Positions 1 through 64,000 of a DNA stretch of 64,000 nucleotides are shown here, one piece after another. Position 1 is the stretch's first letter, and every line of letters starts with the position of its first letter. Source of the stretch: Pseudothioclava arenosa (GTDB taxonomy: Bacteria; Pseudomonadota; Alphaproteobacteria; Rhodobacterales; Rhodobacteraceae); NCBI RefSeq assembly GCF_002358085.1, contig NZ_NTJD01000001.1, positions 62,001 through 126,000 on the forward strand. The letters are read 5' to 3'. The position numbers and the translations under genes are program-made. The notes under the pieces are model-generated. The model worked only from the letters and a program-made list of their open reading frames with translations, was not told where the DNA came from and ran no database searches.

Positions 1-384
1 CCGGTGCCGGTCTCGTCGGTCACCTTCTCGGGGCCTTCGGCCAACACGCTGATGTTCTTCCTCGATCGCAACGCGGTGCTGGAGTTCGACGTGGGCCTTG
101 TGCCCGGCGTGGTGATCGGGGCGTTCCTGTCCTCGATGCTCTCGCGCGAGTTCGCCTGGCAGGCGTTTGACAGCGTACCGATCATGCGCCGCTCGATGAT
201 CGGCGCGGTGCTGATGGGGTTCGGCGCGATGCTCGCGGGCGGCTGCGCGATCGGCAATGGCGTGACGGGCGGGTCGGTCTTTGCCGCGACGGCGTGGCTG
301 GCGCTGTTCTGCATGTGGGTCGGCGCGATGACCACCGATTACCTGCTGGACCAGCGCAACCTCTCGCCCGCAGCGGCCTGCTGA
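1..384 (+). CDS. YeeE/YedE family transporter, C-terminal fragment
   Basis: The reading frame is open from the window edge, so only the C-terminal part (about 127 residues) is present. It is hydrophobic, with three likely membrane segments. It carries the GGCAIGNG signature typical of the YeeE/YedE (DUF395) family, whose members import thiosulfate or other sulfur compounds through conserved cysteines. Here one conserved Cys in that motif is visible. The stop codon at 382-384 directly abuts the stop of the convergent priA gene, with no spacer. The family call is firm; the substrate cannot be told from a fragment. Confidence 0.75.
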   Translation, partial: PVPVSSVTFSGPSANTLMFFLDRNAVLEFDVGLVPGVVIGAFLSSMLSREFAWQAFDSVPIMRRSMIGAVLMGFGAMLAGGCAIGNGVTGGSVFAATAWLALFCMWVGAMTTDYLLDQRNLSPAAAC

Positions 385-2574
385 TTACAGGAAACTCTGC
401 GGGTCGATATCGACAGCCAGCCGCACCTGCGCGGGCAGTTTGACCTGCCGCAGCCATTGGCGCAGCGCCTTTTGCAGGGGCGCGCCCTTGTCGGCCTTGA
501 CCAGCATCCGCACCCGATGCCGCCCGCGCACCCGCGCGATTGGCGCGGGCGCCGGGCCAAAGACCTGCGCGCCGATCTGCGCGAGCGGCCCGGTCTGGCG
601 CGCCAGCGCGCTGCCGATCTCGAAGAGGGGCTGCACCTCGGGGCCGGACAGGATGATCCCGGCCATGCGGCCATAGGGCGGTACCCCGGCCGCGCGCCGC
701 TGCGCCGCCTCTTCGCGCCAGAAGGCTTCCTCATTGCCGCCAAGGATTGCCCGGATCACCGGATGCTCGGGCTGGAAGGTCTGAAGCAGCGCGCGGCCCG
801 GTTTCTCGGCCCGCCCCGCGCGCCCCGCCACCTGCCGCATCAATTGAAAGGTGCGCTCGGCCGCGCGCAGGTCCGAGCCTTGCAGGCCGAGGTCCGCGTC
901 GATCACCCCGACCAGCGTGAGCAGCGGAAAGTTGTGCCCCTTCGCCACGATCTGCGTGCCGATGATGATGTCGGCGCCGCCCGCCGCGATGGTCTCGATC
1001 GCCTCCTTCAGCGCGCGCGCCGAACCGAACAGGTCCGAGGATAGCACCGCCACGCGCGCATCGGGGAAACGCTCGGCCACCTCTTCGGCGAGGCGCTCGA
1101 CGCCGGGGCCGACGGGGGCGAGCTTGCCCTCGACCTTGCACGACGGGCAGGCCTCGGGGATCGGCTTCGTCTCGCCGCATTGGTGGCAGACGAGGCGCTT
1201 CTGGAAGCGGTGCTCGACCATGCGCGCGTCGCAATGATCGCAGCCGATCTGATGCCCGCAGGCGCGGCAGATCGTGACCGGCGCATAGCCGCGCCGGTTC
1301 AGGAACAGCATCGCCTGCTCGCCCGCGCGGATGCGGGCCAGCACCTCGCCCACCAGTGTCGGTGAGATCCAATGCGCCGCCTCGATCCGCTCGGCGCGCA
1401 TGTCGATCGCGGCCATCTCGGGCAGCTCCGAGGCGCCAAACCGCGACTGCAGATCGATGCGCGTGTATTTTCCGGCCTCGGCATTGGCCCAGCTTTCAAG
1501 GCTCGGCGTGGCCGAGGCCAGCACCACCTGCGCCCCCGCGAAAGAGGCGCGCAGCACCGCCATGTCGCGCGCATTGTAAAGCACGCCTTCCTCTTGCTTG
1601 TAGGAGCTGTCGTGTTCCTCATCGACGACGATCAGCCCGAGGTCGCGAAACGGCAAAAACAGCGCCGAGCGTGCGCCGACGACCAGCTGCACCTCCCCCT
1701 CGGCCGCCATTTTCCACAGCCGCCGCCGCTCGGACTGGGTGGCGCCAGAATGCCACTCGCCGGGGCGCGCGCCGAAACGTTCTTCGACGCGGGCCAGGAA
1801 TTCGGTGGTCAGCGCGATCTCGGGCAGGAGCGCCAGCGCCTGCCGGCCCTGACGCAGGCATTCGGCCACGGCCTCCAGATAAACCTCGGTCTTGCCGGAC
1901 CCCGTCACCCCCTTCAGCAGGCAGGTGCCAAACCGCCCCGCGCCCGCGCGCAGGGCCTCGGCGCCCCGGGCCTGATCGTCAGACAGGTTTTTGCCCGGCC
2001 GCGTCGGGTCGAGCCGCGGATAGGGCAGGTCGCGCGGTACCTCGGCCTCGATCAACACGCCCGAGGTCGCCAGCCCCTTCACCACCTGCGGCGTCACGCC
2101 CGCCATCTGCGCCAGCTCGCTCAGGTAGAACCCCGCGCCGCCATGATCGCGCATCACTTCCAGCACCCGCTCGCGCGCTTCGGTCATCCGTGCGGGCAGG
2201 GTGCTGCCCGGCCGATAGACCTTGCGCGCGCCGGGCGCGTCGAACAGACCCGGCGTGCGCGTGGCCAGCCGCAAGACCCCGGGCAGCGAGGTCATCGTGT
2301 AATCCGCCATCCGGATCAGGAACTCGCGCAACTCCTCGCGCATCGGCGGCACATCGAGCACCCGGATCACCGGCTTCAGCCGCGCGGCATCGAACCGTCC
2401 GTCACCCGCCCCCCAGACCACGCCCATCACCTTGCGCGGCCCCAGCGGCACCTCGACGAAGGCGCCCAAAAAACACCCGCCCTCGGGCGCCAGGTAATCC
2501 AGCGGCCGCCCGATCGGCTCGGCGGTCAGCACCGCCAGCCGTGCCCCCGCCTCGAACCAGCTTTGCCCGCTCAT
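385..2574 (-). CDS. priA: Primosomal protein N' (replication restart helicase PriA)
   Basis: A 729-residue superfamily 2 DNA helicase that reloads the replisome at collapsed forks. The Walker A motif GVTGSGKTE, the Walker B-type DEEH box and the paired zinc-binding cysteines (CRACGHQIGCDHC, then CHQCGE and CPSC) are in the order expected for PriA. Length matches the family. The ATG at 2574 is preceded by a purine-rich AAAAGGGG that lies at the edge of a dispersed intergenic repeat. The gene stands alone and converges on the YeeE-type gene. Confidence 0.97.
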   Translation of the reverse strand: MSGQSWFEAGARLAVLTAEPIGRPLDYLAPEGGCFLGAFVEVPLGPRKVMGVVWGAGDGRFDAARLKPVIRVLDVPPMREELREFLIRMADYTMTSLPGVLRLATRTPGLFDAPGARKVYRPGSTLPARMTEARERVLEVMRDHGGAGFYLSELAQMAGVTPQVVKGLATSGVLIEAEVPRDLPYPRLDPTRPGKNLSDDQARGAEALRAGAGRFGTCLLKGVTGSGKTEVYLEAVAECLRQGRQALALLPEIALTTEFLARVEERFGARPGEWHSGATQSERRRLWKMAAEGEVQLVVGARSALFLPFRDLGLIVVDEEHDSSYKQEEGVLYNARDMAVLRASFAGAQVVLASATPSLESWANAEAGKYTRIDLQSRFGASELPEMAAIDMRAERIEAAHWISPTLVGEVLARIRAGEQAMLFLNRRGYAPVTICRACGHQIGCDHCDARMVEHRFQKRLVCHQCGETKPIPEACPSCKVEGKLAPVGPGVERLAEEVAERFPDARVAVLSSDLFGSARALKEAIETIAAGGADIIIGTQIVAKGHNFPLLTLVGVIDADLGLQGSDLRAAERTFQLMRQVAGRAGRAEKPGRALLQTFQPEHPVIRAILGGNEEAFWREEAAQRRAAGVPPYGRMAGIILSGPEVQPLFEIGSALARQTGPLAQIGAQVFGPAPAPIARVRGRHRVRMLVKADKGAPLQKALRQWLRQVKLPAQVRLAVDIDPQSFL

Positions 2575-2584
2575 GCCGCGCGCC

Positions 2585-2664
2585 CCTTTTCATCGAGCCC
2601 GAAATACTCTCGGGGGGCAGGGCCGCAGGCCCGCGGGGGGCAGACAGCCCCCCTTGCACAGCGA
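2585..2664 (-). repeat. Dispersed palindromic intergenic repeat, family 1, copy A
   Basis: Read on the minus strand it shows the family pattern: a G-run/C-run hairpin, a GGCC..GGCC hairpin, then CCCC(C)GAGAGTATTTCGGGCTCGATGAAA. It lies immediately 5' of priA, and its terminal AAAAGGGG may act as the priA ribosome binding site. Other copies are near 9061, 26108, 43846, 49436, 58529, 63829 and 63898. Confidence 0.7.
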
Positions 2665-2751
2665 TAGCCGCCATGCGCCGCGCGATTCCGCACTAGGAAC
2701 CAGCCCGTCTTTGCGCTATCTGGCCCGCGAATGCTGCTCAGGAGACCTCGC

Positions 2752-3405
2752 ATGAAATTCTTCGTCGATACCGCCGATGTTGCGGCCATCAAGGAACTCA
2801 ACGACCTCGGCATGGTCGATGGCGTGACCACCAACCCTTCGCTGATCCTGAAATCGGGGCGCGACATTCTCGAAGTGACCCGCGAAATCTGCGACATGGT
2901 TTCGGGCCCGGTCTCGGCCGAGGTCGTGGCCACCGAGGCGAAGGACATGATCACCGAAGGTCTGAAACTGGCCAAGATCGCCTCCAACATCGCGATCAAG
3001 GTCCCGCTGACCTGGGATGGCCTGACCGCCTGTAAGGCTTTCGCATCCGAGGGCCACATGGTCAACGTCACTCTGTGCTTCTCGGCGGCGCAGGCGATCC
3101 TCGCGGCCAAGGCCGGCGCGAGCTTCATCTCGCCCTTCATCGGCCGTCTCGACGACATCAACCTCGACGGCATGCAGCTGATCGAGGACATCCGCACGAT
3201 CTACGACAATTACGACTTCAAGACCGAGGTGCTGGCCGCCTCGATCCGTTCGGTCAATCACGTCACCGATTGCGCCCGCGTCGGCGCGGATGTGATCACC
3301 GCGCCGCCCGCCGTGATCAAGTCGATGGCCAACCACGTGCTGACCGACAAGGGCCTCGACCAGTTCCTGAAGGACTGGGCCAAGACCGGCCAGAAGATCG
3401 TCTGA
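2752..3405 (+). CDS. tal: Transaldolase, small TalC/fructose-6-phosphate aldolase type
   Basis: A 217-residue single-domain TIM barrel of the short transaldolase family, which transfers dihydroxyacetone units between sugar phosphates in the non-oxidative pentose phosphate pathway. The N-terminus [10 protein letters not shown] and the Schiff-base lysine in NIAIKVPLT (about residue 83) are typical. I chose the ATG at 2752 because it gives the family length and is preceded by AGGAG; an in-frame ATG at 2731 would add seven atypical residues. True FSA aldolases are nearly the same in sequence, so aldolase activity is the alternative. A terminator follows directly. Confidence 0.92.
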
Positions 3406-3415
3406 TCCATCCGGC

Positions 3416-3445
3416 AAAGGCCCGCCCATGAGGCGGGCCTTTTTC
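3416..3445 (+). terminator. Intrinsic terminator after tal
   Basis: Perfect 11 bp stem AAAGGCCCGCC / GGCGGGCCTTT with a five-base loop, running straight into TTTTT. It lies eleven bases after the tal stop codon. Confidence 0.92.
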
Positions 3446-3532
3446 GTATCGGGCCGGAAACAGGGATGATTTTCCGCACAGCTCGTGTAATCTGGCCCGA
3501 AGCAAGACCGATAAACGGGCGAGACCACGGGC

Positions 3533-4237
3533 ATGACCGACACTGCACTGGCCGATCAGATTCGCGCCAAGATCATCTCCGATCCGGATATGATCCTCGA
3601 AGACCGCGACCTGATGCGCGCGCTGATCGCGGCCAACGAACACGCGATGGGCGCCAATATCATCGACCTGCGCGGCATCGCGATGGAGCGCCTCGAAGCG
3701 CGGCTCGACCGGCTCGAGGACACGCATCGCTCGGTGATCGCGGCGGCCTATGAAAACCTCGCCGGCACCAATCAGATCCACCGCGCCGTGCTGCGCATGC
3801 TCGATCCGTTTGACTTCGAGGGTTTCCTCAAGAGCCTCGGCACCGATGTCGCCGAGATCCTGCGCGTCGATCAGGTGCGGCTGGTGCTCGAAAGCCTGCA
3901 TTCCGAGAATGACCCGGCGCTGCGCCATCTGGGCGACGTGCTCTGCGTGGCCGAGCCCGGTTTCGTGCATGACTATATGCAGGGCGAGCGCTCGGGCCAG
4001 CCGCGCACGGTGGTGCTGCGCCAGACCGTGCCGCAATCGGCGGTGATCTATGGCGAGGCCTCGGGCTGGATCCGCTCCGAGGCGCTGATGCGGCTGGACC
4101 TCGGTGAGGGGCGGCTGCCCGGCATGCTGGTGATGGGCGCCGAAGACCCGCATCAGTTCAAACCCTCGCAGGGCACCGACCTGCTCGGCTTCTTCGCGGG
4201 TGTGTTCGAACGCGCGATGCGCCGCTGGCTGAGCTGA
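3533..4237 (+). CDS. DUF484 family protein (GAF-like)
   Basis: A 234-residue soluble protein matching the DUF484 family, often encoded next to xerC in proteobacteria. An N-terminal helical part contains RLEARLDRLEDTH, followed by a GAF-like domain. The biochemical role is not established. Its stop overlaps the xerC start by one base (TGATG), so the two are translationally coupled. Confidence 0.88.
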   Translation: MTDTALADQIRAKIISDPDMILEDRDLMRALIAANEHAMGANIIDLRGIAMERLEARLDRLEDTHRSVIAAAYENLAGTNQIHRAVLRMLDPFDFEGFLKSLGTDVAEILRVDQVRLVLESLHSENDPALRHLGDVLCVAEPGFVHDYMQGERSGQPRTVVLRQTVPQSAVIYGEASGWIRSEALMRLDLGEGRLPGMLVMGAEDPHQFKPSQGTDLLGFFAGVFERAMRRWLS

Positions 4238-5157
4238 TGGCGGGCTATTCCGAGGGCGCGGCGGAGGCGCTGGCCTTCTGGCTCGACCACATGCGCGCGC
4301 TCGATGGCGCCTCGGAGAATACGCTCAAGGCCTATCGCACCGATGTCGCGGGGTTCCTGCGCTTCCTGCATCTGCATCACGGCGACAGCCTTGGCGTGGC
4401 GCGGCTCGCGCAGGTTTCGCAATCCGACATGCGCGCCTGGATGGCGCAGGAACGCGGGCGGGGCCTGTCGGCGCGTTCGCTCGCCCGCGCGCTCTCCTCG
4501 GTCAAGAGCTTCATCCGCTGGCTCGCCGATCGCGAGGGGTTCGACGCGACCCATGTGCTGGCAGCCCGCGCCCCGAAGTTTCAACGCAAGCTGCCCCGCC
4601 CGCTGGCCCCCGACGCCGCCGCCGCGATGATCGAGCAGGTCGATACCCAGGCGATGGAACCCTGGATCGCCGCGCGCGATGCGGCCGTGGTGACGCTGCT
4701 GTATGGCTGCGGGCTACGGATATCGGAGGCGCTCGGCCTTACCGGCGATCAGTTTCCGCTGCCCGAGGTGATGCGTATCCGTGGCAAGGGCGACAAGGAG
4801 CGGATCGTGCCGGTCCTGCCCGCCGCACGCGCCGCCGTGGCCGAATATATCCGCCTCTGCCCCTATCCCACTGAGCCGGGCCTGCCGCTGTTTCGCGGCA
4901 AGCGCGGCGGTGCGCTCAATCCGCGGATGATCTCGCGCGCGATGGAGCAGGCGCGGATGGCGCTGGGGCTGCCCTCAAGCGCCACGCCCCACGCGATGCG
5001 CCACAGCTTCGCCACCCATCTTCTTGCTGCTGGCGGCGACCTGCGCGCGATCCAGGAATTGCTTGGCCACGCCAGCCTCGCCACCACCCAGATCTACACC
5101 GCCGTCGATCAGGCCCGGCTGATGGAGATCTACCGCGATGCCCACCCGCGCGCCTGA
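4237..5157 (+). CDS. xerC: Tyrosine recombinase XerC
   Basis: A 306-residue site-specific recombinase that with XerD resolves chromosome dimers at dif. An N-terminal SAM-like core-binding domain spans about residues 10-100. The catalytic domain has R161 (GCGLRISEALGL), K184 (GKGDKER), H252 and R255 (HAMRHSF), H278 (LLGHAS) and the nucleophile Y287 (QIYT). All catalytic residues are present, so it should be active. Overlap with the DUF484 gene matches the usual xerC context and favours XerC over XerD. Confidence 0.93.
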   Translation: MAGYSEGAAEALAFWLDHMRALDGASENTLKAYRTDVAGFLRFLHLHHGDSLGVARLAQVSQSDMRAWMAQERGRGLSARSLARALSSVKSFIRWLADREGFDATHVLAARAPKFQRKLPRPLAPDAAAAMIEQVDTQAMEPWIAARDAAVVTLLYGCGLRISEALGLTGDQFPLPEVMRIRGKGDKERIVPVLPAARAAVAEYIRLCPYPTEPGLPLFRGKRGGALNPRMISRAMEQARMALGLPSSATPHAMRHSFATHLLAAGGDLRAIQELLGHASLATTQIYTAVDQARLMEIYRDAHPRA

Positions 5158-5199
5158 GCCCGGGTTGTGAATCAAGGGGCTTTCGGGCATGACGGGAGC

Positions 5200-5904
5200 A
5201 TGGATATTCGCCTCAAAGCCCTTTCCGTCCACATGCTCACCGCGACGGGCGCTGTTCTCTCGATGCTGGCCATGCTGGCCGCTGTCGAGGAAAAATGGAG
5301 CCTGATGTTCCTGTGGCTGGTGGTGGCGCTGTTCGTCGACGGCATCGACGGCCCGCTCGCGCGGCGCTACGACGTCAAAGAGAATTTCCCGATCTATGAC
5401 GGCGTCCTGATGGACCTGATCGTGGATTACCTGACCTATGTCTTCATCCCGGCCTATGCGCTGTTCAAGTCGGGGCTCTTGCCGGGCTGGACGGGCTGGC
5501 TCGCGATCATCGCCATCACCTATGCCAGCGTTATCTATTTCTCCGACACCCGGATGAAGACCAAGGACAATTCCTTCTCGGGCTTCCCGGCCTGCTGGAA
5601 CATGGTGGTGCTGGTGCTCTTCGCGCTCGAACCCGGCTACTGGGTGACGCTGGGCGTGGTGCTCGCGCTGGCGGTGGCGATGTTCTTCCCGCTGAAATTC
5701 ATCCACCCCACCCGCACCCGGCGCTGGCGCGCGCTCAGCCTGCCGATGGCGCTGGGCTGGACGGTGTTTGCGGGCTGGGCGGCCTGGGTCGATTTCCACC
5801 CCGAAAGCTGGGCGCATTGGGGGCTGGTGGTCACCTCGGTCTATCTGGTCGCGGTGGGCATCGTGCAGCAGATCGTGCCCGAGCGCCCCGAACACGCGGC
5901 CTGA
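5200..5904 (+). CDS. pcs: Phosphatidylcholine synthase
   Basis: A 234-residue membrane enzyme of the CDP-alcohol phosphatidyltransferase family that condenses choline with CDP-diacylglycerol. The signature DG-x2-AR-x8-G-x3-D-x3-D is complete (DGIDGPLAR then YDGVLMDLIVD), and about eight hydrophobic segments are visible. The N-terminus (RLKALSVHMLTATGA) is Pcs-like rather than PgsA-like. I chose the ATG at 5200; a GTG at 5167 is an alternative adding eleven residues. Such synthases are typical of alphaproteobacteria that make phosphatidylcholine. Confidence 0.9.
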   Translation: MDIRLKALSVHMLTATGAVLSMLAMLAAVEEKWSLMFLWLVVALFVDGIDGPLARRYDVKENFPIYDGVLMDLIVDYLTYVFIPAYALFKSGLLPGWTGWLAIIAITYASVIYFSDTRMKTKDNSFSGFPACWNMVVLVLFALEPGYWVTLGVVLALAVAMFFPLKFIHPTRTRRWRALSLPMALGWTVFAGWAAWVDFHPESWAHWGLVVTSVYLVAVGIVQQIVPERPEHAA

Positions 5905-5908
5905 CCCC

Positions 5909-5940
5909 TTCATTTTGCCGAAAATATCCCCGCCGGAGGC
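5909..5940 (+). repeat. Dispersed repeat, family 2, copy 1
   Basis: The block CTTCATTTTGCCGAAAATAT followed by CCCCGCCGGAGGC recurs in two facing copies at 40653-40684 and 40706-40738. Here it lies just after the pcs stop and before the terminator. Confidence 0.55.
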
Positions 5941-5944
5941 AGAA

Positions 5945-5969
5945 CGGGCGCCCGAAGGCGCCCGTTTTT
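5945..5969 (+). terminator. Intrinsic terminator between convergent pcs and ileS
   Basis: Perfect 8 bp stem CGGGCGCC / GGCGCCCG with a four-base loop (UUCG when read on the minus strand), followed by TTTTT on the plus strand. It ends pcs and borders the ileS stop at 5971. Confidence 0.9.
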
Positions 5970-5970
5970 C

Positions 5971-8877
5971 TTAACCCAGAGCGGCGTTGCAGCGCGCACA
6001 GGTGCAGGGGTGTTTATGGCTGCCCACATCGGGTAGGATCTTCCAGCACCGCGCGCATTTCTCGCCCATCGCGCGTTCAAACACCACCGCGATCCCCGAG
6101 GCTTCGGGCAGGCGGAAGGCCTCGTTCGGCGCGGGGTCTGCGGTCAGTTGCAGGTCCGAGGTGATGCACAGATCGGCGAAGGGCACCGATTTCAGCACCG
6201 CCAGCAGCGCGCCGTCGTCGATATGCACGACCGGCGCGGCTTCAAGCGAGGCGCCGATGACCTTTTCGCTGCGCTGAATTTCCAGCGCCGCCGTCACCGC
6301 GCGGCGTGCCCGGCGGATGCCGTCCCATTTCGCGGCGAGATCGGCGTTCAGCCAGCCCTCGGGCGTGGCCGGGAAATCCTGCAGGTGGACCGAGCTGTCC
6401 TCGCCCGGGAAGCGCGACAGCCAGACGTCTTCCATCGTGAAGCACAGGATCGGCGCGAACCAGGTGGTGAGACGGTGGAACAGGAGGTCCATCACCGTGC
6501 GGGTCGCGCGGCGCGTCAGGCTGTCCGGCGCATCGCAATAGAGCGCGTCCTTGCGGATGTCGAAATAGAAGGCCGACAGATCGACGGTGCAGAAGTTGAA
6601 CAGCGACTGGAACACGCCCTGGAAGTCGAAGGCCGCATAGCCCTCGCGCACCTGCGTATCGAGTTGCGCCAGACGGTGCAGCACCCATTGCTCCAGCTCG
6701 GGCATGTCTGCGGGGGCGACCCGCTCGGCCTCCTCGAACCCCGCGAGCGCGCCCAGCATGAAACGCAGCGTGTTGCGCAGGCGGCGATAGCTGTCGGCGG
6801 TGCCTTTCAGGATTTTCGCACCGATCCGCAGGTCGACGGTGTAATCCGACTGCGCCACCCAGAGCCGCAGGATGTCGGCGCCGTATTCGTCGATCACCTC
6901 TTGCGGGGCCACCGTGTTGCCCAGCGATTTCGACATCTTCATGCCCTTTTCGTCGAGCGTGAAGCCATGCGTCACCACGTTGCGATAGGGCGCGCGGCCC
7001 TTGGTGGCGCAGGCCTGCAGGAGCGACGAATGGAACCAGCCGCGGTGCTGGTCGGTGCCCTCAAGGTAGACGTCGGCGATGCCATCCTTGGTGCCGTCGG
7101 GACGGTCGCGCAGCACGAAGGCATGGGTCGAGCCACTATCGAACCAGACGTCGAGCACGTCAAAGACCTGCTCGTAATCCTCGGCATTCACCAGATTGCC
7201 CAGCACGCGCTCCTTGAAGCCCTCGGTGTACCAGACATCGGCGCCGTGCTCTTCGAACTCGGCCACGATGCGGGCGTTCACCTGCGGGTCGCGCAGCAGG
7301 AAATCGGCATCCGTGGGCTTGGCGCCGCGCTTGGTGAAGCAGGTCAGCGGCACGCCCCAGGCGCGCTGGCGCGACAGCACCCAGTCGGGGCGCGTCTCGA
7401 TCATCGAATGCAGGCGGTTCTGGCCCTTGGCGGGCGTGAACTTGACCAGATCCTCGATCGAGGTCAGCGCGCGCTGGCGGATCGTGGTGCCGTAGTCGTT
7501 CATGTCATCGGCAAGGTCCACGTCGATCGCGGCAAACCATTGCGGCGTGTTGCGATAGATCAGCGGCGCCTTGGAGCGCCAGGAATGCGGGTAGGAGTGC
7601 CGCATCTTGCCCTTGGCCAGAAGCGCACCGGCCCAGGCCAGCTGCTTGATATTGCTGACGTTCGCGGGGCCTTCCTTGCCATCGGGCAGAATGATCGCCT
7701 CGCCGCCGAACAAGGGCAGATCGGCGCGATAGCTACCATCGGGCTCGACGTTATAGGTCATCGGCAGGCCGAATTTCACGCCCAGCTGATAGTCGTCGTC
7801 GCCATGCGAGGGCGCGGTATGCACAAAGCCCGTGCCCGCGTCATCGGTCACGTGATCGCCGGGCAGCATCGGCACGTCGAAATCCCACTCGCCATTCGCG
7901 CCTTCGACGCCGGCATAGGGATGGCGCAGGATCAGGCCGTCGAACTCATCGGCTGCCACGTCGCGGACACGGGTAAAGCCCGCGACCTTGGCCGCCGTCA
8001 TCACCGATTGCGCAAGGGCGTCGGCCAGCACCAGCATCTCGCCCTCGGTTGCGGTCGATTTCTCTTCCAACGCGTCGACGCGGTAGAGGCCATAGGCGAT
8101 CGCGGGGTTATAGGCCACGGCGCGGTTTTGCGGAATCGTCCAGGGCGTCGTGGTCCAGATCACCACCGAGGCGCCATCGAGCCCCGAGACCGGCTTGAAC
8201 CGCACCCAGATCGTGTGGCTGGTGTGGTCGTGATATTCGACCTCGGCCTCGGCCAGCGCGGTTTTCTCGACCGGCGACCACATCACGGGTTTCGAGCCCT
8301 GATAGAGCGCGCCGTTCATCAGGAACTTCATGAATTCCTCGGCGATCACCGCCTCGGCATGGTAGTTCATCGTGAGGTAGGGATCGGCCCAGTTGCCGGT
8401 CACGCCGAGGCGCTTGAATTCCTCGCGCTGGATGTCGACCCAGCCCTCGGCGAATTTGCGGCATTCCTGACGGAAGGCGACGGTATCGACCGCGTCCTTG
8501 TCGAGCCCCTTGGCGCGGTATTGCTCTTCGATCTTCCATTCGATCGGCAGGCCGTGGCAATCCCAGCCGGGCACATAGCGGCTGTCATGGCCCATCATCT
8601 GATGGGCGCGCACGATGAAATCCTTGATCGTCTTGTTCAGCGCGTGACCGATATGCAGGTGGCCGTTGGCATAGGGCGGGCCGTCATGCAGCGTGAAGGG
8701 CGTGCGCGCGCCATCCGCGTTCTTGGCGCGCAGGCGGTCGTAGATGCCGATCTTTTCCCAGCGGGCGAGCCATTCGGGTTCGCGCATCGGCAGGCCCGCG
8801 CGCATCGGGAACTCGGTTTCGGGCAAAAAGACGGTGTCGCGGTAGTCAACTGCGGTTTCGGGCGTGTCGGCGCACAT
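5971..8877 (-). CDS. ileS: Isoleucine--tRNA ligase
   Basis: A 968-residue class I aminoacyl-tRNA synthetase. Present are the HIGH motif (ANGHLHIGH), the KMSKS loop (KGMKMSKSLGN), the large editing domain (GTGFVHTAPSHG, DVWFDSGSTH) and the C-terminal zinc site (CARCW ... CTCARC). I chose the ATG at 8877, giving MCADTPETAVDYRDT and preceded by GAGGA; an in-frame ATG at 8946 would extend into a structured leader. The intact C-terminal zinc domain indicates the bacterial, mupirocin-sensitive type. It stands alone, divergent from the next gene. Confidence 0.97.
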   Translation of the reverse strand: MCADTPETAVDYRDTVFLPETEFPMRAGLPMREPEWLARWEKIGIYDRLRAKNADGARTPFTLHDGPPYANGHLHIGHALNKTIKDFIVRAHQMMGHDSRYVPGWDCHGLPIEWKIEEQYRAKGLDKDAVDTVAFRQECRKFAEGWVDIQREEFKRLGVTGNWADPYLTMNYHAEAVIAEEFMKFLMNGALYQGSKPVMWSPVEKTALAEAEVEYHDHTSHTIWVRFKPVSGLDGASVVIWTTTPWTIPQNRAVAYNPAIAYGLYRVDALEEKSTATEGEMLVLADALAQSVMTAAKVAGFTRVRDVAADEFDGLILRHPYAGVEGANGEWDFDVPMLPGDHVTDDAGTGFVHTAPSHGDDDYQLGVKFGLPMTYNVEPDGSYRADLPLFGGEAIILPDGKEGPANVSNIKQLAWAGALLAKGKMRHSYPHSWRSKAPLIYRNTPQWFAAIDVDLADDMNDYGTTIRQRALTSIEDLVKFTPAKGQNRLHSMIETRPDWVLSRQRAWGVPLTCFTKRGAKPTDADFLLRDPQVNARIVAEFEEHGADVWYTEGFKERVLGNLVNAEDYEQVFDVLDVWFDSGSTHAFVLRDRPDGTKDGIADVYLEGTDQHRGWFHSSLLQACATKGRAPYRNVVTHGFTLDEKGMKMSKSLGNTVAPQEVIDEYGADILRLWVAQSDYTVDLRIGAKILKGTADSYRRLRNTLRFMLGALAGFEEAERVAPADMPELEQWVLHRLAQLDTQVREGYAAFDFQGVFQSLFNFCTVDLSAFYFDIRKDALYCDAPDSLTRRATRTVMDLLFHRLTTWFAPILCFTMEDVWLSRFPGEDSSVHLQDFPATPEGWLNADLAAKWDGIRRARRAVTAALEIQRSEKVIGASLEAAPVVHIDDGALLAVLKSVPFADLCITSDLQLTADPAPNEAFRLPEASGIAVVFERAMGEKCARCWKILPDVGSHKHPCTCARCNAALG

Positions 8878-9007
8878 GGAAATATCCTCGGACTGGGCGG
8901 GGCGGTTGCCCCAAGCTGGGCCGCGCGGATCGCGGCCCCGGTTCACAGCATCTCCCGGCTACCCTGACGCGTCAGAGCGCCGGGCCGGTAATTCGCTGGC
9001 TGTGAAC
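8878..9007 (-). promoter_or_regulatory. Structured 5' leader of ileS with nested inverted repeats
   Basis: On the ileS sense strand there are three successive hairpins. The first has outer arms GTTCACAGC (8941-8949) / GCTGTGAAC (8999-9007), inner arms CCCGGC (8954-8959) / GCCGGG (8979-8984) and at its core the perfect 12 bp palindrome CTGACGCGTCAG (8964-8975). The second is GGGCCGCG / CGCGGCCC (8918-8938). The third is GGGGC / GCCCC (8899-8912), just before the ribosome binding site. This could be an attenuator, an RNA-based control element or an operator. I see no T-box sequence. Confidence 0.5.
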
Positions 9008-9060
9008 ATAATGAGTCATGCCCGCCTTATAGGCGGCGCGGCATGGGGCGGCAAGCGGGG

Positions 9061-9127
9061 AAAGGGGCGCTGCCCCCTCTGGCCTTGCGGCCATTCACCC
9101 CCGGAGTATTTGCGGCTCGATGAAAGG
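9061..9127 (+). repeat. Dispersed palindromic intergenic repeat, family 1, copy B
   Basis: Complete family pattern: GGGGCGCTGCCCC, then GGCCTTGCGGCC, then CACCCCCGGAGTATTTGCGG and CTCGATGAAA. It sits between the divergent ileS and the following unknown gene. The 316-base gap 8878-9193 thus holds the ileS leader, this repeat, and between them a small inverted repeat CCGCC-TTATA-GGCGG at 9022-9036. Confidence 0.75.
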
Positions 9128-9193
9128 GGGCGGGTGGCCTTCAATCCGGCGCCGCGATGGCTTAGGCTTGGGCAAGCCGACAAGGAGGGCGCG

Positions 9194-9940
9194 ATGACTG
9201 AAACGACCGGGATGCTGGCCCCAGAAGAGGTGCAGGCGCTGTTCACGCGCGCCGATGGCGACTATCTGTTCGCGCGCTGGGGGCGGCCGATCGTGCCGAT
9301 CGTGTTCGGGGTCGAGGCGCAGACGCTGGCGATCGTGAAGGGCGCGGTCGAGGCGGTGGTGGTGTTGGCCGGGCACAAGATGGCCGAGCACGACCCCGAG
9401 ATCGGTGCCAACCTGATGATTTTCTTCTTCCGCGACTGGCAGGAGCTGCTGGAGGTGCCCAATCTCGACCAGATGATCGAGGGGCTGCAGGATCTGGTGG
9501 TGCGGCTCGATGATGCGGGGGCAAACCAGTATCGGGTGTTCCGCTTTGACAAAGACGGCGCGATCCGGGCGTGCTTCGCCTTTATCCGTATGGATGCGGC
9601 GCTCGACGAGGTGCCTGCCGAGACCATCGCGCTGAGCCAGGCGGTGCAGATGATCCTGCTCTGGTCGGACCGCGCCTTTGCCGAGCGTTCGCCTCTGGCG
9701 ATGGCGCGCGGGGTGACGGTGTTGCGCCCCGAAATCGCCTCGGTGATCGCGGCGGGCTATGACCCGGTGATGCCGGCGGTCGCACAGGATGCGACCCATG
9801 CGCTGCGGCTGGCGGCGCGGGCGGGGCTGCGCCGTGCTGAGGCCGAGGCGGCCAGCGCCGGGCTCGCGGCCGAGGTCGCCAAGACCCACGAAGGCACCCC
9901 GCCCGCCGAGCCCGACCTCAAGGTCGAGAAGGACGGCTGA
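9194..9940 (+). CDS. Conserved protein of unknown function upstream of ybgC-tol
   Basis: A 248-residue, soluble, acidic protein without signal peptide or membrane helices. The start at 9194 has an excellent AAGGAGG seven to eight bases upstream. The middle contains NLMIFFFRDWQELLEV and later QYRVFRFDKDGAI; the C-terminal 40 residues are Ala/Glu-rich and probably flexible. I do not recognise the family. It is the first gene of a co-directional run leading into ybgC and tolQRAB, with a 59-base gap to ybgC, so an envelope-related or unrelated metabolic role is equally open. Confidence 0.8.
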   Translation: MTETTGMLAPEEVQALFTRADGDYLFARWGRPIVPIVFGVEAQTLAIVKGAVEAVVVLAGHKMAEHDPEIGANLMIFFFRDWQELLEVPNLDQMIEGLQDLVVRLDDAGANQYRVFRFDKDGAIRACFAFIRMDAALDEVPAETIALSQAVQMILLWSDRAFAERSPLAMARGVTVLRPEIASVIAAGYDPVMPAVAQDATHALRLAARAGLRRAEAEAASAGLAAEVAKTHEGTPPAEPDLKVEKDG

Positions 9941-9999
9941 GGCCTTTACCTTCCCCGGCTTCTGTGCGCCCATGCGGGCAAAGAGATCTGGAGGCAGTC

Positions 10000-10401
10000 A
10001 TGGCGCATGAATTCCCGGTGCGGGTCTATTACGAAGACACCGATCTGGCGGGCATCGTCTATTACGCGAATTACCTGAAATTCATCGAGCGCGGCCGCAC
10101 CGAATGGGTGCGCGAGCTGGGGATCGACCAGGGCGCGCTGCGCCGCGACGCGGGGATCGTCTTTGCCGTGCGCGCGGTCGAGGCGGACTATCTGCGCTCG
10201 GCGAAATTCGACGATGAGCTGATCGTGCGCACCGCGCTGGAAAGCGAGACGGGCGCCCGGATCACGGTGCTGCAATCGGTCTGGCGGGGCGAGGAAAAGC
10301 TGTTTGAGGCGCGCGTCGTGCTGGTCTGCATGAACGAGGAAGGCTCGGCTGCGCGGCTTCCTGCCGATATCCGCGCGAAATTCTCGCCGGCGCTGCACTG
10401 A
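10000..10401 (+). CDS. ybgC: Tol-Pal-associated acyl-CoA thioesterase YbgC
   Basis: A 133-residue hot-dog fold thioesterase of the 4-hydroxybenzoyl-CoA thioesterase family, hydrolysing acyl-CoA esters and linked to phospholipid metabolism at the Tol-Pal site. The motif YYEDTDLAGIVYYANYLKF contains the catalytic Asp. The ATG at 10000 is chosen over 9964 because GGAGG lies directly upstream and family members begin close to this motif. Placement before tolQ is the standard proteobacterial arrangement. Confidence 0.93.
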   Translation: MAHEFPVRVYYEDTDLAGIVYYANYLKFIERGRTEWVRELGIDQGALRRDAGIVFAVRAVEADYLRSAKFDDELIVRTALESETGARITVLQSVWRGEEKLFEARVVLVCMNEEGSAARLPADIRAKFSPALH

Positions 10402-10522
10402 GGGGCGCCGCAATGACGGCAAGTTGACGCAGTTGTTATGGCTTTCCCCCTGAACCTGCGATAGAATCGCTGCTAATGAGAGCCGCATAAACGCGGCCCC
10501 AAAAACCGGCGAGCAGTGACCA

Positions 10523-11218
10523 ATGGAACAAGAAGCCCTTGCGATGGCGCAGGAGATCGATTTCTCCTTGCTGGCGCTCTTTGCGCGCGCCTCCCTTACC
10601 GTGAAACTCGTGGTGATTTTGCTGCTCGTGTCCAGTTTCTGGTCATGGGCGATCATCATCCGCAAATTCCTGACCTTCCGCGCCGCGCGCGCCGAGGCCG
10701 AGGCGTTCGACCGGGCCTTTTGGTCGGGTGAGCCGCTCGATGAGCTGTTCGACCAGATCGGGCCCGCGCCCGATGGCCCGAGCCAGCAGATCTTTGCCGC
10801 CGGCATGCTGGAATGGCGCCGCAGCCACCGTCAGGATGGCGAGCTGATCGCGGGTGCGCAGGCGCGTATCGAGCGTTCGATGGACGTGGCGATCGCCAAG
10901 GCCGAGGAATCCCTGAATTCGGGTCTGAATTTCCTCGCGACCGTCGGTTCGACCGCGCCTTTCGTCGGGTTGTTCGGCACGGTCTGGGGGATCAAGGTCG
11001 CCTTCGAGGAAATCGCGATTTCGCAGAATACCTCGCTGGCCGTCGTCGCGCCCGGCATTTCCGAGGCGCTGGTCGCCACCGCGCTGGGCCTTCTGGCGGC
11101 GATTCCGGCGGTGATCTTCTACAACAAGCTCTCGAGTGACGCCGACAAGATCGCGGGCGGCTACTCGGCCTTTGCCGACGAGTTTTCCACCATCCTCTCG
11201 CGCCAGCTGGACGCCTGA
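10523..11218 (+). CDS. tolQ: Tol-Pal proton channel subunit TolQ
   Basis: A 231-residue inner-membrane protein of the MotA/TolQ/ExbB family. Three membrane segments are visible: near residues 15-40, then the conserved pair including TVGSTAPFVGLFGTVWGI and ALVATALGLLAAIPAVIFYN. With TolR it forms the proton-driven motor that energises TolA for outer-membrane constriction at division. The operon continues into tolR three bases later. The 121-base gap before it holds no promoter I can call with confidence. Confidence 0.96.
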   Translation: MEQEALAMAQEIDFSLLALFARASLTVKLVVILLLVSSFWSWAIIIRKFLTFRAARAEAEAFDRAFWSGEPLDELFDQIGPAPDGPSQQIFAAGMLEWRRSHRQDGELIAGAQARIERSMDVAIAKAEESLNSGLNFLATVGSTAPFVGLFGTVWGIKVAFEEIAISQNTSLAVVAPGISEALVATALGLLAAIPAVIFYNKLSSDADKIAGGYSAFADEFSTILSRQLDA

Positions 11219-11221
11219 GCG

Positions 11222-11704
11222 ATGGGCGCGGGGGTGCTGAAAAAGGCAGGCTCGGGGCGGCGGCGCCGGGGGCGCGGGGCGCGCCATCAGGCGATGGCCG
11301 AGATCAACGTCACGCCGATGGTCGACGTGATGCTGGTGCTGCTGATCATCTTCATGGTCGCCGCGCCGATGATGACGGTGGGCGTGCCGCTGGAGCTGCC
11401 CAAGACCGCTGCCAAGGCGGTGCCGACCGAGCAGGAAGAACCGCTGACGATTTCGCTGCAGCTCGATGGCACGGTCTCGATGATGAATGCGCCGGTGCCG
11501 ATGGAGGAGCTGATCGGGCGTCTGCAGGCGGTGGCGCAGGAGCGCGACAGCGACAAGGTATTCCTGCGCGCCGATGGCGGCATTGAATATGGCCGCGTCG
11601 TCGAGGTGATGGGGGCGCTCAATGCCGGGGGCTTCGCGAATATCACGCTGGTCACGGATGCAGGCGGGCCGACGCTGACGGGCGCGCCGGCGTCGGGCCA
11701 GTAA
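11222..11704 (+). CDS. tolR: Tol-Pal subunit TolR
   Basis: A 160-residue ExbD/TolR family protein: an Arg-rich cytoplasmic N-terminus, one membrane helix beginning INVTPMVDVMLVLL (with the essential Asp that carries protons) and a periplasmic domain ending in Gly/Pro-rich residues. It partners TolQ and starts three bases after its stop. Confidence 0.96.
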   Translation: MGAGVLKKAGSGRRRRGRGARHQAMAEINVTPMVDVMLVLLIIFMVAAPMMTVGVPLELPKTAAKAVPTEQEEPLTISLQLDGTVSMMNAPVPMEELIGRLQAVAQERDSDKVFLRADGGIEYGRVVEVMGALNAGGFANITLVTDAGGPTLTGAPASGQ

Positions 11705-11722
11705 CCGGATAGGACGCGCGCG

Positions 11723-12901
11723 ATGCGCATGACACGGGCAGATAAAATCGGCTACGGCATCTCGGCCGCGCTCCATCTGGGCGTGATCGGCTGGGTGTTG
11801 CTGGGCGGCAGCTGGTTCAAGCCGAAGCCGTCCGAGCCGATCGTGCTGTCCGAGGTCTCGGTGATTTCCGAGGCCGAGTTCCAGGCGATGATGGCGGCGG
11901 CGCCCGCACCCGCCGAGGCCGAGCCGGTGACGCCCGAGGTGCCCTCGGTCGAACCCGCGCCGCAACCCGAGCCTGAACCGCAACCCGAGCCGCAGCCTGA
12001 ACCCGAACCCGTGCCGGAACCCGAGCCGCAGCCGCAGCCCGAACCAACGCCCGAGCCGGAGCCCGAAGAGGTCGAGGTCCCGCCCGCGATGATGCCGCCG
12101 GTCGAGGTGCCGCAGGATACGACCTCGCCGGACTTCTCGCCGCGGCCCAAGCCCAAGCCCGCGCCGCGCGTGGCCCCCAAACCCGCCGAGGCGCCCGCGC
12201 CCGACGCCAAGGTCTCGGACCAGGCGGAGGCCGAGACGCGCCCGGATGAGGCCGCCGAGCCCGACACCCCGGTCGAGACCAAGGATGAGGCCGCGCCGCC
12301 GGAATCGACGACTGAAATCGTGACCGAGGCGACCGAGACCGAAGAGAAGGCGACGACCTCGGCGCCGAAATCCTCGGCCCGTCCGCGCCCGAAGCCGGCC
12401 AAGCCTGCGCCCGCGCCGAAAACCGAAGCCAAGACCGAAACCGCGAAATCCGCGCCCAAAGCCGACACGCCGAAAGCCGACACGCCCAAGCGCGACGCGG
12501 TGCAGGATGCGCTGGCCGAAGCGATGCGTGAGGCGGGCGGCGAAGGCACTGGCGGCACCGGCCGCGCGCCCTCGGGTCCGCCCGTCACCTCGGGTGAGAA
12601 AGAGGCGCTGATCGTCGATGTGAAAGCGTGCTGGAACGTCGGTTCGCTGGGCACTGAGGCCTTGCGCACCACGGTCACGCTGTCGGTCGCGATGAACCCC
12701 GACGGCAAGCCCAATATCGGCACGATCAAGATGGTCGGCTACGAGGGCGGCTCGGAGGCGGCGGCGAAACAGGCCTATGAGGCGGGGCGGCGCGCGATCG
12801 TGCGCTGCGGCTCCGACGGCTTCCCGCTGCCCGCCGAGAAATACGACCACTGGCGCGAGATCGAGATCGTCTTCAACCCCGAGAAAATGAGGATGAAGTG
12901 A
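11723..12901 (+). CDS. tolA: Tol-Pal periplasm-spanning protein TolA
   Basis: A 392-residue protein with one N-terminal membrane anchor ([18 protein letters not shown]), a long low-complexity periplasmic stalk rich in Pro-Glu-Gln and then Lys-Pro-Ala, and a C-terminal TolA/TonB-like domain (from about residue 290) that contains [11 protein letters not shown]. It transmits force from TolQR to Pal and TolB. The proline-rich rod replaces the Ala/Lys helix of enterobacterial TolA. Confidence 0.9.
11950..12078 (+). repeat. Pro-Glu/Gln low-complexity repeat within tolA
   Basis: About 40 codons of nearly alternating Pro with Glu or Gln ([20 protein letters not shown] and onwards). In-frame imperfect short repeats make this stretch prone to length change by slippage. 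It encodes a rigid extended rod. Confidence 0.75.
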
Positions 12902-13005
12902 TGCGCCACAGTCGGCAGAAATTCGCGGATGCTCAGCGCCTTGTGATGCGCTGCGCCTGCAAAGACGGTTACAGTTCGAACAATCCCACCAAGGGGACGA
13001 CACGT

Positions 13006-14334
13006 ATGAAAGCTTTCCTGAAGGCCGCGATGGCGGCGCTGATCCTGACCCCGGCCGTGGCCGCGCCCGCGCTTGCGCAGAACGGGCCGCTGCGGATCGA
13101 GATCACCGAGGGTGTGATCGAGCCCTTGCCCTTCGCGCTGCCCGCCTTCGTCGCCGAGACCCCCGATGCCACCGAGATGGCGGCGCAGATCGGGCAGGTG
13201 ATTGCAGCCGACCTGACCGGCACCGGGCTGTTCCGCGAAATCCCGCGCGAGGCGCATATCCAGCGCATCGGCGTCTTTGACACCCCCGTCAGCTATTCCG
13301 ACTGGCAGGCGATCAACGCGCAGGCGCTGATCGTGGGCGGGGTCTCGATGCAGGGCGGCAAGCTGGTGGTGAAATTCCGCCTCTTCGACGTGTTCTCGGG
13401 CCAGCAGATGGGCGACGGGCAGCAGCTTGCGGCCTCGCCGGCAAGCTGGCGGCGGCTGGCGCATAAGGTCGCCGACGTGATCTATAGCCGGATCACCGGC
13501 GAGGGCGGCTATTTCGACAGCCGTGTCGTCTATGTCGCCGAGAGCGGCCCCAAGGACGCCCGCCAGAAACGCCTTGCGGTGATGGATTACGACGGCGCCA
13601 ACACCCAATACCTCACCGACAGCTCGACCATCGTGCTGGCGCCGCGGTTTTCCAACGCGGGCGACAAGGTGCTGTACACGACCTTTGAAACCGGCTTCCC
13701 GCGGATCAAGATGCTTGATCTGGCGAGCGTCTCGGCGCGGCTCCTGCCGGAAGTGCCGGGCACGATGACCTTCGCGCCGCGGTTCTCGCCCGATGGCGCC
13801 TCGATCGTCTATTCGCTGGAGCAGGGCGGCAACACCGACCTGTGGAAGATGGGCGTCGATGGCGGCCAGCCGCAGCGCCTGACCAACTCGCCCTCGATCG
13901 AGACCGCGCCGAGCTATTCGCCCGATGGCAGCCGGATCGTGTTTGAATCCGATCGCTCGGGCACGCAGCAGCTCTACATCATGTCGGCTTCGGGCGGCGA
14001 GCCCACGCGGATCTCCTTTGGCGAGGGCCGCTATGGCACGCCGGTCTGGTCGCCGCGCGGTGATCTCGTGGCCTTTACCAAGCAGCATGCGGGGCGCTTC
14101 CACATCGGCGTGATGCGCACCGACGGCTCGGAAGAGCGGCTGCTGACGGCCTCGTTCCTCGATGAAGGCCCGAGCTGGTCGCCCAATGGCCGCGTCATCA
14201 TGTTTACCCGCGAAAGCCCCGGTGCCGAGGGCGGTGCCGCTCTCTGGTCGGTGGACATCTCGGGGCGCAACCTCAAACGCGTGCCGACCCCCGGCGCGGC
14301 CTCGGACCCGGCCTGGTCGCCGCTCTTGCGCTGA
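13006..14334 (+). CDS. tolB: Tol-Pal beta-propeller protein TolB
   Basis: A 442-residue periplasmic protein. The start at 13006 ([14 protein letters not shown]) gives a clean signal peptide with likely cleavage after APALAQ and has AAGGGG upstream. An alternative start at 12898 or 12901, touching the tolA stop, would add about 36 residues and hide the signal. After an N-terminal alpha/beta domain come repeated WD40-like TolB blades ([36 protein letters not shown]). It binds Pal and TolA. Confidence 0.95.
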
Positions 14335-14405
14335 GCGCCGATTCCCAAGCGGGCCGCAACCTGTTAACCTCGCCCGAAACGGGCAGAACCAAAGGCGGAA
14401 CTGGA

Positions 14406-14927
14406 ATGAAATTCGCAACCAAGGCAGTGATCCTTCTGGCGGGGCTTGCCCTTGCCGCATGTAACAACCCCGACAAATACGCGAGCGGCGCCGGCGTGGT
14501 CGATCCGGGCGGCGCCTATGGCGATGGCGGCATCTCGCAGGGTTCGATCAACGATCCGAACTCGCCGGCCTATTTCGCCGCGACGATCGGCGACAAGGTC
14601 CTGTTCGCCGTGGACCAGTCGACGCTGACCCCCGAGGCGCGCTCGATCCTGGCCGGTCAGGCGCAGTGGCTGGGCTCGCACCCGGCCTATAACGCGATCA
14701 TCGAAGGCCATGCCGACGAGCAGGGCACGCGCGAATACAACCTCGCGCTGGGCGCACGCCGCGCCAATTCGGTGCAGGAATACCTTGTGAGCCAGGGCGT
14801 CTCGTCGGCGCGTTTGCGTACCGTGTCTTACGGCAAGGAGCGCCCGCTGGCGGTCTGCTCGACCGAGGATTGCTATTCGAAGAACCGTCGCGCCGTGACG
14901 GTGATTTCGATGGGTCTGGGGAGCTAA
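14406..14927 (+). CDS. pal: Peptidoglycan-associated lipoprotein Pal
   Basis: A 173-residue outer-membrane lipoprotein. The lipobox LAAC lies at about residues 16-19 after a short signal. The C-terminal OmpA domain contains IIEGHADEQGTREYN and LGARRANSVQEYL, the diaminopimelate-binding region. It anchors the outer membrane to peptidoglycan as the partner of TolB and TolA. Confidence 0.96.
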   Translation: MKFATKAVILLAGLALAACNNPDKYASGAGVVDPGGAYGDGGISQGSINDPNSPAYFAATIGDKVLFAVDQSTLTPEARSILAGQAQWLGSHPAYNAIIEGHADEQGTREYNLALGARRANSVQEYLVSQGVSSARLRTVSYGKERPLAVCSTEDCYSKNRRAVTVISMGLGS

Positions 14928-14930
14928 GCG

Positions 14931-15758
14931 ATGCTGCGCGGTCTTTTGCTGAGTGCCGCCGTGCTGATGGCGGGCCTGCCGGCGGCCGCGCAGGATGCGC
15001 AGACGCTGGCCGATATCCGCTCTGAGCTGGCGGCGCTGGCCGGTCAGATCCAGGGCTTGCGCCAAGAACTGGTGGGCTCGGGGGCGAATGGCCTTCGGGC
15101 TGCAGGCGGCGCTTCGGCGCTGGAGCGGATGGATACGATGGAGGCGGCGCTGAGCCGCCTGACCTCGCGCACCGAGGCGCTAGAAAACCGGATCAATGCG
15201 GTGGTCTCGGATGGCACAAATCGCATCGGCGATCTCGAATTCCGGCTCTGTGAGCTGGACGCCAATTGCGATATCGGCGCGCTTGGGCAGACCTCGGTTC
15301 TGGGCGGTGCGGCCAGCGCCAACCCCGTGACTGCGGCGGCGCCGAATGCGACGCGGGCGGCGGCGCCCTCGCTTGCGATGAACGAACAGGCCGATTTCGA
15401 CCGCGCCAAGGCGCTGATGGATGGCGGCGATTACGTGGGCGCGGCGGCTGCGTTCAAGACCTTCAACGAGACCTATCCGGGCGGTCCGCTGGCTGCCGAG
15501 GCGGCCTTCATGCGCGGCGATGCGCTGAAGGCCGGGGGCGACACCACGGGCGCCGCGCGTGCCTGGCTCGAGTCGTTCAACGCCGATAAGACCGGCGCGC
15601 GTGCCCCCGAGGCGCTGCTGAAGCTCGGGCAGGCGCTGGGCGATATCGGGCAGAAGCCCGAGGCTTGCGCGACGCTGGATGCGGTCACGATCCGGTTCCC
15701 GGGCACGGGCCCTGCCGGGCAGGTGCCGGGCGCCAAGGCGGCGATCGGTTGCCCCTGA
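14931..15758 (+). CDS. cpoB: Cell division coordinator CpoB (YbgF)
   Basis: A 275-residue periplasmic protein: signal peptide ending about AAAQ, an N-terminal coiled coil (LADIRSELAALAGQIQGLRQ) that trimerises, an Ala-rich linker and a C-terminal TPR domain (FDRAKALMDGGDYVGAAAAF and further repeats). It coordinates Tol-Pal with peptidoglycan synthesis. It starts three bases after pal and ends one base before tilS, so expression is coupled to both. Confidence 0.92.
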   Translation: MLRGLLLSAAVLMAGLPAAAQDAQTLADIRSELAALAGQIQGLRQELVGSGANGLRAAGGASALERMDTMEAALSRLTSRTEALENRINAVVSDGTNRIGDLEFRLCELDANCDIGALGQTSVLGGAASANPVTAAAPNATRAAAPSLAMNEQADFDRAKALMDGGDYVGAAAAFKTFNETYPGGPLAAEAAFMRGDALKAGGDTTGAARAWLESFNADKTGARAPEALLKLGQALGDIGQKPEACATLDAVTIRFPGTGPAGQVPGAKAAIGCP

Positions 15759-15759
15759 G

Positions 15760-16971
15760 ATGGCGCTGACGCTCGACGATCTTGCCCGGACGGCTTTTGA
15801 CCCCGGCGCGGTGCCCCGCGTCGGGGTTGCCGTTTCGGGAGGGTCGGATTCGATGGCGGCGCTGCACCTGCTGGCGCGCCATCATGCGGTGGCGGCGGTG
15901 ACGGTCGATCACGGGCTGCGCCCCGAGGCCGCCGCCGAGGCCGCGTTTGTCGCGAAGGCCTGTGCCGCGCTGGGCGTGCCGCATGACACGTTGCGCTGGG
16001 CGGGGGCGGGCGCGCAGGGCAACCTGATGGATCAGGCGCGGCGCGCGCGGCTGCGCCTGATCGCGGAGTGGGCGCGGGCGCGCGGCATCGGGCATGTCGT
16101 GTTGGCGCATACGCTTGACGATCAGGCCGAGACCTTCGTGATGCGGCTCGCCCGCGAGGCGGGGTTGGAAGGCCTGTCGGGGATGCGCCCGGCCTTCGAG
16201 GCCGAGGGCATCACCTGGCATCGCCCGTTCCTGAGCGTGCGGCGTGCGGCGCTGCGTGACTGGCTTGGCGCGCAGGGCGTCGGCTGGATCGACGACCCTT
16301 CAAACGACAACCCGCGGTTTGAGCGGGTGCGTGCGCGTCAGGCGCTGGCGCAGCTGGCACCGCTGGGCGTGACCCCGGAGGCGCTCGGCGCGGTGATCGA
16401 CCATCTCGCCGCGGCTGACGGGGCGTTGGCGCGCCAGCTTGCGCAGTTTGGGGCAACACATCTGCGTGAAGAGGCTGGTGACCTTGTGATCGAGGCTGAG
16501 GCCTTCGCCACGCTCGATCCCGAGCTGCAGCGCCGCCTGATCCGCGCCGCGCTGACCTGGGTCTCGGGCGAGGATTACGGGCCCCGCGCGGCCAAGCTCG
16601 CGCGGTTCCTTGAGGTGCCAAAGACGGCAACGCTGCATGGCTGCAAGATCACCTGCGCCAAGGGCGTTCTGCGCCTGACCCGCGAGGCTAAGGCCGTCAT
16701 GGCATTGCGTGTTCCCGCCGGGGGGCACTGGGATCGCTGGCGGCTGGAAGGCCCCCGAACGGAGGGCGCCGAGATCGCGGTGCTGGGGGCTGAGGGCCTG
16801 CGCCAATGCCCCGATTGGCGTGCCGCTGGCCTGCCGCGCGCGTCACTCATGGCCTCGCCGGGGGTCTGGCGGGGCGAAATCCTGCTTGCCGCGCCCGTCG
16901 CGGGGCTCAAAAACGGCTGGAAAGCGCAAATTGCCCGCGGCACTTTCTACTCTTCGCTATTCAGACGTTGA
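15760..16971 (+). CDS. tilS: tRNA(Ile)-lysidine synthase
   Basis: A 403-residue ATP-dependent ligase that converts the wobble cytidine of tRNA-Ile(CAU) to lysidine. The PP-loop motif VAVSGGSDSM lies near residues 24-33, and VDHGLRPEA and LAHTLDDQAET are also conserved. The start at 15760 follows the cpoB stop by one base and gives the expected N-terminus. tilS before ftsH is a widespread arrangement. Confidence 0.94.
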   Translation: MALTLDDLARTAFDPGAVPRVGVAVSGGSDSMAALHLLARHHAVAAVTVDHGLRPEAAAEAAFVAKACAALGVPHDTLRWAGAGAQGNLMDQARRARLRLIAEWARARGIGHVVLAHTLDDQAETFVMRLAREAGLEGLSGMRPAFEAEGITWHRPFLSVRRAALRDWLGAQGVGWIDDPSNDNPRFERVRARQALAQLAPLGVTPEALGAVIDHLAAADGALARQLAQFGATHLREEAGDLVIEAEAFATLDPELQRRLIRAALTWVSGEDYGPRAAKLARFLEVPKTATLHGCKITCAKGVLRLTREAKAVMALRVPAGGHWDRWRLEGPRTEGAEIAVLGAEGLRQCPDWRAAGLPRASLMASPGVWRGEILLAAPVAGLKNGWKAQIARGTFYSSLFRR

Positions 16972-17052
16972 ACCTCTCCGCTTAATGCCTATTTTCACTC
17001 TCAAAGGCTGTGGCCTCTTCGCCGCCGCCCAATGATGTTTTGGAGGTATCCT

Positions 17053-18957
17053 TTGGGTAACGCACGCAACCTTGCCTTCTGGGCCGTTCTCTTCGTGCTG
17101 ATCCTCGCGCTCTTCAATCTGTTCGGCGACGGTCAGAGCACGATGAACGCGACGACGAAGAGCTATTCGGAGTTCATGACGGCTGTGAACGACGGCAAGG
17201 TCTCGTCCGTGACGATCGATGGCGAAGACGTGCGCTTCCAGACGCAGGACGGCAATTTCACCACCGTCAAACCCTTCTCCGACGAGATCGCCGAGAAGCT
17301 GATCGACAAGGGCATCACCGTCCGCGTCGTCAAGCAGGAGCAGTCGGGCTTCATGTCGCTCGTGGGTGTGTGGCTGCCCTTCATCGTGCTGATCGGCATC
17401 TGGATCTTCTTCATGAACCGGATGCAGGGCGGCGGCAAAGGCGGCGCGATGGGCTTTGGCAAGTCCAAGGCGAAGCTCTTGACCGAAAAGCAGGGCCGCG
17501 TGACCTTTGACGACGTCGCCGGCATCGACGAGGCCAAGGAAGAGCTTGAGGAAATCGTCGAGTTCCTGCGCAACCCGCAGAAATTCTCGCGCCTCGGCGG
17601 CAAGATCCCGAAAGGCGCGCTGCTGGTGGGCCCGCCCGGCACCGGTAAGACCCTGCTGGCGCGCGCCATCGCGGGCGAGGCGGGCGTGCCCTTCTTCACC
17701 ATCTCGGGCTCGGACTTCGTGGAAATGTTCGTGGGCGTTGGCGCTTCGCGCGTGCGCGACATGTTCGAACAGGCCAAGAAAAACGCGCCCTGCATCGTGT
17801 TCATTGACGAGATTGACGCGGTGGGCCGGGCCCGCGGTGTCGGTATCGGCGGTGGCAATGACGAGCGCGAGCAGACGCTGAACCAGCTTCTGGTCGAGAT
17901 GGACGGGTTTGAGGCGAACGAAGGCATCATCATCATCGCCGCGACCAACCGCAAGGATGTGCTCGATCCGGCGCTCTTGCGCCCCGGTCGCTTCGACCGT
18001 CAGATCCACGTGCCGAACCCCGACATCAAGGGCCGCGAAAAGATCCTCTCGGTTCACGCCCGCAAGGTGCCGACCGGCCCCGATGTCGACCTGCGCGTGA
18101 TCGCGCGCGGCACGCCGGGCTTCTCGGGTGCGGACCTGATGAACCTCGTGAACGAGGCGGCGCTGATGGCCGCGCGTGTGGGCCGCCGCTTCGTCACGAT
18201 GGAAGATTTCGAGAACGCCAAGGACAAGGTGATGCTGGGGGTCGAGCGGCGCTCGATGGTGCTGACGCCCGAGCAGAAGGAAATGACCGCCTATCACGAG
18301 GCGGGCCACGCGATCGTCGGCCTCTCGCTGCCGAAATGCGACCCGGTCTACAAGGCCACGATCATTCCGCGCGGTCAGGCGCTGGGCATGGTGGTGTCGC
18401 TGCCCGAGATGGACAAGCTGAACTACCACAAGGACGAGGCCAAGCAGAAGATCACCATGACCATGGCGGGCAAGGCGGCCGAGATCCTGAAATGGGGCGA
18501 GGAACACGTCTCGAACGGCCCGGCGGGTGATATCATGCAAGCCAGCGCCATTGCGCGGGCGATGGTGATGCGCTGGGGCATGTCGGACAAGGTCGGCAAT
18601 ATCGACTATTCCGAAGCCCATGAGGGCTATCAGGGGAATACCGGTGGTTTCTCGGTCTCGGCCAAGACCAAAGAGCTGATCGAGAACGAGGTGCGCGACC
18701 TGATCGAGACCGGCTATCAGGAGGCCAAGCGCATCCTGCAGGAACGGAACGAGGAATGGGAACGTCTGGCCCAGGGCCTTCTGGAATACGAAACCCTCAC
18801 CGGTGACGAGATCAAGAAAGTGATGGCGGGCGAGGCGCTTGGCGGTGACGACGACGAGGATAAACCCTCGGGCGATCTGCCCTCCGTCACCGCACTGCCC
18901 AAGACCAGCCGCGCCAAGAAGACCGGCGGCGACGCGGCGCCCGAGCCTTCGGCCTGA
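17053..18957 (+). CDS. ftsH: ATP-dependent zinc metalloprotease FtsH (TTG start)
   Basis: A 634-residue membrane AAA+ protease that degrades misassembled membrane proteins and regulators such as LpxC. Two membrane helices flank a small periplasmic domain (about residues 6-24 and 103-122). Walker A GPPGTGKT is at about 193-200 and the zinc motif HEAGH at about 415-419. I chose TTG at 17053 because GGAGG sits six bases upstream and the protein then begins GNARNLAFW as in relatives. The ATG at 17032 would put that ribosome site inside the gene. Confidence 0.95.
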
Positions 18958-18960
18958 GCC

Positions 18961-19770
18961 ATGGGCAACGCGGCGAAGGGCGCGCAGATCTCTCCGCTCG
19001 ACTGGAACCCGGACGCCTATGGTCAGTTCCGCGACCTGCGCCTGCGGCCGGCGCTGGATCTCTTGGCGCAGGTGCCGGATCTGCCTGAAAAGGGCCGGGT
19101 CATCGACCTTGGCTGTGGCGCGGGCGCCATGGCCGAAGCGCTCAGCTATCGGTTCCGGCAGCGCCGCATCGTCGGTGTCGACAATTCCGAGAGTATGCTT
19201 AAGAAAGCCGCGGCGACCGGCGCCTATCATCGCTGCGATCTGGCCGATATCGCCAGTTGGGAGCCGAGCAAGCCGCCCGCGCTGATCTTTTCGAATGCCG
19301 CGCTGCACTGGCTGGGCGATCACGCGACGCTTTTGCCGCGGCTGGCCGGAATGCTGCGCCCGGGCGGGGTTCTGGCGGTTCAGATGCCGCGCCAGTTCGG
19401 GGCGCCGTCGCATCGCTTCCTGCGCGAATTCGCCACCGAGATGTTCCCCGATCGCTTCGACTTTACCGGCTGGAAACCGCCCGTGGCCGAGCTGGCCGAT
19501 TACGCGCGTATTCTTTCGCCGCTGGGCCATGCGGATCTGTGGCAAACCGATTACCTGCAACGCCTGCTGCCGGGCGATGACGGGCATCCGGTGCGGCGCT
19601 TCACCGAGTCGACGGCAATGTGCCCCTTCCTCGAAAAGCTGTCTGAGCCCGAGCGTGCCGCCTTCACCGCCCGCTACGAGGCCGCGTTGGAGGCCGCCTA
19701 TCCGGCCGAGCGCGATGGCACTGTGCTCTTCCCCTTCCGCCGCATTTTCTGCGTCTTGCAGGTCCGCTGA
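18961..19770 (+). CDS. SAM-dependent methyltransferase, trans-aconitate methyltransferase-like
   Basis: A 269-residue class I methyltransferase. Motif I VIDLGCGAGAMAEAL binds S-adenosylmethionine; the N-terminal SPLDWNPDAYGQF and the later FSNAALHWLGDH match the Tam family, which methylates trans-aconitate. It begins three bases after the ftsH stop, so it is probably read through from ftsH. Substrate assignment is by resemblance only. Confidence 0.78.
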   Translation: MGNAAKGAQISPLDWNPDAYGQFRDLRLRPALDLLAQVPDLPEKGRVIDLGCGAGAMAEALSYRFRQRRIVGVDNSESMLKKAAATGAYHRCDLADIASWEPSKPPALIFSNAALHWLGDHATLLPRLAGMLRPGGVLAVQMPRQFGAPSHRFLREFATEMFPDRFDFTGWKPPVAELADYARILSPLGHADLWQTDYLQRLLPGDDGHPVRRFTESTAMCPFLEKLSEPERAAFTARYEAALEAAYPAERDGTVLFPFRRIFCVLQVR

Positions 19771-19990
19771 CCGGGGCGCATTGGCCCTATCCGAGACCTG
19801 ACTTCGCCTGCCCTGCGCGCATGGGCGGGACGGCCATTCATGGCCCGTGCGACCTGATTTCGGTCAAGCCTCGCCCCCGGAGTTTTGGGTATGCCTGAGG
19901 GAAGGGCGGCGATTTGCGCCATCCGAGTGTCGTTTCCGGCAGTAACACCCCGCGTGCCACCCGCTAGGCTGCCTTCGAGGAGGAACCCTG

Positions 19991-21658
19991 ATGCCCTATG
20001 ATATCGAAATCGCCCGCGCGGCGGAGAAGATGCCGATTTCCGAGGTCGGTGAGAAGTTGGGAATTCCCGAGGCCGCGCTGATCCCTTACGGCCGCGACAA
20101 GGCGAAGCTGGACGCGCGCTTTATCCGTGGCCTCGCCGGGCGCGAGGACGGCAAGCTGATCCTGGTGACAGCGATCAACCCGACGCCTGCGGGCGAGGGC
20201 AAGACCACCACCACCGTGGGCCTCGGCGACGCGCTGCAGCGCATCGGCAAGAAAACCGCGATCTGCATCCGCGAGGCGAGCCTCGGGCCGAACTTCGGGA
20301 TGAAGGGCGGTGCGGCGGGCGGCGGGCGCGCGCAGGTCATTCCGATGGAGGACATGAACCTGCATTTCACCGGCGATTTTCACGCGGTGACGGCGGCGCA
20401 TAACCTGCTGGCGGCGATGATCGACAACCACATGTACTGGGGCAACGCGCTTGAAATCGACGAGCGCCGCGTGACATGGCGCCGCGTGATGGACATGAAC
20501 GACCGCGCGCTGCGCGAGATCATCGTGGGGCTGGGCGGGGTCTCGAATGGCTTCCCGCGCCAGACCGGGTTCGACATCACCGTGGCCTCCGAGGTCATGG
20601 CCTGCCTGTGCCTGGCCAGTGACCTCGAAGACCTGCAGGCGCGCTTGGGGCGTATCGTTGTCGCCTATCGCCGCGACCGCAGCCCGATCACCTGCGCCGA
20701 TATCGGGGCGGACGGGGCGATGGTGGTGCTTTTGAAAGAGGCGATGCAGCCGAACCTCGTGCAGACGCTCGAACATACGCCGGCCTTCGTGCATGGCGGG
20801 CCCTTCGCCAATATCGCGCATGGCTGCAACTCGGTCATAGCCACGCAAAGCGCGCTGAAACTGGCCGATTATGTGGTGACCGAGGCGGGCTTTGGCGCCG
20901 ATCTGGGCGCCGAGAAATTCTTTGATATCAAGTGCCGCAAGGCCGGGCTGAAGCCCGCGGCGGCGGTGATCGTGGCGACGATCCGCGCGATGAAGATGAA
21001 CGGCGGGCTGGCCAAGGATCAGCTGGGCTCCGAGAATGTCGCGGCGGTCGAAAAGGGCTGTCCGAACCTCGGCCGCCATATCGCGAATACCAAGGCCTTT
21101 GGCGTCCCGGTCGTGGTGGCGCTGAACCATTTCACCTCTGACACCGAGGCCGAGATCGCTGCGGTGAAGGCCTATGTCGCGAAACAGGGCTGCGAGGCGG
21201 TGGTCTGCCGCCACTGGGCGGATGGCGGCGCCGGGGCGGTGGAGCTGGCCGAGAAGGTCGTGCATCTGGCCGACACCGGCGCGATGTTCGCGCCGCTTTA
21301 CCCCGACGACATGGGGCTTTTCGACAAGATCGACACGATCGCGCGGCGGATCTATCACGCGGGCGATGTGATCGCCGACAAGAAGATCCGTGACCAGCTG
21401 CGCGAATGGGAGGCTGCCGGTTATCGCGACCTGCCGATCTGCATGGCGAAGACGCCGTTCTCCTTCTCGACCGATCCGCTGTTGCGAGGCGCGCCGTCGG
21501 GGCACACCTTGCCGATCCGCGAGGTGCGGCTGTCGGCGGGCGCGGGGTTCATCGTCGTGATCTGCGGCGAGATCATGACCATGCCCGGCCTGCCGCGAAA
21601 TCCGGCGGCCGCGTCGATCCGGCTCAATGCGGATGGCGAAATCGAAGGTCTGTTCTGA
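19991..21658 (+). CDS. fhs: Formate--tetrahydrofolate ligase
   Basis: A 555-residue enzyme making 10-formyl-tetrahydrofolate from formate, ATP and THF. The P-loop [16 protein letters not shown] near residue 60 and [20 protein letters not shown] are family hallmarks, and length is standard. It begins a short operon with a chorismate mutase and folD. The 220 bases before it show no structure I can name; a GAGGAGG ribosome site is present. Confidence 0.97.
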
Positions 21659-21724
21659 GCCAGCATGCCTTGTCGTGCCCCGTGGAAACTGCGATATGAC
21701 CCGGGAGCAACGAGAGGGTTGGCG

Positions 21725-22030
21725 ATGAAACAGCCGGACGAGATTGGCTCGATGGCCGAGCTGCGCGCCGAGATCGATGCGCTGGATGCGCGGCTGGTCG
21801 AACTTCTGGCCGCCCGCACTCGCCTGATCGACCGCGCCGCCGAGCTCAAGCCTTCGGAAAACATGCCCGCGCGCATTCCCGCGCGGGTCGAGGATGTGGT
21901 GGCCAAGGTGCGCGCTCGCGCCGAAGCCGCCGGGATGGATGCCGATCTGGCCGAGCGTCTCTGGCGCGAGATGATCGAGCATTTCATCGCGCAGGAAGAA
22001 CGTGTTCTGGGAAAAGGGGATCGGGCATGA
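21725..22030 (+). CDS. Chorismate mutase, short AroQ type
   Basis: A 101-residue all-helical protein of the AroQ family (chorismate to prephenate). The segment [20 protein letters not shown] is the family N-terminal helix, followed by [14 protein letters not shown] and a C-terminal helix with [13 protein letters not shown]. The ATG at 21725 is preferred over 21665 as it matches the domain edge. The stop overlaps the folD start (ATGA). Its place between two folate genes is unusual. A pericyclase of similar fold, such as an isochorismate pyruvate lyase, is an alternative. Confidence 0.82.
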
Positions 22031-22917
22031 GCGCCAGGATCATCGACGGGAAGGCCTTTGCCGCGCAGGTGCGCGAAAAGGTGGCGGCGCATGTCGCGCG
22101 GCTGAAAGAGGTGCAGGGCATCACGCCGGGTCTCGCCGTGGTGCTTGTGGGCGACGACCCGGCCTCCGAGGTCTATGTGCGCAACAAGGGCAAGCAGACG
22201 CTCGAAGTCGGGATGAACTCATACGAGCACAAGCTGCCCGCCGAGACCTCCGAGGCCGAGCTGCTCGCGCTGATCGAGCGGCTGAATGCCGATCCGGAGG
22301 TGCACGGGATTCTGGTGCAGCTGCCGCTGCCGGGGCATCTGAACAGCGATCTGGTGATCAATTCGATCGACCCGGCCAAGGATGTCGACGGGTTTCATAT
22401 CTCCAACGTGGGCCTGCTGGGCACCGGGCAAAAGGCGATGGTGCCCTGCACGCCGCTGGGCTGTCTGATGATGCTGCGCGACCAGCTGGGCAGCCTTTCC
22501 GGGCTGAACGCGGTTGTCGTCGGGCGCTCGAACATCGTGGGCAAACCGATGGCGCAACTTTTGCTGGGCGACAGCTGCACGGTGACGATCGCGCATAGCC
22601 GCACCAAGGATCTGGCCGCGGTGTGCCGCCGCGCCGATATCCTCGTGGCCGCCGTGGGCCGCGCCGAGATGATCCCGGGCGATTGGATCAAGCCCGGCGC
22701 GACCGTGATCGACGTCGGCATCAACCGCATCGAGCGGGGCGGCAAGAAGAAGCTCGTGGGCGACGTGCATTTCGAAAGCGCCGCCGCCGTGGCCGGTGCG
22801 ATCACGCCGGTGCCGGGCGGCGTCGGGCCGATGACCATCGCCTGCCTTCTGGCCAATACCGTCACCGCCTGCTGCCGCGCCAACGGGCTGCGCGAGCCCG
22901 AAGGCCTGACCGCCTGA
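22027..22917 (+). CDS. folD: Bifunctional methylene-THF dehydrogenase/cyclohydrolase
   Basis: A 296-residue enzyme interconverting 5,10-methylene-, methenyl- and 10-formyl-THF with NADP. The catalytic YVRNK motif, QLPLPGHL and the Rossmann segment [12 protein letters not shown] are present, as is the C-terminal [11 protein letters not shown]. With fhs it completes the formate-to-methylene-THF branch. Start overlaps the chorismate mutase stop by four bases; a strong terminator follows. Confidence 0.97.
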
Positions 22918-22943
22918 TCGCGGCACTGGTTTGAAAAGCAGAG

Positions 22944-22969
22944 CGCCGGGGTCTTGCCCCGGCGTTTTT
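22944..22969 (+). terminator. Intrinsic terminator after folD
   Basis: Perfect stem CGCCGGGG (22944-22951) / CCCCGGCG (22957-22964), loop of five bases, then TTTTT. The T-run touches the stop codon of the convergent ATPase gene. Confidence 0.92.
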
Positions 22970-24279
22970 CAATGTTCGATATGCTCGTTGCTGACGAACA
23001 TGTTCGCCCATGCGCGGTCGATCAACTCGGGCGTCATCTGGTGCGGAATGCCCTCGAAGTCGCAGATCGACATCATCTGATCGACCAGGAACACCGGCTG
23101 ATAGTTCGCATAGACATTGTCGATCGTCGGATATTTCTCGCGCAGGAGGTAGATCAGCGCCGCCTCGTTCAGCGGCATCCCCTTCTTCTTGGCGACCATC
23201 TGGAAGATTTTGAGGAAGCCTTTCTGGTCGGGCCCGTCGATCTTGATCTTGAAGAAAATCCGGCGAAGTGCCGCTTTGTCGAAGATCTCATTCGGGTGGA
23301 AGTTGGTCGAAAAGATCACCAGCGTGTCGAAGGGCACCTCGAACTTTTCCCCCGATTGCAGCGAGAGGATGTCGCGGTTTTCTTCGAGCGGCACGATCCA
23401 GCGGTTCACCAGCTTCTGCGGCGGCTCGGCCTGACGGCCAAGGTCGTCCACGATGAACACCCCGCCCGAGCTTTTCAGCTGCAAGGGCGCGGTATAGGTG
23501 CGCGCAGTCGCGTTGTATTTCAGGTCGAGCATGTCGAGCGACAATTCACCCCCGGTAATCACCGTCGGGCGCTGGCAATAGACATAGCGCCGGTCGAACC
23601 GCGCGCCGGTCTTGCGCAGCGAATTCGGGTCGTCCTCGGGCAGGGGGGCGGTGGTGTGCACGATCGGGTCGAAGACGGTAATCACCTGCCCCGCATATTC
23701 GACCGCGCGCGGGATATAGAGGTTGTCGCCGATCGCGTCGCGAATGCCGTTCGAGATCGACGATTTCCCGTTGCCGGGCGGGCCATACATCAGGATCGAG
23801 CGCCCCGAGGACACTGCCGGGCCAAGCTGCCCGATCAGGTCGGGCGGCAGGATCAGGTGCCCCATCGCGCCCAAGAGCTGGTCGCGCGTGAGCTGGATAT
23901 TGCGGATCGACTGGCGCTTGACCTGCTCGCGATAGGCCGTGAGCGGCACCGGCATCGCGCCGTAATATTCCGACTGCGCCAGCGCATCGAGCGCGCGCGC
24001 CTTGCCCGCATCCGACAGTTGATAGCCCATCTCGCTGGCCGAGGTCGCGTGCATCGTCCCGGTTGCCTCGATCAGGCGCTGCGTGCGCGCGTCGTCGATC
24101 AGCTCCTGCACCAGTGTCACCGGCAGAGCGATCAGCTTCGAGAGCGCGCTGACCTGCTCGGTATTGGTGCGAAACATCGTCTTCAGCAGGATGTCGCGCA
24201 TGGTCACGCGGCTCACGCCCACCTCATCGAGGGTCCGGGGCTCCGGGGGGGCGATCACCTTGGGCACCATCATGTTCAT
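22969..24279 (-). CDS. AAA+ ATPase of unknown function
   Basis: A 436-residue soluble ATPase. Residues 1-130 are helical with a winged-helix-like part (LSKLIALPVTLVQELIDDAR). The ATPase core has Walker A GPPGNGKSS (166-174), Walker B VFIVDD (274-279), a sensor-1-like FSTN (about 323-326) and an arginine finger candidate LRRIFF. The start at 24279 (MNMMVPKV, AGGA upstream) is chosen over more distal in-frame starts, which give atypical sequence. It faces the polytopic membrane protein across a 145-base divergent region and lies near the tad locus, but I see no direct evidence for a pilus role. Confidence 0.85.
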   Translation of the reverse strand: MNMMVPKVIAPPEPRTLDEVGVSRVTMRDILLKTMFRTNTEQVSALSKLIALPVTLVQELIDDARTQRLIEATGTMHATSASEMGYQLSDAGKARALDALAQSEYYGAMPVPLTAYREQVKRQSIRNIQLTRDQLLGAMGHLILPPDLIGQLGPAVSSGRSILMYGPPGNGKSSISNGIRDAIGDNLYIPRAVEYAGQVITVFDPIVHTTAPLPEDDPNSLRKTGARFDRRYVYCQRPTVITGGELSLDMLDLKYNATARTYTAPLQLKSSGGVFIVDDLGRQAEPPQKLVNRWIVPLEENRDILSLQSGEKFEVPFDTLVIFSTNFHPNEIFDKAALRRIFFKIKIDGPDQKGFLKIFQMVAKKKGMPLNEAALIYLLREKYPTIDNVYANYQPVFLVDQMMSICDFEGIPHQMTPELIDRAWANMFVSNEHIEH

Positions 24280-24323
24280 GGTCGGTCCTATCTGCTCTGG
24301 CGCGCTTCGCGGCTTTTCCTTCG

Positions 24324-24334
24324 ACGTGTCACGT
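24324..24334. promoter_or_regulatory. Palindrome ACGTG-T-CACGT in a divergent promoter region
   Basis: A perfect 5-1-5 inverted repeat in the 145-base gap between the divergent ATPase and polytopic membrane protein genes. Its location is right for an operator controlling both. No regulator is encoded next to it, so this is a candidate only. Confidence 0.3.
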
Positions 24335-24424
24335 GCAGGCCGCATTTGCCCACTATCCGGATTCACACGATCAAGATGCGCCGCTAATGTGGCCAAAAAT
24401 TGGAAACAATACGGGAAGACTGGG

Positions 24425-26104
24425 ATGTCGGGCATGAAGCGGCCGGGGGCCGATCCGCTGCGGTTGTTTGCCGGGATGGCGCTGTGGCTTGCGGTGCTGG
24501 CGGGGCTGTCGCTTTGGGGTGGCGTGTTCATCGCCGGCAAGCATGAAGGCGACACGCTGCATCTGGCCGACATGGTGCTGCGGATGGCCGAGGCCGGGCA
24601 GATCCCGCATTTCGATTTCATGACGCCGCTCGGCATTCTGGCGATCTGGCCGATCGCGGCGCTGGTCAAGGCGGGGCAGGGGCTGGGCATGGCCTTTTTG
24701 CTGGCGCAGCTTGGCTTTGCGCTGGTGCTCTTCGTGCCGATCCTGCGCGTGGCGCTGAGCCGCTTTCCTGCCCGTCTCGGCTGGCTTTACGCGGCTTATG
24801 TGCTGGTTCTGTGCGTTGCGCTCGTCCATGGCGAGGGCGATCCGGCGATCTCGGCCTCGATGCATTACAACCGATGGGCCTGGGCGCTGGCCTATGTCGC
24901 GGTGCCGCTGGCAATGCTGGAGCCGGCCAAGCGCCGGATGGCGGTGTTCGACGGCGTGATCCTCGGGCTGGCGCTTGCGGCGATGGCGCTGATCAAGGCG
25001 ACCTACTTCGCCGCCTTCCTGCCCGCCGTGCTGATCGCGCTTCTGGCGCGGCGCGACTGGGTGATGCTGGGCGTGGCGCTAGCGTCGGGGCTTGCCGTGG
25101 TGGCCGCTGGCACGCTCCTGCTTGGCGTCGAATTCTGGTTCGCCTATCTGCGCGACCTGCTGATTGTTGCCAGTTCCAAGACGCGCGCGGCGCCGGGGCT
25201 CGCGATGGGTGACCTGCTTGTCGGCCCGACGCACATCCTCGCAACCTTCACCCTGATGGCGGCTGTGATCTTTCTGCGCCAATCGGGCCGGATGACCGAA
25301 GGGCTGGTGCTGCTTCTGCTGGTGCCCGCCTTCGTCTACGTGACCTACCAGAACTTCGGGAACGACCCGCAATGGCTGATGCTGCTGGCGCTGCTCGCGC
25401 TGTCGCTGCGCCCGGCGGGGCTGGCGACCAACGGCTTTGGCTGGCGGTTGCGCACGGCGCTGACGATCGCGGGCGTGATCGCGCTGTCGCTGGGCTCGGC
25501 CTCGGCGATCAACATGGCGCTCAGCCCGCTGCGGCTGTTCCTCGCCGACCCGACCGAGTTCACGCCCTTCCTGTCGCAACGCCCTGCGCATGACGACCTT
25601 CTGGTTTCGCCCGCGCGGGTCTATCGCGTGTCGATGTCGCGCCCCGGCGCGGATGAGATCCCGCTCTATTCCGCCTGGGCCGAGCGTGCGGCCCCCAAGC
25701 CGGACCCGGAGGCCAGCACCGCCCCGCACGATCCGACCGAGGCCTTCCCCTTCAATGGCGAGCCTTTGCCGGTCTGCGAACTGGGCACCGGCTACAACGC
25801 CTGGTTCGAAAGCACCGCCGAGGCGCTTGAGGCTGCGGGCCACGGCGGCGCGCGCATCCTTATTGCCGATCTCTTCTCCTCACTCTGGCTCTACGGCGAT
25901 TTCCCCGCGCTGCGTGGCGGCGCGCCCTGGTATTACGCGGGCACGCCCGGGATCGAGACGGCTGAATTTGTGCTGGTTCCGCTCTGCCCGACCAACCTCA
26001 CCCACCGCAACGAGATTCTCTCGGCGCTGGACGTGGCCGGATGGCAGCTGGACGAGGTGATGCGAACCGAAACCTTCATCCTGACCCGCCCGCACAAGGG
26101 CTAA
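24425..26104 (+). CDS. Polytopic membrane protein, candidate GT-C glycosyltransferase
   Basis: A 559-residue protein with about ten or eleven membrane helices over residues 12-400 and a soluble C-terminal domain. The first extracytoplasmic loop reads H-E-G-D (40-43), then an alpha-helical stretch, G-Q-I-P (58-61), D-F (64-65) and P68. This resembles the acidic-residue and P-x2-DF loop of GT-C glycosyltransferases such as the GT39/GT87 groups, which use polyprenyl-phosphate sugars. It converges on the tad locus and may use the lipid-linked sugar predicted at 39-44 kb. The function is inference; an unrelated membrane protein remains possible. The start at 24434 is an alternative. Confidence 0.55.
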   Translation: MSGMKRPGADPLRLFAGMALWLAVLAGLSLWGGVFIAGKHEGDTLHLADMVLRMAEAGQIPHFDFMTPLGILAIWPIAALVKAGQGLGMAFLLAQLGFALVLFVPILRVALSRFPARLGWLYAAYVLVLCVALVHGEGDPAISASMHYNRWAWALAYVAVPLAMLEPAKRRMAVFDGVILGLALAAMALIKATYFAAFLPAVLIALLARRDWVMLGVALASGLAVVAAGTLLLGVEFWFAYLRDLLIVASSKTRAAPGLAMGDLLVGPTHILATFTLMAAVIFLRQSGRMTEGLVLLLLVPAFVYVTYQNFGNDPQWLMLLALLALSLRPAGLATNGFGWRLRTALTIAGVIALSLGSASAINMALSPLRLFLADPTEFTPFLSQRPAHDDLLVSPARVYRVSMSRPGADEIPLYSAWAERAAPKPDPEASTAPHDPTEAFPFNGEPLPVCELGTGYNAWFESTAEALEAAGHGGARILIADLFSSLWLYGDFPALRGGAPWYYAGTPGIETAEFVLVPLCPTNLTHRNEILSALDVAGWQLDEVMRTETFILTRPHKG

Positions 26105-26107
26105 GCC

Positions 26108-26170
26108 CTTTCATCGAGACGCAAATACTCCGGGGGTGAATGCCGCAAGGCAGAGGGGGCAGCGCCCCCT
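26108..26170 (-). repeat. Dispersed palindromic intergenic repeat, family 1, copy C
   Basis: Minus-strand copy containing CTTTCATCGAGACGCAAATA then CTCCGGGGGT on the plus strand, a short GCCGCAAGGC element and the G-run/C-run hairpin GAGGGGGCAGCGCCCCCTC. It fills the 73-base gap between convergent genes and may terminate both. Confidence 0.7.
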
Positions 26171-26177
26171 CGCGCGC

Positions 26178-26681
26178 CTATCCGGGCAGGGCCACGATCA
26201 GCAGATAGGTCCAGAGCGTGCCCACCAGCGCCAGCCCGAGCGGGAAATCCTTGCGCGTCCAGCTGACCCAATCGGGCGCCAGCGCCACCACCGCCGGGAT
26301 CCGCCGCGCGATCCGATGCGCGGCGAAAGCGCCGAGCAGGAAGGCGCACAGAAGCACGATCGCCAGTTGCACATGAGCGCCGGTCGAGGAAAAGAACGGC
26401 GCGGCGGCGGCCATGAATTTCGCGTCGCCCGCGCCGAAATGCGCGATCTGGTTCAGCACGAAACCGATTGCCAGCAGCACCAGCGCATGGCTCCAGCGCC
26501 AGGCATAGACCTCAAGCGGCAACAGGAACGGCCCGGCAACTGCAAAGATTACCAGTGTCGCCAGCACCGCCCGATTGCGGATCTTCATGAATTTCAGGTC
26601 GGTATAGGCGACCCAGGCGCAGATCGGGCTGAGCAGCAGCAGAAAGGCCAGCGCCGATTGCGGAGGGGTCAGCCCAAGCAC
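26178..26681 (-). CDS. cpaA: Prepilin peptidase CpaA/TadV
   Basis: A 167-residue inner-membrane aspartic protease (peptidase A24) that cleaves Flp prepilins. The two catalytic aspartates lie in AYTDLKFMKIRNR and in the GxGD-type motif FGAGDAKFM. About four to five helices are visible. This short form lacks the methylase domain of PilD, as usual for Tad systems. It is the last gene of the tad operon as transcribed, three bases after the upstream TPR lipoprotein gene. Confidence 0.92.
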   Translation of the reverse strand: MLGLTPPQSALAFLLLLSPICAWVAYTDLKFMKIRNRAVLATLVIFAVAGPFLLPLEVYAWRWSHALVLLAIGFVLNQIAHFGAGDAKFMAAAAPFFSSTGAHVQLAIVLLCAFLLGAFAAHRIARRIPAVVALAPDWVSWTRKDFPLGLALVGTLWTYLLIVALPG

Positions 26682-26684
26682 GGA

Positions 26685-27548
26685 TCAGCTCTTCGAGACG
26701 TTAGCATCCAGCGCCGCAAGCGCCCGCGCCGCCTCTTCGAAATGCTGCGGGTGGGTCTCGACCGCGTCCTGCAAAAGCCCCTTGCCGATCGCCACATCGC
26801 CCTGCTTGATCGCCGACAGCGCCGCCGTGTAAAGCAGCTGCGCCCGCTCGGTCTGGCTCATGTCAATGACGGGCAGGTCGTATTTGCGCTGGCTCGCGCG
26901 GGCCAGGACAAGGTTGTTTTTGGTGGTGAAGCGCGCCTTGTCGAAGGTCAGCGATTCCAAGAACAGCTTTTCGGCGCCCTTGGCATCGCCGCGCGTCAGC
27001 TTGGAATAGCCCCAGTTGTTGTAGACGGGGCCGGGCTTGGTGGTCAGGCCCGCCGCGATTTCATAGAAGCTGTCGGCCTTCTTCCACTGCTTCTTGGAAT
27101 CCGCGACCATCGCCTCGAGCTTGTAGCGCTCAAAGGTTTCATGCGTCGGCGGGATCGCGTTCAGCGTTGCCTGCGCTGCGTCCCACTCATTCGCGCGGAT
27201 CTGCGCATCAGCCAGCCCGACCTGATCGTCAAGCGTGGCGCCCTCCATCTTGGTGACGGCGGTCCAGACCTGCACCGCATCGGCCGGGCGGCCTGCGCGC
27301 ACCAGCGATTTCGCCAGCCCGCGCCGCAGGTCGATGCGGTCAGGGTTTTCGTCGGACGAGCGCTTGAAATAGCGCACGGCCTCGGCGGGGCTCCCCACCG
27401 TCAGCATGATGTCCGAGAGGTTGCTTTCGTCGACGGCGTTCACGCTTTTCATCGCGCGCGCGACATCTGCATCGTTGCTGTTGCCCATGCAGCCCGCAAG
27501 GACAAAGGTGCCGCCCGCGAGGGCCGCGACAAGGATCGGGTGGCGCAT
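26685..27548 (-). CDS. TPR lipoprotein, TadD-like
   Basis: A 287-residue lipoprotein: signal peptide with lipobox LAGC near residue 20 (I chose MRHPILVAA at 27548, with AAGGA upstream), then tetratricopeptide repeats (SPAEAVRYFKRSSDENPDRI, VYNNWGYSKLTRGDAKGAEK). TadD-family proteins act as pilotins or scaffolds for the Tad secretin. It follows a second, shorter TPR lipoprotein, so TadD work may be split between two proteins. Confidence 0.85.
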   Translation of the reverse strand: MRHPILVAALAGGTFVLAGCMGNSNDADVARAMKSVNAVDESNLSDIMLTVGSPAEAVRYFKRSSDENPDRIDLRRGLAKSLVRAGRPADAVQVWTAVTKMEGATLDDQVGLADAQIRANEWDAAQATLNAIPPTHETFERYKLEAMVADSKKQWKKADSFYEIAAGLTTKPGPVYNNWGYSKLTRGDAKGAEKLFLESLTFDKARFTTKNNLVLARASQRKYDLPVIDMSQTERAQLLYTAALSAIKQGDVAIGKGLLQDAVETHPQHFEEAARALAALDANVSKS

Positions 27549-27571
27549 TTTCGCGTCCTTTTGCTCGTGCC

Positions 27572-28138
27572 TCACTGCCGGGTCAGAAGGAGGTATTCGC
27601 CTGCGCCCCGCCTGACCAGCGAGAAAGTCTTGTTCTCGGGTTCAACATAACCCGGATCTTTGCGTTTTGCGAGCGCGATGCGCAGGTTTTGCCGGATCGA
27701 GTCCGATTGGCCACTATCGAGCGCATAGGCGGTTTCAAAGACGCGGGCAGCCTCCGCGACCTCGCCTTTCTCCATCAGCACGACGCCGAGGTTGTTCCAG
27801 GCCGGCACAAAGCGGTTGTCGGCGTCGATCGCGCGGCGCAGCACCTGTTCGGCCTGACCGAGCCGTCCGAGTTTCAGATTGGCTGATCCGATCGCCGAAA
27901 GCACATCGACCGTCGCGCCCTGGCTTGCGGCAGCGCGGTAATAGGCCTTGAGCGCGAGTTCATACTCGCCCGCGGCCATCAGCCGGTGGCCCACCGTCAA
28001 ACCGTCGATCGCCTCGCCCTCGGCCATGCCGGGCGCGTAGGGGCTTCCGGCAGGTGAGGAAAAGCCGCCTTGCGAACAGGCGGCCATCAGGCTCAGGGCG
28101 AGGGCGGCAAGGAGGCCGCGCAGGGAAGTTTGCATCAT
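27572..28138 (-). CDS. Short TPR lipoprotein, TadD-like
   Basis: A 188-residue lipoprotein with lipobox MAAC near residue 20 and about three TPRs, including VPAWNNLGVVLMEKGEVAEA. It starts at 28138 (a second ATG at 28135 is equally possible) just before the larger TPR lipoprotein. It resembles TadD in size class and location; the exact division of labour is unknown. Confidence 0.85.
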   Translation of the reverse strand: MMQTSLRGLLAALALSLMAACSQGGFSSPAGSPYAPGMAEGEAIDGLTVGHRLMAAGEYELALKAYYRAAASQGATVDVLSAIGSANLKLGRLGQAEQVLRRAIDADNRFVPAWNNLGVVLMEKGEVAEAARVFETAYALDSGQSDSIRQNLRIALAKRKDPGYVEPENKTFSLVRRGAGEYLLLTRQ

Positions 28139-28171
28139 GTCCTGCCCGCTTTGCTGGCGCGGGCAGGTGCC

Positions 28172-29167
28172 TCAGCGGCCAAGCATCTTGAAGTTCTCAA
28201 GCATATCATGGATCGAGGGGCCGACAAGGATGATCAGGAGCGGCGGCACGGTGAAGGCCATGGTGCCCAGCGTCATCTTGGTCGGGATCTTGTTGGCGAT
28301 TTCCTCGGCGCGCATCACGCGCTTGTCGCGCATGTCGGCGGCATAGAGGCGCAGCGCCTCGGCGATCGAGGTCCCGAATTGCTGCGACTGGATCATCACC
28401 GTCACGAAGCTCTGCACGTCGGGCAGCTCGGTGCGGGCCCCGAAGGCGCGCAGCACCGAGGGTTTATCAAGACCGGCCTTGATCTCATGGGCGACGGTCT
28501 CGAATTCCTCGCAGAGCGCGGGGTAGGAATTCGCCAGTTCCTTGGAGACGCGGATGATCCCCTGATCGAGCGATTGCCCCGCTTCGACGCAGACCAGCAG
28601 CATGTCGAGCGCATCCGGGAAGCCCGACTGGATCTCGGACTTGCGGGCCTCGACGCGCTGGTTCACCCAGCGTTTGGGCGCGTAATAGCCGAAGATGCCG
28701 GGCAGGACGACGGCCAGGATCATCTTGGTGGTGTCGAGCTGCGTGGCCTCGTTGGCATTGGCGAGGATGATGTAGCCCAGCCCGAGCACGACGCCGCCAA
28801 GGCCCAGCCCGAACTGGATCGCGTGGAAGGTGCGCACCGCATTGGGCGCCCGGTAGCCCGCGCGCTGCAGCCATTTGCGTGATTCCGACAGCTCTTCGGC
28901 CTTTTTCGGCTCCAGGAAGCCCGAGAATTTCTCGAGCTTGTCGGTGCCTGCGCCGGGGCGCAGCTGTTGCGCCTTGTCGGCCTTCTTGCCTATGCCCCGC
29001 TGGCCTTGGGGATTGCGCTTGTTACCCAACCGCTCCAGCGGATCGACCCGCTTCTTGAGCAACGAGGGCAGCGTGGCCAGAACCATCAGCCCGCCCACCG
29101 CGACAAGGGCGATCACCGGCCCCATCGGGCCAAGCTTTTCGGTCAGCAATGCGAGCAGTTGTTCCAT
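28172..29167 (-). CDS. tadC: Tad pilus inner-membrane platform protein TadC
   Basis: A 331-residue type II secretion F-domain protein with membrane helices at the N-terminus, in the middle and at the C-terminus. The GspF-like cytoplasmic segment contains GFPDALDMLLVCVEAGQSL and QSQQFGTSIAEALR. It partners TadB and TadA to assemble Flp pili. Confidence 0.94.
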   Translation of the reverse strand: MEQLLALLTEKLGPMGPVIALVAVGGLMVLATLPSLLKKRVDPLERLGNKRNPQGQRGIGKKADKAQQLRPGAGTDKLEKFSGFLEPKKAEELSESRKWLQRAGYRAPNAVRTFHAIQFGLGLGGVVLGLGYIILANANEATQLDTTKMILAVVLPGIFGYYAPKRWVNQRVEARKSEIQSGFPDALDMLLVCVEAGQSLDQGIIRVSKELANSYPALCEEFETVAHEIKAGLDKPSVLRAFGARTELPDVQSFVTVMIQSQQFGTSIAEALRLYAADMRDKRVMRAEEIANKIPTKMTLGTMAFTVPPLLIILVGPSIHDMLENFKMLGR

Positions 29168-29177
29168 GGGACTATCC

Positions 29178-30146
29178 TCAGACCTTGATCGTGGTCATGA
29201 CCTTCATGAAGGCGATGTTGCAGGCCAGCAGCACGAACACGGCGATCGCGGCGGGCATGAAATAGGGGGTTTCCTTGACGTCGTCGAAATAGTTCGGCGA
29301 GACCACCTGGATCACCACCAGCACGACGAGCGGGAAGGACGACAGGAACACGCCCGACCATTTCGGTTCGGCGGTGATGGCGCGCACCCGGCGGAACAGC
29401 CGGAACCGCGCGCGGATCACCTTGGCAAGGCCTTCGAGCACCTCGGCGAGGTTGCCGCCCGAGGTCTGCTGGATCGACACCGCCACCGCGAGGAAGCGCA
29501 AATCCTGCATGTCGAGCCGTTCGGCCAGCTCCTTGAGGGCATCGGCCATGTTGCGGCCATAGGCGGCCTCGTCGGCGATGATCCCGAATTCCGACCCCAG
29601 CGGGTCGGCGATTTCCTTGGCCACGGCCTGCACCGCCGAGGAGAACGGATGGCCCACGCGCAGGCTGCGCACCATCAGCTCCACCGCGTCGGGCAGTTGC
29701 TCTTCGGCGAGGCGAATGCGTTTGGAGGCCTTCATCGACACCCAGAGATAGACACCGCCCACGCCCATCACGATCGCGATGGCGATGCGCACCAGCGCCG
29801 CGGCTTCGGTCGCCACCGAGAGCCCGACAAAGGCAAAGGCGCTCAGCACCACCATCAGCAGCACCAGAACCATCGGCGAAAACGCGATATTCGCGAGCTG
29901 TGCCTTCTTGGCGAGCACCGAATACAGCGGGATGCCCTTGGCGTTCATGTGCTGCGTCGCCTGTTTGCGCAGCTGCTCCAGCACCTCGTCGCGCCGTCCG
30001 CCCTTTTCGAGCATCTCGAGGCGGCGGTTCACCCGGCTGTTGAGCGAGATCGACTTGCCGAAGGCCAGCACATAGATGCCCTCGACCAGCAAGATCACGG
30101 CGACGAAGATCAGCAGGTAGATGATCGGGGTGGGTGAGATGATCAT
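29178..30146 (-). CDS. tadB: Tad pilus inner-membrane platform protein TadB
   Basis: A 322-residue F-domain protein paralogous to TadC. The segment LPDAVELMVRSLRVGHPFSS and SIQQTSGGNLAEVLEGLAKV are TadB/GspF features. A helix at the extreme N-terminus and paired helices near residues 95-135 and 270-320 are visible. It lies ten bases upstream of tadC on the minus strand. Confidence 0.94.
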   Translation of the reverse strand: MIISPTPIIYLLIFVAVILLVEGIYVLAFGKSISLNSRVNRRLEMLEKGGRRDEVLEQLRKQATQHMNAKGIPLYSVLAKKAQLANIAFSPMVLVLLMVVLSAFAFVGLSVATEAAALVRIAIAIVMGVGGVYLWVSMKASKRIRLAEEQLPDAVELMVRSLRVGHPFSSAVQAVAKEIADPLGSEFGIIADEAAYGRNMADALKELAERLDMQDLRFLAVAVSIQQTSGGNLAEVLEGLAKVIRARFRLFRRVRAITAEPKWSGVFLSSFPLVVLVVIQVVSPNYFDDVKETPYFMPAAIAVFVLLACNIAFMKVMTTIKV

Positions 30147-30158
30147 GGCGGTCCCCTC

Positions 30159-31610
30159 TTAGTCCTGCACGGGTTCGTAGATCGAGGCGGGCAGATCGTA
30201 GCCCCACTGGCGGAAGCGGTCCGAGTAATGCGAGCGCACGCCGGTCGCGGTAAAGCGGCCGATGATCTTGCCATCGGGGGCAAGGCCCAGGCGCTCGTAG
30301 CGGAAGATTTCCTGCATCGAGATCACGTCGCCTTCCATCCCGGTGATCTCGGTGATCGAGACCATCCGGCGCGAGCCGTCCTGCAGACGCGAGGCCTGCA
30401 CGATCAGGTTCACAGCCGAGGCGATCTGCGAGCGCACCGCCTTGATCGGCATCTCGATCCCGGCCATGGCGACCATGTTTTCCAGACGGCTGATGCCGTC
30501 GCGCGCCGAGTTGGCGTGGATCGTGGTCATCGAGCCGTCGTGGCCCGTGTTCATCGCCTGCAGCATGTCGATGACCTCTTCGCCGCGGGTTTCCCCCACG
30601 ATGATCCGGTCGGGGCGCATCCGCAGCGCGTTGCGCAGACAGTCGCGCTGGCTGACCTCGCCCTTGCCTTCGACGTTCGGCGGGCGGCTTTCCATCCGGC
30701 CCACATGCACCTGCTGGAGCTGAAGTTCCGCCGTATCCTCGATGGTCAGGATGCGTTCGGAGTTGTCGATGAACGAAGACAGCGCGTTCAGCGTGGTGGT
30801 CTTACCCGAGCCCGTCCCGCCGGAGACGATGACGTTCAGGCGGGTCGAGACGGCGGCCTGCAGATAGGCGGCCATTTCCTCGGTAAAGGCGCCGAAGCGG
30901 ACAAGATCGTCGATGCCCAGCTTGTCCTTCTTGAATTTCCGGATCGAGACCAGCGAGCCATCCACCGCGATCGGCGGCACCATGGCGTTGAAGCGCGAGC
31001 CGTCTTTCAGGCGGGCGTCGACATAGGGTGTGGATTCATCGACGCGACGACCCACGGCCGACACGATCTTGTCGATGATGCGCAGAAGGTGGCGTTCATC
31101 CTTGAAGGTGATGTCGGTCAGTTCCAGCTTGCCCGAGCGTTCGACAAAGATCTGCTGCGGGCCGTTGACCAGAATATCGTTGACCGAGTCGTCTTTCAGC
31201 AAAGGCTCCAGCGGGCCGAGACCCATCACCTCGTCGTAAAGCTCGTTGTTGAGCGTCTGCCGGTCGGATTGGGTCAGCGCCACCGCCATGTCGTTCAGCG
31301 CCTCGGCGGTGATCGCACTGATCTCGTGGCGCAGATCGGCCTCGCGGGCGGTTTCCAGCGCGGCAAGATTGAGATTTTCCAAGAGCCGCTTGTGCAGCTC
31401 CACCTTCATCTCGCTCATCTTTTCCTTGCGCTTGCGCTCCTTGTCGGCGGCCATCGCCATCGCGGCGGCTTGCGGCGAAGGTTTGCGCTGTGCCGCGGCC
31501 ATCGCGCGCGCCTCAGGCGCGGGCTTCGGAGTGGCTTGCGGCACGGCCTGCAGAGGTGCTGCGCCAGCCGGAACCTTGGTGGGGGCGGGCTTTTTGTAAC
31601 GCGAGAACAT
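30159..31610 (-). CDS. tadA: Tad/Cpa secretion ATPase TadA (CpaF)
   Basis: A 483-residue hexameric VirB11/GspE-family ATPase that powers pilus assembly. The N-terminal 60 residues are Pro/Ala/Lys-rich; then come [20 protein letters not shown], Walker [14 protein letters not shown] and downstream [20 protein letters not shown] with the conserved Glu and His boxes. It lies between tadZ and tadB in the usual order. Confidence 0.96.
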
Positions 31611-31632
31611 CGGCGGGCCTCTGGGTTAAGGA

Positions 31633-32898
31633 TCAGGCGCCAGCCGCGGTCTCGGCCGCGTCATTGAGCGCATAAATGGATTGAGCGAGCTTCTGAATTT
31701 CCTTGCGGGCCGGGCACTTGGCGGCGCTCTCGGCCAGCGGCACGCCGTGGTCGTTGGCCTGCGTGGCGAGCTTGCCGACATCCGAGATCAGCACGTCGAT
31801 CGAGATGTCGAGGCTCTCGGCCATGCGCTTGATCCGCGACTTGCCGGTCAGGTCGGTGAATTTCGGCGCGCGGTTCAGCACGTAGCGCAGCTTTTCGGCG
31901 GGCAGCCCTTCGGCCTGCAGCGCGCGCACCAGCCGCAGCGCATTCTGCGCCGAGCGCATGTCCAGTTCGAGCAGCGCGAAATAGACATGCGCCTGTTTCA
32001 GCACGGCCTCGGTCCAGGACACGACAGTTTTCGGCATGTCGATCACGACGAAATCGAAATTCGCCCGTGCGATGTCGATCAGCCTGTCCAGATCTTCGGA
32101 GTTCAGCAGGTCGAGCGGCAGCATGTCGGCCGGCGCGGTCAGCACCTGCAGGCGGTCGTTAAAGGTCAGCAGCGCCTGCGAGAAAGACTCGCCATCCATA
32201 TTGGCCGTGTCGACGAGCAGGTCATAGACCAGCTCGCGCCGCGGCAGGTCGAGGCTGGTCGCGACCGAGCCGAACTGCAGGTCGAGATCGAGCAGGCAGA
32301 CGCGCGGCGGCGTGCCGGGGTCCTTCTTGGTGCCGAGGTTCAGCGTCGCCAGTTCCCAGGCGAGGTTGACGGCGAAAGTCGTGCTGCCGACACCGCCCGC
32401 CAGGCCATGCACGGCCAGCACAACGCCATCCTTGCCGCCCGTCGCCTTGAAGCCCGTGTCGCCATGCTGCGGCATCTCGGGCGGCAGTTCGGCCTGGCCA
32501 AGCCGCTCGATCGCCTCATGCAGGGCGCCTTCGGGCAGCGGGTAGGGCACGAAATCATCGGCGCCAAGACGCAGCAACTGGTGCAGCGCGATCGGGCTGA
32601 CCTCATCGGCGATCAGGATCACCCGGATCGCCTTTTCCTTGGCCAGCGAGATGATTGCGGAAATCCGGCTGAGGTCGCCCTCATCCTCGGCATCGACGGC
32701 GATCGCGATGAATTCCAGCGCATCGGCCTCGGGCTGCCCAAGAAACAACCCGGCATCGTCGAAACTCAGGTCGCCCCAGTTCTCGCCAAGCTCGGTCTCC
32801 ATGTCTTCGACCAGAAGATCGAAGTTGGAAACGTCGCGCGACACCGTGCACGCCAGAATCGGCGCGGGCTCGGGGTTCAAGACTGCAACTGCACTCAT
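31633..32898 (-). CDS. tadZ: Pilus localisation protein TadZ (CpaE), ParA/MinD-like
   Basis: A 421-residue protein with an N-terminal receiver-like domain and a C-terminal MinD/ParA-type ATPase domain. The P-loop reads GLAGGVGSTTFAVNLAWE: the usual Lys of the deviant Walker A (KGGxGKT) is replaced, as in the atypical TadZ group. The lines LLDLDLQFGS and FVVIDMPKTV fit the MinD fold. It targets the Tad machine to the pole. I chose the ATG at 32898; a 33108 start would add 70 atypical residues. Confidence 0.92.
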   Translation of the reverse strand: MSAVAVLNPEPAPILACTVSRDVSNFDLLVEDMETELGENWGDLSFDDAGLFLGQPEADALEFIAIAVDAEDEGDLSRISAIISLAKEKAIRVILIADEVSPIALHQLLRLGADDFVPYPLPEGALHEAIERLGQAELPPEMPQHGDTGFKATGGKDGVVLAVHGLAGGVGSTTFAVNLAWELATLNLGTKKDPGTPPRVCLLDLDLQFGSVATSLDLPRRELVYDLLVDTANMDGESFSQALLTFNDRLQVLTAPADMLPLDLLNSEDLDRLIDIARANFDFVVIDMPKTVVSWTEAVLKQAHVYFALLELDMRSAQNALRLVRALQAEGLPAEKLRYVLNRAPKFTDLTGKSRIKRMAESLDISIDVLISDVGKLATQANDHGVPLAESAAKCPARKEIQKLAQSIYALNDAAETAAGA

Positions 32899-33150
32899 CG
32901 CGTCGGTCCTTATCCAGATGGCCGGGACGCCCCGCGGGGAGGGGTGAGCTGAACCCCGCGATCGTTTCCAGGCCGGGTGCGACTCTGCGGACGCACCTCT
33001 CCTTTGCAGACCAAGATCGGCATCAATCTTGGCGAGATTGGGGCCGAATTTTTTCCATTGTGGGGATTTGGGCGACGATAACGGCAAAAATGCGGGCTTT
33101 GTTTTCACAAGCCCGCCCGAAGAGGAAACAATTCCGGTTGATTCTGTCGA

Positions 33151-33801
33151 TTAGTCGCCTTGGGTCGTGCCTTCGATCTGCGTGATCGGGATCACCGATG
33201 CCGAGCGGATATATTCGCGGAACACGACCTGCGCATATTTCCCGTTCAGCACCGCCGGATGCGAGTTCACGAAGCCCGAGACCTCGGTCACGGTGCGGCG
33301 ATTCTGCTCGTTCGGCTCCTGCGTGAAGATCAGCGGCTGGGTTTCGCCGTAGCTGACCACCGCTTCGAGGCGCGAACGCGAGATGCCTTGTCCGGTCAGA
33401 TAGGCAACGACAGCGCGGGCGCGCTTCATGCCCAGCGACTTGTTATAGGCATTGGTCCCGACGAGGTCGGTATGCCCGAAGACGCGGAAGCGGACTTCGG
33501 GGAATTGCTTGATCCAGTCGGCCTGCTGGCGCAGCACCGCCTGCGCCTCGGGGGTCAGAACCGCCGAGTTGAAGGCGAAGTTGACGGTGTTCGGCACCTC
33601 GCCCGCGAAACGCTTCGCCAGCGAGATGGTGAAGTCACGCGCGCCGCTCTGCACGAGCGTGTTGTTCATCGTGGCATTGCCGAAATAGCCGGTGTCGAGC
33701 TGGCTGCCAGCCTCCGAATAGAAGGCGCGGCCTTGCGGCCCGCAGGCCGAGAGTGCGAGCCCGGCGGCCAACGCCGCGATCCCGAGAAATGTCGTTTTCA
33801 T
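33151..33801 (-). CDS. OmpA-family lipoprotein of the tad locus
   Basis: A 216-residue lipoprotein with lipobox LSAC and a C-terminal OmpA domain (VRFRVFGHTDLVGTNAYNKS, MKRARAVVAYLTG). It probably fixes the secretin complex to peptidoglycan. Its position between cpaC and tadZ is common in alphaproteobacterial tad loci. A 252-base gap to tadZ holds no gene I recognise. Confidence 0.88.
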   Translation of the reverse strand: MKTTFLGIAALAAGLALSACGPQGRAFYSEAGSQLDTGYFGNATMNNTLVQSGARDFTISLAKRFAGEVPNTVNFAFNSAVLTPEAQAVLRQQADWIKQFPEVRFRVFGHTDLVGTNAYNKSLGMKRARAVVAYLTGQGISRSRLEAVVSYGETQPLIFTQEPNEQNRRTVTEVSGFVNSHPAVLNGKYAQVVFREYIRSASVIPITQIEGTTQGD

Positions 33802-33823
33802 CACTTTCTCCCGTGCCCGCTGC

Positions 33824-35251
33824 TCATTCCATCACATAGCCATAGGACCCCGAGAAGTCCTGCTTCGCCACTTCGGCCGCCGCACCCGATTTCGGGCCTT
33901 TCTCGGTCTTGCCGAAGAGGAAGAACTCAGCCTCGCTGGGCGGACGCACGCGGTCGGTCGGCAGCGCCAGCGCCTCGCCGCGCGTCGGCGTAACCAGATG
34001 CGGCGTCACGATAATCACCAGCTCCGACTGCTGGCGCGAATATTCCGCCGAGCGGAACAGCGCGCCCAGAACCGGGATGTCGCCCAGCCACGGCACCTGG
34101 CCGCTGAGGTCGTAGAAGTCGTCTTGCAGCAGGCCCGCGATGGCAAAGCTCTCGCCGTCGCGCATCTCGACGGTGGTCGAGGTGCGGCGGGTCTTGAAGG
34201 CGTTGACCGCAAAGCCGCCCGAGGACATCGACACCGAGGTATCGACGCCCGAGACCTCGGCTGCGATCTCGAGGTTGATCAGGTCACCATCGACGACGCG
34301 GGGCGTGAAGGCCATCGCGACACCGAAGGGTTTGTATTCGATTTTCACGCCGCCGTTGTCATCCACGACCGGGATCGGATACTCGCCACCCGCCAGGAAG
34401 TCGGCCTTCTGGCCCGACAGCGCGGTCAGGTTCGGTTCGGCCAGCGTGCGCACGGCGCCTTTCGATTCGAGCGCTTCCATCAGCACGGCGAATTCGAGGC
34501 TGCCTGCCGAGAAGCCAAGGCCAAGCGCGCCTTCCGTCGAGCTGTCGATCGGGATCGTGCCATTGCCGGTTTCCGGGAACGCGCCGGAGACCGCGCCCGA
34601 TTGGGTGAAGTTGCCGGTGCCGCCGATGATGCCGACATTGTCGCCAAAGCCCGTGCCCTTGATCGCGAGAGAGGCGCTGAGGTTCTTGGCGACCGAGCGC
34701 TGCATCTCGGCGAAGCGCACCTTCAGCATCACCTGTTGGGTGCCGCCGACCGACATCAGGTTCGAGACGCGGCCGGGAGCGTAGCGGTTCGCAAGGTCGA
34801 GCGCGCGGTCGAGTTTGGCCGAGGAAGAGACCGTGCCCGAGAGCACGATGCCGTCATTGGCGGTGCGCACCTCGATGCTTTCGCCGGGCAGGATCTGGCT
34901 GAGGCGTTCCTTGAACTCGCCGATATCCGGGGTGACCTGCACCTCGACATTGGTGATCAGCTTGCCGTCGCCGCCGAGGATCGTCATCGTCGTGCGGCCG
35001 GGGACCTTGCCAAGGATATAGATCGTGCGATCGGACAGCGTCGTGATATCCGCGATGCCGGGATTTGCGATCGAAAGCTCTGCGAAGGGCTGGTCGCTTT
35101 CGACCACCACGGCGCGGTTCATCGGGACCGAAAGCGGATTCGAGGCAGAGCCCGTCATCACGCGCAGCGTCTCCGCTTGCGCCGGCGACAGCGTGGCCAA
35201 AGCCAGTGCACTGCCCAGCATGCATGCTTTCAAGAAATTGCTCAGTTTCAT
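33824..35251 (-). CDS. cpaC: Tad/Cpa outer-membrane secretin CpaC (RcpA)
   Basis: A 475-residue secretin: signal peptide ending near AQAE, an N-terminal domain (VVESDQPFAELSIANPGIAD), a BON-like segment and the C-terminal secretin core with VMLKVRFAEMQR and the signature VPWLGDIPVLGALFRS. It forms the outer-membrane channel for the Flp pilus. Confidence 0.95.
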   Translation of the reverse strand: MKLSNFLKACMLGSALALATLSPAQAETLRVMTGSASNPLSVPMNRAVVVESDQPFAELSIANPGIADITTLSDRTIYILGKVPGRTTMTILGGDGKLITNVEVQVTPDIGEFKERLSQILPGESIEVRTANDGIVLSGTVSSSAKLDRALDLANRYAPGRVSNLMSVGGTQQVMLKVRFAEMQRSVAKNLSASLAIKGTGFGDNVGIIGGTGNFTQSGAVSGAFPETGNGTIPIDSSTEGALGLGFSAGSLEFAVLMEALESKGAVRTLAEPNLTALSGQKADFLAGGEYPIPVVDDNGGVKIEYKPFGVAMAFTPRVVDGDLINLEIAAEVSGVDTSVSMSSGGFAVNAFKTRRTSTTVEMRDGESFAIAGLLQDDFYDLSGQVPWLGDIPVLGALFRSAEYSRQQSELVIIVTPHLVTPTRGEALALPTDRVRPPSEAEFFLFGKTEKGPKSGAAAEVAKQDFSGSYGYVME

Positions 35252-35407
35252 TGTGACCTGCCTCTCCGATCACGCCAGGTTACAGGTCTGATGCCTGTTT
35301 AACGTGGTTTTTCTGCCCATTATTGCCGGTAGCATGCCGGAAACGTGGAATCTTTGCAAGAATCAACCGTTTGGCTTGCGATTTTCATGTGGGGAATGCG
35401 CAACAGA

Positions 35408-35433
35408 CCAAAGCCCGCCGGGTGGGCGGGCTT
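35408..35433 (-). terminator. Hairpin between cpaB and cpaC
   Basis: Perfect 9 bp stem AAGCCCGCC / GGCGGGCTT (35411-35419 / 35425-35433) followed on the minus strand only by a short T-run. It may cut part of the transcription from cpaB into cpaC and the rest of the operon. The T-run is too short to call a strong terminator. Confidence 0.5.
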
Positions 35434-35462
35434 CGGGTAATCGTCTGAATTCGCGGGGTACA

Positions 35463-36332
35463 TCAGTTCGTGCAGGGGATTTCGACTTCGACGAGTTCCC
35501 CGCCCTTGCGGTTGCGGATCGTGCAGATCTGCTTCTTCTCGACCCGGATTTCGGCGGCGCGTTCAATGCCCAGAAGCGTGTCACGGTCCAGCTCGATCGG
35601 GTTTGCGGCCGCGGTTTCGCTCATGCCCACAAGCGAAAGCGTCAGCTTGCCGGTCGACTGCGCGAGCGTGAGCGCGGCAACCTCTTCGGGCGAGACTTCC
35701 GCGGTGACGGTGCGGGCGATCTTGGTTTCTTCCGAGCGGTCCGCGTCGGCGCTCTGGTCGATCGCGATCAGTTTCACGCTCGACATGATGAGCTTGGTGA
35801 CCGGCGCGTCACTAATGCTGCCCGACCAGTAGACGTCGACGTAGCTGCCCGGACGCGGGAAGCCCGAAACGCCCGAGGTCGCATCGACCTTCATGGTGAA
35901 AGCGCGCATGCCCGGCGCGAGGTTCGCCGCGATCCCGGCATCGACGCCAGGCGGGGTGACCTTGGTCGCCAGAAGCGGCTCGAAGGGTTCATAAGAACGC
36001 AGGGCGGCGCGCGGGCGGGTCTCGCCTTCGGCAAAGGCCGCGACCTTGATCTCGGGGGCGGTCTGGGGCGCGGTCAGCAGGTGGAAGACACCCGCCGGCG
36101 TCTTGCCCTTTTGAACCTTGATCACTTCGAGGTCTGCGAGGGTAAAGCGCTCGCCGTATTTCAGCGGGCGTTTGACCACGACCACATCGATCATCGCCGG
36201 GGCGTTTTTCTGGGAGGCAAGCAGGTAGTCGCGTTCACGCTGGAACTGCGCAATCTGACCCTGCGCCATGTAAACGGCCATGCCGGCAAGTGCGATGCCA
36301 AGAGCCAGAAACAGGACAAAGACTAGACGCAT
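35463..36332 (-). CDS. cpaB: Flp pilus assembly protein CpaB (RcpC)
   Basis: A 289-residue periplasmic protein anchored by an N-terminal helix (MRLVFVLFLALGIALAG), with an SAF-like domain (VVVKRPLKYGERFTLADLEV) and a C-terminal CpaB domain. It ends in a Cys pair region (QICTIRNRKGG ... PCTN). It acts with the secretin. The ATG at 36332 is chosen over 36377. Confidence 0.93.
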   Translation of the reverse strand: MRLVFVLFLALGIALAGMAVYMAQGQIAQFQRERDYLLASQKNAPAMIDVVVVKRPLKYGERFTLADLEVIKVQKGKTPAGVFHLLTAPQTAPEIKVAAFAEGETRPRAALRSYEPFEPLLATKVTPPGVDAGIAANLAPGMRAFTMKVDATSGVSGFPRPGSYVDVYWSGSISDAPVTKLIMSSVKLIAIDQSADADRSEETKIARTVTAEVSPEEVAALTLAQSTGKLTLSLVGMSETAAANPIELDRDTLLGIERAAEIRVEKKQICTIRNRKGGELVEVEIPCTN

Positions 36333-36442
36333 CTTACTTTCCCTCGTTTTGCAACGGACCCCAACAGGCCGGGCCAAGCCTTACCATTCGGTCAAATTGC
36401 GGCTTTTTGGTGGCCGCGCGCCGCTCTCCCTGCGGCGTGTCG

Positions 36443-36640
36443 TCAGAACGACGTCGTAACCGATTGCGATGACAGGAACCGCGCCACATCGAGCGCGGCA
36501 TTATCGGCTTCGGACCAGATCACGCCGCCGACAAGGAAACCAAGCGAGACGATTGCGGCCGTCAGAACGACCCAGTCGACGGTGACCGCACCGCTTTCAT
36601 CGGTGAGGCAAATCCGCAGCTTGATGAGGGTCTTGATCAT
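36443..36640 (-). CDS. Flp-like pilin, divergent paralog
   Basis: A 65-residue protein: short basic leader (MIKTLIKLRICLTDES), then G-AVTVDWVVLTAAIV, a single hydrophobic helix and a Ser/Thr-containing tail ending VTTSF. The leader and helix match Flp prepilins, cleaved after Gly by CpaA. It differs from the other three copies in the leader and tail and may be a minor pilin. It lies between cpaB and the flp cluster. Confidence 0.82.
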   Translation of the reverse strand: MIKTLIKLRICLTDESGAVTVDWVVLTAAIVSLGFLVGGVIWSEADNAALDVARFLSSQSVTTSF

Positions 36641-36783
36641 ACGCCGACCTTTCCGAACTCACAGGGGGGCTCACGGCCCATTCCTCATAGTTTTCGCCTG
36701 ACAAGGTGGCGTAAATTGGGCGAAAGCGAGAATTGTTTTAGTTTGCGCACCAACGTTTTTCTGTGAAATCAAGGCATTGAATC

Positions 36784-36811
36784 GAAAAGAGCCGCCCCGT
36801 AGGGCGGCTCT
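36784..36811 (-). terminator. Terminator after flp copy 1
   Basis: Perfect 10 bp stem AGAGCCGCCC / GGGCGGCTCT with loop CGTA on the plus strand; on the minus strand it is followed by a short T-run. It ends flp copy 1 and separates it from the divergent pilin and cpaB, consistent with much higher pilin than machine expression. Confidence 0.85.
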
Positions 36812-36834
36812 GATTTTTGCCTGGTGGGACCGAC

Positions 36835-37029
36835 TTAGAAGGTGGTCTTGACCGAGGCGGTGTTCAGGTAGCTGGCGATGTCGCCGGTCAGGGTGGCGGT
36901 TTCCTGACGGATCAGGGCCAGAGCGGCGGCGCCGAGGCCGACGACAGCAGCGGTGAGCACAACCCAGTCAACGGTCACAGCGCCGTCTTCTTCGTTGCGG
37001 AACTTGCGGGTCAGTTTGAACAGTTTCAT
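36835..37029 (-). CDS. flp: Flp pilin, copy 1
   Basis: A 64-residue prepilin: basic leader MKLFKLTRKFRNEEDG, predicted cleavage after Gly16, then AVTVDWVVLTAAVVGLG forming the hydrophobic assembly helix, and a tail with several Thr/Ser ending SVKTTF. The usual Glu5 of type IV prepilins is Asp and the usual Tyr of Flp (EY) is Trp. The start at 37029 has GGAGAGATCC directly upstream; a 37098 start would wrongly extend the leader. Protein identical to copy 3. Confidence 0.92.
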   Translation of the reverse strand: MKLFKLTRKFRNEEDGAVTVDWVVLTAAVVGLGAAALALIRQETATLTGDIASYLNTASVKTTF

Positions 37030-37210
37030 TGGATCTCTCCGTTTGGGTCTCAGGGTTTCTCCGCGAAACTCTGGTCGACCTCTGACCGGGTTTAGCATCG
37101 CGGCATGGGCTCTTTATCGGCTTGGATTCGGGCGCGATTTGGGCCGCTCTTGGCTATCTTCGGGGAATTTTACGATCAATTTTGCGCTGAAGCGCCACCC
37201 CCGGACCCCG

Positions 37211-37243
37211 AAAAATAAGAAGGACCGCCCCAAGGGCGGCCCT
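37211..37243 (-). terminator. Terminator after flp copy 2
   Basis: Stem AGGACCGCCC / GGGCGGCCCT with one A-C mismatch and a CAA loop, followed on the minus strand by TCTTATTTTT. The sequence is not the same as the terminators of copies 1 and 3. Confidence 0.85.
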
Positions 37244-37269
37244 CCAGAAGCGCGAATTGCGCGACCAGC

Positions 37270-37464
37270 TTAGAAGGTGGTCTTCACCGAGGCGGTGTTC
37301 AGGTAGCTCGCGATGTCGCCGGTCAGGGTCGCGGTTTCCTGACGGATGAGCATCAGAGCGGCGGCGCCGAGGCCGACGACAGCAGCGGTGAGCACAACCC
37401 AGTCAACGGTCACAGCGCCGTCTTCTTCGTTGCGGAACTTGCGGGTCAGTTTGAACAGTTTCAT
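37270..37464 (-). CDS. flp: Flp pilin, copy 2
   Basis: A 64-residue prepilin that differs from copies 1 and 3 only by Met for Ala in the helix segment GLGAAAL(M/A)LIRQ. Leader, cleavage Gly and Thr/Ser tail are the same. The coding DNA is close to but not identical with the others, while its flanks are different, so it is an older duplicate partly homogenised with its neighbours. Ribosome site GGAGAGATCC is shared. The 287-base gap upstream (37465-37751) holds the copy-2 upstream region and the copy-3 terminator and no convincing gene. Confidence 0.92.
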   Translation of the reverse strand: MKLFKLTRKFRNEEDGAVTVDWVVLTAAVVGLGAAALMLIRQETATLTGDIASYLNTASVKTTF

Positions 37465-37520
37465 TGGATCTCTCCTTGGGGTGTCAGTGATCTGTTGCAG
37501 GTTAGCGCGCCGTTCGAACC

Positions 37521-37554
37521 ACCTCTGACCAGGGCCTTGCGTCGCGGTATGAGG
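37521..37554 (-). promoter_or_regulatory. Upstream element shared by the flp copies
   Basis: On the plus strand, ACCTCTGACC-(A/G)GG...GC(A/G)TCGCGG(C/T)ATGAGG is kept between copy 2 (here) and copy 3 (37995-38028), and mostly in copy 1 (about 37078-37107), although the bases around it differ. It lies about 50-90 bases upstream of each flp start, where a promoter or activator site would be. I cannot assign a sigma factor. Confidence 0.45.
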
Positions 37555-37700
37555 ATGTTATCGCCCCGCAATCGGGCGCAAATGGGGCGAGTTCTGGCAA
37601 TATTATGGGTAATTCAGAAACCATTTTGCGGCTTGCAATCCGGGCGCTTGCATCCTGCGAGCGGCGTGCCCCGTGGCGTCGCAACAGATTGATAAACAAA

Positions 37701-37728
37701 GAAAAGAGCCACCCCGTAGGGCGGCTCT
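37701..37728 (-). terminator. Terminator after flp copy 3
   Basis: As in copy 1, but the single base change A37711 turns one G-C pair into a G-U pair in the minus-strand RNA. The hairpin is thus preserved. Confidence 0.85.
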
Positions 37729-37751
37729 GATTTTTGCCTGGTGGGACCGAC

Positions 37752-37946
37752 TTAGAAGGTGGTCTTGACCGAGGCGGTGTTCAGGTAGCTGGCGATGTCG
37801 CCGGTCAGGGTGGCGGTTTCCTGACGGATCAGGGCCAGAGCGGCGGCGCCGAGGCCGACGACAGCAGCGGTGAGCACAACCCAGTCAACGGTCACAGCGC
37901 CGTCTTCTTCGTTGCGGAACTTGCGGGTCAGTTTGAACAGTTTCAT
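37752..37946 (-). CDS. flp: Flp pilin, copy 3
   Basis: A 64-residue prepilin identical in protein and coding DNA to copy 1, inside the second unit of the 324 bp repeat. Same leader MKLFKLTRKFRNEEDG, Asp/Trp variant of the processing motif, and Thr/Ser-rich tail. It is the first pilin gene of the locus as transcribed. Confidence 0.92.
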   Translation of the reverse strand: MKLFKLTRKFRNEEDGAVTVDWVVLTAAVVGLGAAALALIRQETATLTGDIASYLNTASVKTTF

Positions 37947-38024
37947 TGGATCTCTCCGTTTGGGTCTCAGGGTTTCTCCGCGAAACTCTGGTCGACCTCT
38001 GACCGGGTTTAGCATCGCGGCATG

Positions 38025-38336
38025 AGGGTATTGGGCGCTTGGAAAATGGCAGGAATTTGGCCGCGTAGGGGCGTTTTTACGAAGCTTTAAGAAACATTTG
38101 AAAATTCGCAGCCTCCGGAGTTGCGCTGCCTAATGCGCTGGAAAGTAACACTTAAATTTCAAACATTGCCCGGATGAACCCTGCCGGGACAGCGCGGCTG
38201 GCGCAGATTGTCCTCGATCCGGAGGGCGCGCGACGCGCCTTGCGCGCTTTTTCTGGATTTTTTGCCGCTTTTCCCGGATAAAGGAGGCAATGGGGAAAAC
38301 CCCGCAACGAGCAGTGTATAATTACAGGCAGCGCAA
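38025..38336. other. 312-base intergenic region between flp copy 3 and the transglycosylase
   Basis: Contains no convincing gene. The last part has a plus-strand hairpin GCGCGC...GCGCGC (38226-38247) followed by TTTTT, which looks like a terminator without an obvious upstream gene, and TATAAT at 38317-38322 just before the transglycosylase start. An AAGGAGG followed by ATG at 38290 is out of frame with that gene and gives only a very short frame. Confidence 0.5.
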
Positions 38337-39194
38337 ATGCGCCGAAATCAACTACTTGCGGCAGCGATGCTTGCGCTCCTTTGGGGCGCGCCGACGGTGG
38401 CCGAGGCCCCGGCGCCCGAAGCTTTCGACCCGTATAACGGCAAGGTGACGCCCAAGCGCGTGACGCCGCCAAAGCCTGGCACGCGGCGCTTTCTGACGAT
38501 CCAGATCGACCCGGCGGAGCAAGCGCGCGCCTTGGCGGTGCAGGCCGCGCAGCCTTTCACTCCGGTGACCAAACTGCCGGGGGGCGTCAAGCCCGCCTCG
38601 GGCCCCAGCCCCTATGATTGGTATTGGGAGCTGGTCTCGCCCATGCTGGCCGAGCGCGCGGGCCGCTTCGACAAGGCCGTCGCGGCGCTGTCGCAGGGGC
38701 CGGGCGGCAAGTCGGTCAACGCACCGCGCCTTGCCCATCTGCAAGAGATCGCGCAATCGCATGGCGCCGAGATCCTTTCGGCCACGATCGGCACCGAGGT
38801 TTCGCCCGCGCTGGTTCTGGCGGTGATCGCCACCGAATCCGGGGGGCGCGCCGAGGCGGTCTCGAAGGCCGGGGCCGTCGGGCTGATGCAACTGATCCCC
38901 GCCACGGCCGAGCGTTTCAAGGTCACCGACATTTCCAATCCCGGGCAGAATATCCGCGGCGGCGTGGCCTATCTGGATTGGCTGATGAAGGAATTCGACC
39001 GCGATCCGCTGATGGTTCTGGCCGCCTATAACGCGGGCGAGAATGCGGTGAAATCGAATGGGGGCGTGCCGCCCTATGCCGAGACGCGGGGCTACGTTCC
39101 CAAGGTTCTTGCCGCCTGGCATGTCGCGCGCGGGCTTTGCCTGACGCCGCCCGAACTGGTGACCGACGGCTGCGTCTTCGCGGTGAAAGGGTAG
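38337..39194 (+). CDS. Lytic transglycosylase (SLT domain)
   Basis: A 285-residue periplasmic enzyme with a signal peptide (LLAAAMLALLWGAPTVAEA) and a C-terminal SLT domain. The catalytic Glu lies in VIATESGGRAEAVSKAGAVG, followed by LMQLIPATAERF and LAAYNAGE. It cleaves peptidoglycan strands, perhaps to open a path for the pilus or another envelope machine. Its stop is two bases before the HAD-UbiA gene, so the two are one transcription unit. The exact start is uncertain; no good ribosome site precedes 38337. Confidence 0.87.
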   Translation: MRRNQLLAAAMLALLWGAPTVAEAPAPEAFDPYNGKVTPKRVTPPKPGTRRFLTIQIDPAEQARALAVQAAQPFTPVTKLPGGVKPASGPSPYDWYWELVSPMLAERAGRFDKAVAALSQGPGGKSVNAPRLAHLQEIAQSHGAEILSATIGTEVSPALVLAVIATESGGRAEAVSKAGAVGLMQLIPATAERFKVTDISNPGQNIRGGVAYLDWLMKEFDRDPLMVLAAYNAGENAVKSNGGVPPYAETRGYVPKVLAAWHVARGLCLTPPELVTDGCVFAVKG

Positions 39195-39196
39195 CA

Positions 39197-40648
39197 ATGA
39201 CCGAGATGACCGATGCGCAGCAGGCGCGCCCGCTTGTTTTGGACGTGGATGGTACGCTCTTGCGCACCGACCTTCTGTTCGAGGGCTTCTGGGCGGGGCT
39301 GGCCAAGGCGCCCCGTGCGACGCTTGGGGCCGCGTTGACGCATCTGGGGGATCGCGCCGCGCTCAAGGCCGAGATCGCGCGGGTCGCTGCGCTGCGCCTT
39401 GACCTGATGCCTGTGACGCCCAGCGTGGCGCGGCTGATCGACGAGGCCAAGGCCGAGGGCCGTGAGGTGATCCTGGCTTCCGCCTCGGATGAGGCACAGG
39501 TGCGCGCGCTGGCCGAACAGCAGGGCCTGTCGCCGCGCGTTTTCGCCTCGGATGGGCAAACCAATCTCAAGGCGGGCGCCAAGGCGCGCACGCTGGTCGC
39601 GGAATTCGGCGAGGGCGGGTTCGATTATGTGGGCGATTCCGCCGCCGATCGCGCGGTCTGGCCGCATGCGCACACCGCCTATGTCGTGGGCGACGCCAAG
39701 GCCGCATCGGAGCTTTCCGCCGCAGGCCAGCCTGTCGTCGAGCTTGAAGGCGGCTGGACGCTGCGCCGCCTGATCAAGGCGCTGCGCCCGCATCAATGGG
39801 TGAAGAACGTCCTGCTTCTCTTGCCGCTGATCGCCTCGCATCGCTTCGATCTGGCGACGCTGGTGCCGATCCTGCTGGGCATCGTCGCCTTCTCGGCGGC
39901 GGCCTCGTCGATCTATATCATCAACGACCTGCTCGACCTCGAGGCCGACCGCCGCCACCCGACCAAGTTCAAGCGCCCCTTCGCCAGCGGAGACGTCCCG
40001 ATTCCCGTCGGCATGGCGGCCTTTGTGGCGCTGGCGACACTGGCGCTGGGGCTCGGCGCCGCGCTGAACCCGGGGTTCTTCGGGGTCGTCCTGTTCTACA
40101 TGCTCCTGTCGCTCGCCTATTCGCTCAAGCTCAAGCGGATGCGCTGGGTCGATATCGCGACGCTGGCCTCGCTCTACACGATCCGCGTCGTCGCCGGCGC
40201 AGCGGCGGGGCAGGTCGATGTCTCGATCTACATGCTGATCTTCATCTTCCCGGTCTTCATTGCGCTCGGCTGCGTGAAACGCCTGACCGAACTGACGCTC
40301 GCCACCGGAGACGAGCGCCTGCCCGGCCGTGGTTATGGCCGGGCCGACCGTGGCGACCTGCTCAATGTCGCGGGCATCGGCGTCGTCGGCGCGCTGGTAA
40401 TTTTCTTTCTCTATTCCGTCTCGGATCAGGGCCGTGTTTTGTACCCCGACACATGGTTGCTTTGGCTCGCGATGGTGCCGATGGGCTGGTGGCTGATCCG
40501 CATGGTCGCGCTGGGCTGGTTCGGCAAGCAGGATTACGACCCGATCGTCTTTGCGCTGAAAGACAAGCTCGGGCTCGGCATCCTGATGATCACGCTCAGC
40601 CTGATGTTCTGGGCCGCAGGCCTCTGGGCTCAGTGGTTCGGCGGCTAA
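39197..40648 (+). CDS. HAD phosphatase-UbiA prenyltransferase fusion (DPPR synthase-like)
   Basis: A 483-residue fusion. Residues 10-180 are a HAD domain: nucleophile motif DVDGT (16-20), motif II SAS and motif III GDSAADR (146-152). From about 190 comes a polytopic UbiA prenyltransferase domain starting RPHQWVKNVLLLLPL, with ND-x2-D-x3-D (243-251) followed by HPTK..RP, as in mycobacterial decaprenyl-phosphate phosphoribosyltransferase rather than 4-hydroxybenzoate prenyltransferase. Proposed roles: UbiA joins PRPP to polyprenyl phosphate; HAD removes the 5-phosphate. It converges on dprE2- and dprE1-like genes, which supports the pathway. Confidence 0.85.
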   Translation: MTEMTDAQQARPLVLDVDGTLLRTDLLFEGFWAGLAKAPRATLGAALTHLGDRAALKAEIARVAALRLDLMPVTPSVARLIDEAKAEGREVILASASDEAQVRALAEQQGLSPRVFASDGQTNLKAGAKARTLVAEFGEGGFDYVGDSAADRAVWPHAHTAYVVGDAKAASELSAAGQPVVELEGGWTLRRLIKALRPHQWVKNVLLLLPLIASHRFDLATLVPILLGIVAFSAAASSIYIINDLLDLEADRRHPTKFKRPFASGDVPIPVGMAAFVALATLALGLGAALNPGFFGVVLFYMLLSLAYSLKLKRMRWVDIATLASLYTIRVVAGAAAGQVDVSIYMLIFIFPVFIALGCVKRLTELTLATGDERLPGRGYGRADRGDLLNVAGIGVVGALVIFFLYSVSDQGRVLYPDTWLLWLAMVPMGWWLIRMVALGWFGKQDYDPIVFALKDKLGLGILMITLSLMFWAAGLWAQWFGG

Positions 40649-40652
40649 ACCC

Positions 40653-40738
40653 CTTCATTTTGCTCAAAATATCCCCCGCGGAGCGTCCGGCGGCGGCCGT
40701 CGGAGCCTCCGGCGGGGATATTTGACGCAAAGTGAAAT
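40653..40738. repeat. Facing pair of family 2 repeats
   Basis: Left arm TTCATTTTGC..AAAATATCCCC (40653-40684) and right arm (40706-40738), read in reverse, share TTCA.TTTGC..CAAATATCCCC and the GCCGGAGG end. Together they can form a large imperfect hairpin between convergent genes and probably terminate both. A third copy is at 5909-5940. Confidence 0.6.
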
Positions 40739-41469
40739 CAGATCGAGAGTTTCTTGAACACCGGCTCCGGGATCAGCCGGATCACCGTCATGATCACCTG
40801 CCAGATCCGCGCGGTATAGACGACGTTGCGCTTCTTCTCGATCGCGCGCATCAGGTCGTCGGCCACGGCGTCCGGGGTGGTCATGAAGGGCATCTTCATG
40901 CCCTGCGTCATCGGCGTATCGACGGGGCCGGGCTTTACGGTGATGACATGGACGCCCTTGCGCCCGGCGCGGTTGCGTAGCCCCGAGAGGTAGGTGGCAA
41001 AGGCCGCCTTGGCGGCGCCGTAGACGTAATTGCCGAGCCGCCCGCGATCGCCCGCGACTGAGGCGATGCCCATCACCGTGCCCGCGCCGCGCGTCTCCAT
41101 TTCCGGGACCAGCATTTGCAGGAAGGTGGCGGGGCCGGTGAAGCTGTCGGCGATCACGCCCTCGATCAGCTCGGGGGTGGCGTCGATCTGCGCCTGTTCG
41201 GGCATCGAGCCGGCAAAGACGGCGGCGTTCAGTGTGCCCTCTTCCTGCACGAAACGGTCGATCAGCGCGGCGTAATTCGCCGGGTCGCGCGCATCGAAGG
41301 CCATGACTTCGGCCTTGGGCGCGCCACGCAACCGGCAATCGGCGGCCAGCGCCTCCAGTTCCTCCATCCGGCGCCCGGCAAGGAACAGTTGCGCGCCGCT
41401 TTCGGCGAGGCGGCGGATGAAGGGGCGGGCCATGCCGGAGGTGGCGCCAAGGATGATCCAGCTGTTCAT
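40738..41469 (-). CDS. SDR oxidoreductase, DprE2-like
   Basis: A 243-residue short-chain dehydrogenase. The nucleotide-binding motif is ILGATSGMARP; the catalytic residues are S137, Y150 and K154. The surrounding pattern SVAG-D-R-x-R...N-x-VYG-x2-KA closely matches mycobacterial DprE2, the NADH-dependent reductase that turns the 2-keto intermediate into polyprenyl-phospho-arabinose. The start is one base from the stop of the DprE1-like gene. General SDR function is certain; the specific role rests on motif likeness plus neighbours. Confidence 0.85.
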   Translation of the reverse strand: MNSWIILGATSGMARPFIRRLAESGAQLFLAGRRMEELEALAADCRLRGAPKAEVMAFDARDPANYAALIDRFVQEEGTLNAAVFAGSMPEQAQIDATPELIEGVIADSFTGPATFLQMLVPEMETRGAGTVMGIASVAGDRGRLGNYVYGAAKAAFATYLSGLRNRAGRKGVHVITVKPGPVDTPMTQGMKMPFMTTPDAVADDLMRAIEKKRNVVYTARIWQVIMTVIRLIPEPVFKKLSI

Positions 41470-41470
41470 G

Positions 41471-42766
41471 TCATGCAGTCCTCAGATGAAGGCGGCGCAC
41501 GAGGTCGGTGGCCAGCGCCCCTTGCGGGTCGGCCTTGGCCACCTCGGCCTGCCATTTTTCAAGATCGGGATACATCGCGCGGATCGCGGCCCCCTCGGCC
41601 AGCGAATCCTTGGCGAAATAGAGCCGCCCACCGGCTTCGGCGGTCATCGCCTCGAGCCGTTTGATCAGCACCCGGGCCTCGGTGCGGTTCGGGAAGTCGA
41701 TGGCGAGCGTGTAGCCTTCCATCGGGAAACTCAGGTATCCCGCGCGCCCCGGCCCCATGCGTTTGAGCACCGCGAGAGGCGAGGCCAGCCCCGAGCCTGC
41801 GATCTCGGCCAGCATCGCCTTGAGCGCGGCGGCCGCGCCCAAGGGCACGACGCATTGGAACTGATGAAATCCGCGCTGGCCGTAAAGCCGGTTCCAGTCG
41901 TGGATCTTGTCGAGCGGGAAAAAGAACGCCTCGAGTGGGCGTACGAGGGTGCGGCCATGCGCGGGCACGCGGTGGAAATAGGCCCAGTTGAAGGCGCGCA
42001 CCACGGGTTTCGCCAGTGCGAAATGAGGTGCGTCCATTGGCACGCGATGCGCGCCGCGGCGGCGTTTCATCAGGCCCGCGCCATTCTCGCCCTCTTCGAC
42101 GATGCCGCGGCCCATGTCGGCGCCTCTTGCGGTCGCGTCGATCCAGCCGACCGTGTAGCTGGCGGTGGAGCCATCGAGGAGCGCGAGATGTTCGTCCCAG
42201 TCATTGGCGCGCCGCTCGGTGACCAGCATCAGGTCGCCTTTACAGCGTTTCATTTGCAGCGTCGCGCAGGTGATCAGGCCGGTCTGGCCCAGCCCGCCCA
42301 TCGTCGCCTCAAACAGCGCGGAGCCGGGTGTGGCGGTGGCTTCGACGCCATTTTGCAGCAGCGTGACCTCGGCCACATGCTGGCCGAAGCTCCCGGCGTT
42401 ATGGTGGTTCTTGCCATGTACATCCTGCCCAATGCAGCCGCCGACCGTGGCAAAGCCGGTGCCGGGCATCACGGCGGGCATCCAGCCGCGCGGCGCAAAA
42501 GCCGTGGCGATATCGCCGATGCGGGCACCGGCCTCGACCTCTAGCAGCCCGGTTTCGGCGTCAAAACCCAAGAGCCGGTCAAAGCGGCTCATGTCCACGG
42601 CGCGCCCGCCCGAATTCAGCGCCGCATCCCCGTAGGACCGGCGCATCCCCATCGCGGGCGCATTGGACAGCGCGGCCAGATCGGCGCGGCTTTCGGGGCG
42701 GGCAACCTCGCCCGAGGCGCGCAGCGCGCGGCCCCATCCGGCGTAATCGGTCTGGGTCCAGATCAT
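41471..42766 (-). CDS. FAD-dependent oxidase, DprE1-like
   Basis: A 431-residue FAD-binding type 4 (PCMH/VAO) protein. It contains GRSYGD-type MRRSYGDAALNSGG, then PGTGFATVGG and the very characteristic HGKNHH-x-AGSFG (117-128), and near the C-terminus AKDS with K386. These match mycobacterial DprE1, which oxidises polyprenyl-phospho-ribose at C2. The position of the benzothiazinone-reactive Cys of DprE1 seems to be Pro here (ASPLAVLKR), by eye alignment only. Start overlaps the stop of the upstream UPF0104 gene by four bases (ATGA). Confidence 0.88.
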   Translation of the reverse strand: MIWTQTDYAGWGRALRASGEVARPESRADLAALSNAPAMGMRRSYGDAALNSGGRAVDMSRFDRLLGFDAETGLLEVEAGARIGDIATAFAPRGWMPAVMPGTGFATVGGCIGQDVHGKNHHNAGSFGQHVAEVTLLQNGVEATATPGSALFEATMGGLGQTGLITCATLQMKRCKGDLMLVTERRANDWDEHLALLDGSTASYTVGWIDATARGADMGRGIVEEGENGAGLMKRRRGAHRVPMDAPHFALAKPVVRAFNWAYFHRVPAHGRTLVRPLEAFFFPLDKIHDWNRLYGQRGFHQFQCVVPLGAAAALKAMLAEIAGSGLASPLAVLKRMGPGRAGYLSFPMEGYTLAIDFPNRTEARVLIKRLEAMTAEAGGRLYFAKDSLAEGAAIRAMYPDLEKWQAEVAKADPQGALATDLVRRLHLRTA

Positions 42767-43758
42767 GGGCGCACCTGTTGACTGCGAAGCGAGCGGCGCT
42801 CGGCCAGCGGGAAGGCGGCAAGCCCGATCGCGATCGCGAACCAGAGCGTGGTGAGGCGGATGATCGCGGTGGCGGGCACCGAGATTTCAAGCGGCACGCC
42901 CTCGAGTGTCAGGAGCGCGACCATCGCCGCCTCGGCGCCGCCAAGGCCGCCGGGCGCGCCGGTCAGCCCCCCGGCCAGCGTGGCAAAGACAAAAATCGCG
43001 ATCGCCTTGGCAAGACCGATGTCGGCGCCCATCCAGCTCAGCAAGAGGTCGAAGGCATAGCCCTCGGCGGTCCAACCCAGAAGCCCGAGCGCGAGGCTGA
43101 ACGCCAGCGTCGGCCCGTGGCTGAAACGCGCGAGCGTGCGCGCGGCGCGGCGGGCGCGGGCGAAGAGCCGGTCAAAACGGCCGGTGAGGCGATGGGCGAA
43201 GGTGATGCAGGCTGCCAGCAGGCGCGGGCGGGTGGCGACAATCGCGGCGGCAAGGGCCAGCACCGTCACCGGCAGTGCCCCGGCGATACCGCCCGCCGCG
43301 AGCGAGACCGAGCCACCAAGGATCAGCGCCATCGCAGCGAGGTCTCCGGCGCGATCCATCAGCACGAGAGGCGCGGTGCGTTCGACCGCCCAGCCGGTTT
43401 CGCGCTTGAGCCAGCGCATGCGCACAAGCTCTCCGACGCGGCCGGGCGTGACAGACATCGCGAAGCCGCCAAGGAAATGGCCCAGCGATTGCAGCGCGCC
43501 GACCTGCAGGCCGAGGCGGCGCGCCAAAAGGTGCCAGCGACCGGCGCGGAACAGGTAATTGACGAGCGACAGGCCCAGAAGGGCTCCGATCTGCCAGAGG
43601 CCGAGGCGCGAGGCCTGGGCCCAGCTTTCCTCCCACCCGGTCTGCGCCGCGAGCCCCGCAAGGCCGATACCCACCAGCGCCAGCAATCCGCCCAAAAGAG
43701 CGAAATCGCGCAGCCGACGGGCCGGAAGGACAGAGGGGGCGGTGTTCATGCTCATCAT
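42763..43758 (-). CDS. UPF0104/LPG-synthase-TM-like membrane protein
   Basis: A 331-residue protein with about eight membrane helices. The segments GGFAMSVTPGRVGELVRMR and ATLAGGLTGAPGGLGGAEAAM are typical of the UPF0104 family (lysylphosphatidylglycerol synthase membrane region, without its catalytic domain). Such proteins occur in lipid-linked glycan loci and are suspected lipid or sugar-lipid transporters. First gene of the DprE1/DprE2-like operon and translationally coupled to it. I chose 43758; 43755 and 43749 are also possible starts. Confidence 0.8.
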   Translation of the reverse strand: MMSMNTAPSVLPARRLRDFALLGGLLALVGIGLAGLAAQTGWEESWAQASRLGLWQIGALLGLSLVNYLFRAGRWHLLARRLGLQVGALQSLGHFLGGFAMSVTPGRVGELVRMRWLKRETGWAVERTAPLVLMDRAGDLAAMALILGGSVSLAAGGIAGALPVTVLALAAAIVATRPRLLAACITFAHRLTGRFDRLFARARRAARTLARFSHGPTLAFSLALGLLGWTAEGYAFDLLLSWMGADIGLAKAIAIFVFATLAGGLTGAPGGLGGAEAAMVALLTLEGVPLEISVPATAIIRLTTLWFAIAIGLAAFPLAERRSLRSQQVRP

Positions 43759-43845
43759 TGGTCTGTTTCTAGCGACAGATTTGGGCGAGATTATGGACTT
43801 GTTTCGGGATTGGCGACAGTTTTTCCGCGAAATGGCGCGCCATTT

Positions 43846-43907
43846 TGGGGGCGCTGCCCCCGTCCGCTGATGCGGACTCCCCCGGAGTATTTGGGGCTCA
43901 ATGAAAG
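43846..43907 (+). repeat. Dispersed palindromic intergenic repeat, family 1, copy D
   Basis: Pattern GGGGGCGCTGCCCCC, a short GTCCGC..GCGGAC hairpin, then CCCCCGGAGTATTTGGGGCT ending in CAATGAAA. It sits between the UPF0104 gene and scoB, next to the scoB terminator. Confidence 0.72.
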
Positions 43908-43910
43908 CCA

Positions 43911-43945
43911 AAGAAAAAAGGCCCCGCGCGGGTGGCGGGGCCTTT
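43911..43945 (-). terminator. Intrinsic terminator after scoB
   Basis: Perfect 11 bp stem AAAGGCCCCGC (43917-43927) / GCGGGGCCTTT (43935-43945), followed on the minus strand by a T-rich run (TTTTTTCTT). It lies 15 bases after the scoB stop. Confidence 0.93.
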
Positions 43946-43960
43946 CGGGGATCGGGTGGA

Positions 43961-44587
43961 TCAGTTGACCAGGGTTGCCTCGGTTGCGGCTCGGAAGTCT
44001 TCTTCGGAGACGCCATCGGCCAGTTCGACGAGCTTGAGGCCGCCCTCGACCACATCCATCACGCCGAGATTGGTGATGATGCGGTTGACCACCGCCTTGC
44101 CGGTCAGCGGCAGCGTGCAGGCCTTGAGCACCTTCGACTCGCCGTGCTTGTTGGTGTGATCCATCACCACGACGACGCGTCCGACGCCGGCGACGAGGTC
44201 CATCGCGCCGCCCATGCCCTTGACCAGCTTGCCCGGGATCATCCAGTTCGCCAGGTCGCCGTTCTCGGCGACTTCCATCGCGCCCAGGATCGCCATCGCG
44301 ATCTTGCCGCCGCGGATCATGCCGAAGCTTTGCGCGCTGTCGAAATAGCTGGTCACCGGCAGTTCGGTGATGGTCTGCTTACCGGCGTTGATCAGGTCCG
44401 GGTCCTCGTCGCCCTCATAGGGGAAGGGGCCCATGCCGAGCATGCCGTTTTCCGATTGCAGCACGACCTCGACCCCCTCGGGGATGAAGTTCGGAACCAG
44501 CGTCGGGATGCCGATGCCGAGGTTCACATAGGTGCCGTTCTGCAGCTCTTTCGCGGCGCGCGCCGCCATTTGGTTGCGATCCCACAT
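43961..44587 (-). CDS. scoB: 3-oxoacid CoA-transferase subunit B
   Basis: A 208-residue class I CoA-transferase beta subunit. The catalytic Glu lies in [24 protein letters not shown] and GGAMDLVAG are conserved. With subunit A it moves CoA from succinyl-CoA to acetoacetate or a similar oxoacid. Subunit A ends three bases upstream. The related butyrate/acetate CoA-transferases are alternatives, since substrate cannot be read from motifs. Confidence 0.9.
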
Positions 44588-44590
44588 GGA

Positions 44591-45292
44591 TTAGGCCTCC
44601 CGCTTGCGCACGGTGCGCTGTTCGATGCGTTTCTCGTGCGCGCCCTGGATCACGCGGTGCACATAGATGCCGGGCAGGTGGATGTGGTCGGGGTCAAGCG
44701 CGCCCACCGGCACGATTTCCTCGACTTCCATCACGCAGATCTTGCCGCACATCGCCGCCGGCGGGTTGAAGTTGCGCGCGGTCTTGCGGAAGATCGCGTT
44801 GCCCGAGGCGTCGGCTTTCCAGGCCTTGACGATGGAGAGATCGGCGAAGATGCCCTCTTCCATGATGTATTCCTGGCCGTTGAAGACCTTGGTGTCCTTG
44901 CCCTCGGCGATCACGGTGCCCACGCCGGTCTTGGTGTAGAAGCCCGGGATGCCCGCGCCGCCGGCGCGCATGCGCTCGGCCAGCGTGCCCTGCGGGTTGA
45001 ATTCCAGCTCAAGCTCGCCCGAGAGGAACTGACGCATGAATTCCGCGTTCTCGCCCACGTAGGACGACATCATCTTTTTGATCTGCTTGGTGTCGAGCAG
45101 CTTGCCAAGGCCGAACCCGTCCACGCCGCAGTTGTTCGAGGCAATGGTCAGATCCTTGACGCCGCTTTCCACGACTGCGTCGATCAGAAGCTCGGGGATG
45201 CCGCAGAGGCCAAAGCCCCCCGCCGCAATCAGCATGCCGTCGCGCAACAGACCCTCAAGGGCCGAAGACGCCGACGGATAAACCTTGTTCAT
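44591..45292 (-). CDS. scoA: 3-oxoacid CoA-transferase subunit A
   Basis: A 233-residue alpha subunit. The segment [20 protein letters not shown] and the CoA-binding [15 protein letters not shown] are family marks. GGAGGAAGAAC precedes the ATG at 45292. A perfect short palindrome typical of TetR-type operators lies right upstream, so expression may respond to an acyl-CoA or acid. Confidence 0.92.
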
Positions 45293-45305
45293 GTTCTTCC
45301 TCCAC

Positions 45306-45319
45306 TGAACGCTTGTTCA
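45306..45319 (-). promoter_or_regulatory. TetR-like operator upstream of scoA
   Basis: TGAAC-GCTT-GTTCA, a perfect 5-4-5 inverted repeat 14-27 bases before the scoA start (6 of 6 if the next base pair T/A at 45320 and 45305 is excluded). Position would block transcription or initiation. No regulator gene is adjacent. Confidence 0.5.
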
Positions 45320-45438
45320 ATTAATTCTGTCGGGCCGGGGGCGCCCTGTCAATCGCCGCGATGCGGCATCGGCGCATCACGTTACGCGGCGGAACCGATA
45401 AAGCAAGCCCCGCGATGGCGCGCGGGGCCGCTAACCCG

Positions 45439-48036
45439 TTATTTTTCGGCCTTGGGCGCCTTTGCCGCAGCTTTCTTTGCCGTGGTTTTGGGCGCGGCCT
45501 TTTTCGCCGCGGGTTTCTTGGCGGCCGGCTTCTTGGCTGCGGCTTTTTTCGGCGCGGCCTTCTTGCCGCCCTTCGAGGCCTTGGCTGCGATCAGCTCCAG
45601 CGCCTGCTCCAGCGTGACCTCTTCGGGGGCCACATCCTTGGGCAGCGTCGCGTTGACCTTGGCCCATTTCACATAGGGCCCATAGCGGCCGGGCATCACC
45701 TGCACGGGGCCACCATCGGGGTGCTCGCCCAGCTCTTTCAGCGGTTGCGCGGCAGCGCCCCGCCCCGGGCCGCGCGCCAGTTTCTGCGCCAAGAGCTCGA
45801 CCGCGCGATTCATGCCGATGGTGAACACCTCTTCGGCGTCGGGCAGGTTGGCGTAGGTCTTGTTCCACTTCACATAGGGCCCGAAGCGACCGAGATTGGT
45901 TTCAACCTGCGCGCCATCCTCGGGATGCGGCCCGATCACGCGCGGCAGGCTCAGCAGTTGCAGCGCACGGTCAAGATCCAGCGCCTCGGGCGCCCAGCCC
46001 TTGGGCAGCGAGGCGCGCGGCGGTTTCGGCACCTCGGCGGTTGCCTCGCCCTTCTGCACATAGGGGCCAAAGCGGCCGATGCGCAGCGTGATCGCCTCGC
46101 CCTCCTGCTCGCCCAGCACCTTGCCATCGAGCGCGGCGGTCTCGCTGTCGCCATCGGGGGCGGAAAGCGGGCGGGTGAACCGGCATTCGGGATAATTCGA
46201 GCAGCCGATAAAGGCCCCGCCCGAGCGCGCCGTTTTCAGGCTCAGCCGCCCGGCATGGCAGGACGGGCATTCGCGCGGATCGCCACCATCGGCGCGCGGC
46301 GGATAGAGATGCGGGCCGAGAACCTCGTCGATCTTTTCCAGCACCTCGCCGATGCGCAGATCGGCGGTTTCGCCCAGGGCGGCCGAGAAATCGCGCCAGA
46401 AGCGCGCCAGCACATCCTTGTAATCGCGATCGCCCGCCGAGATGTCATCGAGCTGATCCTCAAGATCGGCGGTGAAATCATATTCCACGTAGCGGCGGAA
46501 ATAATTGCTCAGGAAGGCCGTCACCAGCCGCCCGGTATCTTCGGGGAACAGCCGGTTCTTGTCTTTGCGGACATAGCCGCGGTCCTGGATCGTGGTGACG
46601 ATCGAGGCATAGGTCGAGGGGCGCCCGATCCCCAGTTCTTCCATGCGCTTGACCAGCGTCGCCTCGGTGTAGTGCGGCGGCGGCTGGGTGAAATGCTGCT
46701 CGGGGGTGACGGTGTTCTTCTTGGCGCCCTCGCCCTGCATCAGCTGCGGCAGGCGCGCGCCATCCTCGCCCTCATCATCGTCGCGGCCCTGGTCGTAGAC
46801 CTTCAGGAAGCCGTCAAACGTCACCACTTGACCATTCGCGCGCAGCACGACCTCGCCGTCTTTCGAGGCGATGTCGACCACGGTGCGCTCCATCCGCGCG
46901 GCGGCCATCTGGCTGGCGATGGTGCGCTTCCAGATCAGGTCGTAAAGCTTCCACTGGTCATCGGCGAGCTTTAGCTTTTCGGGGCCGGCCGACATGTCGG
47001 TGGGGCGGATACATTCGTGCGCTTCCTGCGCGTTCTTGGCCTTGTTCTTGTACATGCGCGGGCTTGCGGGCACGTAATCCTCGCCGAAGCGACGCTTGAT
47101 CTCGTCGCGCGCGGCCATCACCGCCTCGGGCGCCATGTCGATGCCGTCGGTTCGCATGTAGGTGATGTAGCCCGCTTCATAGAGCCGCTGCGCCGCCGAC
47201 ATGCAGGCCTTGGCGCCCATGCCGAACTTGCGGCTGGCTTCCTGCTGCAAGGTCGAGGTCATGAAGGGCGCCCAGGGGTTGCGGCTGGCGGGCTTGGCCT
47301 CGACCGATTGCACGAAGAGATCGCGCGAATTCACCGCATGCACCGCCAGCTCGGCCGCGGTTTCATTGGCGAGGTCGAATTTCTCGAGCTTCTTGCCGCC
47401 CAGCACCGTGAGCCGCGCCTCAAAGCCCTGCCCGCGCGGGGTTTCGAGCTTGGCGGTGACGGTCCAGTATTCCTGCGCGCGGAAGGCCTCGATCTCCATC
47501 TCGCGCTCGACAATCAGGCGCAGGCAGACCGACTGCACCCGGCCCGCCGATTTCGCGCCTGGCAGCTTGCGCCAGAGCACCGGCGAGAGGTTGAACCCCA
47601 CGAGGTAATCGAGCGCGCGGCGCGCCAGATAGGCCTCGACCAGCGCCGAATCGACCTTGCGCGGGTGTTTCATCGCCTCGGTGATCGCGGTCTTGGTGAT
47701 CGCGTTGAAGGTCACGCGGCTGACGTTCTTGCCCTTCAGCTTCTTTTCCAGCGCCTGTTCGAGGTGCCACGAAATCGCCTCCCCCTCGCGATCAGGGTCG
47801 GTAGCGAGGATCAGCGTGTCATCGTCCTTCAGCGCGTCGGTAATTGCCTTGATATGCTTCTTCGAGTCGCTCGCGACTTCCCATTTCATGGCGAAATCGT
47901 CCTCGGGATCGACCGAGCCATCCTTGGGCGGCAGGTCGCGGACATGGCCGAACGAGGCAAGCACCGTGTAGTCGGACCCAAGGTATTTGTTGATGGTTTT
48001 GGCCTTGGCGGGGGACTCGACAACGACGACGGCCAT
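45439..48036 (-). CDS. topA: DNA topoisomerase I
   Basis: An 865-residue type IA topoisomerase relaxing negative supercoils. N-terminal Toprim domain (VVVVESPAKAKTINKYLG, DPDREGEAISWH), catalytic Tyr in YITYMRTDG, one four-Cys zinc domain (CPSCHAGRL ... CSNYPEC), then two or more TopoI C-terminal repeats with FGPYVKW, and a 45-residue Lys/Ala tail. The ATG at 48036 has GGAAGGAAA upstream; 48105 is rejected. Confidence 0.97.
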   Translation of the reverse strand: MAVVVVESPAKAKTINKYLGSDYTVLASFGHVRDLPPKDGSVDPEDDFAMKWEVASDSKKHIKAITDALKDDDTLILATDPDREGEAISWHLEQALEKKLKGKNVSRVTFNAITKTAITEAMKHPRKVDSALVEAYLARRALDYLVGFNLSPVLWRKLPGAKSAGRVQSVCLRLIVEREMEIEAFRAQEYWTVTAKLETPRGQGFEARLTVLGGKKLEKFDLANETAAELAVHAVNSRDLFVQSVEAKPASRNPWAPFMTSTLQQEASRKFGMGAKACMSAAQRLYEAGYITYMRTDGIDMAPEAVMAARDEIKRRFGEDYVPASPRMYKNKAKNAQEAHECIRPTDMSAGPEKLKLADDQWKLYDLIWKRTIASQMAAARMERTVVDIASKDGEVVLRANGQVVTFDGFLKVYDQGRDDDEGEDGARLPQLMQGEGAKKNTVTPEQHFTQPPPHYTEATLVKRMEELGIGRPSTYASIVTTIQDRGYVRKDKNRLFPEDTGRLVTAFLSNYFRRYVEYDFTADLEDQLDDISAGDRDYKDVLARFWRDFSAALGETADLRIGEVLEKIDEVLGPHLYPPRADGGDPRECPSCHAGRLSLKTARSGGAFIGCSNYPECRFTRPLSAPDGDSETAALDGKVLGEQEGEAITLRIGRFGPYVQKGEATAEVPKPPRASLPKGWAPEALDLDRALQLLSLPRVIGPHPEDGAQVETNLGRFGPYVKWNKTYANLPDAEEVFTIGMNRAVELLAQKLARGPGRGAAAQPLKELGEHPDGGPVQVMPGRYGPYVKWAKVNATLPKDVAPEEVTLEQALELIAAKASKGGKKAAPKKAAAKKPAAKKPAAKKAAPKTTAKKAAAKAPKAEK
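45442..45570 (-). repeat. Lys/Ala/Pro repeat tail of topA
   Basis: Codons for repeated AAKKPAAKKPAAKK units form a histone-H1-like basic tail, likely to bind DNA and aid processivity, as seen in other high-GC bacterial topoisomerases. Confidence 0.7.
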
Positions 48037-48171
48037 GACTTTCCTTCCAACAAATCGGGCAAAGCTTTGGGCGCGGAACATGTGGGTGAAGCGCGCCGAA
48101 GTCAATGGAGGCTCTGGATTTGGCGGTTTTGCCGCGTTCCGGTCCGGGCGCGGTGGGCGCAGGCCTCTCGG

Positions 48172-49323
48172 TCAGGATCGGCTCAGCAGCCCTCCGGGGT
48201 GACGCTGCACCTGCCCGTCGAGCTCCAGCGCGAGCAGCGTCCGCGCAACCGCCGCCGGGTCGGCGCCGAGATCGCGGATCAACTGGTCCTCGGTACTTGG
48301 GCTCGGGCCAAGCAGGGACAGCAACCGCAGGGCCAGCGGTTGCTCGGAATGTTGCGGCTGTAGGGTGGGCGCGCTTTTGGGCGGAGCGGAATCGCCTTGC
48401 GGAATGCGAGGGGGCGGAACGCGAGCGGGCGGCCCGCCCAGACCTGCCAGAACATCCTCGGCGCCGCGCACCAGTAGCGCGCCGTCTCGGATCAGCGCGT
48501 TGCAGCCGCCCGCGCGCCCGTCGAACGGGTGGCCCGGCACCGCCATCACCTCGCGCCCCTGTTCGAGGGCCGCGCGCGCGGTAATCAGGCTGCCCGAACG
48601 CAGCGCCGCCTCGACCACGATCACCGCCTGCGCCAGCCCCGAGATGATCCGATTGCGTTGCGGGAAATGGCGCGCTTGCGGCTGCGTGCCGGGCGGATTT
48701 TCGGCCAGCCGAAGCCCGCGCGTGGCCATCTTCTCGGCCAGAGCCGTGTTTTCCAGCGGATAGATCACGTCGATCCCGCCCGCCTGCACGCCGATCGTGC
48801 CGGTTTCAAGTGCGGCCTCATGCGCCATCGCGTCGATGCCGCGCGCGAGCCCCGAGACGATCGCATACCCCGCCGCGCCCAGATCATGCGCCAAGGCCCG
48901 CGTCATCCGCCCGCCCAGAGACGAGGCGTTGCGCGCGCCCACCAGCGCGAGGCGTGGTTTCTGCAGCAGGGAAAGATCGCCCAGGGCCCAAAGCACCGCG
49001 GGCGGATCGGGCAGGTCGATCAGCTCGGGCGGATAACCCGCGCCGCCATAGCACAAGAGTTGCGCCCCCGCGCGCTGGCCCGCGCGCAGCTCGGCCATGG
49101 CAACGCCTTCGGGGCAGATTTCGTAACCGGACACGCCTGCGGCGCGGGCGATTTCCGGCAGGGCCGCCAATGCGGCGCGGGCAGAGCCCTGTTCATGGAT
49201 CAAACGCTTGAAAGTGGCCGGCCCCACGCGGCGCGAGCGAATGAGACGAAGAACCGACAGTTCATCTTCTTCCGTGGTGGGTGGGGTGAAGGGGGTGGGA
49301 AGGGAAAACAAATCTGTTTTCAT
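48172..49323 (-). CDS. dprA: DNA processing protein DprA
   Basis: A 383-residue protein that loads RecA on incoming single-stranded DNA during transformation. The Rossmann core is intact: LALVGARNASSLGGRMTRAL, AIVSGLARGIDAMAHEAAL and GGIDVIYP. An N-terminal SAM-like region and a C-terminal winged helix (DLGADPAAVARTLLALELDG) are present. It lies upstream of topA, a frequent arrangement. Confidence 0.94.
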   Translation of the reverse strand: MKTDLFSLPTPFTPPTTEEDELSVLRLIRSRRVGPATFKRLIHEQGSARAALAALPEIARAAGVSGYEICPEGVAMAELRAGQRAGAQLLCYGGAGYPPELIDLPDPPAVLWALGDLSLLQKPRLALVGARNASSLGGRMTRALAHDLGAAGYAIVSGLARGIDAMAHEAALETGTIGVQAGGIDVIYPLENTALAEKMATRGLRLAENPPGTQPQARHFPQRNRIISGLAQAVIVVEAALRSGSLITARAALEQGREVMAVPGHPFDGRAGGCNALIRDGALLVRGAEDVLAGLGGPPARVPPPRIPQGDSAPPKSAPTLQPQHSEQPLALRLLSLLGPSPSTEDQLIRDLGADPAAVARTLLALELDGQVQRHPGGLLSRS

Positions 49324-49435
49324 CCGGTCCTCCGCCTCAATCGCCCATCCTGTTTACCCTGTTCTTCGTTAACAGGAGGTTACCGGAATCGGGCGAATGC
49401 GAGGAATTTTCGCGCGAGGCGAATGGCGTAAGGAG

Positions 49436-49484
49436 AGGGGGCGCTGCCCCCTCACCCCCGGCGTATTGGGCCAAGAAGAAACCG
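49436..49484 (+). repeat. Dispersed palindromic intergenic repeat, family 1, copy E (shortened)
   Basis: GAGGGGGCGCTGCCCCCTC hairpin followed at once by ACCCCCGGCGTATTGGGCC; the middle hairpin and the GATGAAA end are missing. It lies between tldD and dprA. The 166-base gap 49324-49489 also shows an inverted repeat CCTGTT / AACAGG (49349-49354 / 49371-49376) upstream of dprA. Confidence 0.6.
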
Positions 49485-49489
49485 GACGG

Positions 49490-50911
49490 TCAGGCGGCCG
49501 AGCCGCCGATGGTGATGCCGCCGATCATCAGGGTCGGTTGACCGACGCCGACGGGCACCCATTGGCCCTGCTTGCCGCAATTGCCGATGCCCGGGTCCAG
49601 CGCCATGTCATTGCCGATAGCGCGGATCTTGCGCATCGCGGTGGGGCCGTCGCCGATCAGGGTGGCGCCGCGGATCGGGGCGCCGACGATGCCGTTTTTG
49701 ACGCGATAGGCCTCGGTGCAGTTGAAGACGAACTTGCCATTGGTGATGTCGACCTGTCCGCCGCCGAAGCCCACGGCATAGATCCCGTCCTTGAGGTCGC
49801 GCAGAATCGCCTCGGGCTCGGCATCGCCGCCGAGCATGTAGGTGTTGGTCATTCGCGGCATCGGCGCATGGGCATAGCTTTCGCGCCGCCCGTTGCCGGT
49901 GGGGGCCACACCCATCAGCCGCGCGTTCTGGCGGTCTTGCATATAGCCCACGAGCACGCCGTCCTCGATCAGCACATTGCGCCCCGAGGGGGTGCCCTCG
50001 TCATCGACGGTGATCGAACCGCGACGGTCGGGGATGGTGCCGTCATCCAGCACCGTCACGCCCTTGGCCGCGACCTGCTGGCCCATCAGCCCGGCGAAGG
50101 CCGAGGATTTCTTGCGGTTGAAATCGCCTTCGAGCCCGTGACCGACCGCCTCGTGCAAGAGCACGCCGGGCCAGCCCGGGCCCAGAACCACGTCGAATTC
50201 GCCCGCAGGCGCGGGCTCGGCGCGCAGGTTCACCAGTGCGATGCGCAGGGCTTCGCGCGCGGCGGGCTGCCAGAAATCGGGCTCGATCAGCCCGGTCAGG
50301 CCAAAACGACCGCCGCCGCCATGACCGCCGGATTCGCGCCGACCGTTTTCCTCGACGATCACGCTGACATTGAGTCGCGCCATCGGCCGGATGTCGGAGA
50401 CCAGACCGCCTTCGGGGCGCAGGATGAACACCTCTTGCAGCGAGGCGGCGATTGAGGCCGAAACCTGCACCACGCGCTTGTCGAGGGCGCGGGTATAGGC
50501 GTCGATCTCGCGCAGGATGTCGATTTTCGCGGCAAAGGGCGCATCCCCCATCGGGTCGGCCTCGCCATACAGGTGGCGGTTGGTGCGCGCGGGCGGGGGC
50601 GCCATCATGCCGCCACCGTCACCCACGGCCAGCCGCGCGGTATCGACGGCGCGTTTAAGCGCGGCCTCGGAGATCTCGGTCGAATGCGCATAGCCCGCGA
50701 CCTCGCCCTTGACCGCGCGCAGGCCGAATCCCTCGGAGGCATCGTAAGAGGCGGTCTTGATCCGGCCATCGTCGAAGACCAAGGCCTCGGAACGGCGGCG
50801 TTCGAGGAACAGCTCGCCATCCTCCGCCCCCGCCGTGGCCACACGCAGATGCGCCAGCGCGGCCTCTTGATCGAGCTGGGTTTCGAACGGTTGAAAGCGG
50901 CTTTCGCTCAT
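49490..50911 (-). CDS. tldD: Metalloprotease TldD
   Basis: A 473-residue zinc protease subunit (peptidase U62) that with TldE/PmbA degrades or matures small proteins. The metal motif HEAVGHGLEGD and the C-terminal region with TNTYMLGGD and GNCGKQGQ are typical. I chose the ATG at 50911 over 50965, giving MSESRFQPF. No tldE is in the window. Confidence 0.94.
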   Translation of the reverse strand: MSESRFQPFETQLDQEAALAHLRVATAGAEDGELFLERRRSEALVFDDGRIKTASYDASEGFGLRAVKGEVAGYAHSTEISEAALKRAVDTARLAVGDGGGMMAPPPARTNRHLYGEADPMGDAPFAAKIDILREIDAYTRALDKRVVQVSASIAASLQEVFILRPEGGLVSDIRPMARLNVSVIVEENGRRESGGHGGGGRFGLTGLIEPDFWQPAAREALRIALVNLRAEPAPAGEFDVVLGPGWPGVLLHEAVGHGLEGDFNRKKSSAFAGLMGQQVAAKGVTVLDDGTIPDRRGSITVDDEGTPSGRNVLIEDGVLVGYMQDRQNARLMGVAPTGNGRRESYAHAPMPRMTNTYMLGGDAEPEAILRDLKDGIYAVGFGGGQVDITNGKFVFNCTEAYRVKNGIVGAPIRGATLIGDGPTAMRKIRAIGNDMALDPGIGNCGKQGQWVPVGVGQPTLMIGGITIGGSAA

Positions 50912-50965
50912 GTGGTTATCCCGGCTGTTGTGGGGGCTTTGGCAAAAAGTGACAGAATGTCGCAC

Positions 50966-51089
50966 CTTTTGCTTGCCCGGCCATTCCTAATGTGTTTTCA
51001 AAATACATATAGACATTCCGTCCGGGCGAAGGGAAGCGCCAGGGCGCGGGTGCGGCGGCAGGGAGAGCCGCCTACAGGGAACGGGAAAT
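50966..51089 (+). promoter_or_regulatory. Divergent region between tldD and ctaC
   Basis: An AT-rich stretch for this genome around 50988-51016 (AATGTGTTTTCAAAATACAT within it) is the likely promoter zone of ctaC. I cannot place exact -35 and -10 boxes. The direct ribosome site of ctaC is ACGGGAAA. Confidence 0.4.
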
Positions 51090-51983
51090 ATGAGAATGCG
51101 CTTCGCGAAACTCAGCCGCATTTTTGCGGCCGCTTCTGCATCGGCTCTGATTGCCGGTGAGGCTTTGGCTCAGGACATGATCAAGGGGCTGCCGGTCATC
51201 GGTAAGCCGAAAGATGGCGCGCTCGGCTTCCAGCCGGCGTCGTCCGAACTGGCCCACAGCCAGCAATGGCTGGACGGCATGCTGCTCAACATCATCACCG
51301 TGATCACGATCTTCGTGGTCGTGCTGCTGGTCTATGTGATGGTGCGCTACAACAAGCGGGCCAACAAGGTTCCGGCGCGGTTCACGCACAACCAGCCGCT
51401 CGAACTGGCCTGGACGATCATTCCGATCCTGATCCTGATCGTGGTGGGGTCCTACTCGCTGCCGACGCTGGCGCGTCAGCAAGAGATGCCCGAGGCCGAC
51501 ATCACGCTGAAGGCGATCGGCTACCAGTGGTACTGGGGCTATGAATATGCCGACGAAGACATCGCCTTCGACGCGCTGATGCTGCCCCGCGAGGAACTGG
51601 CCGCGCATGGCTATGCGCCCGACGAATACCTGCTGGCGGCGGACAATGCCGTGGTGCTGCCGGTCGGCAAGACCGTAGTGATCAACGTCACTGCCGCCGA
51701 TGTGATCCACAGCTGGACCATTCCCGCCTTCGCCGTGAAGCAGGACGCCGTTCCGGGCCGCACCGCGCAGCTCTGGTTCAACACCGAGAAAGAGGGCGTC
51801 TATTTCGGCCAGTGCTCGGAACTGTGCGGCATCAACCATGCCTACATGCCGATCGTGGTCAAAGTGGTTTCGGAAGAGACCTATGCCCTGTGGCTCGAGC
51901 GTGCCAAGGCGGGCTTCCCCTCGGGCGAAGAGATCGTTGCCGACGCCTCGGGCAAGCCGAGCCTGAAGCTGGCCTCGAACTGA
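51090..51983 (+). CDS. ctaC: Cytochrome c oxidase subunit II
   Basis: A 297-residue subunit of the aa3-type oxidase. Signal peptide (cleavage near ALAQ), two membrane helices, then a cupredoxin domain with the binuclear CuA ligands C242, C246, H250 and M253 in [12 protein letters not shown] and the earlier His of DVIHSW. The aromatic electron-entry patch YQWYWGYEY is present. The core subunit ctaD is not in this window, as usual for this clade. Confidence 0.97.
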
Positions 51984-52005
51984 GGCCGGCCGGGGAGGGC
52001 GCGCG

Positions 52006-52938
52006 ATGAGCGACATCAGCTATCTCGAACGGCAGAACGAGGCCCAGTTCGGCGATTTCGTCGCCCTGCTGAAGCCCCGCGTGATGTCGCTGGTCGTGTT
52101 CACCGCCTTTGTCGGGCTGGTGGTCGCGCCGGTGCCGGTGCATCCGTTCGTCGCCTTCACCGCGATCCTGTTCATCGCGCTGGGCGGTGGTGCCTCGGGC
52201 GCGCTGAACATGTGGTATGACGCCGATATCGACCGCGTGATGCGCCGCACCAAGGGCCGCCCGATTCCCGCAGGCCGGATCACCGAGGGCGAGGCGCTGG
52301 GCTTCGGCCTCGCGCTGGCGGGGATTTCCTGCGTCATGCTGGCGCTGGCCTCGAACCTGTTCTCGGGGCTCTTCCTCGCCTTCACCATCTTCTTCTATGC
52401 CGTGGTCTACACGATGTGGCTCAAGCGTTCGACGCCGCAGAACATCGTGATCGGCGGCGCCGCGGGGGCCTTCCCGCCGATGATCGGCTGGGCGGTTGCC
52501 ACCGGCTCGATCAGCCTCGAATCGATCGCCATGTTCGCGATCATCTTCCTCTGGACGCCGCCGCATTTCTGGTCGCTCGCGCTGTTCATGAAAGAGGATT
52601 ACTCCAACGCAGGCGTGCCGATGCTGACGGTCACCCATGGCCGCCGCGTCACCCGCCTGCAGATCCTGATCTACACGCTGGTGCTGGCGCCGGTGGCGAT
52701 CGGCACGGCGTTCACCTCGATCGGGGGGCCGGTCTACCTGGCCGTCGCGCTGGCGCTGAACGCGTTGTTCATCAAGGGCGCGGTGGGGCTGTGGCGCCGC
52801 GACGAAGAGGTGGCGCTCGACGACCGCTATGCGCGCGAGAAACGTTTCTTCTACTTTTCGCTGCTGTATCTCTTCGGCCATTTCGCGGCGCTTTTGGCCG
52901 AGGCCGGGCTGAAATATTTCGAACTTGGAGGCTGGTAA
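52006..52938 (+). CDS. ctaB: Protoheme IX farnesyltransferase
   Basis: A 310-residue membrane prenyltransferase that makes heme O for the oxidase. UbiA-type motif [12 protein letters not shown] followed by [12 protein letters not shown], second motif in [12 protein letters not shown], and about nine helices. Lies between ctaC and ctaG in the classical order. Confidence 0.96.
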
Positions 52939-52939
52939 C

Positions 52940-53134
52940 ATGGCGATCACCCGCGACAGCGACATGCATCGCGCGCGTTTCTCGCGCAACATGGGGCTGG
53001 GCTTCGTGCTGGTGGCCTTTGCGGCGCTGGTGTTCGGCCTGACCATCGTCAAGGCCAAGACCGGCAGCACGCTCGAGGCCTTCGATCACCAGCCGCGCGT
53101 CACGCTCCTGCCGGCGGAGGCGCCCAAGCAATGA
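52940..53134 (+). CDS. Small single-helix protein of the cta operon (CoxF-like)
   Basis: A 64-residue protein with a basic N-terminus (MAITRDSDMHRARFSRNMG) and one membrane helix (GFVLVAFAALVFGLTIV). Starts at 52940, one base after the ctaB stop, and overlaps ctaG by four bases (ATGA). Similar small proteins are called CoxF in relatives. It probably aids oxidase assembly; no biochemical role is known to me. Confidence 0.8.
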   Translation: MAITRDSDMHRARFSRNMGLGFVLVAFAALVFGLTIVKAKTGSTLEAFDHQPRVTLLPAEAPKQ

Positions 53135-53709
53135 GCAACGACGCCGCCAACAAGCGCATCGTTATCCGCCTGATCGGGGTGATCCTGATCATGGGCGCGG
53201 GCGCATGGGCGGCGGTGCCCTTCTATGACTGGTTCTGCCGCACCACGGGCTTTGCCGGCACCACGCAGGTGGCTGAGGCGGGTTCGGACGTGATCCTCGA
53301 CGAGACCGTCACCGTGCGCTTCGTCGCGAACAAGGAACGCGACATGCCCTGGGAATTCCGCCCGATGCAGAACGAGATGAAGCTGCGGATCGGGGAAACC
53401 GGGCTGGCCTATTACGAGGCCTACAATCCGACCGATCGCCCGATCGCGGGCACGGCCAGCTACAATGTCTCGCCGGATCTGGCGGGGGGCTTCTTCGACA
53501 AGATCGAGTGCTTCTGCTTCACCGAGCAGGTGCTCGCGCCGGGCGAGCGGGTGGAAATGCCCGTCAGCTTCTTCGTCGATCCCGAAATCGTCACCGACCG
53601 CGATGCCGGCCATATCCGGCAGATCACGTTGTCTTACACCTTCTTCGAAACCGATTTGCCCGAACAGCAGGCCGCCTTGGCCACGCCTGCGCGGGTGAGT
53701 GTCAACTGA
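53131..53709 (+). CDS. ctaG: Cytochrome c oxidase assembly protein CtaG (Cox11)
   Basis: A 192-residue copper chaperone inserting CuB into subunit I. One N-terminal membrane helix, then the periplasmic domain with [15 protein letters not shown] and the copper-binding IECFCFTEQ near residue 127. All key cysteines are present. Confidence 0.96.
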
Positions 53710-53728
53710 GGCCAACAGGGACTGGAAA

Positions 53729-54532
53729 ATGGCACACGCAAAGAACCACGACTATCATATCCTCGCGCCGTCCATCTGGCCCATGCTGAGTGCCGTCGGC
53801 GCCTTCGTCATGCTCTTCGGGGCGGTGATGTGGATGCAGGACGTCACCCCGATGATCTTCTTCGCCGGGCTTCTGGTGGTGCTCTACTGCATGTACGGCT
53901 GGTGGTCGGACGTGGTGCATGAAGGCGAGACGGGCGACCATACGCCGGTCGTGCGCATCGGCCTGCGCTATGGCTTCATCCTGTTCATCATGTCCGAGGT
54001 GATGTTCTTCTCGGCCTGGTTCTGGAGCTTCTTCAAGCACGCCATGTACCCGATGGGCCCGCTCAGCCCGGCCGTCGATGGCCAGTGGCCGCCTGCTGGC
54101 ATCGAGACCTTCGACCCCTGGCACCTGCCGCTGATCAACACCGTGATCCTGCTTCTGTCGGGCGTTACCCTGACCTGGGCGCACCACGCGCTGGTCCATG
54201 AGAACAACCGCCAGGACGTCAAGAACGGCCTGATCCTGACGGTGATGCTGGGCGCGCTGTTCACCTGCTTCCAGGTCTATGAATACAGCCACGCGCAATT
54301 CGGCTTTGCCGGCAACATCTATGGCGCCAACTTCTTCATGGCGACGGGCTTCCACGGTCTGCACGTGATCATTGGCACGATCTTCCTGCTGATCTGCCTG
54401 ATCCGCATCCTGAAGGGCCAGATGACCCAGGAAAATCACATCGGGTTCGAGGCCGCCGCCTGGTACTGGCACTTCGTCGATGTGGTCTGGCTGTTCCTCT
54501 TTGCTTCGATCTATATCTGGGGCAGCGCGTAA
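53729..54532 (+). CDS. ctaE: Cytochrome c oxidase subunit III
   Basis: A 267-residue, seven-helix subunit. [19 protein letters not shown] starts at 53729; an upstream in-frame ATG at 53699 lies inside ctaG and is rejected. Conserved segments include [25 protein letters not shown] and the C-terminal [18 protein letters not shown] strong terminator follows. Confidence 0.97.
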
Positions 54533-54562
54533 CGCGCCCCCGCCAAGGCAAACGCGCGAACC

Positions 54563-54596
54563 GGCGCGGGGGGTGACCCTCGCGCCGATCTTTTTT
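54563..54596 (+). terminator. Intrinsic terminator between ctaE and surf1
   Basis: Ten-pair stem: GGCGCG / CGCGCC plus a G-U pair and GGG / CCC, closed by the tetraloop GTGA, then GATC and TTTTTT. It ends the oxidase operon or reduces read-through into surf1, whose ribosome site CGGAGG follows immediately. Confidence 0.9.
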
Positions 54597-54606
54597 CGGA
54601 GGCCCG

Positions 54607-55284
54607 ATGACCCGTTACCTGTTTCCCCTGATCCTCGGCATTGGCGGCTGCGCGATCCTGCTCTGGCTCGGCTTCTGGCAGCTTGACCGGCTGGAGTGGA
54701 AACGCGCCATGCTGGATGAGATTGAGGCGCGGATTTCGGGTGCGCCGGTCGAATTGCCGCCCGAAGGCACCGACACGCGCGAGCTGAAATACACGCCTGT
54801 CGTGCTGGTCGGCGCGACCACCGGGCAAGAGGTTCTGGTCTTGTCGGGGCAAAAGGGCGTGGGCGCGGGCTATCAGGTGATTTCGGCCTTCGAGACCGGC
54901 GAGGGCCGCCGCGTGCTCGTCGATCGCGGCTTCCTCCCCGAGGCCACCCGCATGGGCGACCGCCCCGCCACCGCGATGATCGTCACGGGCAACCTGCACT
55001 GGCCCGAAGAGGCCGACAGCTTCACCCCGCCGCCCGATCCCAAGACCGGCATCCATTTTGCCCGCGACGTGCCCGCCATCGCCGCCCACATGGGCACCGA
55101 GCCGATCCTGATCGTCGCCGCCCGCATCGAGGGCGATACCCAGGGCGTCACGCCGCAGCCGATCGCGATCACCGGCATCCCCAATGACCACCTCAATTAC
55201 GCGATTACATGGTTTTCGCTGGCGCTGGTCTGGGCGGTAATGACATTGGCGCTTTTGTGGCGTATCAGGCGGCAACAGATCTGA
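54607..55284 (+). CDS. surf1: SURF1 family oxidase assembly factor
   Basis: A 225-residue protein with one helix at each end (LILGIGGCAILLWLGFWQL and NYAITWFSLALVWAVMTLALL) and a periplasmic domain between them. Surf1 helps insert heme A into the oxidase. Conserved WQLDRLEWK and VLVDRGFLP are visible. It follows ctaE after a terminator, so it may have its own promoter or live on read-through. Confidence 0.93.
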   Translation: MTRYLFPLILGIGGCAILLWLGFWQLDRLEWKRAMLDEIEARISGAPVELPPEGTDTRELKYTPVVLVGATTGQEVLVLSGQKGVGAGYQVISAFETGEGRRVLVDRGFLPEATRMGDRPATAMIVTGNLHWPEEADSFTPPPDPKTGIHFARDVPAIAAHMGTEPILIVAARIEGDTQGVTPQPIAITGIPNDHLNYAITWFSLALVWAVMTLALLWRIRRQQI

Positions 55285-55292
55285 GGATACCC

Positions 55293-56690
55293 ATGCGCTA
55301 TATCTCGACCCGGGGGACCGCCCCCGTCCTGACCTTCTCGGAAGCGATGATGACGGGGCTGGCCCGCGACGGCGGCCTTTACGTCCCCGAGACCGTGCCG
55401 CAATTCACCCCCGACGAGATCGCCGCGCTCGCGGGCCAGAGCTACGAAGAGGTCGCCTACCGCGTGATGCGCCCGTTCTGCGGTGAAAGCTTCTCGGAAG
55501 AGGAGCTGCGCGGCGCGATCGCACGCGCCTATGCGGGCTTTGGCCATGCCGCGCGCGCGCCGATGGTGCAGCTCGCGCCCAACCATTTCCTGCTCGAACT
55601 GTTCCACGGCCCCACGCTCGCGTTCAAGGATTTCGCGATGCAGGTGATCGGGCAGCTGTTCCAGATCGCTCTGGCGCGGGACGGCAAGAAGATCACCATC
55701 GTCGGCGCCACCTCGGGCGACACCGGCTCGGCCGCGATCGAGGCCTTCCGCGGCCTCGACAATGTCGATGTGTTCATTCTGTTCCCGCATGGCCGGGTTT
55801 CGGAAGTGCAGCGCCGCCAGATGACCACGCCCTCCGAGGTCAATGTCCACGCGCTCGCGCTCGAAGGCGATTTCGACGATTGCCAGGGCAAGCTCAAGGA
55901 CATGTTCAACGATTTCACCTTCCGCGACGAGGTTGGTCTGGCGGGCGTGAACTCGATCAACTTCGCCCGCGTGCTGGCGCAGATCGTCTATTACTTCACC
56001 GCCGCCGTGGCGCTTGGCGCGCCGCATCGCAAGATCAGCTTCACCGTGCCCACCGGCAATTTCGGTGACATCTTTGCCGGCTTCCTCGCCAAGGAAATGG
56101 GCCTGCCGGTCGAGCGTCTGGTGATCGCCACCAACCAGAACGACATTCTGGACCGCTGCATCAAGCAGGGCGCCTATGCGAAACGCGGCGTGAAACCCTC
56201 GATCAGCCCCTCGATGGATATTGAGGTCAGCTCGAATTTCGAGCGCGCGCTGTTCTGGGCCTATGGCAAGGACGGTGCCGCGATCACCGCGCTGATGGGC
56301 GAGCTGTCCGAGGCGGGCAGCTTTACCGTCTCCGAGAACGCGATGGCGGCCTTGCTGCAGAACTACGATTCGGGGTCTGTCGATGAGGCAGGGACTTCGG
56401 GCGTGATCGCGCGCACGCTGGCGGAAACCGGCGAGCTGATCTGCCCGCACACCGCCGTGGGCGTCGGCGTGGCCGAAGCGGCGCTGGCGCGGCAGCCCGA
56501 GGTGCCGATGGTCACGCTTTCGACCGCGCATCCCGCGAAATTCCCCGACGCTGTCGAGGCCGCGACCGGCATTCGCCCGCCGCTGCCGCCGCGCATGGCC
56601 GACCTGTTCGACCGCCCCGAGCGTGTGACTCGCGTGCCCAACGACCTTGCCGCGCTGGAAACCCTGATCCGGGAGCGTCGCCGCAAGTGA
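55293..56690 (+). CDS. thrC: Threonine synthase
   Basis: A 465-residue PLP enzyme making threonine from O-phosphohomoserine. The PLP lysine is K112 in PTLAFKDFAMQ; GATSGDTGSAAIEAF is the phosphate-binding segment. MRYISTRGTAP starts at 55293, eight bases after surf1; a 55209 start inside surf1 is rejected. Stop overlaps the M16 start by four bases. Confidence 0.96.
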   Translation: MRYISTRGTAPVLTFSEAMMTGLARDGGLYVPETVPQFTPDEIAALAGQSYEEVAYRVMRPFCGESFSEEELRGAIARAYAGFGHAARAPMVQLAPNHFLLELFHGPTLAFKDFAMQVIGQLFQIALARDGKKITIVGATSGDTGSAAIEAFRGLDNVDVFILFPHGRVSEVQRRQMTTPSEVNVHALALEGDFDDCQGKLKDMFNDFTFRDEVGLAGVNSINFARVLAQIVYYFTAAVALGAPHRKISFTVPTGNFGDIFAGFLAKEMGLPVERLVIATNQNDILDRCIKQGAYAKRGVKPSISPSMDIEVSSNFERALFWAYGKDGAAITALMGELSEAGSFTVSENAMAALLQNYDSGSVDEAGTSGVIARTLAETGELICPHTAVGVGVAEAALARQPEVPMVTLSTAHPAKFPDAVEAATGIRPPLPPRMADLFDRPERVTRVPNDLAALETLIRERRRK

Positions 56691-57946
56691 TCGAGCTGAC
56701 CGAACTGCCGAATGGCTTGCGTGTCGTGACCGAGGCGATGCCGGGGCTTGCCTCGGCCTCGATCGGTGTCTGGGTGACGGCTGGCGGGCGCAGCGAGCGC
56801 CCCGAGCAGAACGGCATCGCGCATTTTCTTGAGCACATGGCCTTCAAGGGCACGCAGACCCGCTCGGCGCTGCAGATCGCCGAGGCGATCGAGGATGTGG
56901 GCGGCTATATCAACGCCTATACCTCGCGCGAGATGACGGCCTATTACGTCCGCGTGCTGGGCGGCGACCTGCCGCTGGCGCTCGATGTGATCGCCGACAT
57001 CGTGCTGAACCCGGTGTTCGACCCGCGCGAGATCGAGGTCGAGCGCCACGTGATCTTGCAGGAAATCGGCCAGTCGCACGACACGCCCGACGATATCATT
57101 TTCGACTGGCTGCAAGAGGCCGCCTATCCCGATCAGGCGATGGGCCGCACCATCCTTGGCCCCGCCGAGAAGGTCTCGGGCTTTGGTCGCGCCGATCTTT
57201 CGGGGTTCGTTGCCGAGCATTACGCGCCGAACCGGATGATCCTGTCCGCGGCAGGGGCCGTCGATCATGATGCGGTGGTGAAACAGGCCGAGGCGCTGTT
57301 CGGGCATCTGGCGCCCGTCGCGGCCCCCGTGGCGGAACCCGCGCGCTGGCTGGGCCGCGAGCGGCGCGAGGAAAAGAGCCTTGAGCAGGCGCATGTCGCG
57401 CTCGCCTTCGAAGGGCCGAACTACCGCTGCCCCGATCTTTACACCGCGCAGGTTTTTACCACGGCGCTGGGGGGCGGCATGTCTTCGCGGCTGTTCCAGA
57501 AGATCCGCGAAGAGCGCGGGCTGTGCTACACGATCTTCGCGCAGGCCTCGGCCTATGCCGATACCGGGATGCTGACGATCTATGCGGGCACCTCGGGCGA
57601 AGAGGTGGCCGAGCTGTGCAACCTGACCATCGACGAGCTTAAACGCTCGGCCGAGGACATGAGCGAGGCCGAGGTTGCCCGCGCCCGCACGCAGATGAAG
57701 GCGGGGCTGTTGATGGGGCTCGAAAGCGCCTCGTCGCGGGCCGAGCGGATGGCGCGGAACCTCGCGATCTGGGGGCGTGTGCCGGGCCTTGATGAGGCCT
57801 CGGAGAAGATCGACGCGGTCAGCCGCGATGCCGTGCGCGACTATGCCGCGCGGCTGGCGGGGCAGGGGCATGCGGCGCTGGCGCTTTATGGGCCGGTGCA
57901 GGCCGCCCCCGATCTGGAGGCGTTGCGCGGGAGGCTCTCGGTCTGA
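56687..57946 (+). CDS. M16 family zinc peptidase (processing peptidase-like)
   Basis: A 419-residue protease with the inverted zinc motif HFLEH (H46, E49, H50) and the distal Glu near residue 126 in REIEVERHVILQE. It resembles the mitochondrial processing peptidase beta subunit and the bacterial PqqL-like single-chain group. GTG start overlapping the thrC stop (GTGA). Substrates unknown. Confidence 0.92.
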   Translation: MIELTELPNGLRVVTEAMPGLASASIGVWVTAGGRSERPEQNGIAHFLEHMAFKGTQTRSALQIAEAIEDVGGYINAYTSREMTAYYVRVLGGDLPLALDVIADIVLNPVFDPREIEVERHVILQEIGQSHDTPDDIIFDWLQEAAYPDQAMGRTILGPAEKVSGFGRADLSGFVAEHYAPNRMILSAAGAVDHDAVVKQAEALFGHLAPVAAPVAEPARWLGRERREEKSLEQAHVALAFEGPNYRCPDLYTAQVFTTALGGGMSSRLFQKIREERGLCYTIFAQASAYADTGMLTIYAGTSGEEVAELCNLTIDELKRSAEDMSEAEVARARTQMKAGLLMGLESASSRAERMARNLAIWGRVPGLDEASEKIDAVSRDAVRDYAARLAGQGHAALALYGPVQAAPDLEALRGRLSV

Positions 57947-58530
57947 TGCTCTCGCGTCGTCGCAGGCCCAAGATCGAGACAGCGCGGATGCTGCTGCGCC
58001 TGCCGATGCATTCCGATTACACCGACTGGGCGCGGCTGCGCGAGGAAAGTCAGGCGTTTTTGACGCCCTGGGAGCCGGCCTGGTCGGCCGATCACCTTGG
58101 CCGCAAGTCCTTCACCAACCGGGTCTATTGGGCGCAGCGCGCCGAGAGCGCGGGCACGGCGGTGCCGTTTTTCCTGATCCGGCAGCAAGATGCGCGGGTG
58201 CTGGGGGCGATCACGCTCGACAATATCCGGCGCGGACCGGCGCAGGCGGCGACGCTCGGCTATTGGGTGGGCGCGCGCTATGCCCGGCAAGGCTATATGC
58301 GCGAGGCGCTGCAGGCGGTGGTGGATTATGCCTTCGGCGTGCTGGACCTGAGCCGCCTAGAGGCCGCCTGCCTGCCTGAAAATGCCGCCTCGCGCGGGGT
58401 GTTGGAGAAGGTCGGCTTCAAATACGAGGGCGTCGCGCAATCCTACCTGCAGATCAACGGGCGCTGGCGCAACCACGTGCTTTACGCCAATCTGCGCTAT
58501 GACCGGCGCGGCCGGACGGATGTGGGCTAG
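57946..58530 (+). CDS. GNAT acetyltransferase, RimJ-like
   Basis: A 194-residue acetyl-CoA-dependent transferase. The segment LGYWVGARYARQGYMREAL is the acetyl-CoA loop (R-x2-G-x-M) and ENAASRGVLEKVGFKYEG the RimJ-type C-terminal motif. It starts on the last base of the M16 stop (TGATG). RimJ acetylates ribosomal protein S5 in E. coli; the substrate here may differ. Confidence 0.88.
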   Translation: MLSRRRRPKIETARMLLRLPMHSDYTDWARLREESQAFLTPWEPAWSADHLGRKSFTNRVYWAQRAESAGTAVPFFLIRQQDARVLGAITLDNIRRGPAQAATLGYWVGARYARQGYMREALQAVVDYAFGVLDLSRLEAACLPENAASRGVLEKVGFKYEGVAQSYLQINGRWRNHVLYANLRYDRRGRTDVG

Positions 58531-58591
58531 GGGGCGCTGCCCCCTCGGGCCTTGCGGCCCTCACCCCCGGAGTACTGGGAGCTCGATGAAA
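58529..58591 (+). repeat. Dispersed palindromic intergenic repeat, family 1, copy F
   Basis: GGGGGCGCTGCCCCC, GGGCCTTGCGGCCC, then CACCCCCGGAGTACTGGGAG and CTCGATGAAA. The ATG in its terminal GATGAAA is the likely start codon of the next gene, and GGGAG within it the likely ribosome site. Confidence 0.75.
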
Positions 58592-59998
58592 GCGATGACG
58601 ATGCGAGCAGCGGATACGGTGTTCGAGGCGCAGCTGCGCGCGGCGATGCCGGGGTTGTGGCTGGGTACGCCCGAGCCGCGCCATCTGGAGGAGCCGCGCG
58701 GGCGGTTTCGCGGGGTCGGCGCGCTGCTGGCCAAGCCAGCTTCGGTCGAGGCGGTCTCGGGCGTGCTGCGCGCCTGCCATGCCGAGGGCGTGGCGGTGGT
58801 GCCGCTCGGCGGGGGCACCGGGCTTGTCGGCGGTCAGGTGACCGAAGTAGGCGCGCCCCTGATCCTGTCGCTCGAACGGATGGCGGGGCTACGGTCGCGT
58901 GATGGTCAGTCGATGGTGGTCGAGGCGGGCGCGAGCCTGCAACAGGTGCGCGATTGGGCCGAGGCGGCGGGGCGGCGGTTTCCGCTGGGGCTGGCCAGTC
59001 AGGGCAGCGCGCAGATCGGCGGCTGCCTTGCGACCAATGCGGGAGGCGTGAACGTGCTGCGCTATGGCAATGCGCGCGCGCTGTGCCTCGGGCTCGAGGT
59101 GGTGCTGGCGGATGGCACGATCTGGCACGGGCTGCGCCAGCTGCGCAAGGACAACACCGGCTATGACCTGCGCGACCTGATGATCGGCTCGGAGGGGACG
59201 CTCGGGGTGATCACGGCCGCAAGCCTGCGCCTTGTCGAGCCCCCGGCCGAGGAAGGCACGGCGTTTTTCGCGGTGCCTTCGCCCGCGGCGGCGGTGGCGC
59301 TTTTGGAGCTGGCGCAGGGGCGGCTGGCGGGTTGTGTCTCCGCCTTCGAGTTGATCGCGCGGCAGGGGTTGTCCTTCCTGCGCGAGGTCGGCCCCGAGGT
59401 GCAGTTTCCCTTTGCCGAAGACCCCGAGTGGATGGTGCTGATCGAACTGGGCCTGCCGATGGGTATGGAGGCCGAAGAGGCCTTTGCCGATCTCTTCGAG
59501 GCGGCGGGCGAGCTGGTGCTGGACGCGGTAATCGCGCAATCCGAGACGCAGCGCCTTGCCTTCTGGACGCTGCGCGAAAGCCTGCCGCTGGCGAACCGCC
59601 GGATCGGGGCGATCTCGAGCCATGACATTTCGGTGCCGGTGGCGGAGATCCCGGATTTCATCGAGACGGCGCGGGCGATGCTGGCGGAGATGGGGGATTA
59701 CCGCATCAACTGTTTTGGCCATGTCGGCGACGGCAACCTGCATTTCAACGTCTTCCCGGCGCCGGGCAAGCGGCGCGAGGATTATCTGCAGAGCCGCGAG
59801 GCGATCAAGCGGGCGGTGCATGATCTGGTGGCGGGGGCCTATGACGGGTCTGTTTCCGCCGAGCATGGCGTCGGGCGGCTGAAGGCCGAAGACCTCGAGC
59901 GCTACGAAGACCCCGCCAAGCTGGCGATGATGCGCGCGATCAAGGCGGCGTTGGACCCGCGCGGTATCCTGAACCCGGGCGCGGTGTTGCGTGAATGA
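58586..59998 (+). CDS. FAD-binding 2-hydroxyacid dehydrogenase (GlcD family)
   Basis: A 470-residue VAO-type flavoprotein: FAD_binding_4 domain with VPLGGGTGLVGGQV and LASQGSAQIGGCLATNAGG, and C-terminal FAD-oxidase domain with CFGHVGDGNLHFN and SVSAEHGVG. Related to D-lactate, D-2-hydroxyglutarate and glycolate dehydrogenases; substrate not assignable. Start chosen at 58586 within repeat copy F; ATGs at 58595 and 58601 are possible. Confidence 0.88.
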   Translation: MKAMTMRAADTVFEAQLRAAMPGLWLGTPEPRHLEEPRGRFRGVGALLAKPASVEAVSGVLRACHAEGVAVVPLGGGTGLVGGQVTEVGAPLILSLERMAGLRSRDGQSMVVEAGASLQQVRDWAEAAGRRFPLGLASQGSAQIGGCLATNAGGVNVLRYGNARALCLGLEVVLADGTIWHGLRQLRKDNTGYDLRDLMIGSEGTLGVITAASLRLVEPPAEEGTAFFAVPSPAAAVALLELAQGRLAGCVSAFELIARQGLSFLREVGPEVQFPFAEDPEWMVLIELGLPMGMEAEEAFADLFEAAGELVLDAVIAQSETQRLAFWTLRESLPLANRRIGAISSHDISVPVAEIPDFIETARAMLAEMGDYRINCFGHVGDGNLHFNVFPAPGKRREDYLQSREAIKRAVHDLVAGAYDGSVSAEHGVGRLKAEDLERYEDPAKLAMMRAIKAALDPRGILNPGAVLRE

Positions 59999-60030
59999 AA
60001 AGCGCCCCGCCGCGGGGGCAGGGCGCTTTG
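59999..60030 (+). terminator. Hairpin terminator after the GlcD-family gene
   Basis: Stem AAAGCGCCC (59999-60007) / GGGCGCTTT (60021-60029), overlapping the gene's stop region. The trailing T-run is short, so termination may be partial. Confidence 0.7.
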
Positions 60031-60117
60031 CATGTGGTTCACGTGTGTTGCAAGCAGCCGAACCATCAGGCCTGCTCAGCCTAGCCCGAGTCGTCTTGCA
60101 AAAGGGTTAAGCCCGGT

Positions 60118-60648
60118 TCAGGCGCCCTCGAATTCGCACAGAACGCTGACGTTCATCCCGAGGGTTTCCAACAGCTTGCGCCCGCCCAGCTCGGGCAGGT
60201 CGACGATGAACGAGCATCCGACGATCTCGCCGCCGAGCCGCTCGATCAGCTTGATCCCCGCCTCGCAGGTGCCGCCCGTGGCCAGCAAGTCATCGACGAT
60301 CAGCACCTTTTCCCCGGGGGCTATCGCGTCTTCGTGCATCTCCATCACCGCTTCGCCATATTCGAGCTTGTAGGCCTGCGAAATGGTCTGCCCGGGCAGC
60401 TTCCCCTTCTTGCGGATCGGCACGAAGCCCTTCGAGAGCTGATGCGCAATCGCGCCGCCCAGAATGAAACCGCGCGCCTCGAGGCCGACGATCTTGTCGA
60501 TCTGCTGGCCCGCCCAGGGGTGCAGCATCTGGTCGATCGCCATGCGAAACCCGCGCGGATCGGCAAACAGCGTGGTCACATCGCGAAACATGATCCCTTC
60601 ATGCGGGAAGTCGGCGATGGTGCGGATGTAATCCTTGACGGTTTTCAT
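60118..60648 (-). CDS. apt: Adenine phosphoribosyltransferase
   Basis: A 176-residue purine salvage enzyme (adenine + PRPP to AMP). PRPP motif [13 protein letters not shown] and the N-terminal [18 protein letters not shown] are diagnostic. I chose MKTVKDY at 60648 over 60738. It lies downstream of mtnP, whose reaction releases adenine. Confidence 0.96.
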
Positions 60649-60738
60649 GCGAAGGGTCTCCGAAGGCATGTGGACGGGCGTCTTGCTTGTGCCGGAAAGG
60701 CGGGGGCGCTGGCAAGGGGCTGTGCCGCAAGGTCGCAA

Positions 60739-61998
60739 CTAGCGCTCATCCAGAAGCGCCAGGTGCACCAGCGCCAGAAGAAGCACGGGCAACATCTTGA
60801 CCAGCCCGCCCATCGGCAAGAGCCAGAGCCCCGGTGCCAACAGGCCAAGCCCGATCACCGCGAGCGCGATCCAGGCGATCTGCGCGATGGCGGTCAGACG
60901 TGGGCTCCAATGCGCGAGGAGCGCGAGCCCCAGCACCAGCTCGATCATCCCGCCGCCGCGCATGGCGAACAGCGCGAGCCCTTCGGGACGCCCGGGCATG
61001 AGCGCAGCGACCGACGCATCGGGCGAGAGAAATGCACCGATCGCCGCGCCGATCCAGAGCAGCGCCATGGTGATGCGGATCAGCGGCTTGAGCAGGTAAA
61101 GCCGCGCCTGCCAGAGGTCTTGCGTGCCGGCGGGGCGGATGCGCAGGGCCTCGGAAATCCCGCGCGGGCGGGTGCGGATATGTTCGAGCAATGCGGTCGA
61201 ATTCGCGGTGACACCCGCTTCGAGCTGATCGACCCCGGCACGGGAAATCGGCCCGAGTTTCAGCGCTTCGCCCAGTTGTCCGATACGGCGCGCCAGCCCC
61301 AGCGGCAGGCGCAGCACCCGCGCCGGGCTGCGCCCCAGCCAACGCCGATAGGCCGCGCTCAGTTCGGCCTGCGACAGGGTCTCGGGGCCGCCGATCTCGA
61401 AGGGGCCGGGGCCGGGCGGCGCGCGCAGGCATTCGGCCACGACCTGCGCAAGGTCCGCGGCATGGATCGGGTTGAAGGGCTGGCGCCCATCGCCCACGAC
61501 AGGTTGCACAAAGGGTAGGGCCGCGAAGGCGCGCACCAGCGACGAGCCACCGTAAGAGGTTTCGCCGACGACCAGACCGGGGCGCAGGAACGTCACCACC
61601 TCCGAGGCGAGTGCCGCTTCGGCCTTGCGTCGCCAGCGGGCAAAGCCGGTCTCGGCGCTGTCGATCCCCACCGCCGAAATCTGCACCATCCGCCCGCCAT
61701 CCAGCGCCGCCAGCGCGGCCTTGGGCGCGGTGACATGCACCGCCTCGAAGGCCTCGTCAGCCCCGGTCAGCAGGCCCGCGCAATTCACCAGATGCACGCC
61801 CCCCTCCAGCGCAGCGCGCCAGAAACCCGGCTCATGCGTGGCGGGGTCGCTCAGATCGGCGGCAAGCACCTCAAAGCCCATCTCGCGCAGCGCCTCGGGG
61901 CGGCGCGCGCAGGCGATCACCTCGGCCCCCTCGGCGCGCAGGCCAAAGGCGATATGGCGGCCGATGAAGCCGTCCGCGCCGAGGATCAGGACTTTCAC
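60739..61998 (-). CDS. NAD(P)-binding Rossmann protein with DoxX-like membrane C-terminus
   Basis: A 419-residue fusion. Residues 1-290 are an extended SDR/NmrA-like domain: GADGFIGRHIAFG (GxxGxxG), then ISAVGIDS and FLRPGLVVGE. Residues 300-419 have four membrane helices of DoxX-like type (ITMALLWIGAAIGAFLSPD, GGGMIELVLGLALLAHWS). The GTG start at 61998 overlaps the mtnP stop by four bases. Function unknown; perhaps a quinone- or lipid-linked reductase. Confidence 0.82.
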   Translation of the reverse strand: MKVLILGADGFIGRHIAFGLRAEGAEVIACARRPEALREMGFEVLAADLSDPATHEPGFWRAALEGGVHLVNCAGLLTGADEAFEAVHVTAPKAALAALDGGRMVQISAVGIDSAETGFARWRRKAEAALASEVVTFLRPGLVVGETSYGGSSLVRAFAALPFVQPVVGDGRQPFNPIHAADLAQVVAECLRAPPGPGPFEIGGPETLSQAELSAAYRRWLGRSPARVLRLPLGLARRIGQLGEALKLGPISRAGVDQLEAGVTANSTALLEHIRTRPRGISEALRIRPAGTQDLWQARLYLLKPLIRITMALLWIGAAIGAFLSPDASVAALMPGRPEGLALFAMRGGGMIELVLGLALLAHWSPRLTAIAQIAWIALAVIGLGLLAPGLWLLPMGGLVKMLPVLLLALVHLALLDER

Positions 61999-62858
61999 AA
62001 GACACGCCCCATGACAGTTTGCAGTTTTTCGATCATCGCGGGATCGCGTTTCGCCGGCGCGGTCATGATCGCGCCGTCCAGCGCCTGGCCGCAGCCCTCG
62101 TCGCAGCCCTTCGATGCCGCCAAAAGCTCGGGCAGGGCCGCGACCAGCGCGCGCGCCTTGTCGGCATTCTTCATCGCCGTGGCGACGACCTGCGCCACGT
62201 CGACCGCATCGTGATCGGGATGCCAGCAATCGTAATCGGTAATCATCGCCACGCAAGCATAGCACAATTCGGCCTCGCGGGCGAGCTTGGCCTCGGGCAT
62301 GCCGGTCATGCCGATCACATCCGCGCCCCAGCTGCGATAGAGCCGGCTCTCGGCCAGCGTCGAGAATTGCGGCCCCTCCATCGCGACATAGGTGCCGCCT
62401 TCATGCACCGCAGTGCCGGTGCCGCGCGCGGCCTCGGCGCATAGCGCAGAGAGCTGCGCGCAGGTCGGGTGCGCAAACGGCACATGGCCCACAAGCCCTG
62501 GACCAAAAAAGGTTTTCTCGCGCGCGAAGGTGCGGTCGATATATTGATCGACGATCAGGAAATCGCCCGGCGCATAGGCCTCTTTCAGCGAGCCCACCGC
62601 CGAGACCGCGACAAGGTCGGTCACGCCAAGCTCCTTCATCGCGAAGATATTCGCGCGGTACGGCACGGTCGAGGGCGTGTGCACATGGCCCCGCCCGTGA
62701 CGCGGCAGAAAGGCGATCTGCCGCCCATTCAGGCGCCCGGTCAGGATCTGGTCTGAGGGCGCGCCGAAGGGGGTTTCCACATCGACCCATTCCGCCTCTT
62801 CCAGCCCGTCGATCTGATAGACCCCCGAGCCGCCGATCACCCCGATCATCCGTTCCAT
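61995..62858 (-). CDS. mtnP: S-methyl-5'-thioadenosine phosphorylase
   Basis: A 287-residue PNP/MTAP-family phosphorylase. N-terminus MIGVIGGSGVYQIDGL, phosphate-binding FLPRHGRGHVHTPS and the active-site stretch VAMEGPQFSTLAESRLYRSW. It splits methylthioadenosine to adenine and methylthioribose-1-phosphate. First gene of an operon-like run to apt. Confidence 0.95.
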   Translation of the reverse strand: MERMIGVIGGSGVYQIDGLEEAEWVDVETPFGAPSDQILTGRLNGRQIAFLPRHGRGHVHTPSTVPYRANIFAMKELGVTDLVAVSAVGSLKEAYAPGDFLIVDQYIDRTFAREKTFFGPGLVGHVPFAHPTCAQLSALCAEAARGTGTAVHEGGTYVAMEGPQFSTLAESRLYRSWGADVIGMTGMPEAKLAREAELCYACVAMITDYDCWHPDHDAVDVAQVVATAMKNADKARALVAALPELLAASKGCDEGCGQALDGAIMTAPAKRDPAMIEKLQTVMGRVL

Positions 62859-62977
62859 CGCCCTCTCCGTTTCTGCTTCGGGGCGAGCTTAGGCCCGGCC
62901 CGCTCTGCTGAAAAGGGCATATTCATTTCCGCGCTTTCCCCGCATAGTCGCGCGGAACGGGGCCGGAGGGGCAGCAA

Positions 62978-63829
62978 ATGGAAAACCTGCGCGGGGCGCT
63001 GTTGATGGTCTTGGCGATGGCGCTTTTCGCGCTGGAAGACATGTGGCTGAAGCGCGCCGCGCAAAGCCTGCCGGTGGGCGAGGTGCTGATGATCTTCGGC
63101 TTCGGCGGGCTGATCGGCTTTGCCCTGCTGACCGCATCGCGGCGCCAGCGGCTGGTGCATCCGGCGATGCTGTCACGGCCCCTGCTTGCCAAGGCCGGGC
63201 TCGAGGTGGTGGGGCGGCTGGGCTACACGCTTGGGATCGCACTGACGCCTCTGTCGAACGCCTCGGCGATCTTGCAGGCGACGCCGCTGGTCGTCGTGGT
63301 AGGTGCGGCGCTGATCTTCAAGGAACGCGTGGGCCGGGCCCGCTGGGCGGCGATCGGCGTCGGGTTTATGGGCGTGCTGATCGTGCTGCGCCCGGGCGTG
63401 GCGGGGTTTTCGCCCGCCGCGCTCTGGACGGTGCTGGGGCTGCTGGGCTTCGCCGGGCGCGACCTTGCAACCCGCGCGGCGCCGCGGGTGCTGTCGAATT
63501 TTCAGCTCGGCCTGCATGGCTTCGCCGCGCTGATCCCGGCGGGCGCCATCATCCTGATTGCAACGGGGGGCGCCAAGATCCCGAGCCTCGAAACGCTCGG
63601 GCTGATTGCGCTGGCCACCTGCGTCGGCGTTACCGCCTATTGGGCGCTGACCTCGGCGATGCGGATCGGCGAGGTCTCGGTGGTCACCCCCTTCCGCTAC
63701 ACGCGGCTGATCTTTGGCGTGGCGCTCGGCGTCATCGTTTTTCACGAAAGCATCGACACGGCCACGATCGCGGGGTCGCTGCTGATCATCGCCTCGGGCC
63801 TCTACACGCTCGCGCGGCGCAGGCGTTAG
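62978..63829 (+). CDS. EamA/DMT superfamily transporter
   Basis: A 283-residue inner-membrane protein with ten helices as two EamA repeats (first from MENLRGALLMVLAMALFALE, second beginning near SPAALWTVLGLLGFAGRD). The DMT family exports metabolites or amino acids; substrate unknown. Ends with ARRRR before repeat copy G. Confidence 0.9.
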   Translation: MENLRGALLMVLAMALFALEDMWLKRAAQSLPVGEVLMIFGFGGLIGFALLTASRRQRLVHPAMLSRPLLAKAGLEVVGRLGYTLGIALTPLSNASAILQATPLVVVVGAALIFKERVGRARWAAIGVGFMGVLIVLRPGVAGFSPAALWTVLGLLGFAGRDLATRAAPRVLSNFQLGLHGFAALIPAGAIILIATGGAKIPSLETLGLIALATCVGVTAYWALTSAMRIGEVSVVTPFRYTRLIFGVALGVIVFHESIDTATIAGSLLIIASGLYTLARRRR

Positions 63830-63890
63830 GGGCTCCGCCCCCGTCTGCCTCCGGCAGCCTCCCCCGGAGTATTTAGGGCTCAGTGAAAGA
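63829..63890 (+). repeat. Dispersed palindromic intergenic repeat, family 1, copy G
   Basis: GGGGCTCCGCCCC, then CTGCCTCCGGCAG, then CCCCCGGAGTATTTAGGGCT and CAGTGAAA. It faces copy H a few bases further on. Confidence 0.72.
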
Positions 63891-63897
63891 TCGTGGC

Positions 63898-63943
63898 TTT
63901 CATCGAGCTGCAAATACTCTGGGGGTCCGGGGGCAAGGCCCCC
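63898..63943 (-). repeat. Dispersed palindromic intergenic repeat, family 1, copy H
   Basis: Plus-strand reading TTTCATCGAGCTGCAAATAC, then TCTGGGGG and the hairpin GGGGGC-AAG-GCCCCC. Oriented tail-to-tail with copy G between two convergent genes. Confidence 0.72.
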
Positions 63944-63950
63944 GGCGCGA

Positions 63951-64000
63951 TCAGCCGCCAGGCGGGCGGTCGAGGGTAAAGAGCTGCTCGATCAGCGCAT
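63951..64000 (-). CDS. C-terminal tail of a minus-strand gene (partial)
   Basis: A minus-strand frame open from the window edge ends with ALIEQLFTLDRPPGG and a TGA at 63951-63953. Only about 16 residues are visible; too little to name. Its stop placement right beside repeat copy H is consistent with a real gene end. Confidence 0.4.
   Translation of the reverse strand, partial: ALIEQLFTLDRPPGG

Follow-up and report, generated by a model that had tools for sequence, protein, structure and literature searches.

Organization of the Locus

The window analyzed here, a stretch of 64,000 nucleotides from Pseudothioclava arenosa, a relative of Rhodobacter, contains a Tad/Flp pilus cluster with genes for Flp-type pilins (Table 1). 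Beyond the pilins, at positions 39197-43755, lie four predicted D-arabinofuranose (D-Araf) donor genes, confirmed where an earlier note on this DNA had located them: UbiA, FAD oxidase, SDR and UPF0104 genes within 4.6 kb, all present. The UPF0104 gene and the start of the oxidase gene overlap by 4 bp, and the UbiA gene is preceded at 2 bp by an SLT gene, a conserved member of the locus whether the cassette is there or not. Gene-neighborhood comparison found the same order for the window orthologs across dozens of genomes. Donor pathways of this kind are already known from mycobacteria, Azorhizobium, P. paraeruginosa and Citrobacter; what is new here is that the donor cassette adjoins a Tad/Flp pilus locus, with an unannotated GT-C-fold gene at the far end.

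Table 1. Features of the pilus locus and its flanking genes, in window coordinates; functions are predicted.
Feature	Position	Strand	Basis
Unannotated 556-aa GT-C-fold membrane protein, predicted polyprenyl-P-arabinofuranose:acceptor arabinosyltransferase	24434..26104	+	AlphaFold, Foldseek, VIA, co-occurrence
Tad/Flp pilus cluster	26178..36336	-	gene order
CpaA prepilin peptidase	26178-26681	-	
Two TPR proteins (TadD-like)	26685-28138	-	
TadC	28172-29167	-	
TadB	29178-30146	-	
CpaF	30159-31610	-	
CpaE	31633-33108	-	
OmpA-like protein	33151-33804	-	
CpaC secretin	33824-35251	-	
CpaB/RcpC	35463-36336	-	
Flp-type pilin, divergent copy, 65 aa	36443..36640	-	G/AVTVD prepilin motif
Flp-type pilin copy 1, 64 aa, candidate acceptor	36835..37029	-	
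Flp-type pilin copy 2, 64 aa, candidate acceptor	37270..37464	-	
Flp-type pilin copy 3, 64 aa, candidate acceptor	37752..37946	-	
SLT lytic transglycosylase	38337..39194	+	PF01464
PRP-PPPRS fusion, predicted HAD phosphoribose phosphatase and UbiA polyprenyl-phosphate phosphoribosyltransferase	39197..40648	+	NF006088, PDB 8j8j, invariant residues
DprE2-like SDR reductase, predicted 2-keto-erythro-pentofuranose to arabinofuranose	40738..41469	-	NCBIfam, PDB, invariant residues
DprE1-like FAD oxidase, predicted C2 oxidation of polyprenyl-P-ribose	41471..42766	-	NCBIfam, PDB, invariant residues
UPF0104 / LPG_synthase_TM, predicted polyprenyl-P-arabinofuranose flippase	42763..43755	-	PF03706, MprF flippase fold, co-occurrence

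The Predicted Donor Pathway

The UbiA protein is a fusion of a HAD domain (residues ~4-180) with a UbiA domain (190-474), the domain architecture of Citrobacter ORF15; such a HAD-UbiA fusion has been characterized biochemically in Citrobacter (PMC11127046). It matches NF006088 at 519 bits (NCBIfam cut-off 351), and its best PDB match is the mycobacterial decaprenyl-P phosphoribosyltransferase 8j8j (E=1.3e-28). A role in quinone or heme biosynthesis was ruled out by the NCBIfam scores: the decaprenyl-P phosphoribosyltransferase model scores 147.7 bits, the quinone and heme prenyltransferases only 28.3 and 23.3. The UbiA motifs IND-x2-D-x3-D-RRHPTK and KR-x2-E satisfy the expected loop II (N-D-x2-D-x3-D) and loop IV (R-x2-E) patterns, and N243, D244, D247, D251, R362 and E365 are invariant in 33 orthologs. 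The HAD domain scores slightly under the Pfam gathering threshold; its expected catalytic Asp residues are conserved (D16 and D18 of DVDGT), and S95, K125, D147 and D151 are all found in the window protein, with D147 replaced by Asn in 14 of 27 orthologs and K125 different in five of 27. This domain supplies the phosphatase that the earlier note had missed when it described the pathway set as complete. The genome has three further UbiA-family genes.

The oxidase carries the motifs HGKNHHNAGSFG and AKDS. As had been supposed, it groups with DprE1 and leaves other VAO families far behind, at 363.7 bits vs. 39.6 for the runner-up family in NCBIfam and 254 bits vs. 26 for xylitol oxidase in the PDB. 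H117, K119, Y45, K335 and K386 are invariant in 38 orthologs; H117, K119 and K386 correspond to His132, Lys134 and Lys418 of mycobacterial DprE1. The DprE1 equivalog cut-off of NF053785 (500 bits) is not met, and on its sequence the protein is a DprE1-type homolog but not a mycobacterial equivalog. The SDR, with motifs SVAG and Y-x3-K and with S137, Y150 and K154 invariant in 39 orthologs, has DprE2 as its best characterized match (PDB, 80 bits for the mycobacterial enzyme vs. 64 for the second SDR). It does not reach the NF053786 DprE2 equivalog cut-off (146.9 vs. 250 bits) and lies nearer to the unnamed SDR model PRK07102 (259.9 bits, cut-off 267).

As sequence comparisons go, the family matches of the cassette are far beyond chance, and in the alignments the catalytic residues of the donor enzymes, intact in the window, are invariant across 33-39 orthologs. 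Two outcomes that the earlier note had named as refuting, an oxidase of another VAO family and a UbiA domain of the quinone or heme type, did not occur. Enzyme families and residues alike support the lipid-linked D-Araf donor that the earlier note had inferred, and it is very likely that the organism makes polyprenyl-phospho-D-arabinofuranose; its production remains an inference because there is no chemistry on the lipid. The same note held D-Araf to be no routine sugar of the Rhodobacteraceae. This was too strong, as DprE1 occurs in 52 of 149 sampled genomes and in about one third of the sampled genera. That note went no further than the donor and did not recognize a flippase, an arabinosyltransferase or a link to the pilus.

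A Predicted Flippase and a GT-C-Fold Protein

UPF0104 proteins, which are homologs of MprF, have been predicted to act as flippases of glycosylation systems (PMC5898192). The window protein scores 157 bits with PF03706 (cut-off 33.4) and 74.7 with TIGR00374 (cut-off 43.2). Its model (pLDDT 90) matches the MprF flippase domain with a VIA Z of 20-23, vs. 6.5 for the following fold; because of this fold, a role as the arabinosyltransferase was ruled out. An ortholog is present in 39 of 40 genomes with the window type of DprE1 and in one of 109 others. The protein is probably the flippase of lipid-linked arabinofuranose, with translocation of the lipid and its direction both inferred.

The unannotated protein encoded on the CpaA side of the pilus locus has no sequence match in Pfam, NCBIfam or the PDB. 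No GT87, PMT_2, Arabinose_trans or AftA family exceeds its Pfam or NCBIfam cut-off, and GT87 appears only at E=0.023 in two of 37 family members. The AlphaFold model (pLDDT 93.4) has the many-helix topology required of a GT-C fold. Foldseek placed AftD first (E=2.2e-4), with ArnT at 1.2e-3 and a probability of 1.0, and VIA returned ArnT (Z 13.1) and AftA (Z 12.9); down to Z 5.4, its list holds GT-C enzymes and related oligosaccharyl/GPI transferase subunits. Loop 1 (HEGDTLHL) contains an acidic ExD motif after helix 1, inferred to be extracytoplasmic, in which E38 is nearly invariant and D40 invariant among 37 homologs. It is highly probable that this protein uses a polyprenyl-P-arabinofuranose donor, sugar transfer and donor identity being inferred. 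Distant homologs in two genomes (G224, G343) were considered as Azorhizobium noeP and ruled out, as their neighborhood lacks nod genes, UbiA and DprE1.

Distribution Across the Rhodobacteraceae

Among the 149 Rhodobacteraceae genomes sampled, the GT-C protein is found in 39 of the 40 with the window DprE1 type and in four of the other 109 (Fisher 4e-30, kinship uncorrected). All ten named genomes found via the GT alone carry the window DprE1 type. The conserved order is MoxR-[GT]-CpaA...pilins-SLT-[UbiA E2 E1 UPF]-CoA transferase; some 40 genomes without the cassette keep this order with both bracketed sites empty, the gaps measuring 18-506 bp and <600 bp with one outlier each. A Tad tree built from 64 genomes shows at least eight switches of the cassette; the GT followed it in seven of eight switch pairs and went the opposite way in none (p=0.016). 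The sole non-following pair involves a genome (G136) that carries another DprE1; when any DprE1 is counted, no discordant genome is left. Because the two ends of the locus are gained and lost together, decoration of the pilus with D-arabinofuranose is probable.

Some genomes depart from this arrangement. Rhodobacter capsulatus and its relatives split the kit over three loci and retain all parts. The apparent absence of Tad genes beside the R. capsulatus GT was dropped as counter-evidence, since the Tad cluster, pilins and UbiA are all at another locus. Other cases speak against the proposed system. Several genomes are missing the linked UbiA gene; their only HAD-UbiA is unlinked and more distant, and in G103 and G141 no HAD-UbiA was found. 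A distant GT homolog occurs in one genome (G126) that has neither DprE1 nor a pilin. Most Rhodobacteraceae genomes with Flp pilins lack the cassette, which is thus dispensable for pili.

Proposed Mechanism and Alternatives

In the proposed scheme, the UbiA domain would move phosphoribose from PRPP to polyprenyl phosphate, and the fused HAD domain would remove the 5'-phosphate from the resulting polyprenyl-P-ribose. The DprE1-like oxidase would then oxidize the lipid-linked ribofuranose at C2, giving a ketone that the DprE2-like SDR would reduce to the arabino epimer. The identity of these enzymes rests on tool results; that of the donor is inferred. The UPF0104 protein, whose MprF-like fold is likewise a tool result, may carry the lipid-linked D-arabinofuranose to the periplasmic leaflet, the direction of flipping being inferred. 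Finally, the protein with the computed GT-C fold would pass arabinofuranose to a periplasmic acceptor, most likely a Ser/Thr of the Flp pilin or another Tad component. We consider the whole chain, in which both halves of a D-arabinofuranosylation system flank the Tad/Flp locus and serve a Tad-associated acceptor, reasonably likely. The Flp pilin as the acceptor is favored a little less firmly; acceptor and linkage are inferred, and no modified pilin has been measured.

One doubt concerns this acceptor. Pilus adjacency could reflect a shared chromosomal neighborhood. The donor may be real while the sugar ends up on a surface protein other than the pilin or on a glycan of the envelope (LPS, capsule, exopolysaccharide), with adjacency to the pilus merely an inherited order. 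Most characterized pentofuranose three-component systems do target O-polysaccharide (PMC11127046), and Marivivens (G141/G181), where both the Tad cluster and UbiA have been lost, retains DprE1, DprE2, UPF0104 and the GT. With the tree taken into account, pilin sequence does not tell the groups apart. At the C terminus, an [ST]x[YF] pattern, picked post hoc after inspection of the data, occurs in 18 of 34 cassette genomes and one of 41 without (tree-aware p ~0.2, not significant), and the slightly raised Ser/Thr fraction in the pilin tail of cassette genomes (p 0.01-0.03, uncorrected) is not significant on the tree either. Pilin sequence was dropped as a discriminator of the cassette. Against such an acceptor, the halves of the kit sit at both ends of the Tad cluster and switched jointly at least seven times, no polysaccharide genes were seen beside them at the loci examined, and UbiA remains with Flp pilins where the parts are scattered, as in R. 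capsulatus and relatives. Another acceptor is possible but doubtful, and the pilin remains preferred.

A second alternative would make the UPF0104 protein an accessory, such as a lipid remodeler, and leave flipping to a housekeeping transporter. We know of no demonstrated flipping of polyprenyl-P-sugars by a stand-alone UPF0104 protein, and one genome (G036) has the gene only as a fragment. The MprF flippase fold and near-perfect co-occurrence nevertheless make this unlikely, as do two gene arrangements: other DprE1 clusters have a GtrA protein between UbiA and DprE1, filling the same functional slot, and in G142 the UPF0104 gene is flanked by those for HAD-UbiA and a PMT_2 transferase.

That the pathway stops at polyprenyl-phospho-ribofuranose or yields another pentofuranose, the oxidase/SDR pair having a different redox chemistry, is very improbable. 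Both enzymes fall below their equivalog cut-offs, a different SDR makes Xylf from the same precursor, and HAD-UbiA occurs in about a dozen family genomes that have no DprE1 of any kind; however, the catalytic residues of the oxidase are identical to those of DprE1 in all orthologs, the SDR gene adjoins the oxidase gene at every locus examined, and DprE1/E2 homologs are present wherever Araf is known as a side chain in solved glycans (PMC11127046). The idea that shared ancestry alone makes the GT-C protein and the cassette track each other, as passengers without any relation, is largely refuted, for although most of the genomes are related and the Fisher values disregard kinship, the independent-pair tree test gives seven of seven or seven of eight and the two are kept together even when unlinked.

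Comparison With Known Systems

The mycobacterial decaprenyl-phospho-arabinose pathway (Rv3806c, Rv3807c, DprE1, DprE2; AftA/AftB/AftD/Emb) resembles the window system in the sequences of UbiA, DprE1 and DprE2, and AftD and AftA are among the folds nearest to the window GT-C protein, without sequence similarity. The phosphatase is fused to UbiA in the window, in contrast to Rv3807c; the flippase slot holds UPF0104 rather than the small SMR-type Rv3789; and the oxidase has Ala at the position of the DprE1 inhibitor cysteine. The mycobacterial arabinogalactan wall is not expected in the window lineage. In P. paraeruginosa Pa5196/PA7 (PSPA7_6245-6251), the GT-C enzyme TfpW puts D-Araf on type IVa pilins (PMC12369383). 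Donor genes, a GT-C transferase and sporadic distribution are shared; the window pilus, however, is Tad/Flp (type IVc), its donor and transferase genes occupy the two ends of the pilus locus, unlike the Pseudomonas donor genes on island RGP80 away from the pilin locus, and pilin modification is demonstrated in P. paraeruginosa but inferred here. Citrobacter youngae O1/O2 (ORF12, ORF14, ORF15) has the same N-terminal HAD (PRP) and C-terminal UbiA (PPPRS) domains with equivalent catalytic residues and a common logic of lipid donor, flippase and GT-C enzyme, but uses a MATE flippase and GT136 to attach Ribf/Xylf to O-antigen, where the window has DprE1/E2, UPF0104 and another GT-C protein. Azorhizobium, likewise alphaproteobacterial, arabinosylates its Nod factor through noeCHOP, of which noeC, noeH and noeO are predicted to have homologous roles in making the donor (PMC2443382); unlike the window genes, the noe genes stand in a nod operon. 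For arabinose on Flp/Tad pili or DprE1 in Rhodobacter, no literature was found in a search that left out most subscription papers.

Implications

The evidence leans slightly toward the view that Rhodobacteraceae, including R. capsulatus, O-glycosylate their Flp pilins with D-Araf, with a stand-alone UPF0104 protein as flippase and a transferase of a new GT-C family, which would be a second, independently assembled pilin arabinosylation in another class of type IV pilus. If true, a new GT-C transferase family without any Pfam or NCBIfam entry match would be named, and stand-alone UPF0104 proteins would gain a concrete candidate substrate; in the known pentofuranose systems, flippase activity is unproven (PMC11127046). 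A large environmental group of bacteria, easily grown laboratory species included, would provide a function for the DprE1/DprE2 pathway, which is a main target of tuberculosis drugs. Arabinosylation of Pseudomonas pilins guards against pilus-dependent phages (PMC12369383), which suggests, by analogy and as conjecture, that in Tad pili the cassette, patchy and switched time and again, could be a trait driven by phages.

Donor Enzymes

The four cassette proteins were translated, and the translations were checked against the NCBIfam and Pfam collections and against PDB sequences. The earlier note had read the oxidase, the UbiA domain, and the SDR as DprE1-, phosphoribosyltransferase-, and DprE2-type enzymes, respectively, and all three assignments were upheld. 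Placement of the oxidase with other VAO families, or of the UbiA domain with quinone or heme prenyltransferases, would have refuted this reading; neither was seen, as the DprE1-like oxidase leads over other VAO families by more than 300 bits (NCBIfam) and the UbiA domain reaches 126–148 bits with decaprenyl-phosphate phosphoribosyltransferase models versus 28 bits with quinone and 23 bits with heme prenyltransferase models. For the SDR, DprE2 is both the top named model and the nearest solved relative. The DprE1 and DprE2 scores fall under the NCBIfam equivalog cut-offs; therefore, the proteins are described as DprE1- and DprE2-type homologs and not as the mycobacterial equivalogs themselves. 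The phosphatase that had likewise been expected is fused to UbiA as an N-terminal HAD domain. Citrobacter ORF15, which has this HAD-UbiA layout too, has been biochemically characterised: its UbiA part produces polyprenyl-P-ribose-5-phosphate from PRPP, and its HAD part then takes off the phosphate (PMC11127046). Of the residues studied in ORF15, the window protein possesses the Asp of HAD loop I, the N, D, D, and D of loop II, and the R and E of loop IV. The UbiA-part residues (loops II and IV) are invariant in 33 orthologs. Roughly half the orthologs have Asn in place of the HAD motif IV Asp, which the window protein retains. The donor pathway is a further example of an already known kind. 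Residue A355 of the oxidase aligns with the benzothiazinone-targeted cysteine of mycobacterial DprE1, and Ala occupies this site in 38 of 38 orthologs of both DprE1 types.

Features of the cassette, pilus cluster, and transferase in the window
Feature	Position	Strand	Content
Predicted GT-C transferase	24434–26104	+	556 aa
Tad/Flp pilus cluster	26178–36336	-
Flp pilin genes	36443–37946
Direct repeat 1	36784–37083		300 bp; one 64-aa Flp pilin gene
Direct repeat 2	37219–37518		300 bp; one 64-aa Flp pilin gene
Direct repeat 3	37701–38000		300 bp; one 64-aa Flp pilin gene
HAD-UbiA fusion	39197–40648	+
DprE1-like oxidase	41471–42766
UPF0104 protein	42763–43755	-

Pilus Genes and the Predicted GT-C Transferase

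The cassette is immediately adjoined by an SLT lytic transglycosylase gene and four Flp-type pilin genes, from which the core Tad assembly genes continue down to the prepilin peptidase. Three of the four pilin genes are near-identical tandem copies lying in direct repeats, the first and third of which are identical, with the second at 78%; recent duplication and gene conversion are alternative origins.

Beyond the peptidase gene, and before a putative MoxR gene (a working label for what is by sequence an AAA-type ATPase, the label itself being without confirmation), a hydropathy scan over the whole window revealed a protein with about 10–11 membrane segments. No sequence match to it was found in Pfam, NCBIfam, or the PDB. 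Its AlphaFold model (pLDDT 93.4) has a GT-C fold, for which Foldseek placed the mycobacterial arabinofuranosyltransferase AftD first (E 2.2e-4, probability 1.0) and ArnT next, and structural realignment (VIA) gave Z scores of 13.1 for ArnT and 12.9 for AftA. Z values of this size can arise by chance among helical membrane proteins, so the GT-C call rests on two other points: the matches span the whole protein, and the VIA list is uniform, being made up of GT-C enzymes and related transferases. Across 37 aligned homologs, the ExD motif after helix 1 is conserved (E38 nearly invariant, D40 invariant), and H43, H59, D61, and R147 are invariant; C448 and C518 are also invariant and would suit a disulfide in a periplasmic domain. 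Distant homologs of this GT-C protein from outside the Rhodobacteraceae (L226 in G224 and L227 in G343) lie in an unrelated neighbourhood without UbiA or DprE1.

Distribution and Joint Switching

The genome carrying the window is 2.79 Mb in size. DprE1 occurs in 52 of the 149 Rhodobacteraceae genomes sampled and falls into two types, with borderline genomes typed by gene context: the window type, found in 40 genomes, is at least 47% identical to the window protein (one contig-end fragment of 62% identity is included), and the second type, found in 12, shows 42–48% identity. In five second-type clusters that were read (L030, L064, L070, L071, and L072), HAD-UbiA, DprE1, and DprE2 always occur together, with a GtrA-family protein between UbiA and DprE1 in four; these clusters are located away from the Tad locus. 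HAD-UbiA without any DprE1 was observed in about a dozen family genomes (e.g., G068, G090, G110, G111, G112, G122, G134, G159, and G162), likely representing ribofuranose or xylofuranose systems.

The transferase is present in 39 of the 40 genomes with window-type DprE1 versus 4 of the 109 others. The one window-type genome without a match (G146) is a 76% complete assembly. Among the four others, G019 has HAD-UbiA and DprE2 genes at a contig edge; in G136, a DprE1 of the second type shares the contig; G137 has only a weak match elsewhere in the genome; and G126, with a distant transferase homolog and no DprE1, is the genuine exception. Cassette genomes share the order MoxR-(transferase)-CpaA-Tad genes-pilins-SLT-(UbiA, DprE2, DprE1, UPF0104)-CoA transferase-TopA, and about 40 cassette-less genomes have the identical order with both parenthesised sites vacant. 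The gap between SLT and the CoA transferase measures 18–506 bp when vacant (one outlier of 1136 bp) versus 3.2–6.0 kb when occupied, and that between CpaA and MoxR is below 600 bp (one outlier) versus 1.5–2.2 kb. The latter outlier, in a cassette-less genome, holds a ferric-reductase-like gene (L133, 15054–16358, G100). On a quick tree of five concatenated Tad proteins from 64 genomes, the cassette switched at least eight times, and the transferase changed in the same direction in seven of eight independent pairs and in the opposite direction in none (p 0.016). When either DprE1 type was counted and the weak G137 match excluded, no genome of the 64 was discordant and 7/7 pairs agreed (p 0.016). 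This tree cannot separate gain from loss.

The transferase can also lie far from the cassette, as in G004, G036, and G164. Searches with it reached named relatives that are Rhodobacterales, including Rhodobacter, Thioclava, Defluviimonas, Phaeovulum, Tropicimonas, and others, or MAGs with broader labels; all ten named genomes reached by the transferase alone possess window-type DprE1 (60–76% identity). Rhodobacter capsulatus and its nearest relatives carry the parts at separate loci: one holds HAD-UbiA together with the Tad cluster and its pilins, another has UPF0104-DprE1-DprE2 adjoining the CoA transferase, and a third has the transferase adjoining MoxR. For R. capsulatus DSM 1710 and R. viridis, every part was located and is retained; for the other Rhodobacter genomes, the presence of pilins, CpaF, UbiA, and the transferase was established. 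In Candidatus Rhodobacter lobularis (L258–L259, G450:C2:3650105–3651537), a stop interrupts the HAD-UbiA gene that lies close to the pilins, and this gene matches as two overlapping pieces. A counter-example is Marivivens donghaensis (L069/L223), which has lost the Tad core, pilins, and UbiA while retaining UPF0104, DprE1, DprE2, and the transferase. Its DprE2 gene adjoins a TadD-like gene, a remnant of the Tad cluster, and this state may reflect a recent deletion or hint at a different acceptor.

UPF0104 as the Inferred Flippase

The genes for UPF0104 and the oxidase overlap in the window, and the two adjoin wherever window-type DprE1 loci were read. Orthologs occur in 39 of the 40 genomes with window-type DprE1 versus 1 of the 109 others. 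The protein model (pLDDT 90) matches the MprF flippase domain (Foldseek E 2.4e-5; VIA Z 20–23, next fold 6.5), and flippase activity of the UPF0104 family has been proposed from comparative genomics (PMC5898192). It is inferred that UPF0104 flips the lipid-linked pentofuranose, occupying the slot that GtrA has in the other cluster type. The sole genome of the 149 with UPF0104 and no DprE1 is G142, in which the gene directly follows HAD-UbiA, ahead of a PMT_2 transferase, in what is probably a ribofuranose version. That cluster (L067, G142:C29, 8955–15367) lies near an exosortase gene and lacks both DprE1 and DprE2; it comprises HAD-UbiA, UPF0104, a Wzy-like protein, and the PMT_2 transferase, which is of the GT-C type.

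Acceptor and Novelty

Modification of type IVa pilins with D-arabinofuranose by a GT-C enzyme is established in P. paraeruginosa, where it provides a shield from pilus phages (PMC12369383), and glycosylation of Flp pilins has been suspected before (PMC12307814). For the window system, the acceptor is inferred solely from where the genes lie and how they switch together; differences in pilin sequence between the groups were not significant after tree correction. No description of this combination was found in the literature searched. The system is a new variant, bringing together a Tad pilus context, a two-ended layout, an unannotated GT-C family, and UPF0104 in the inferred flippase slot.
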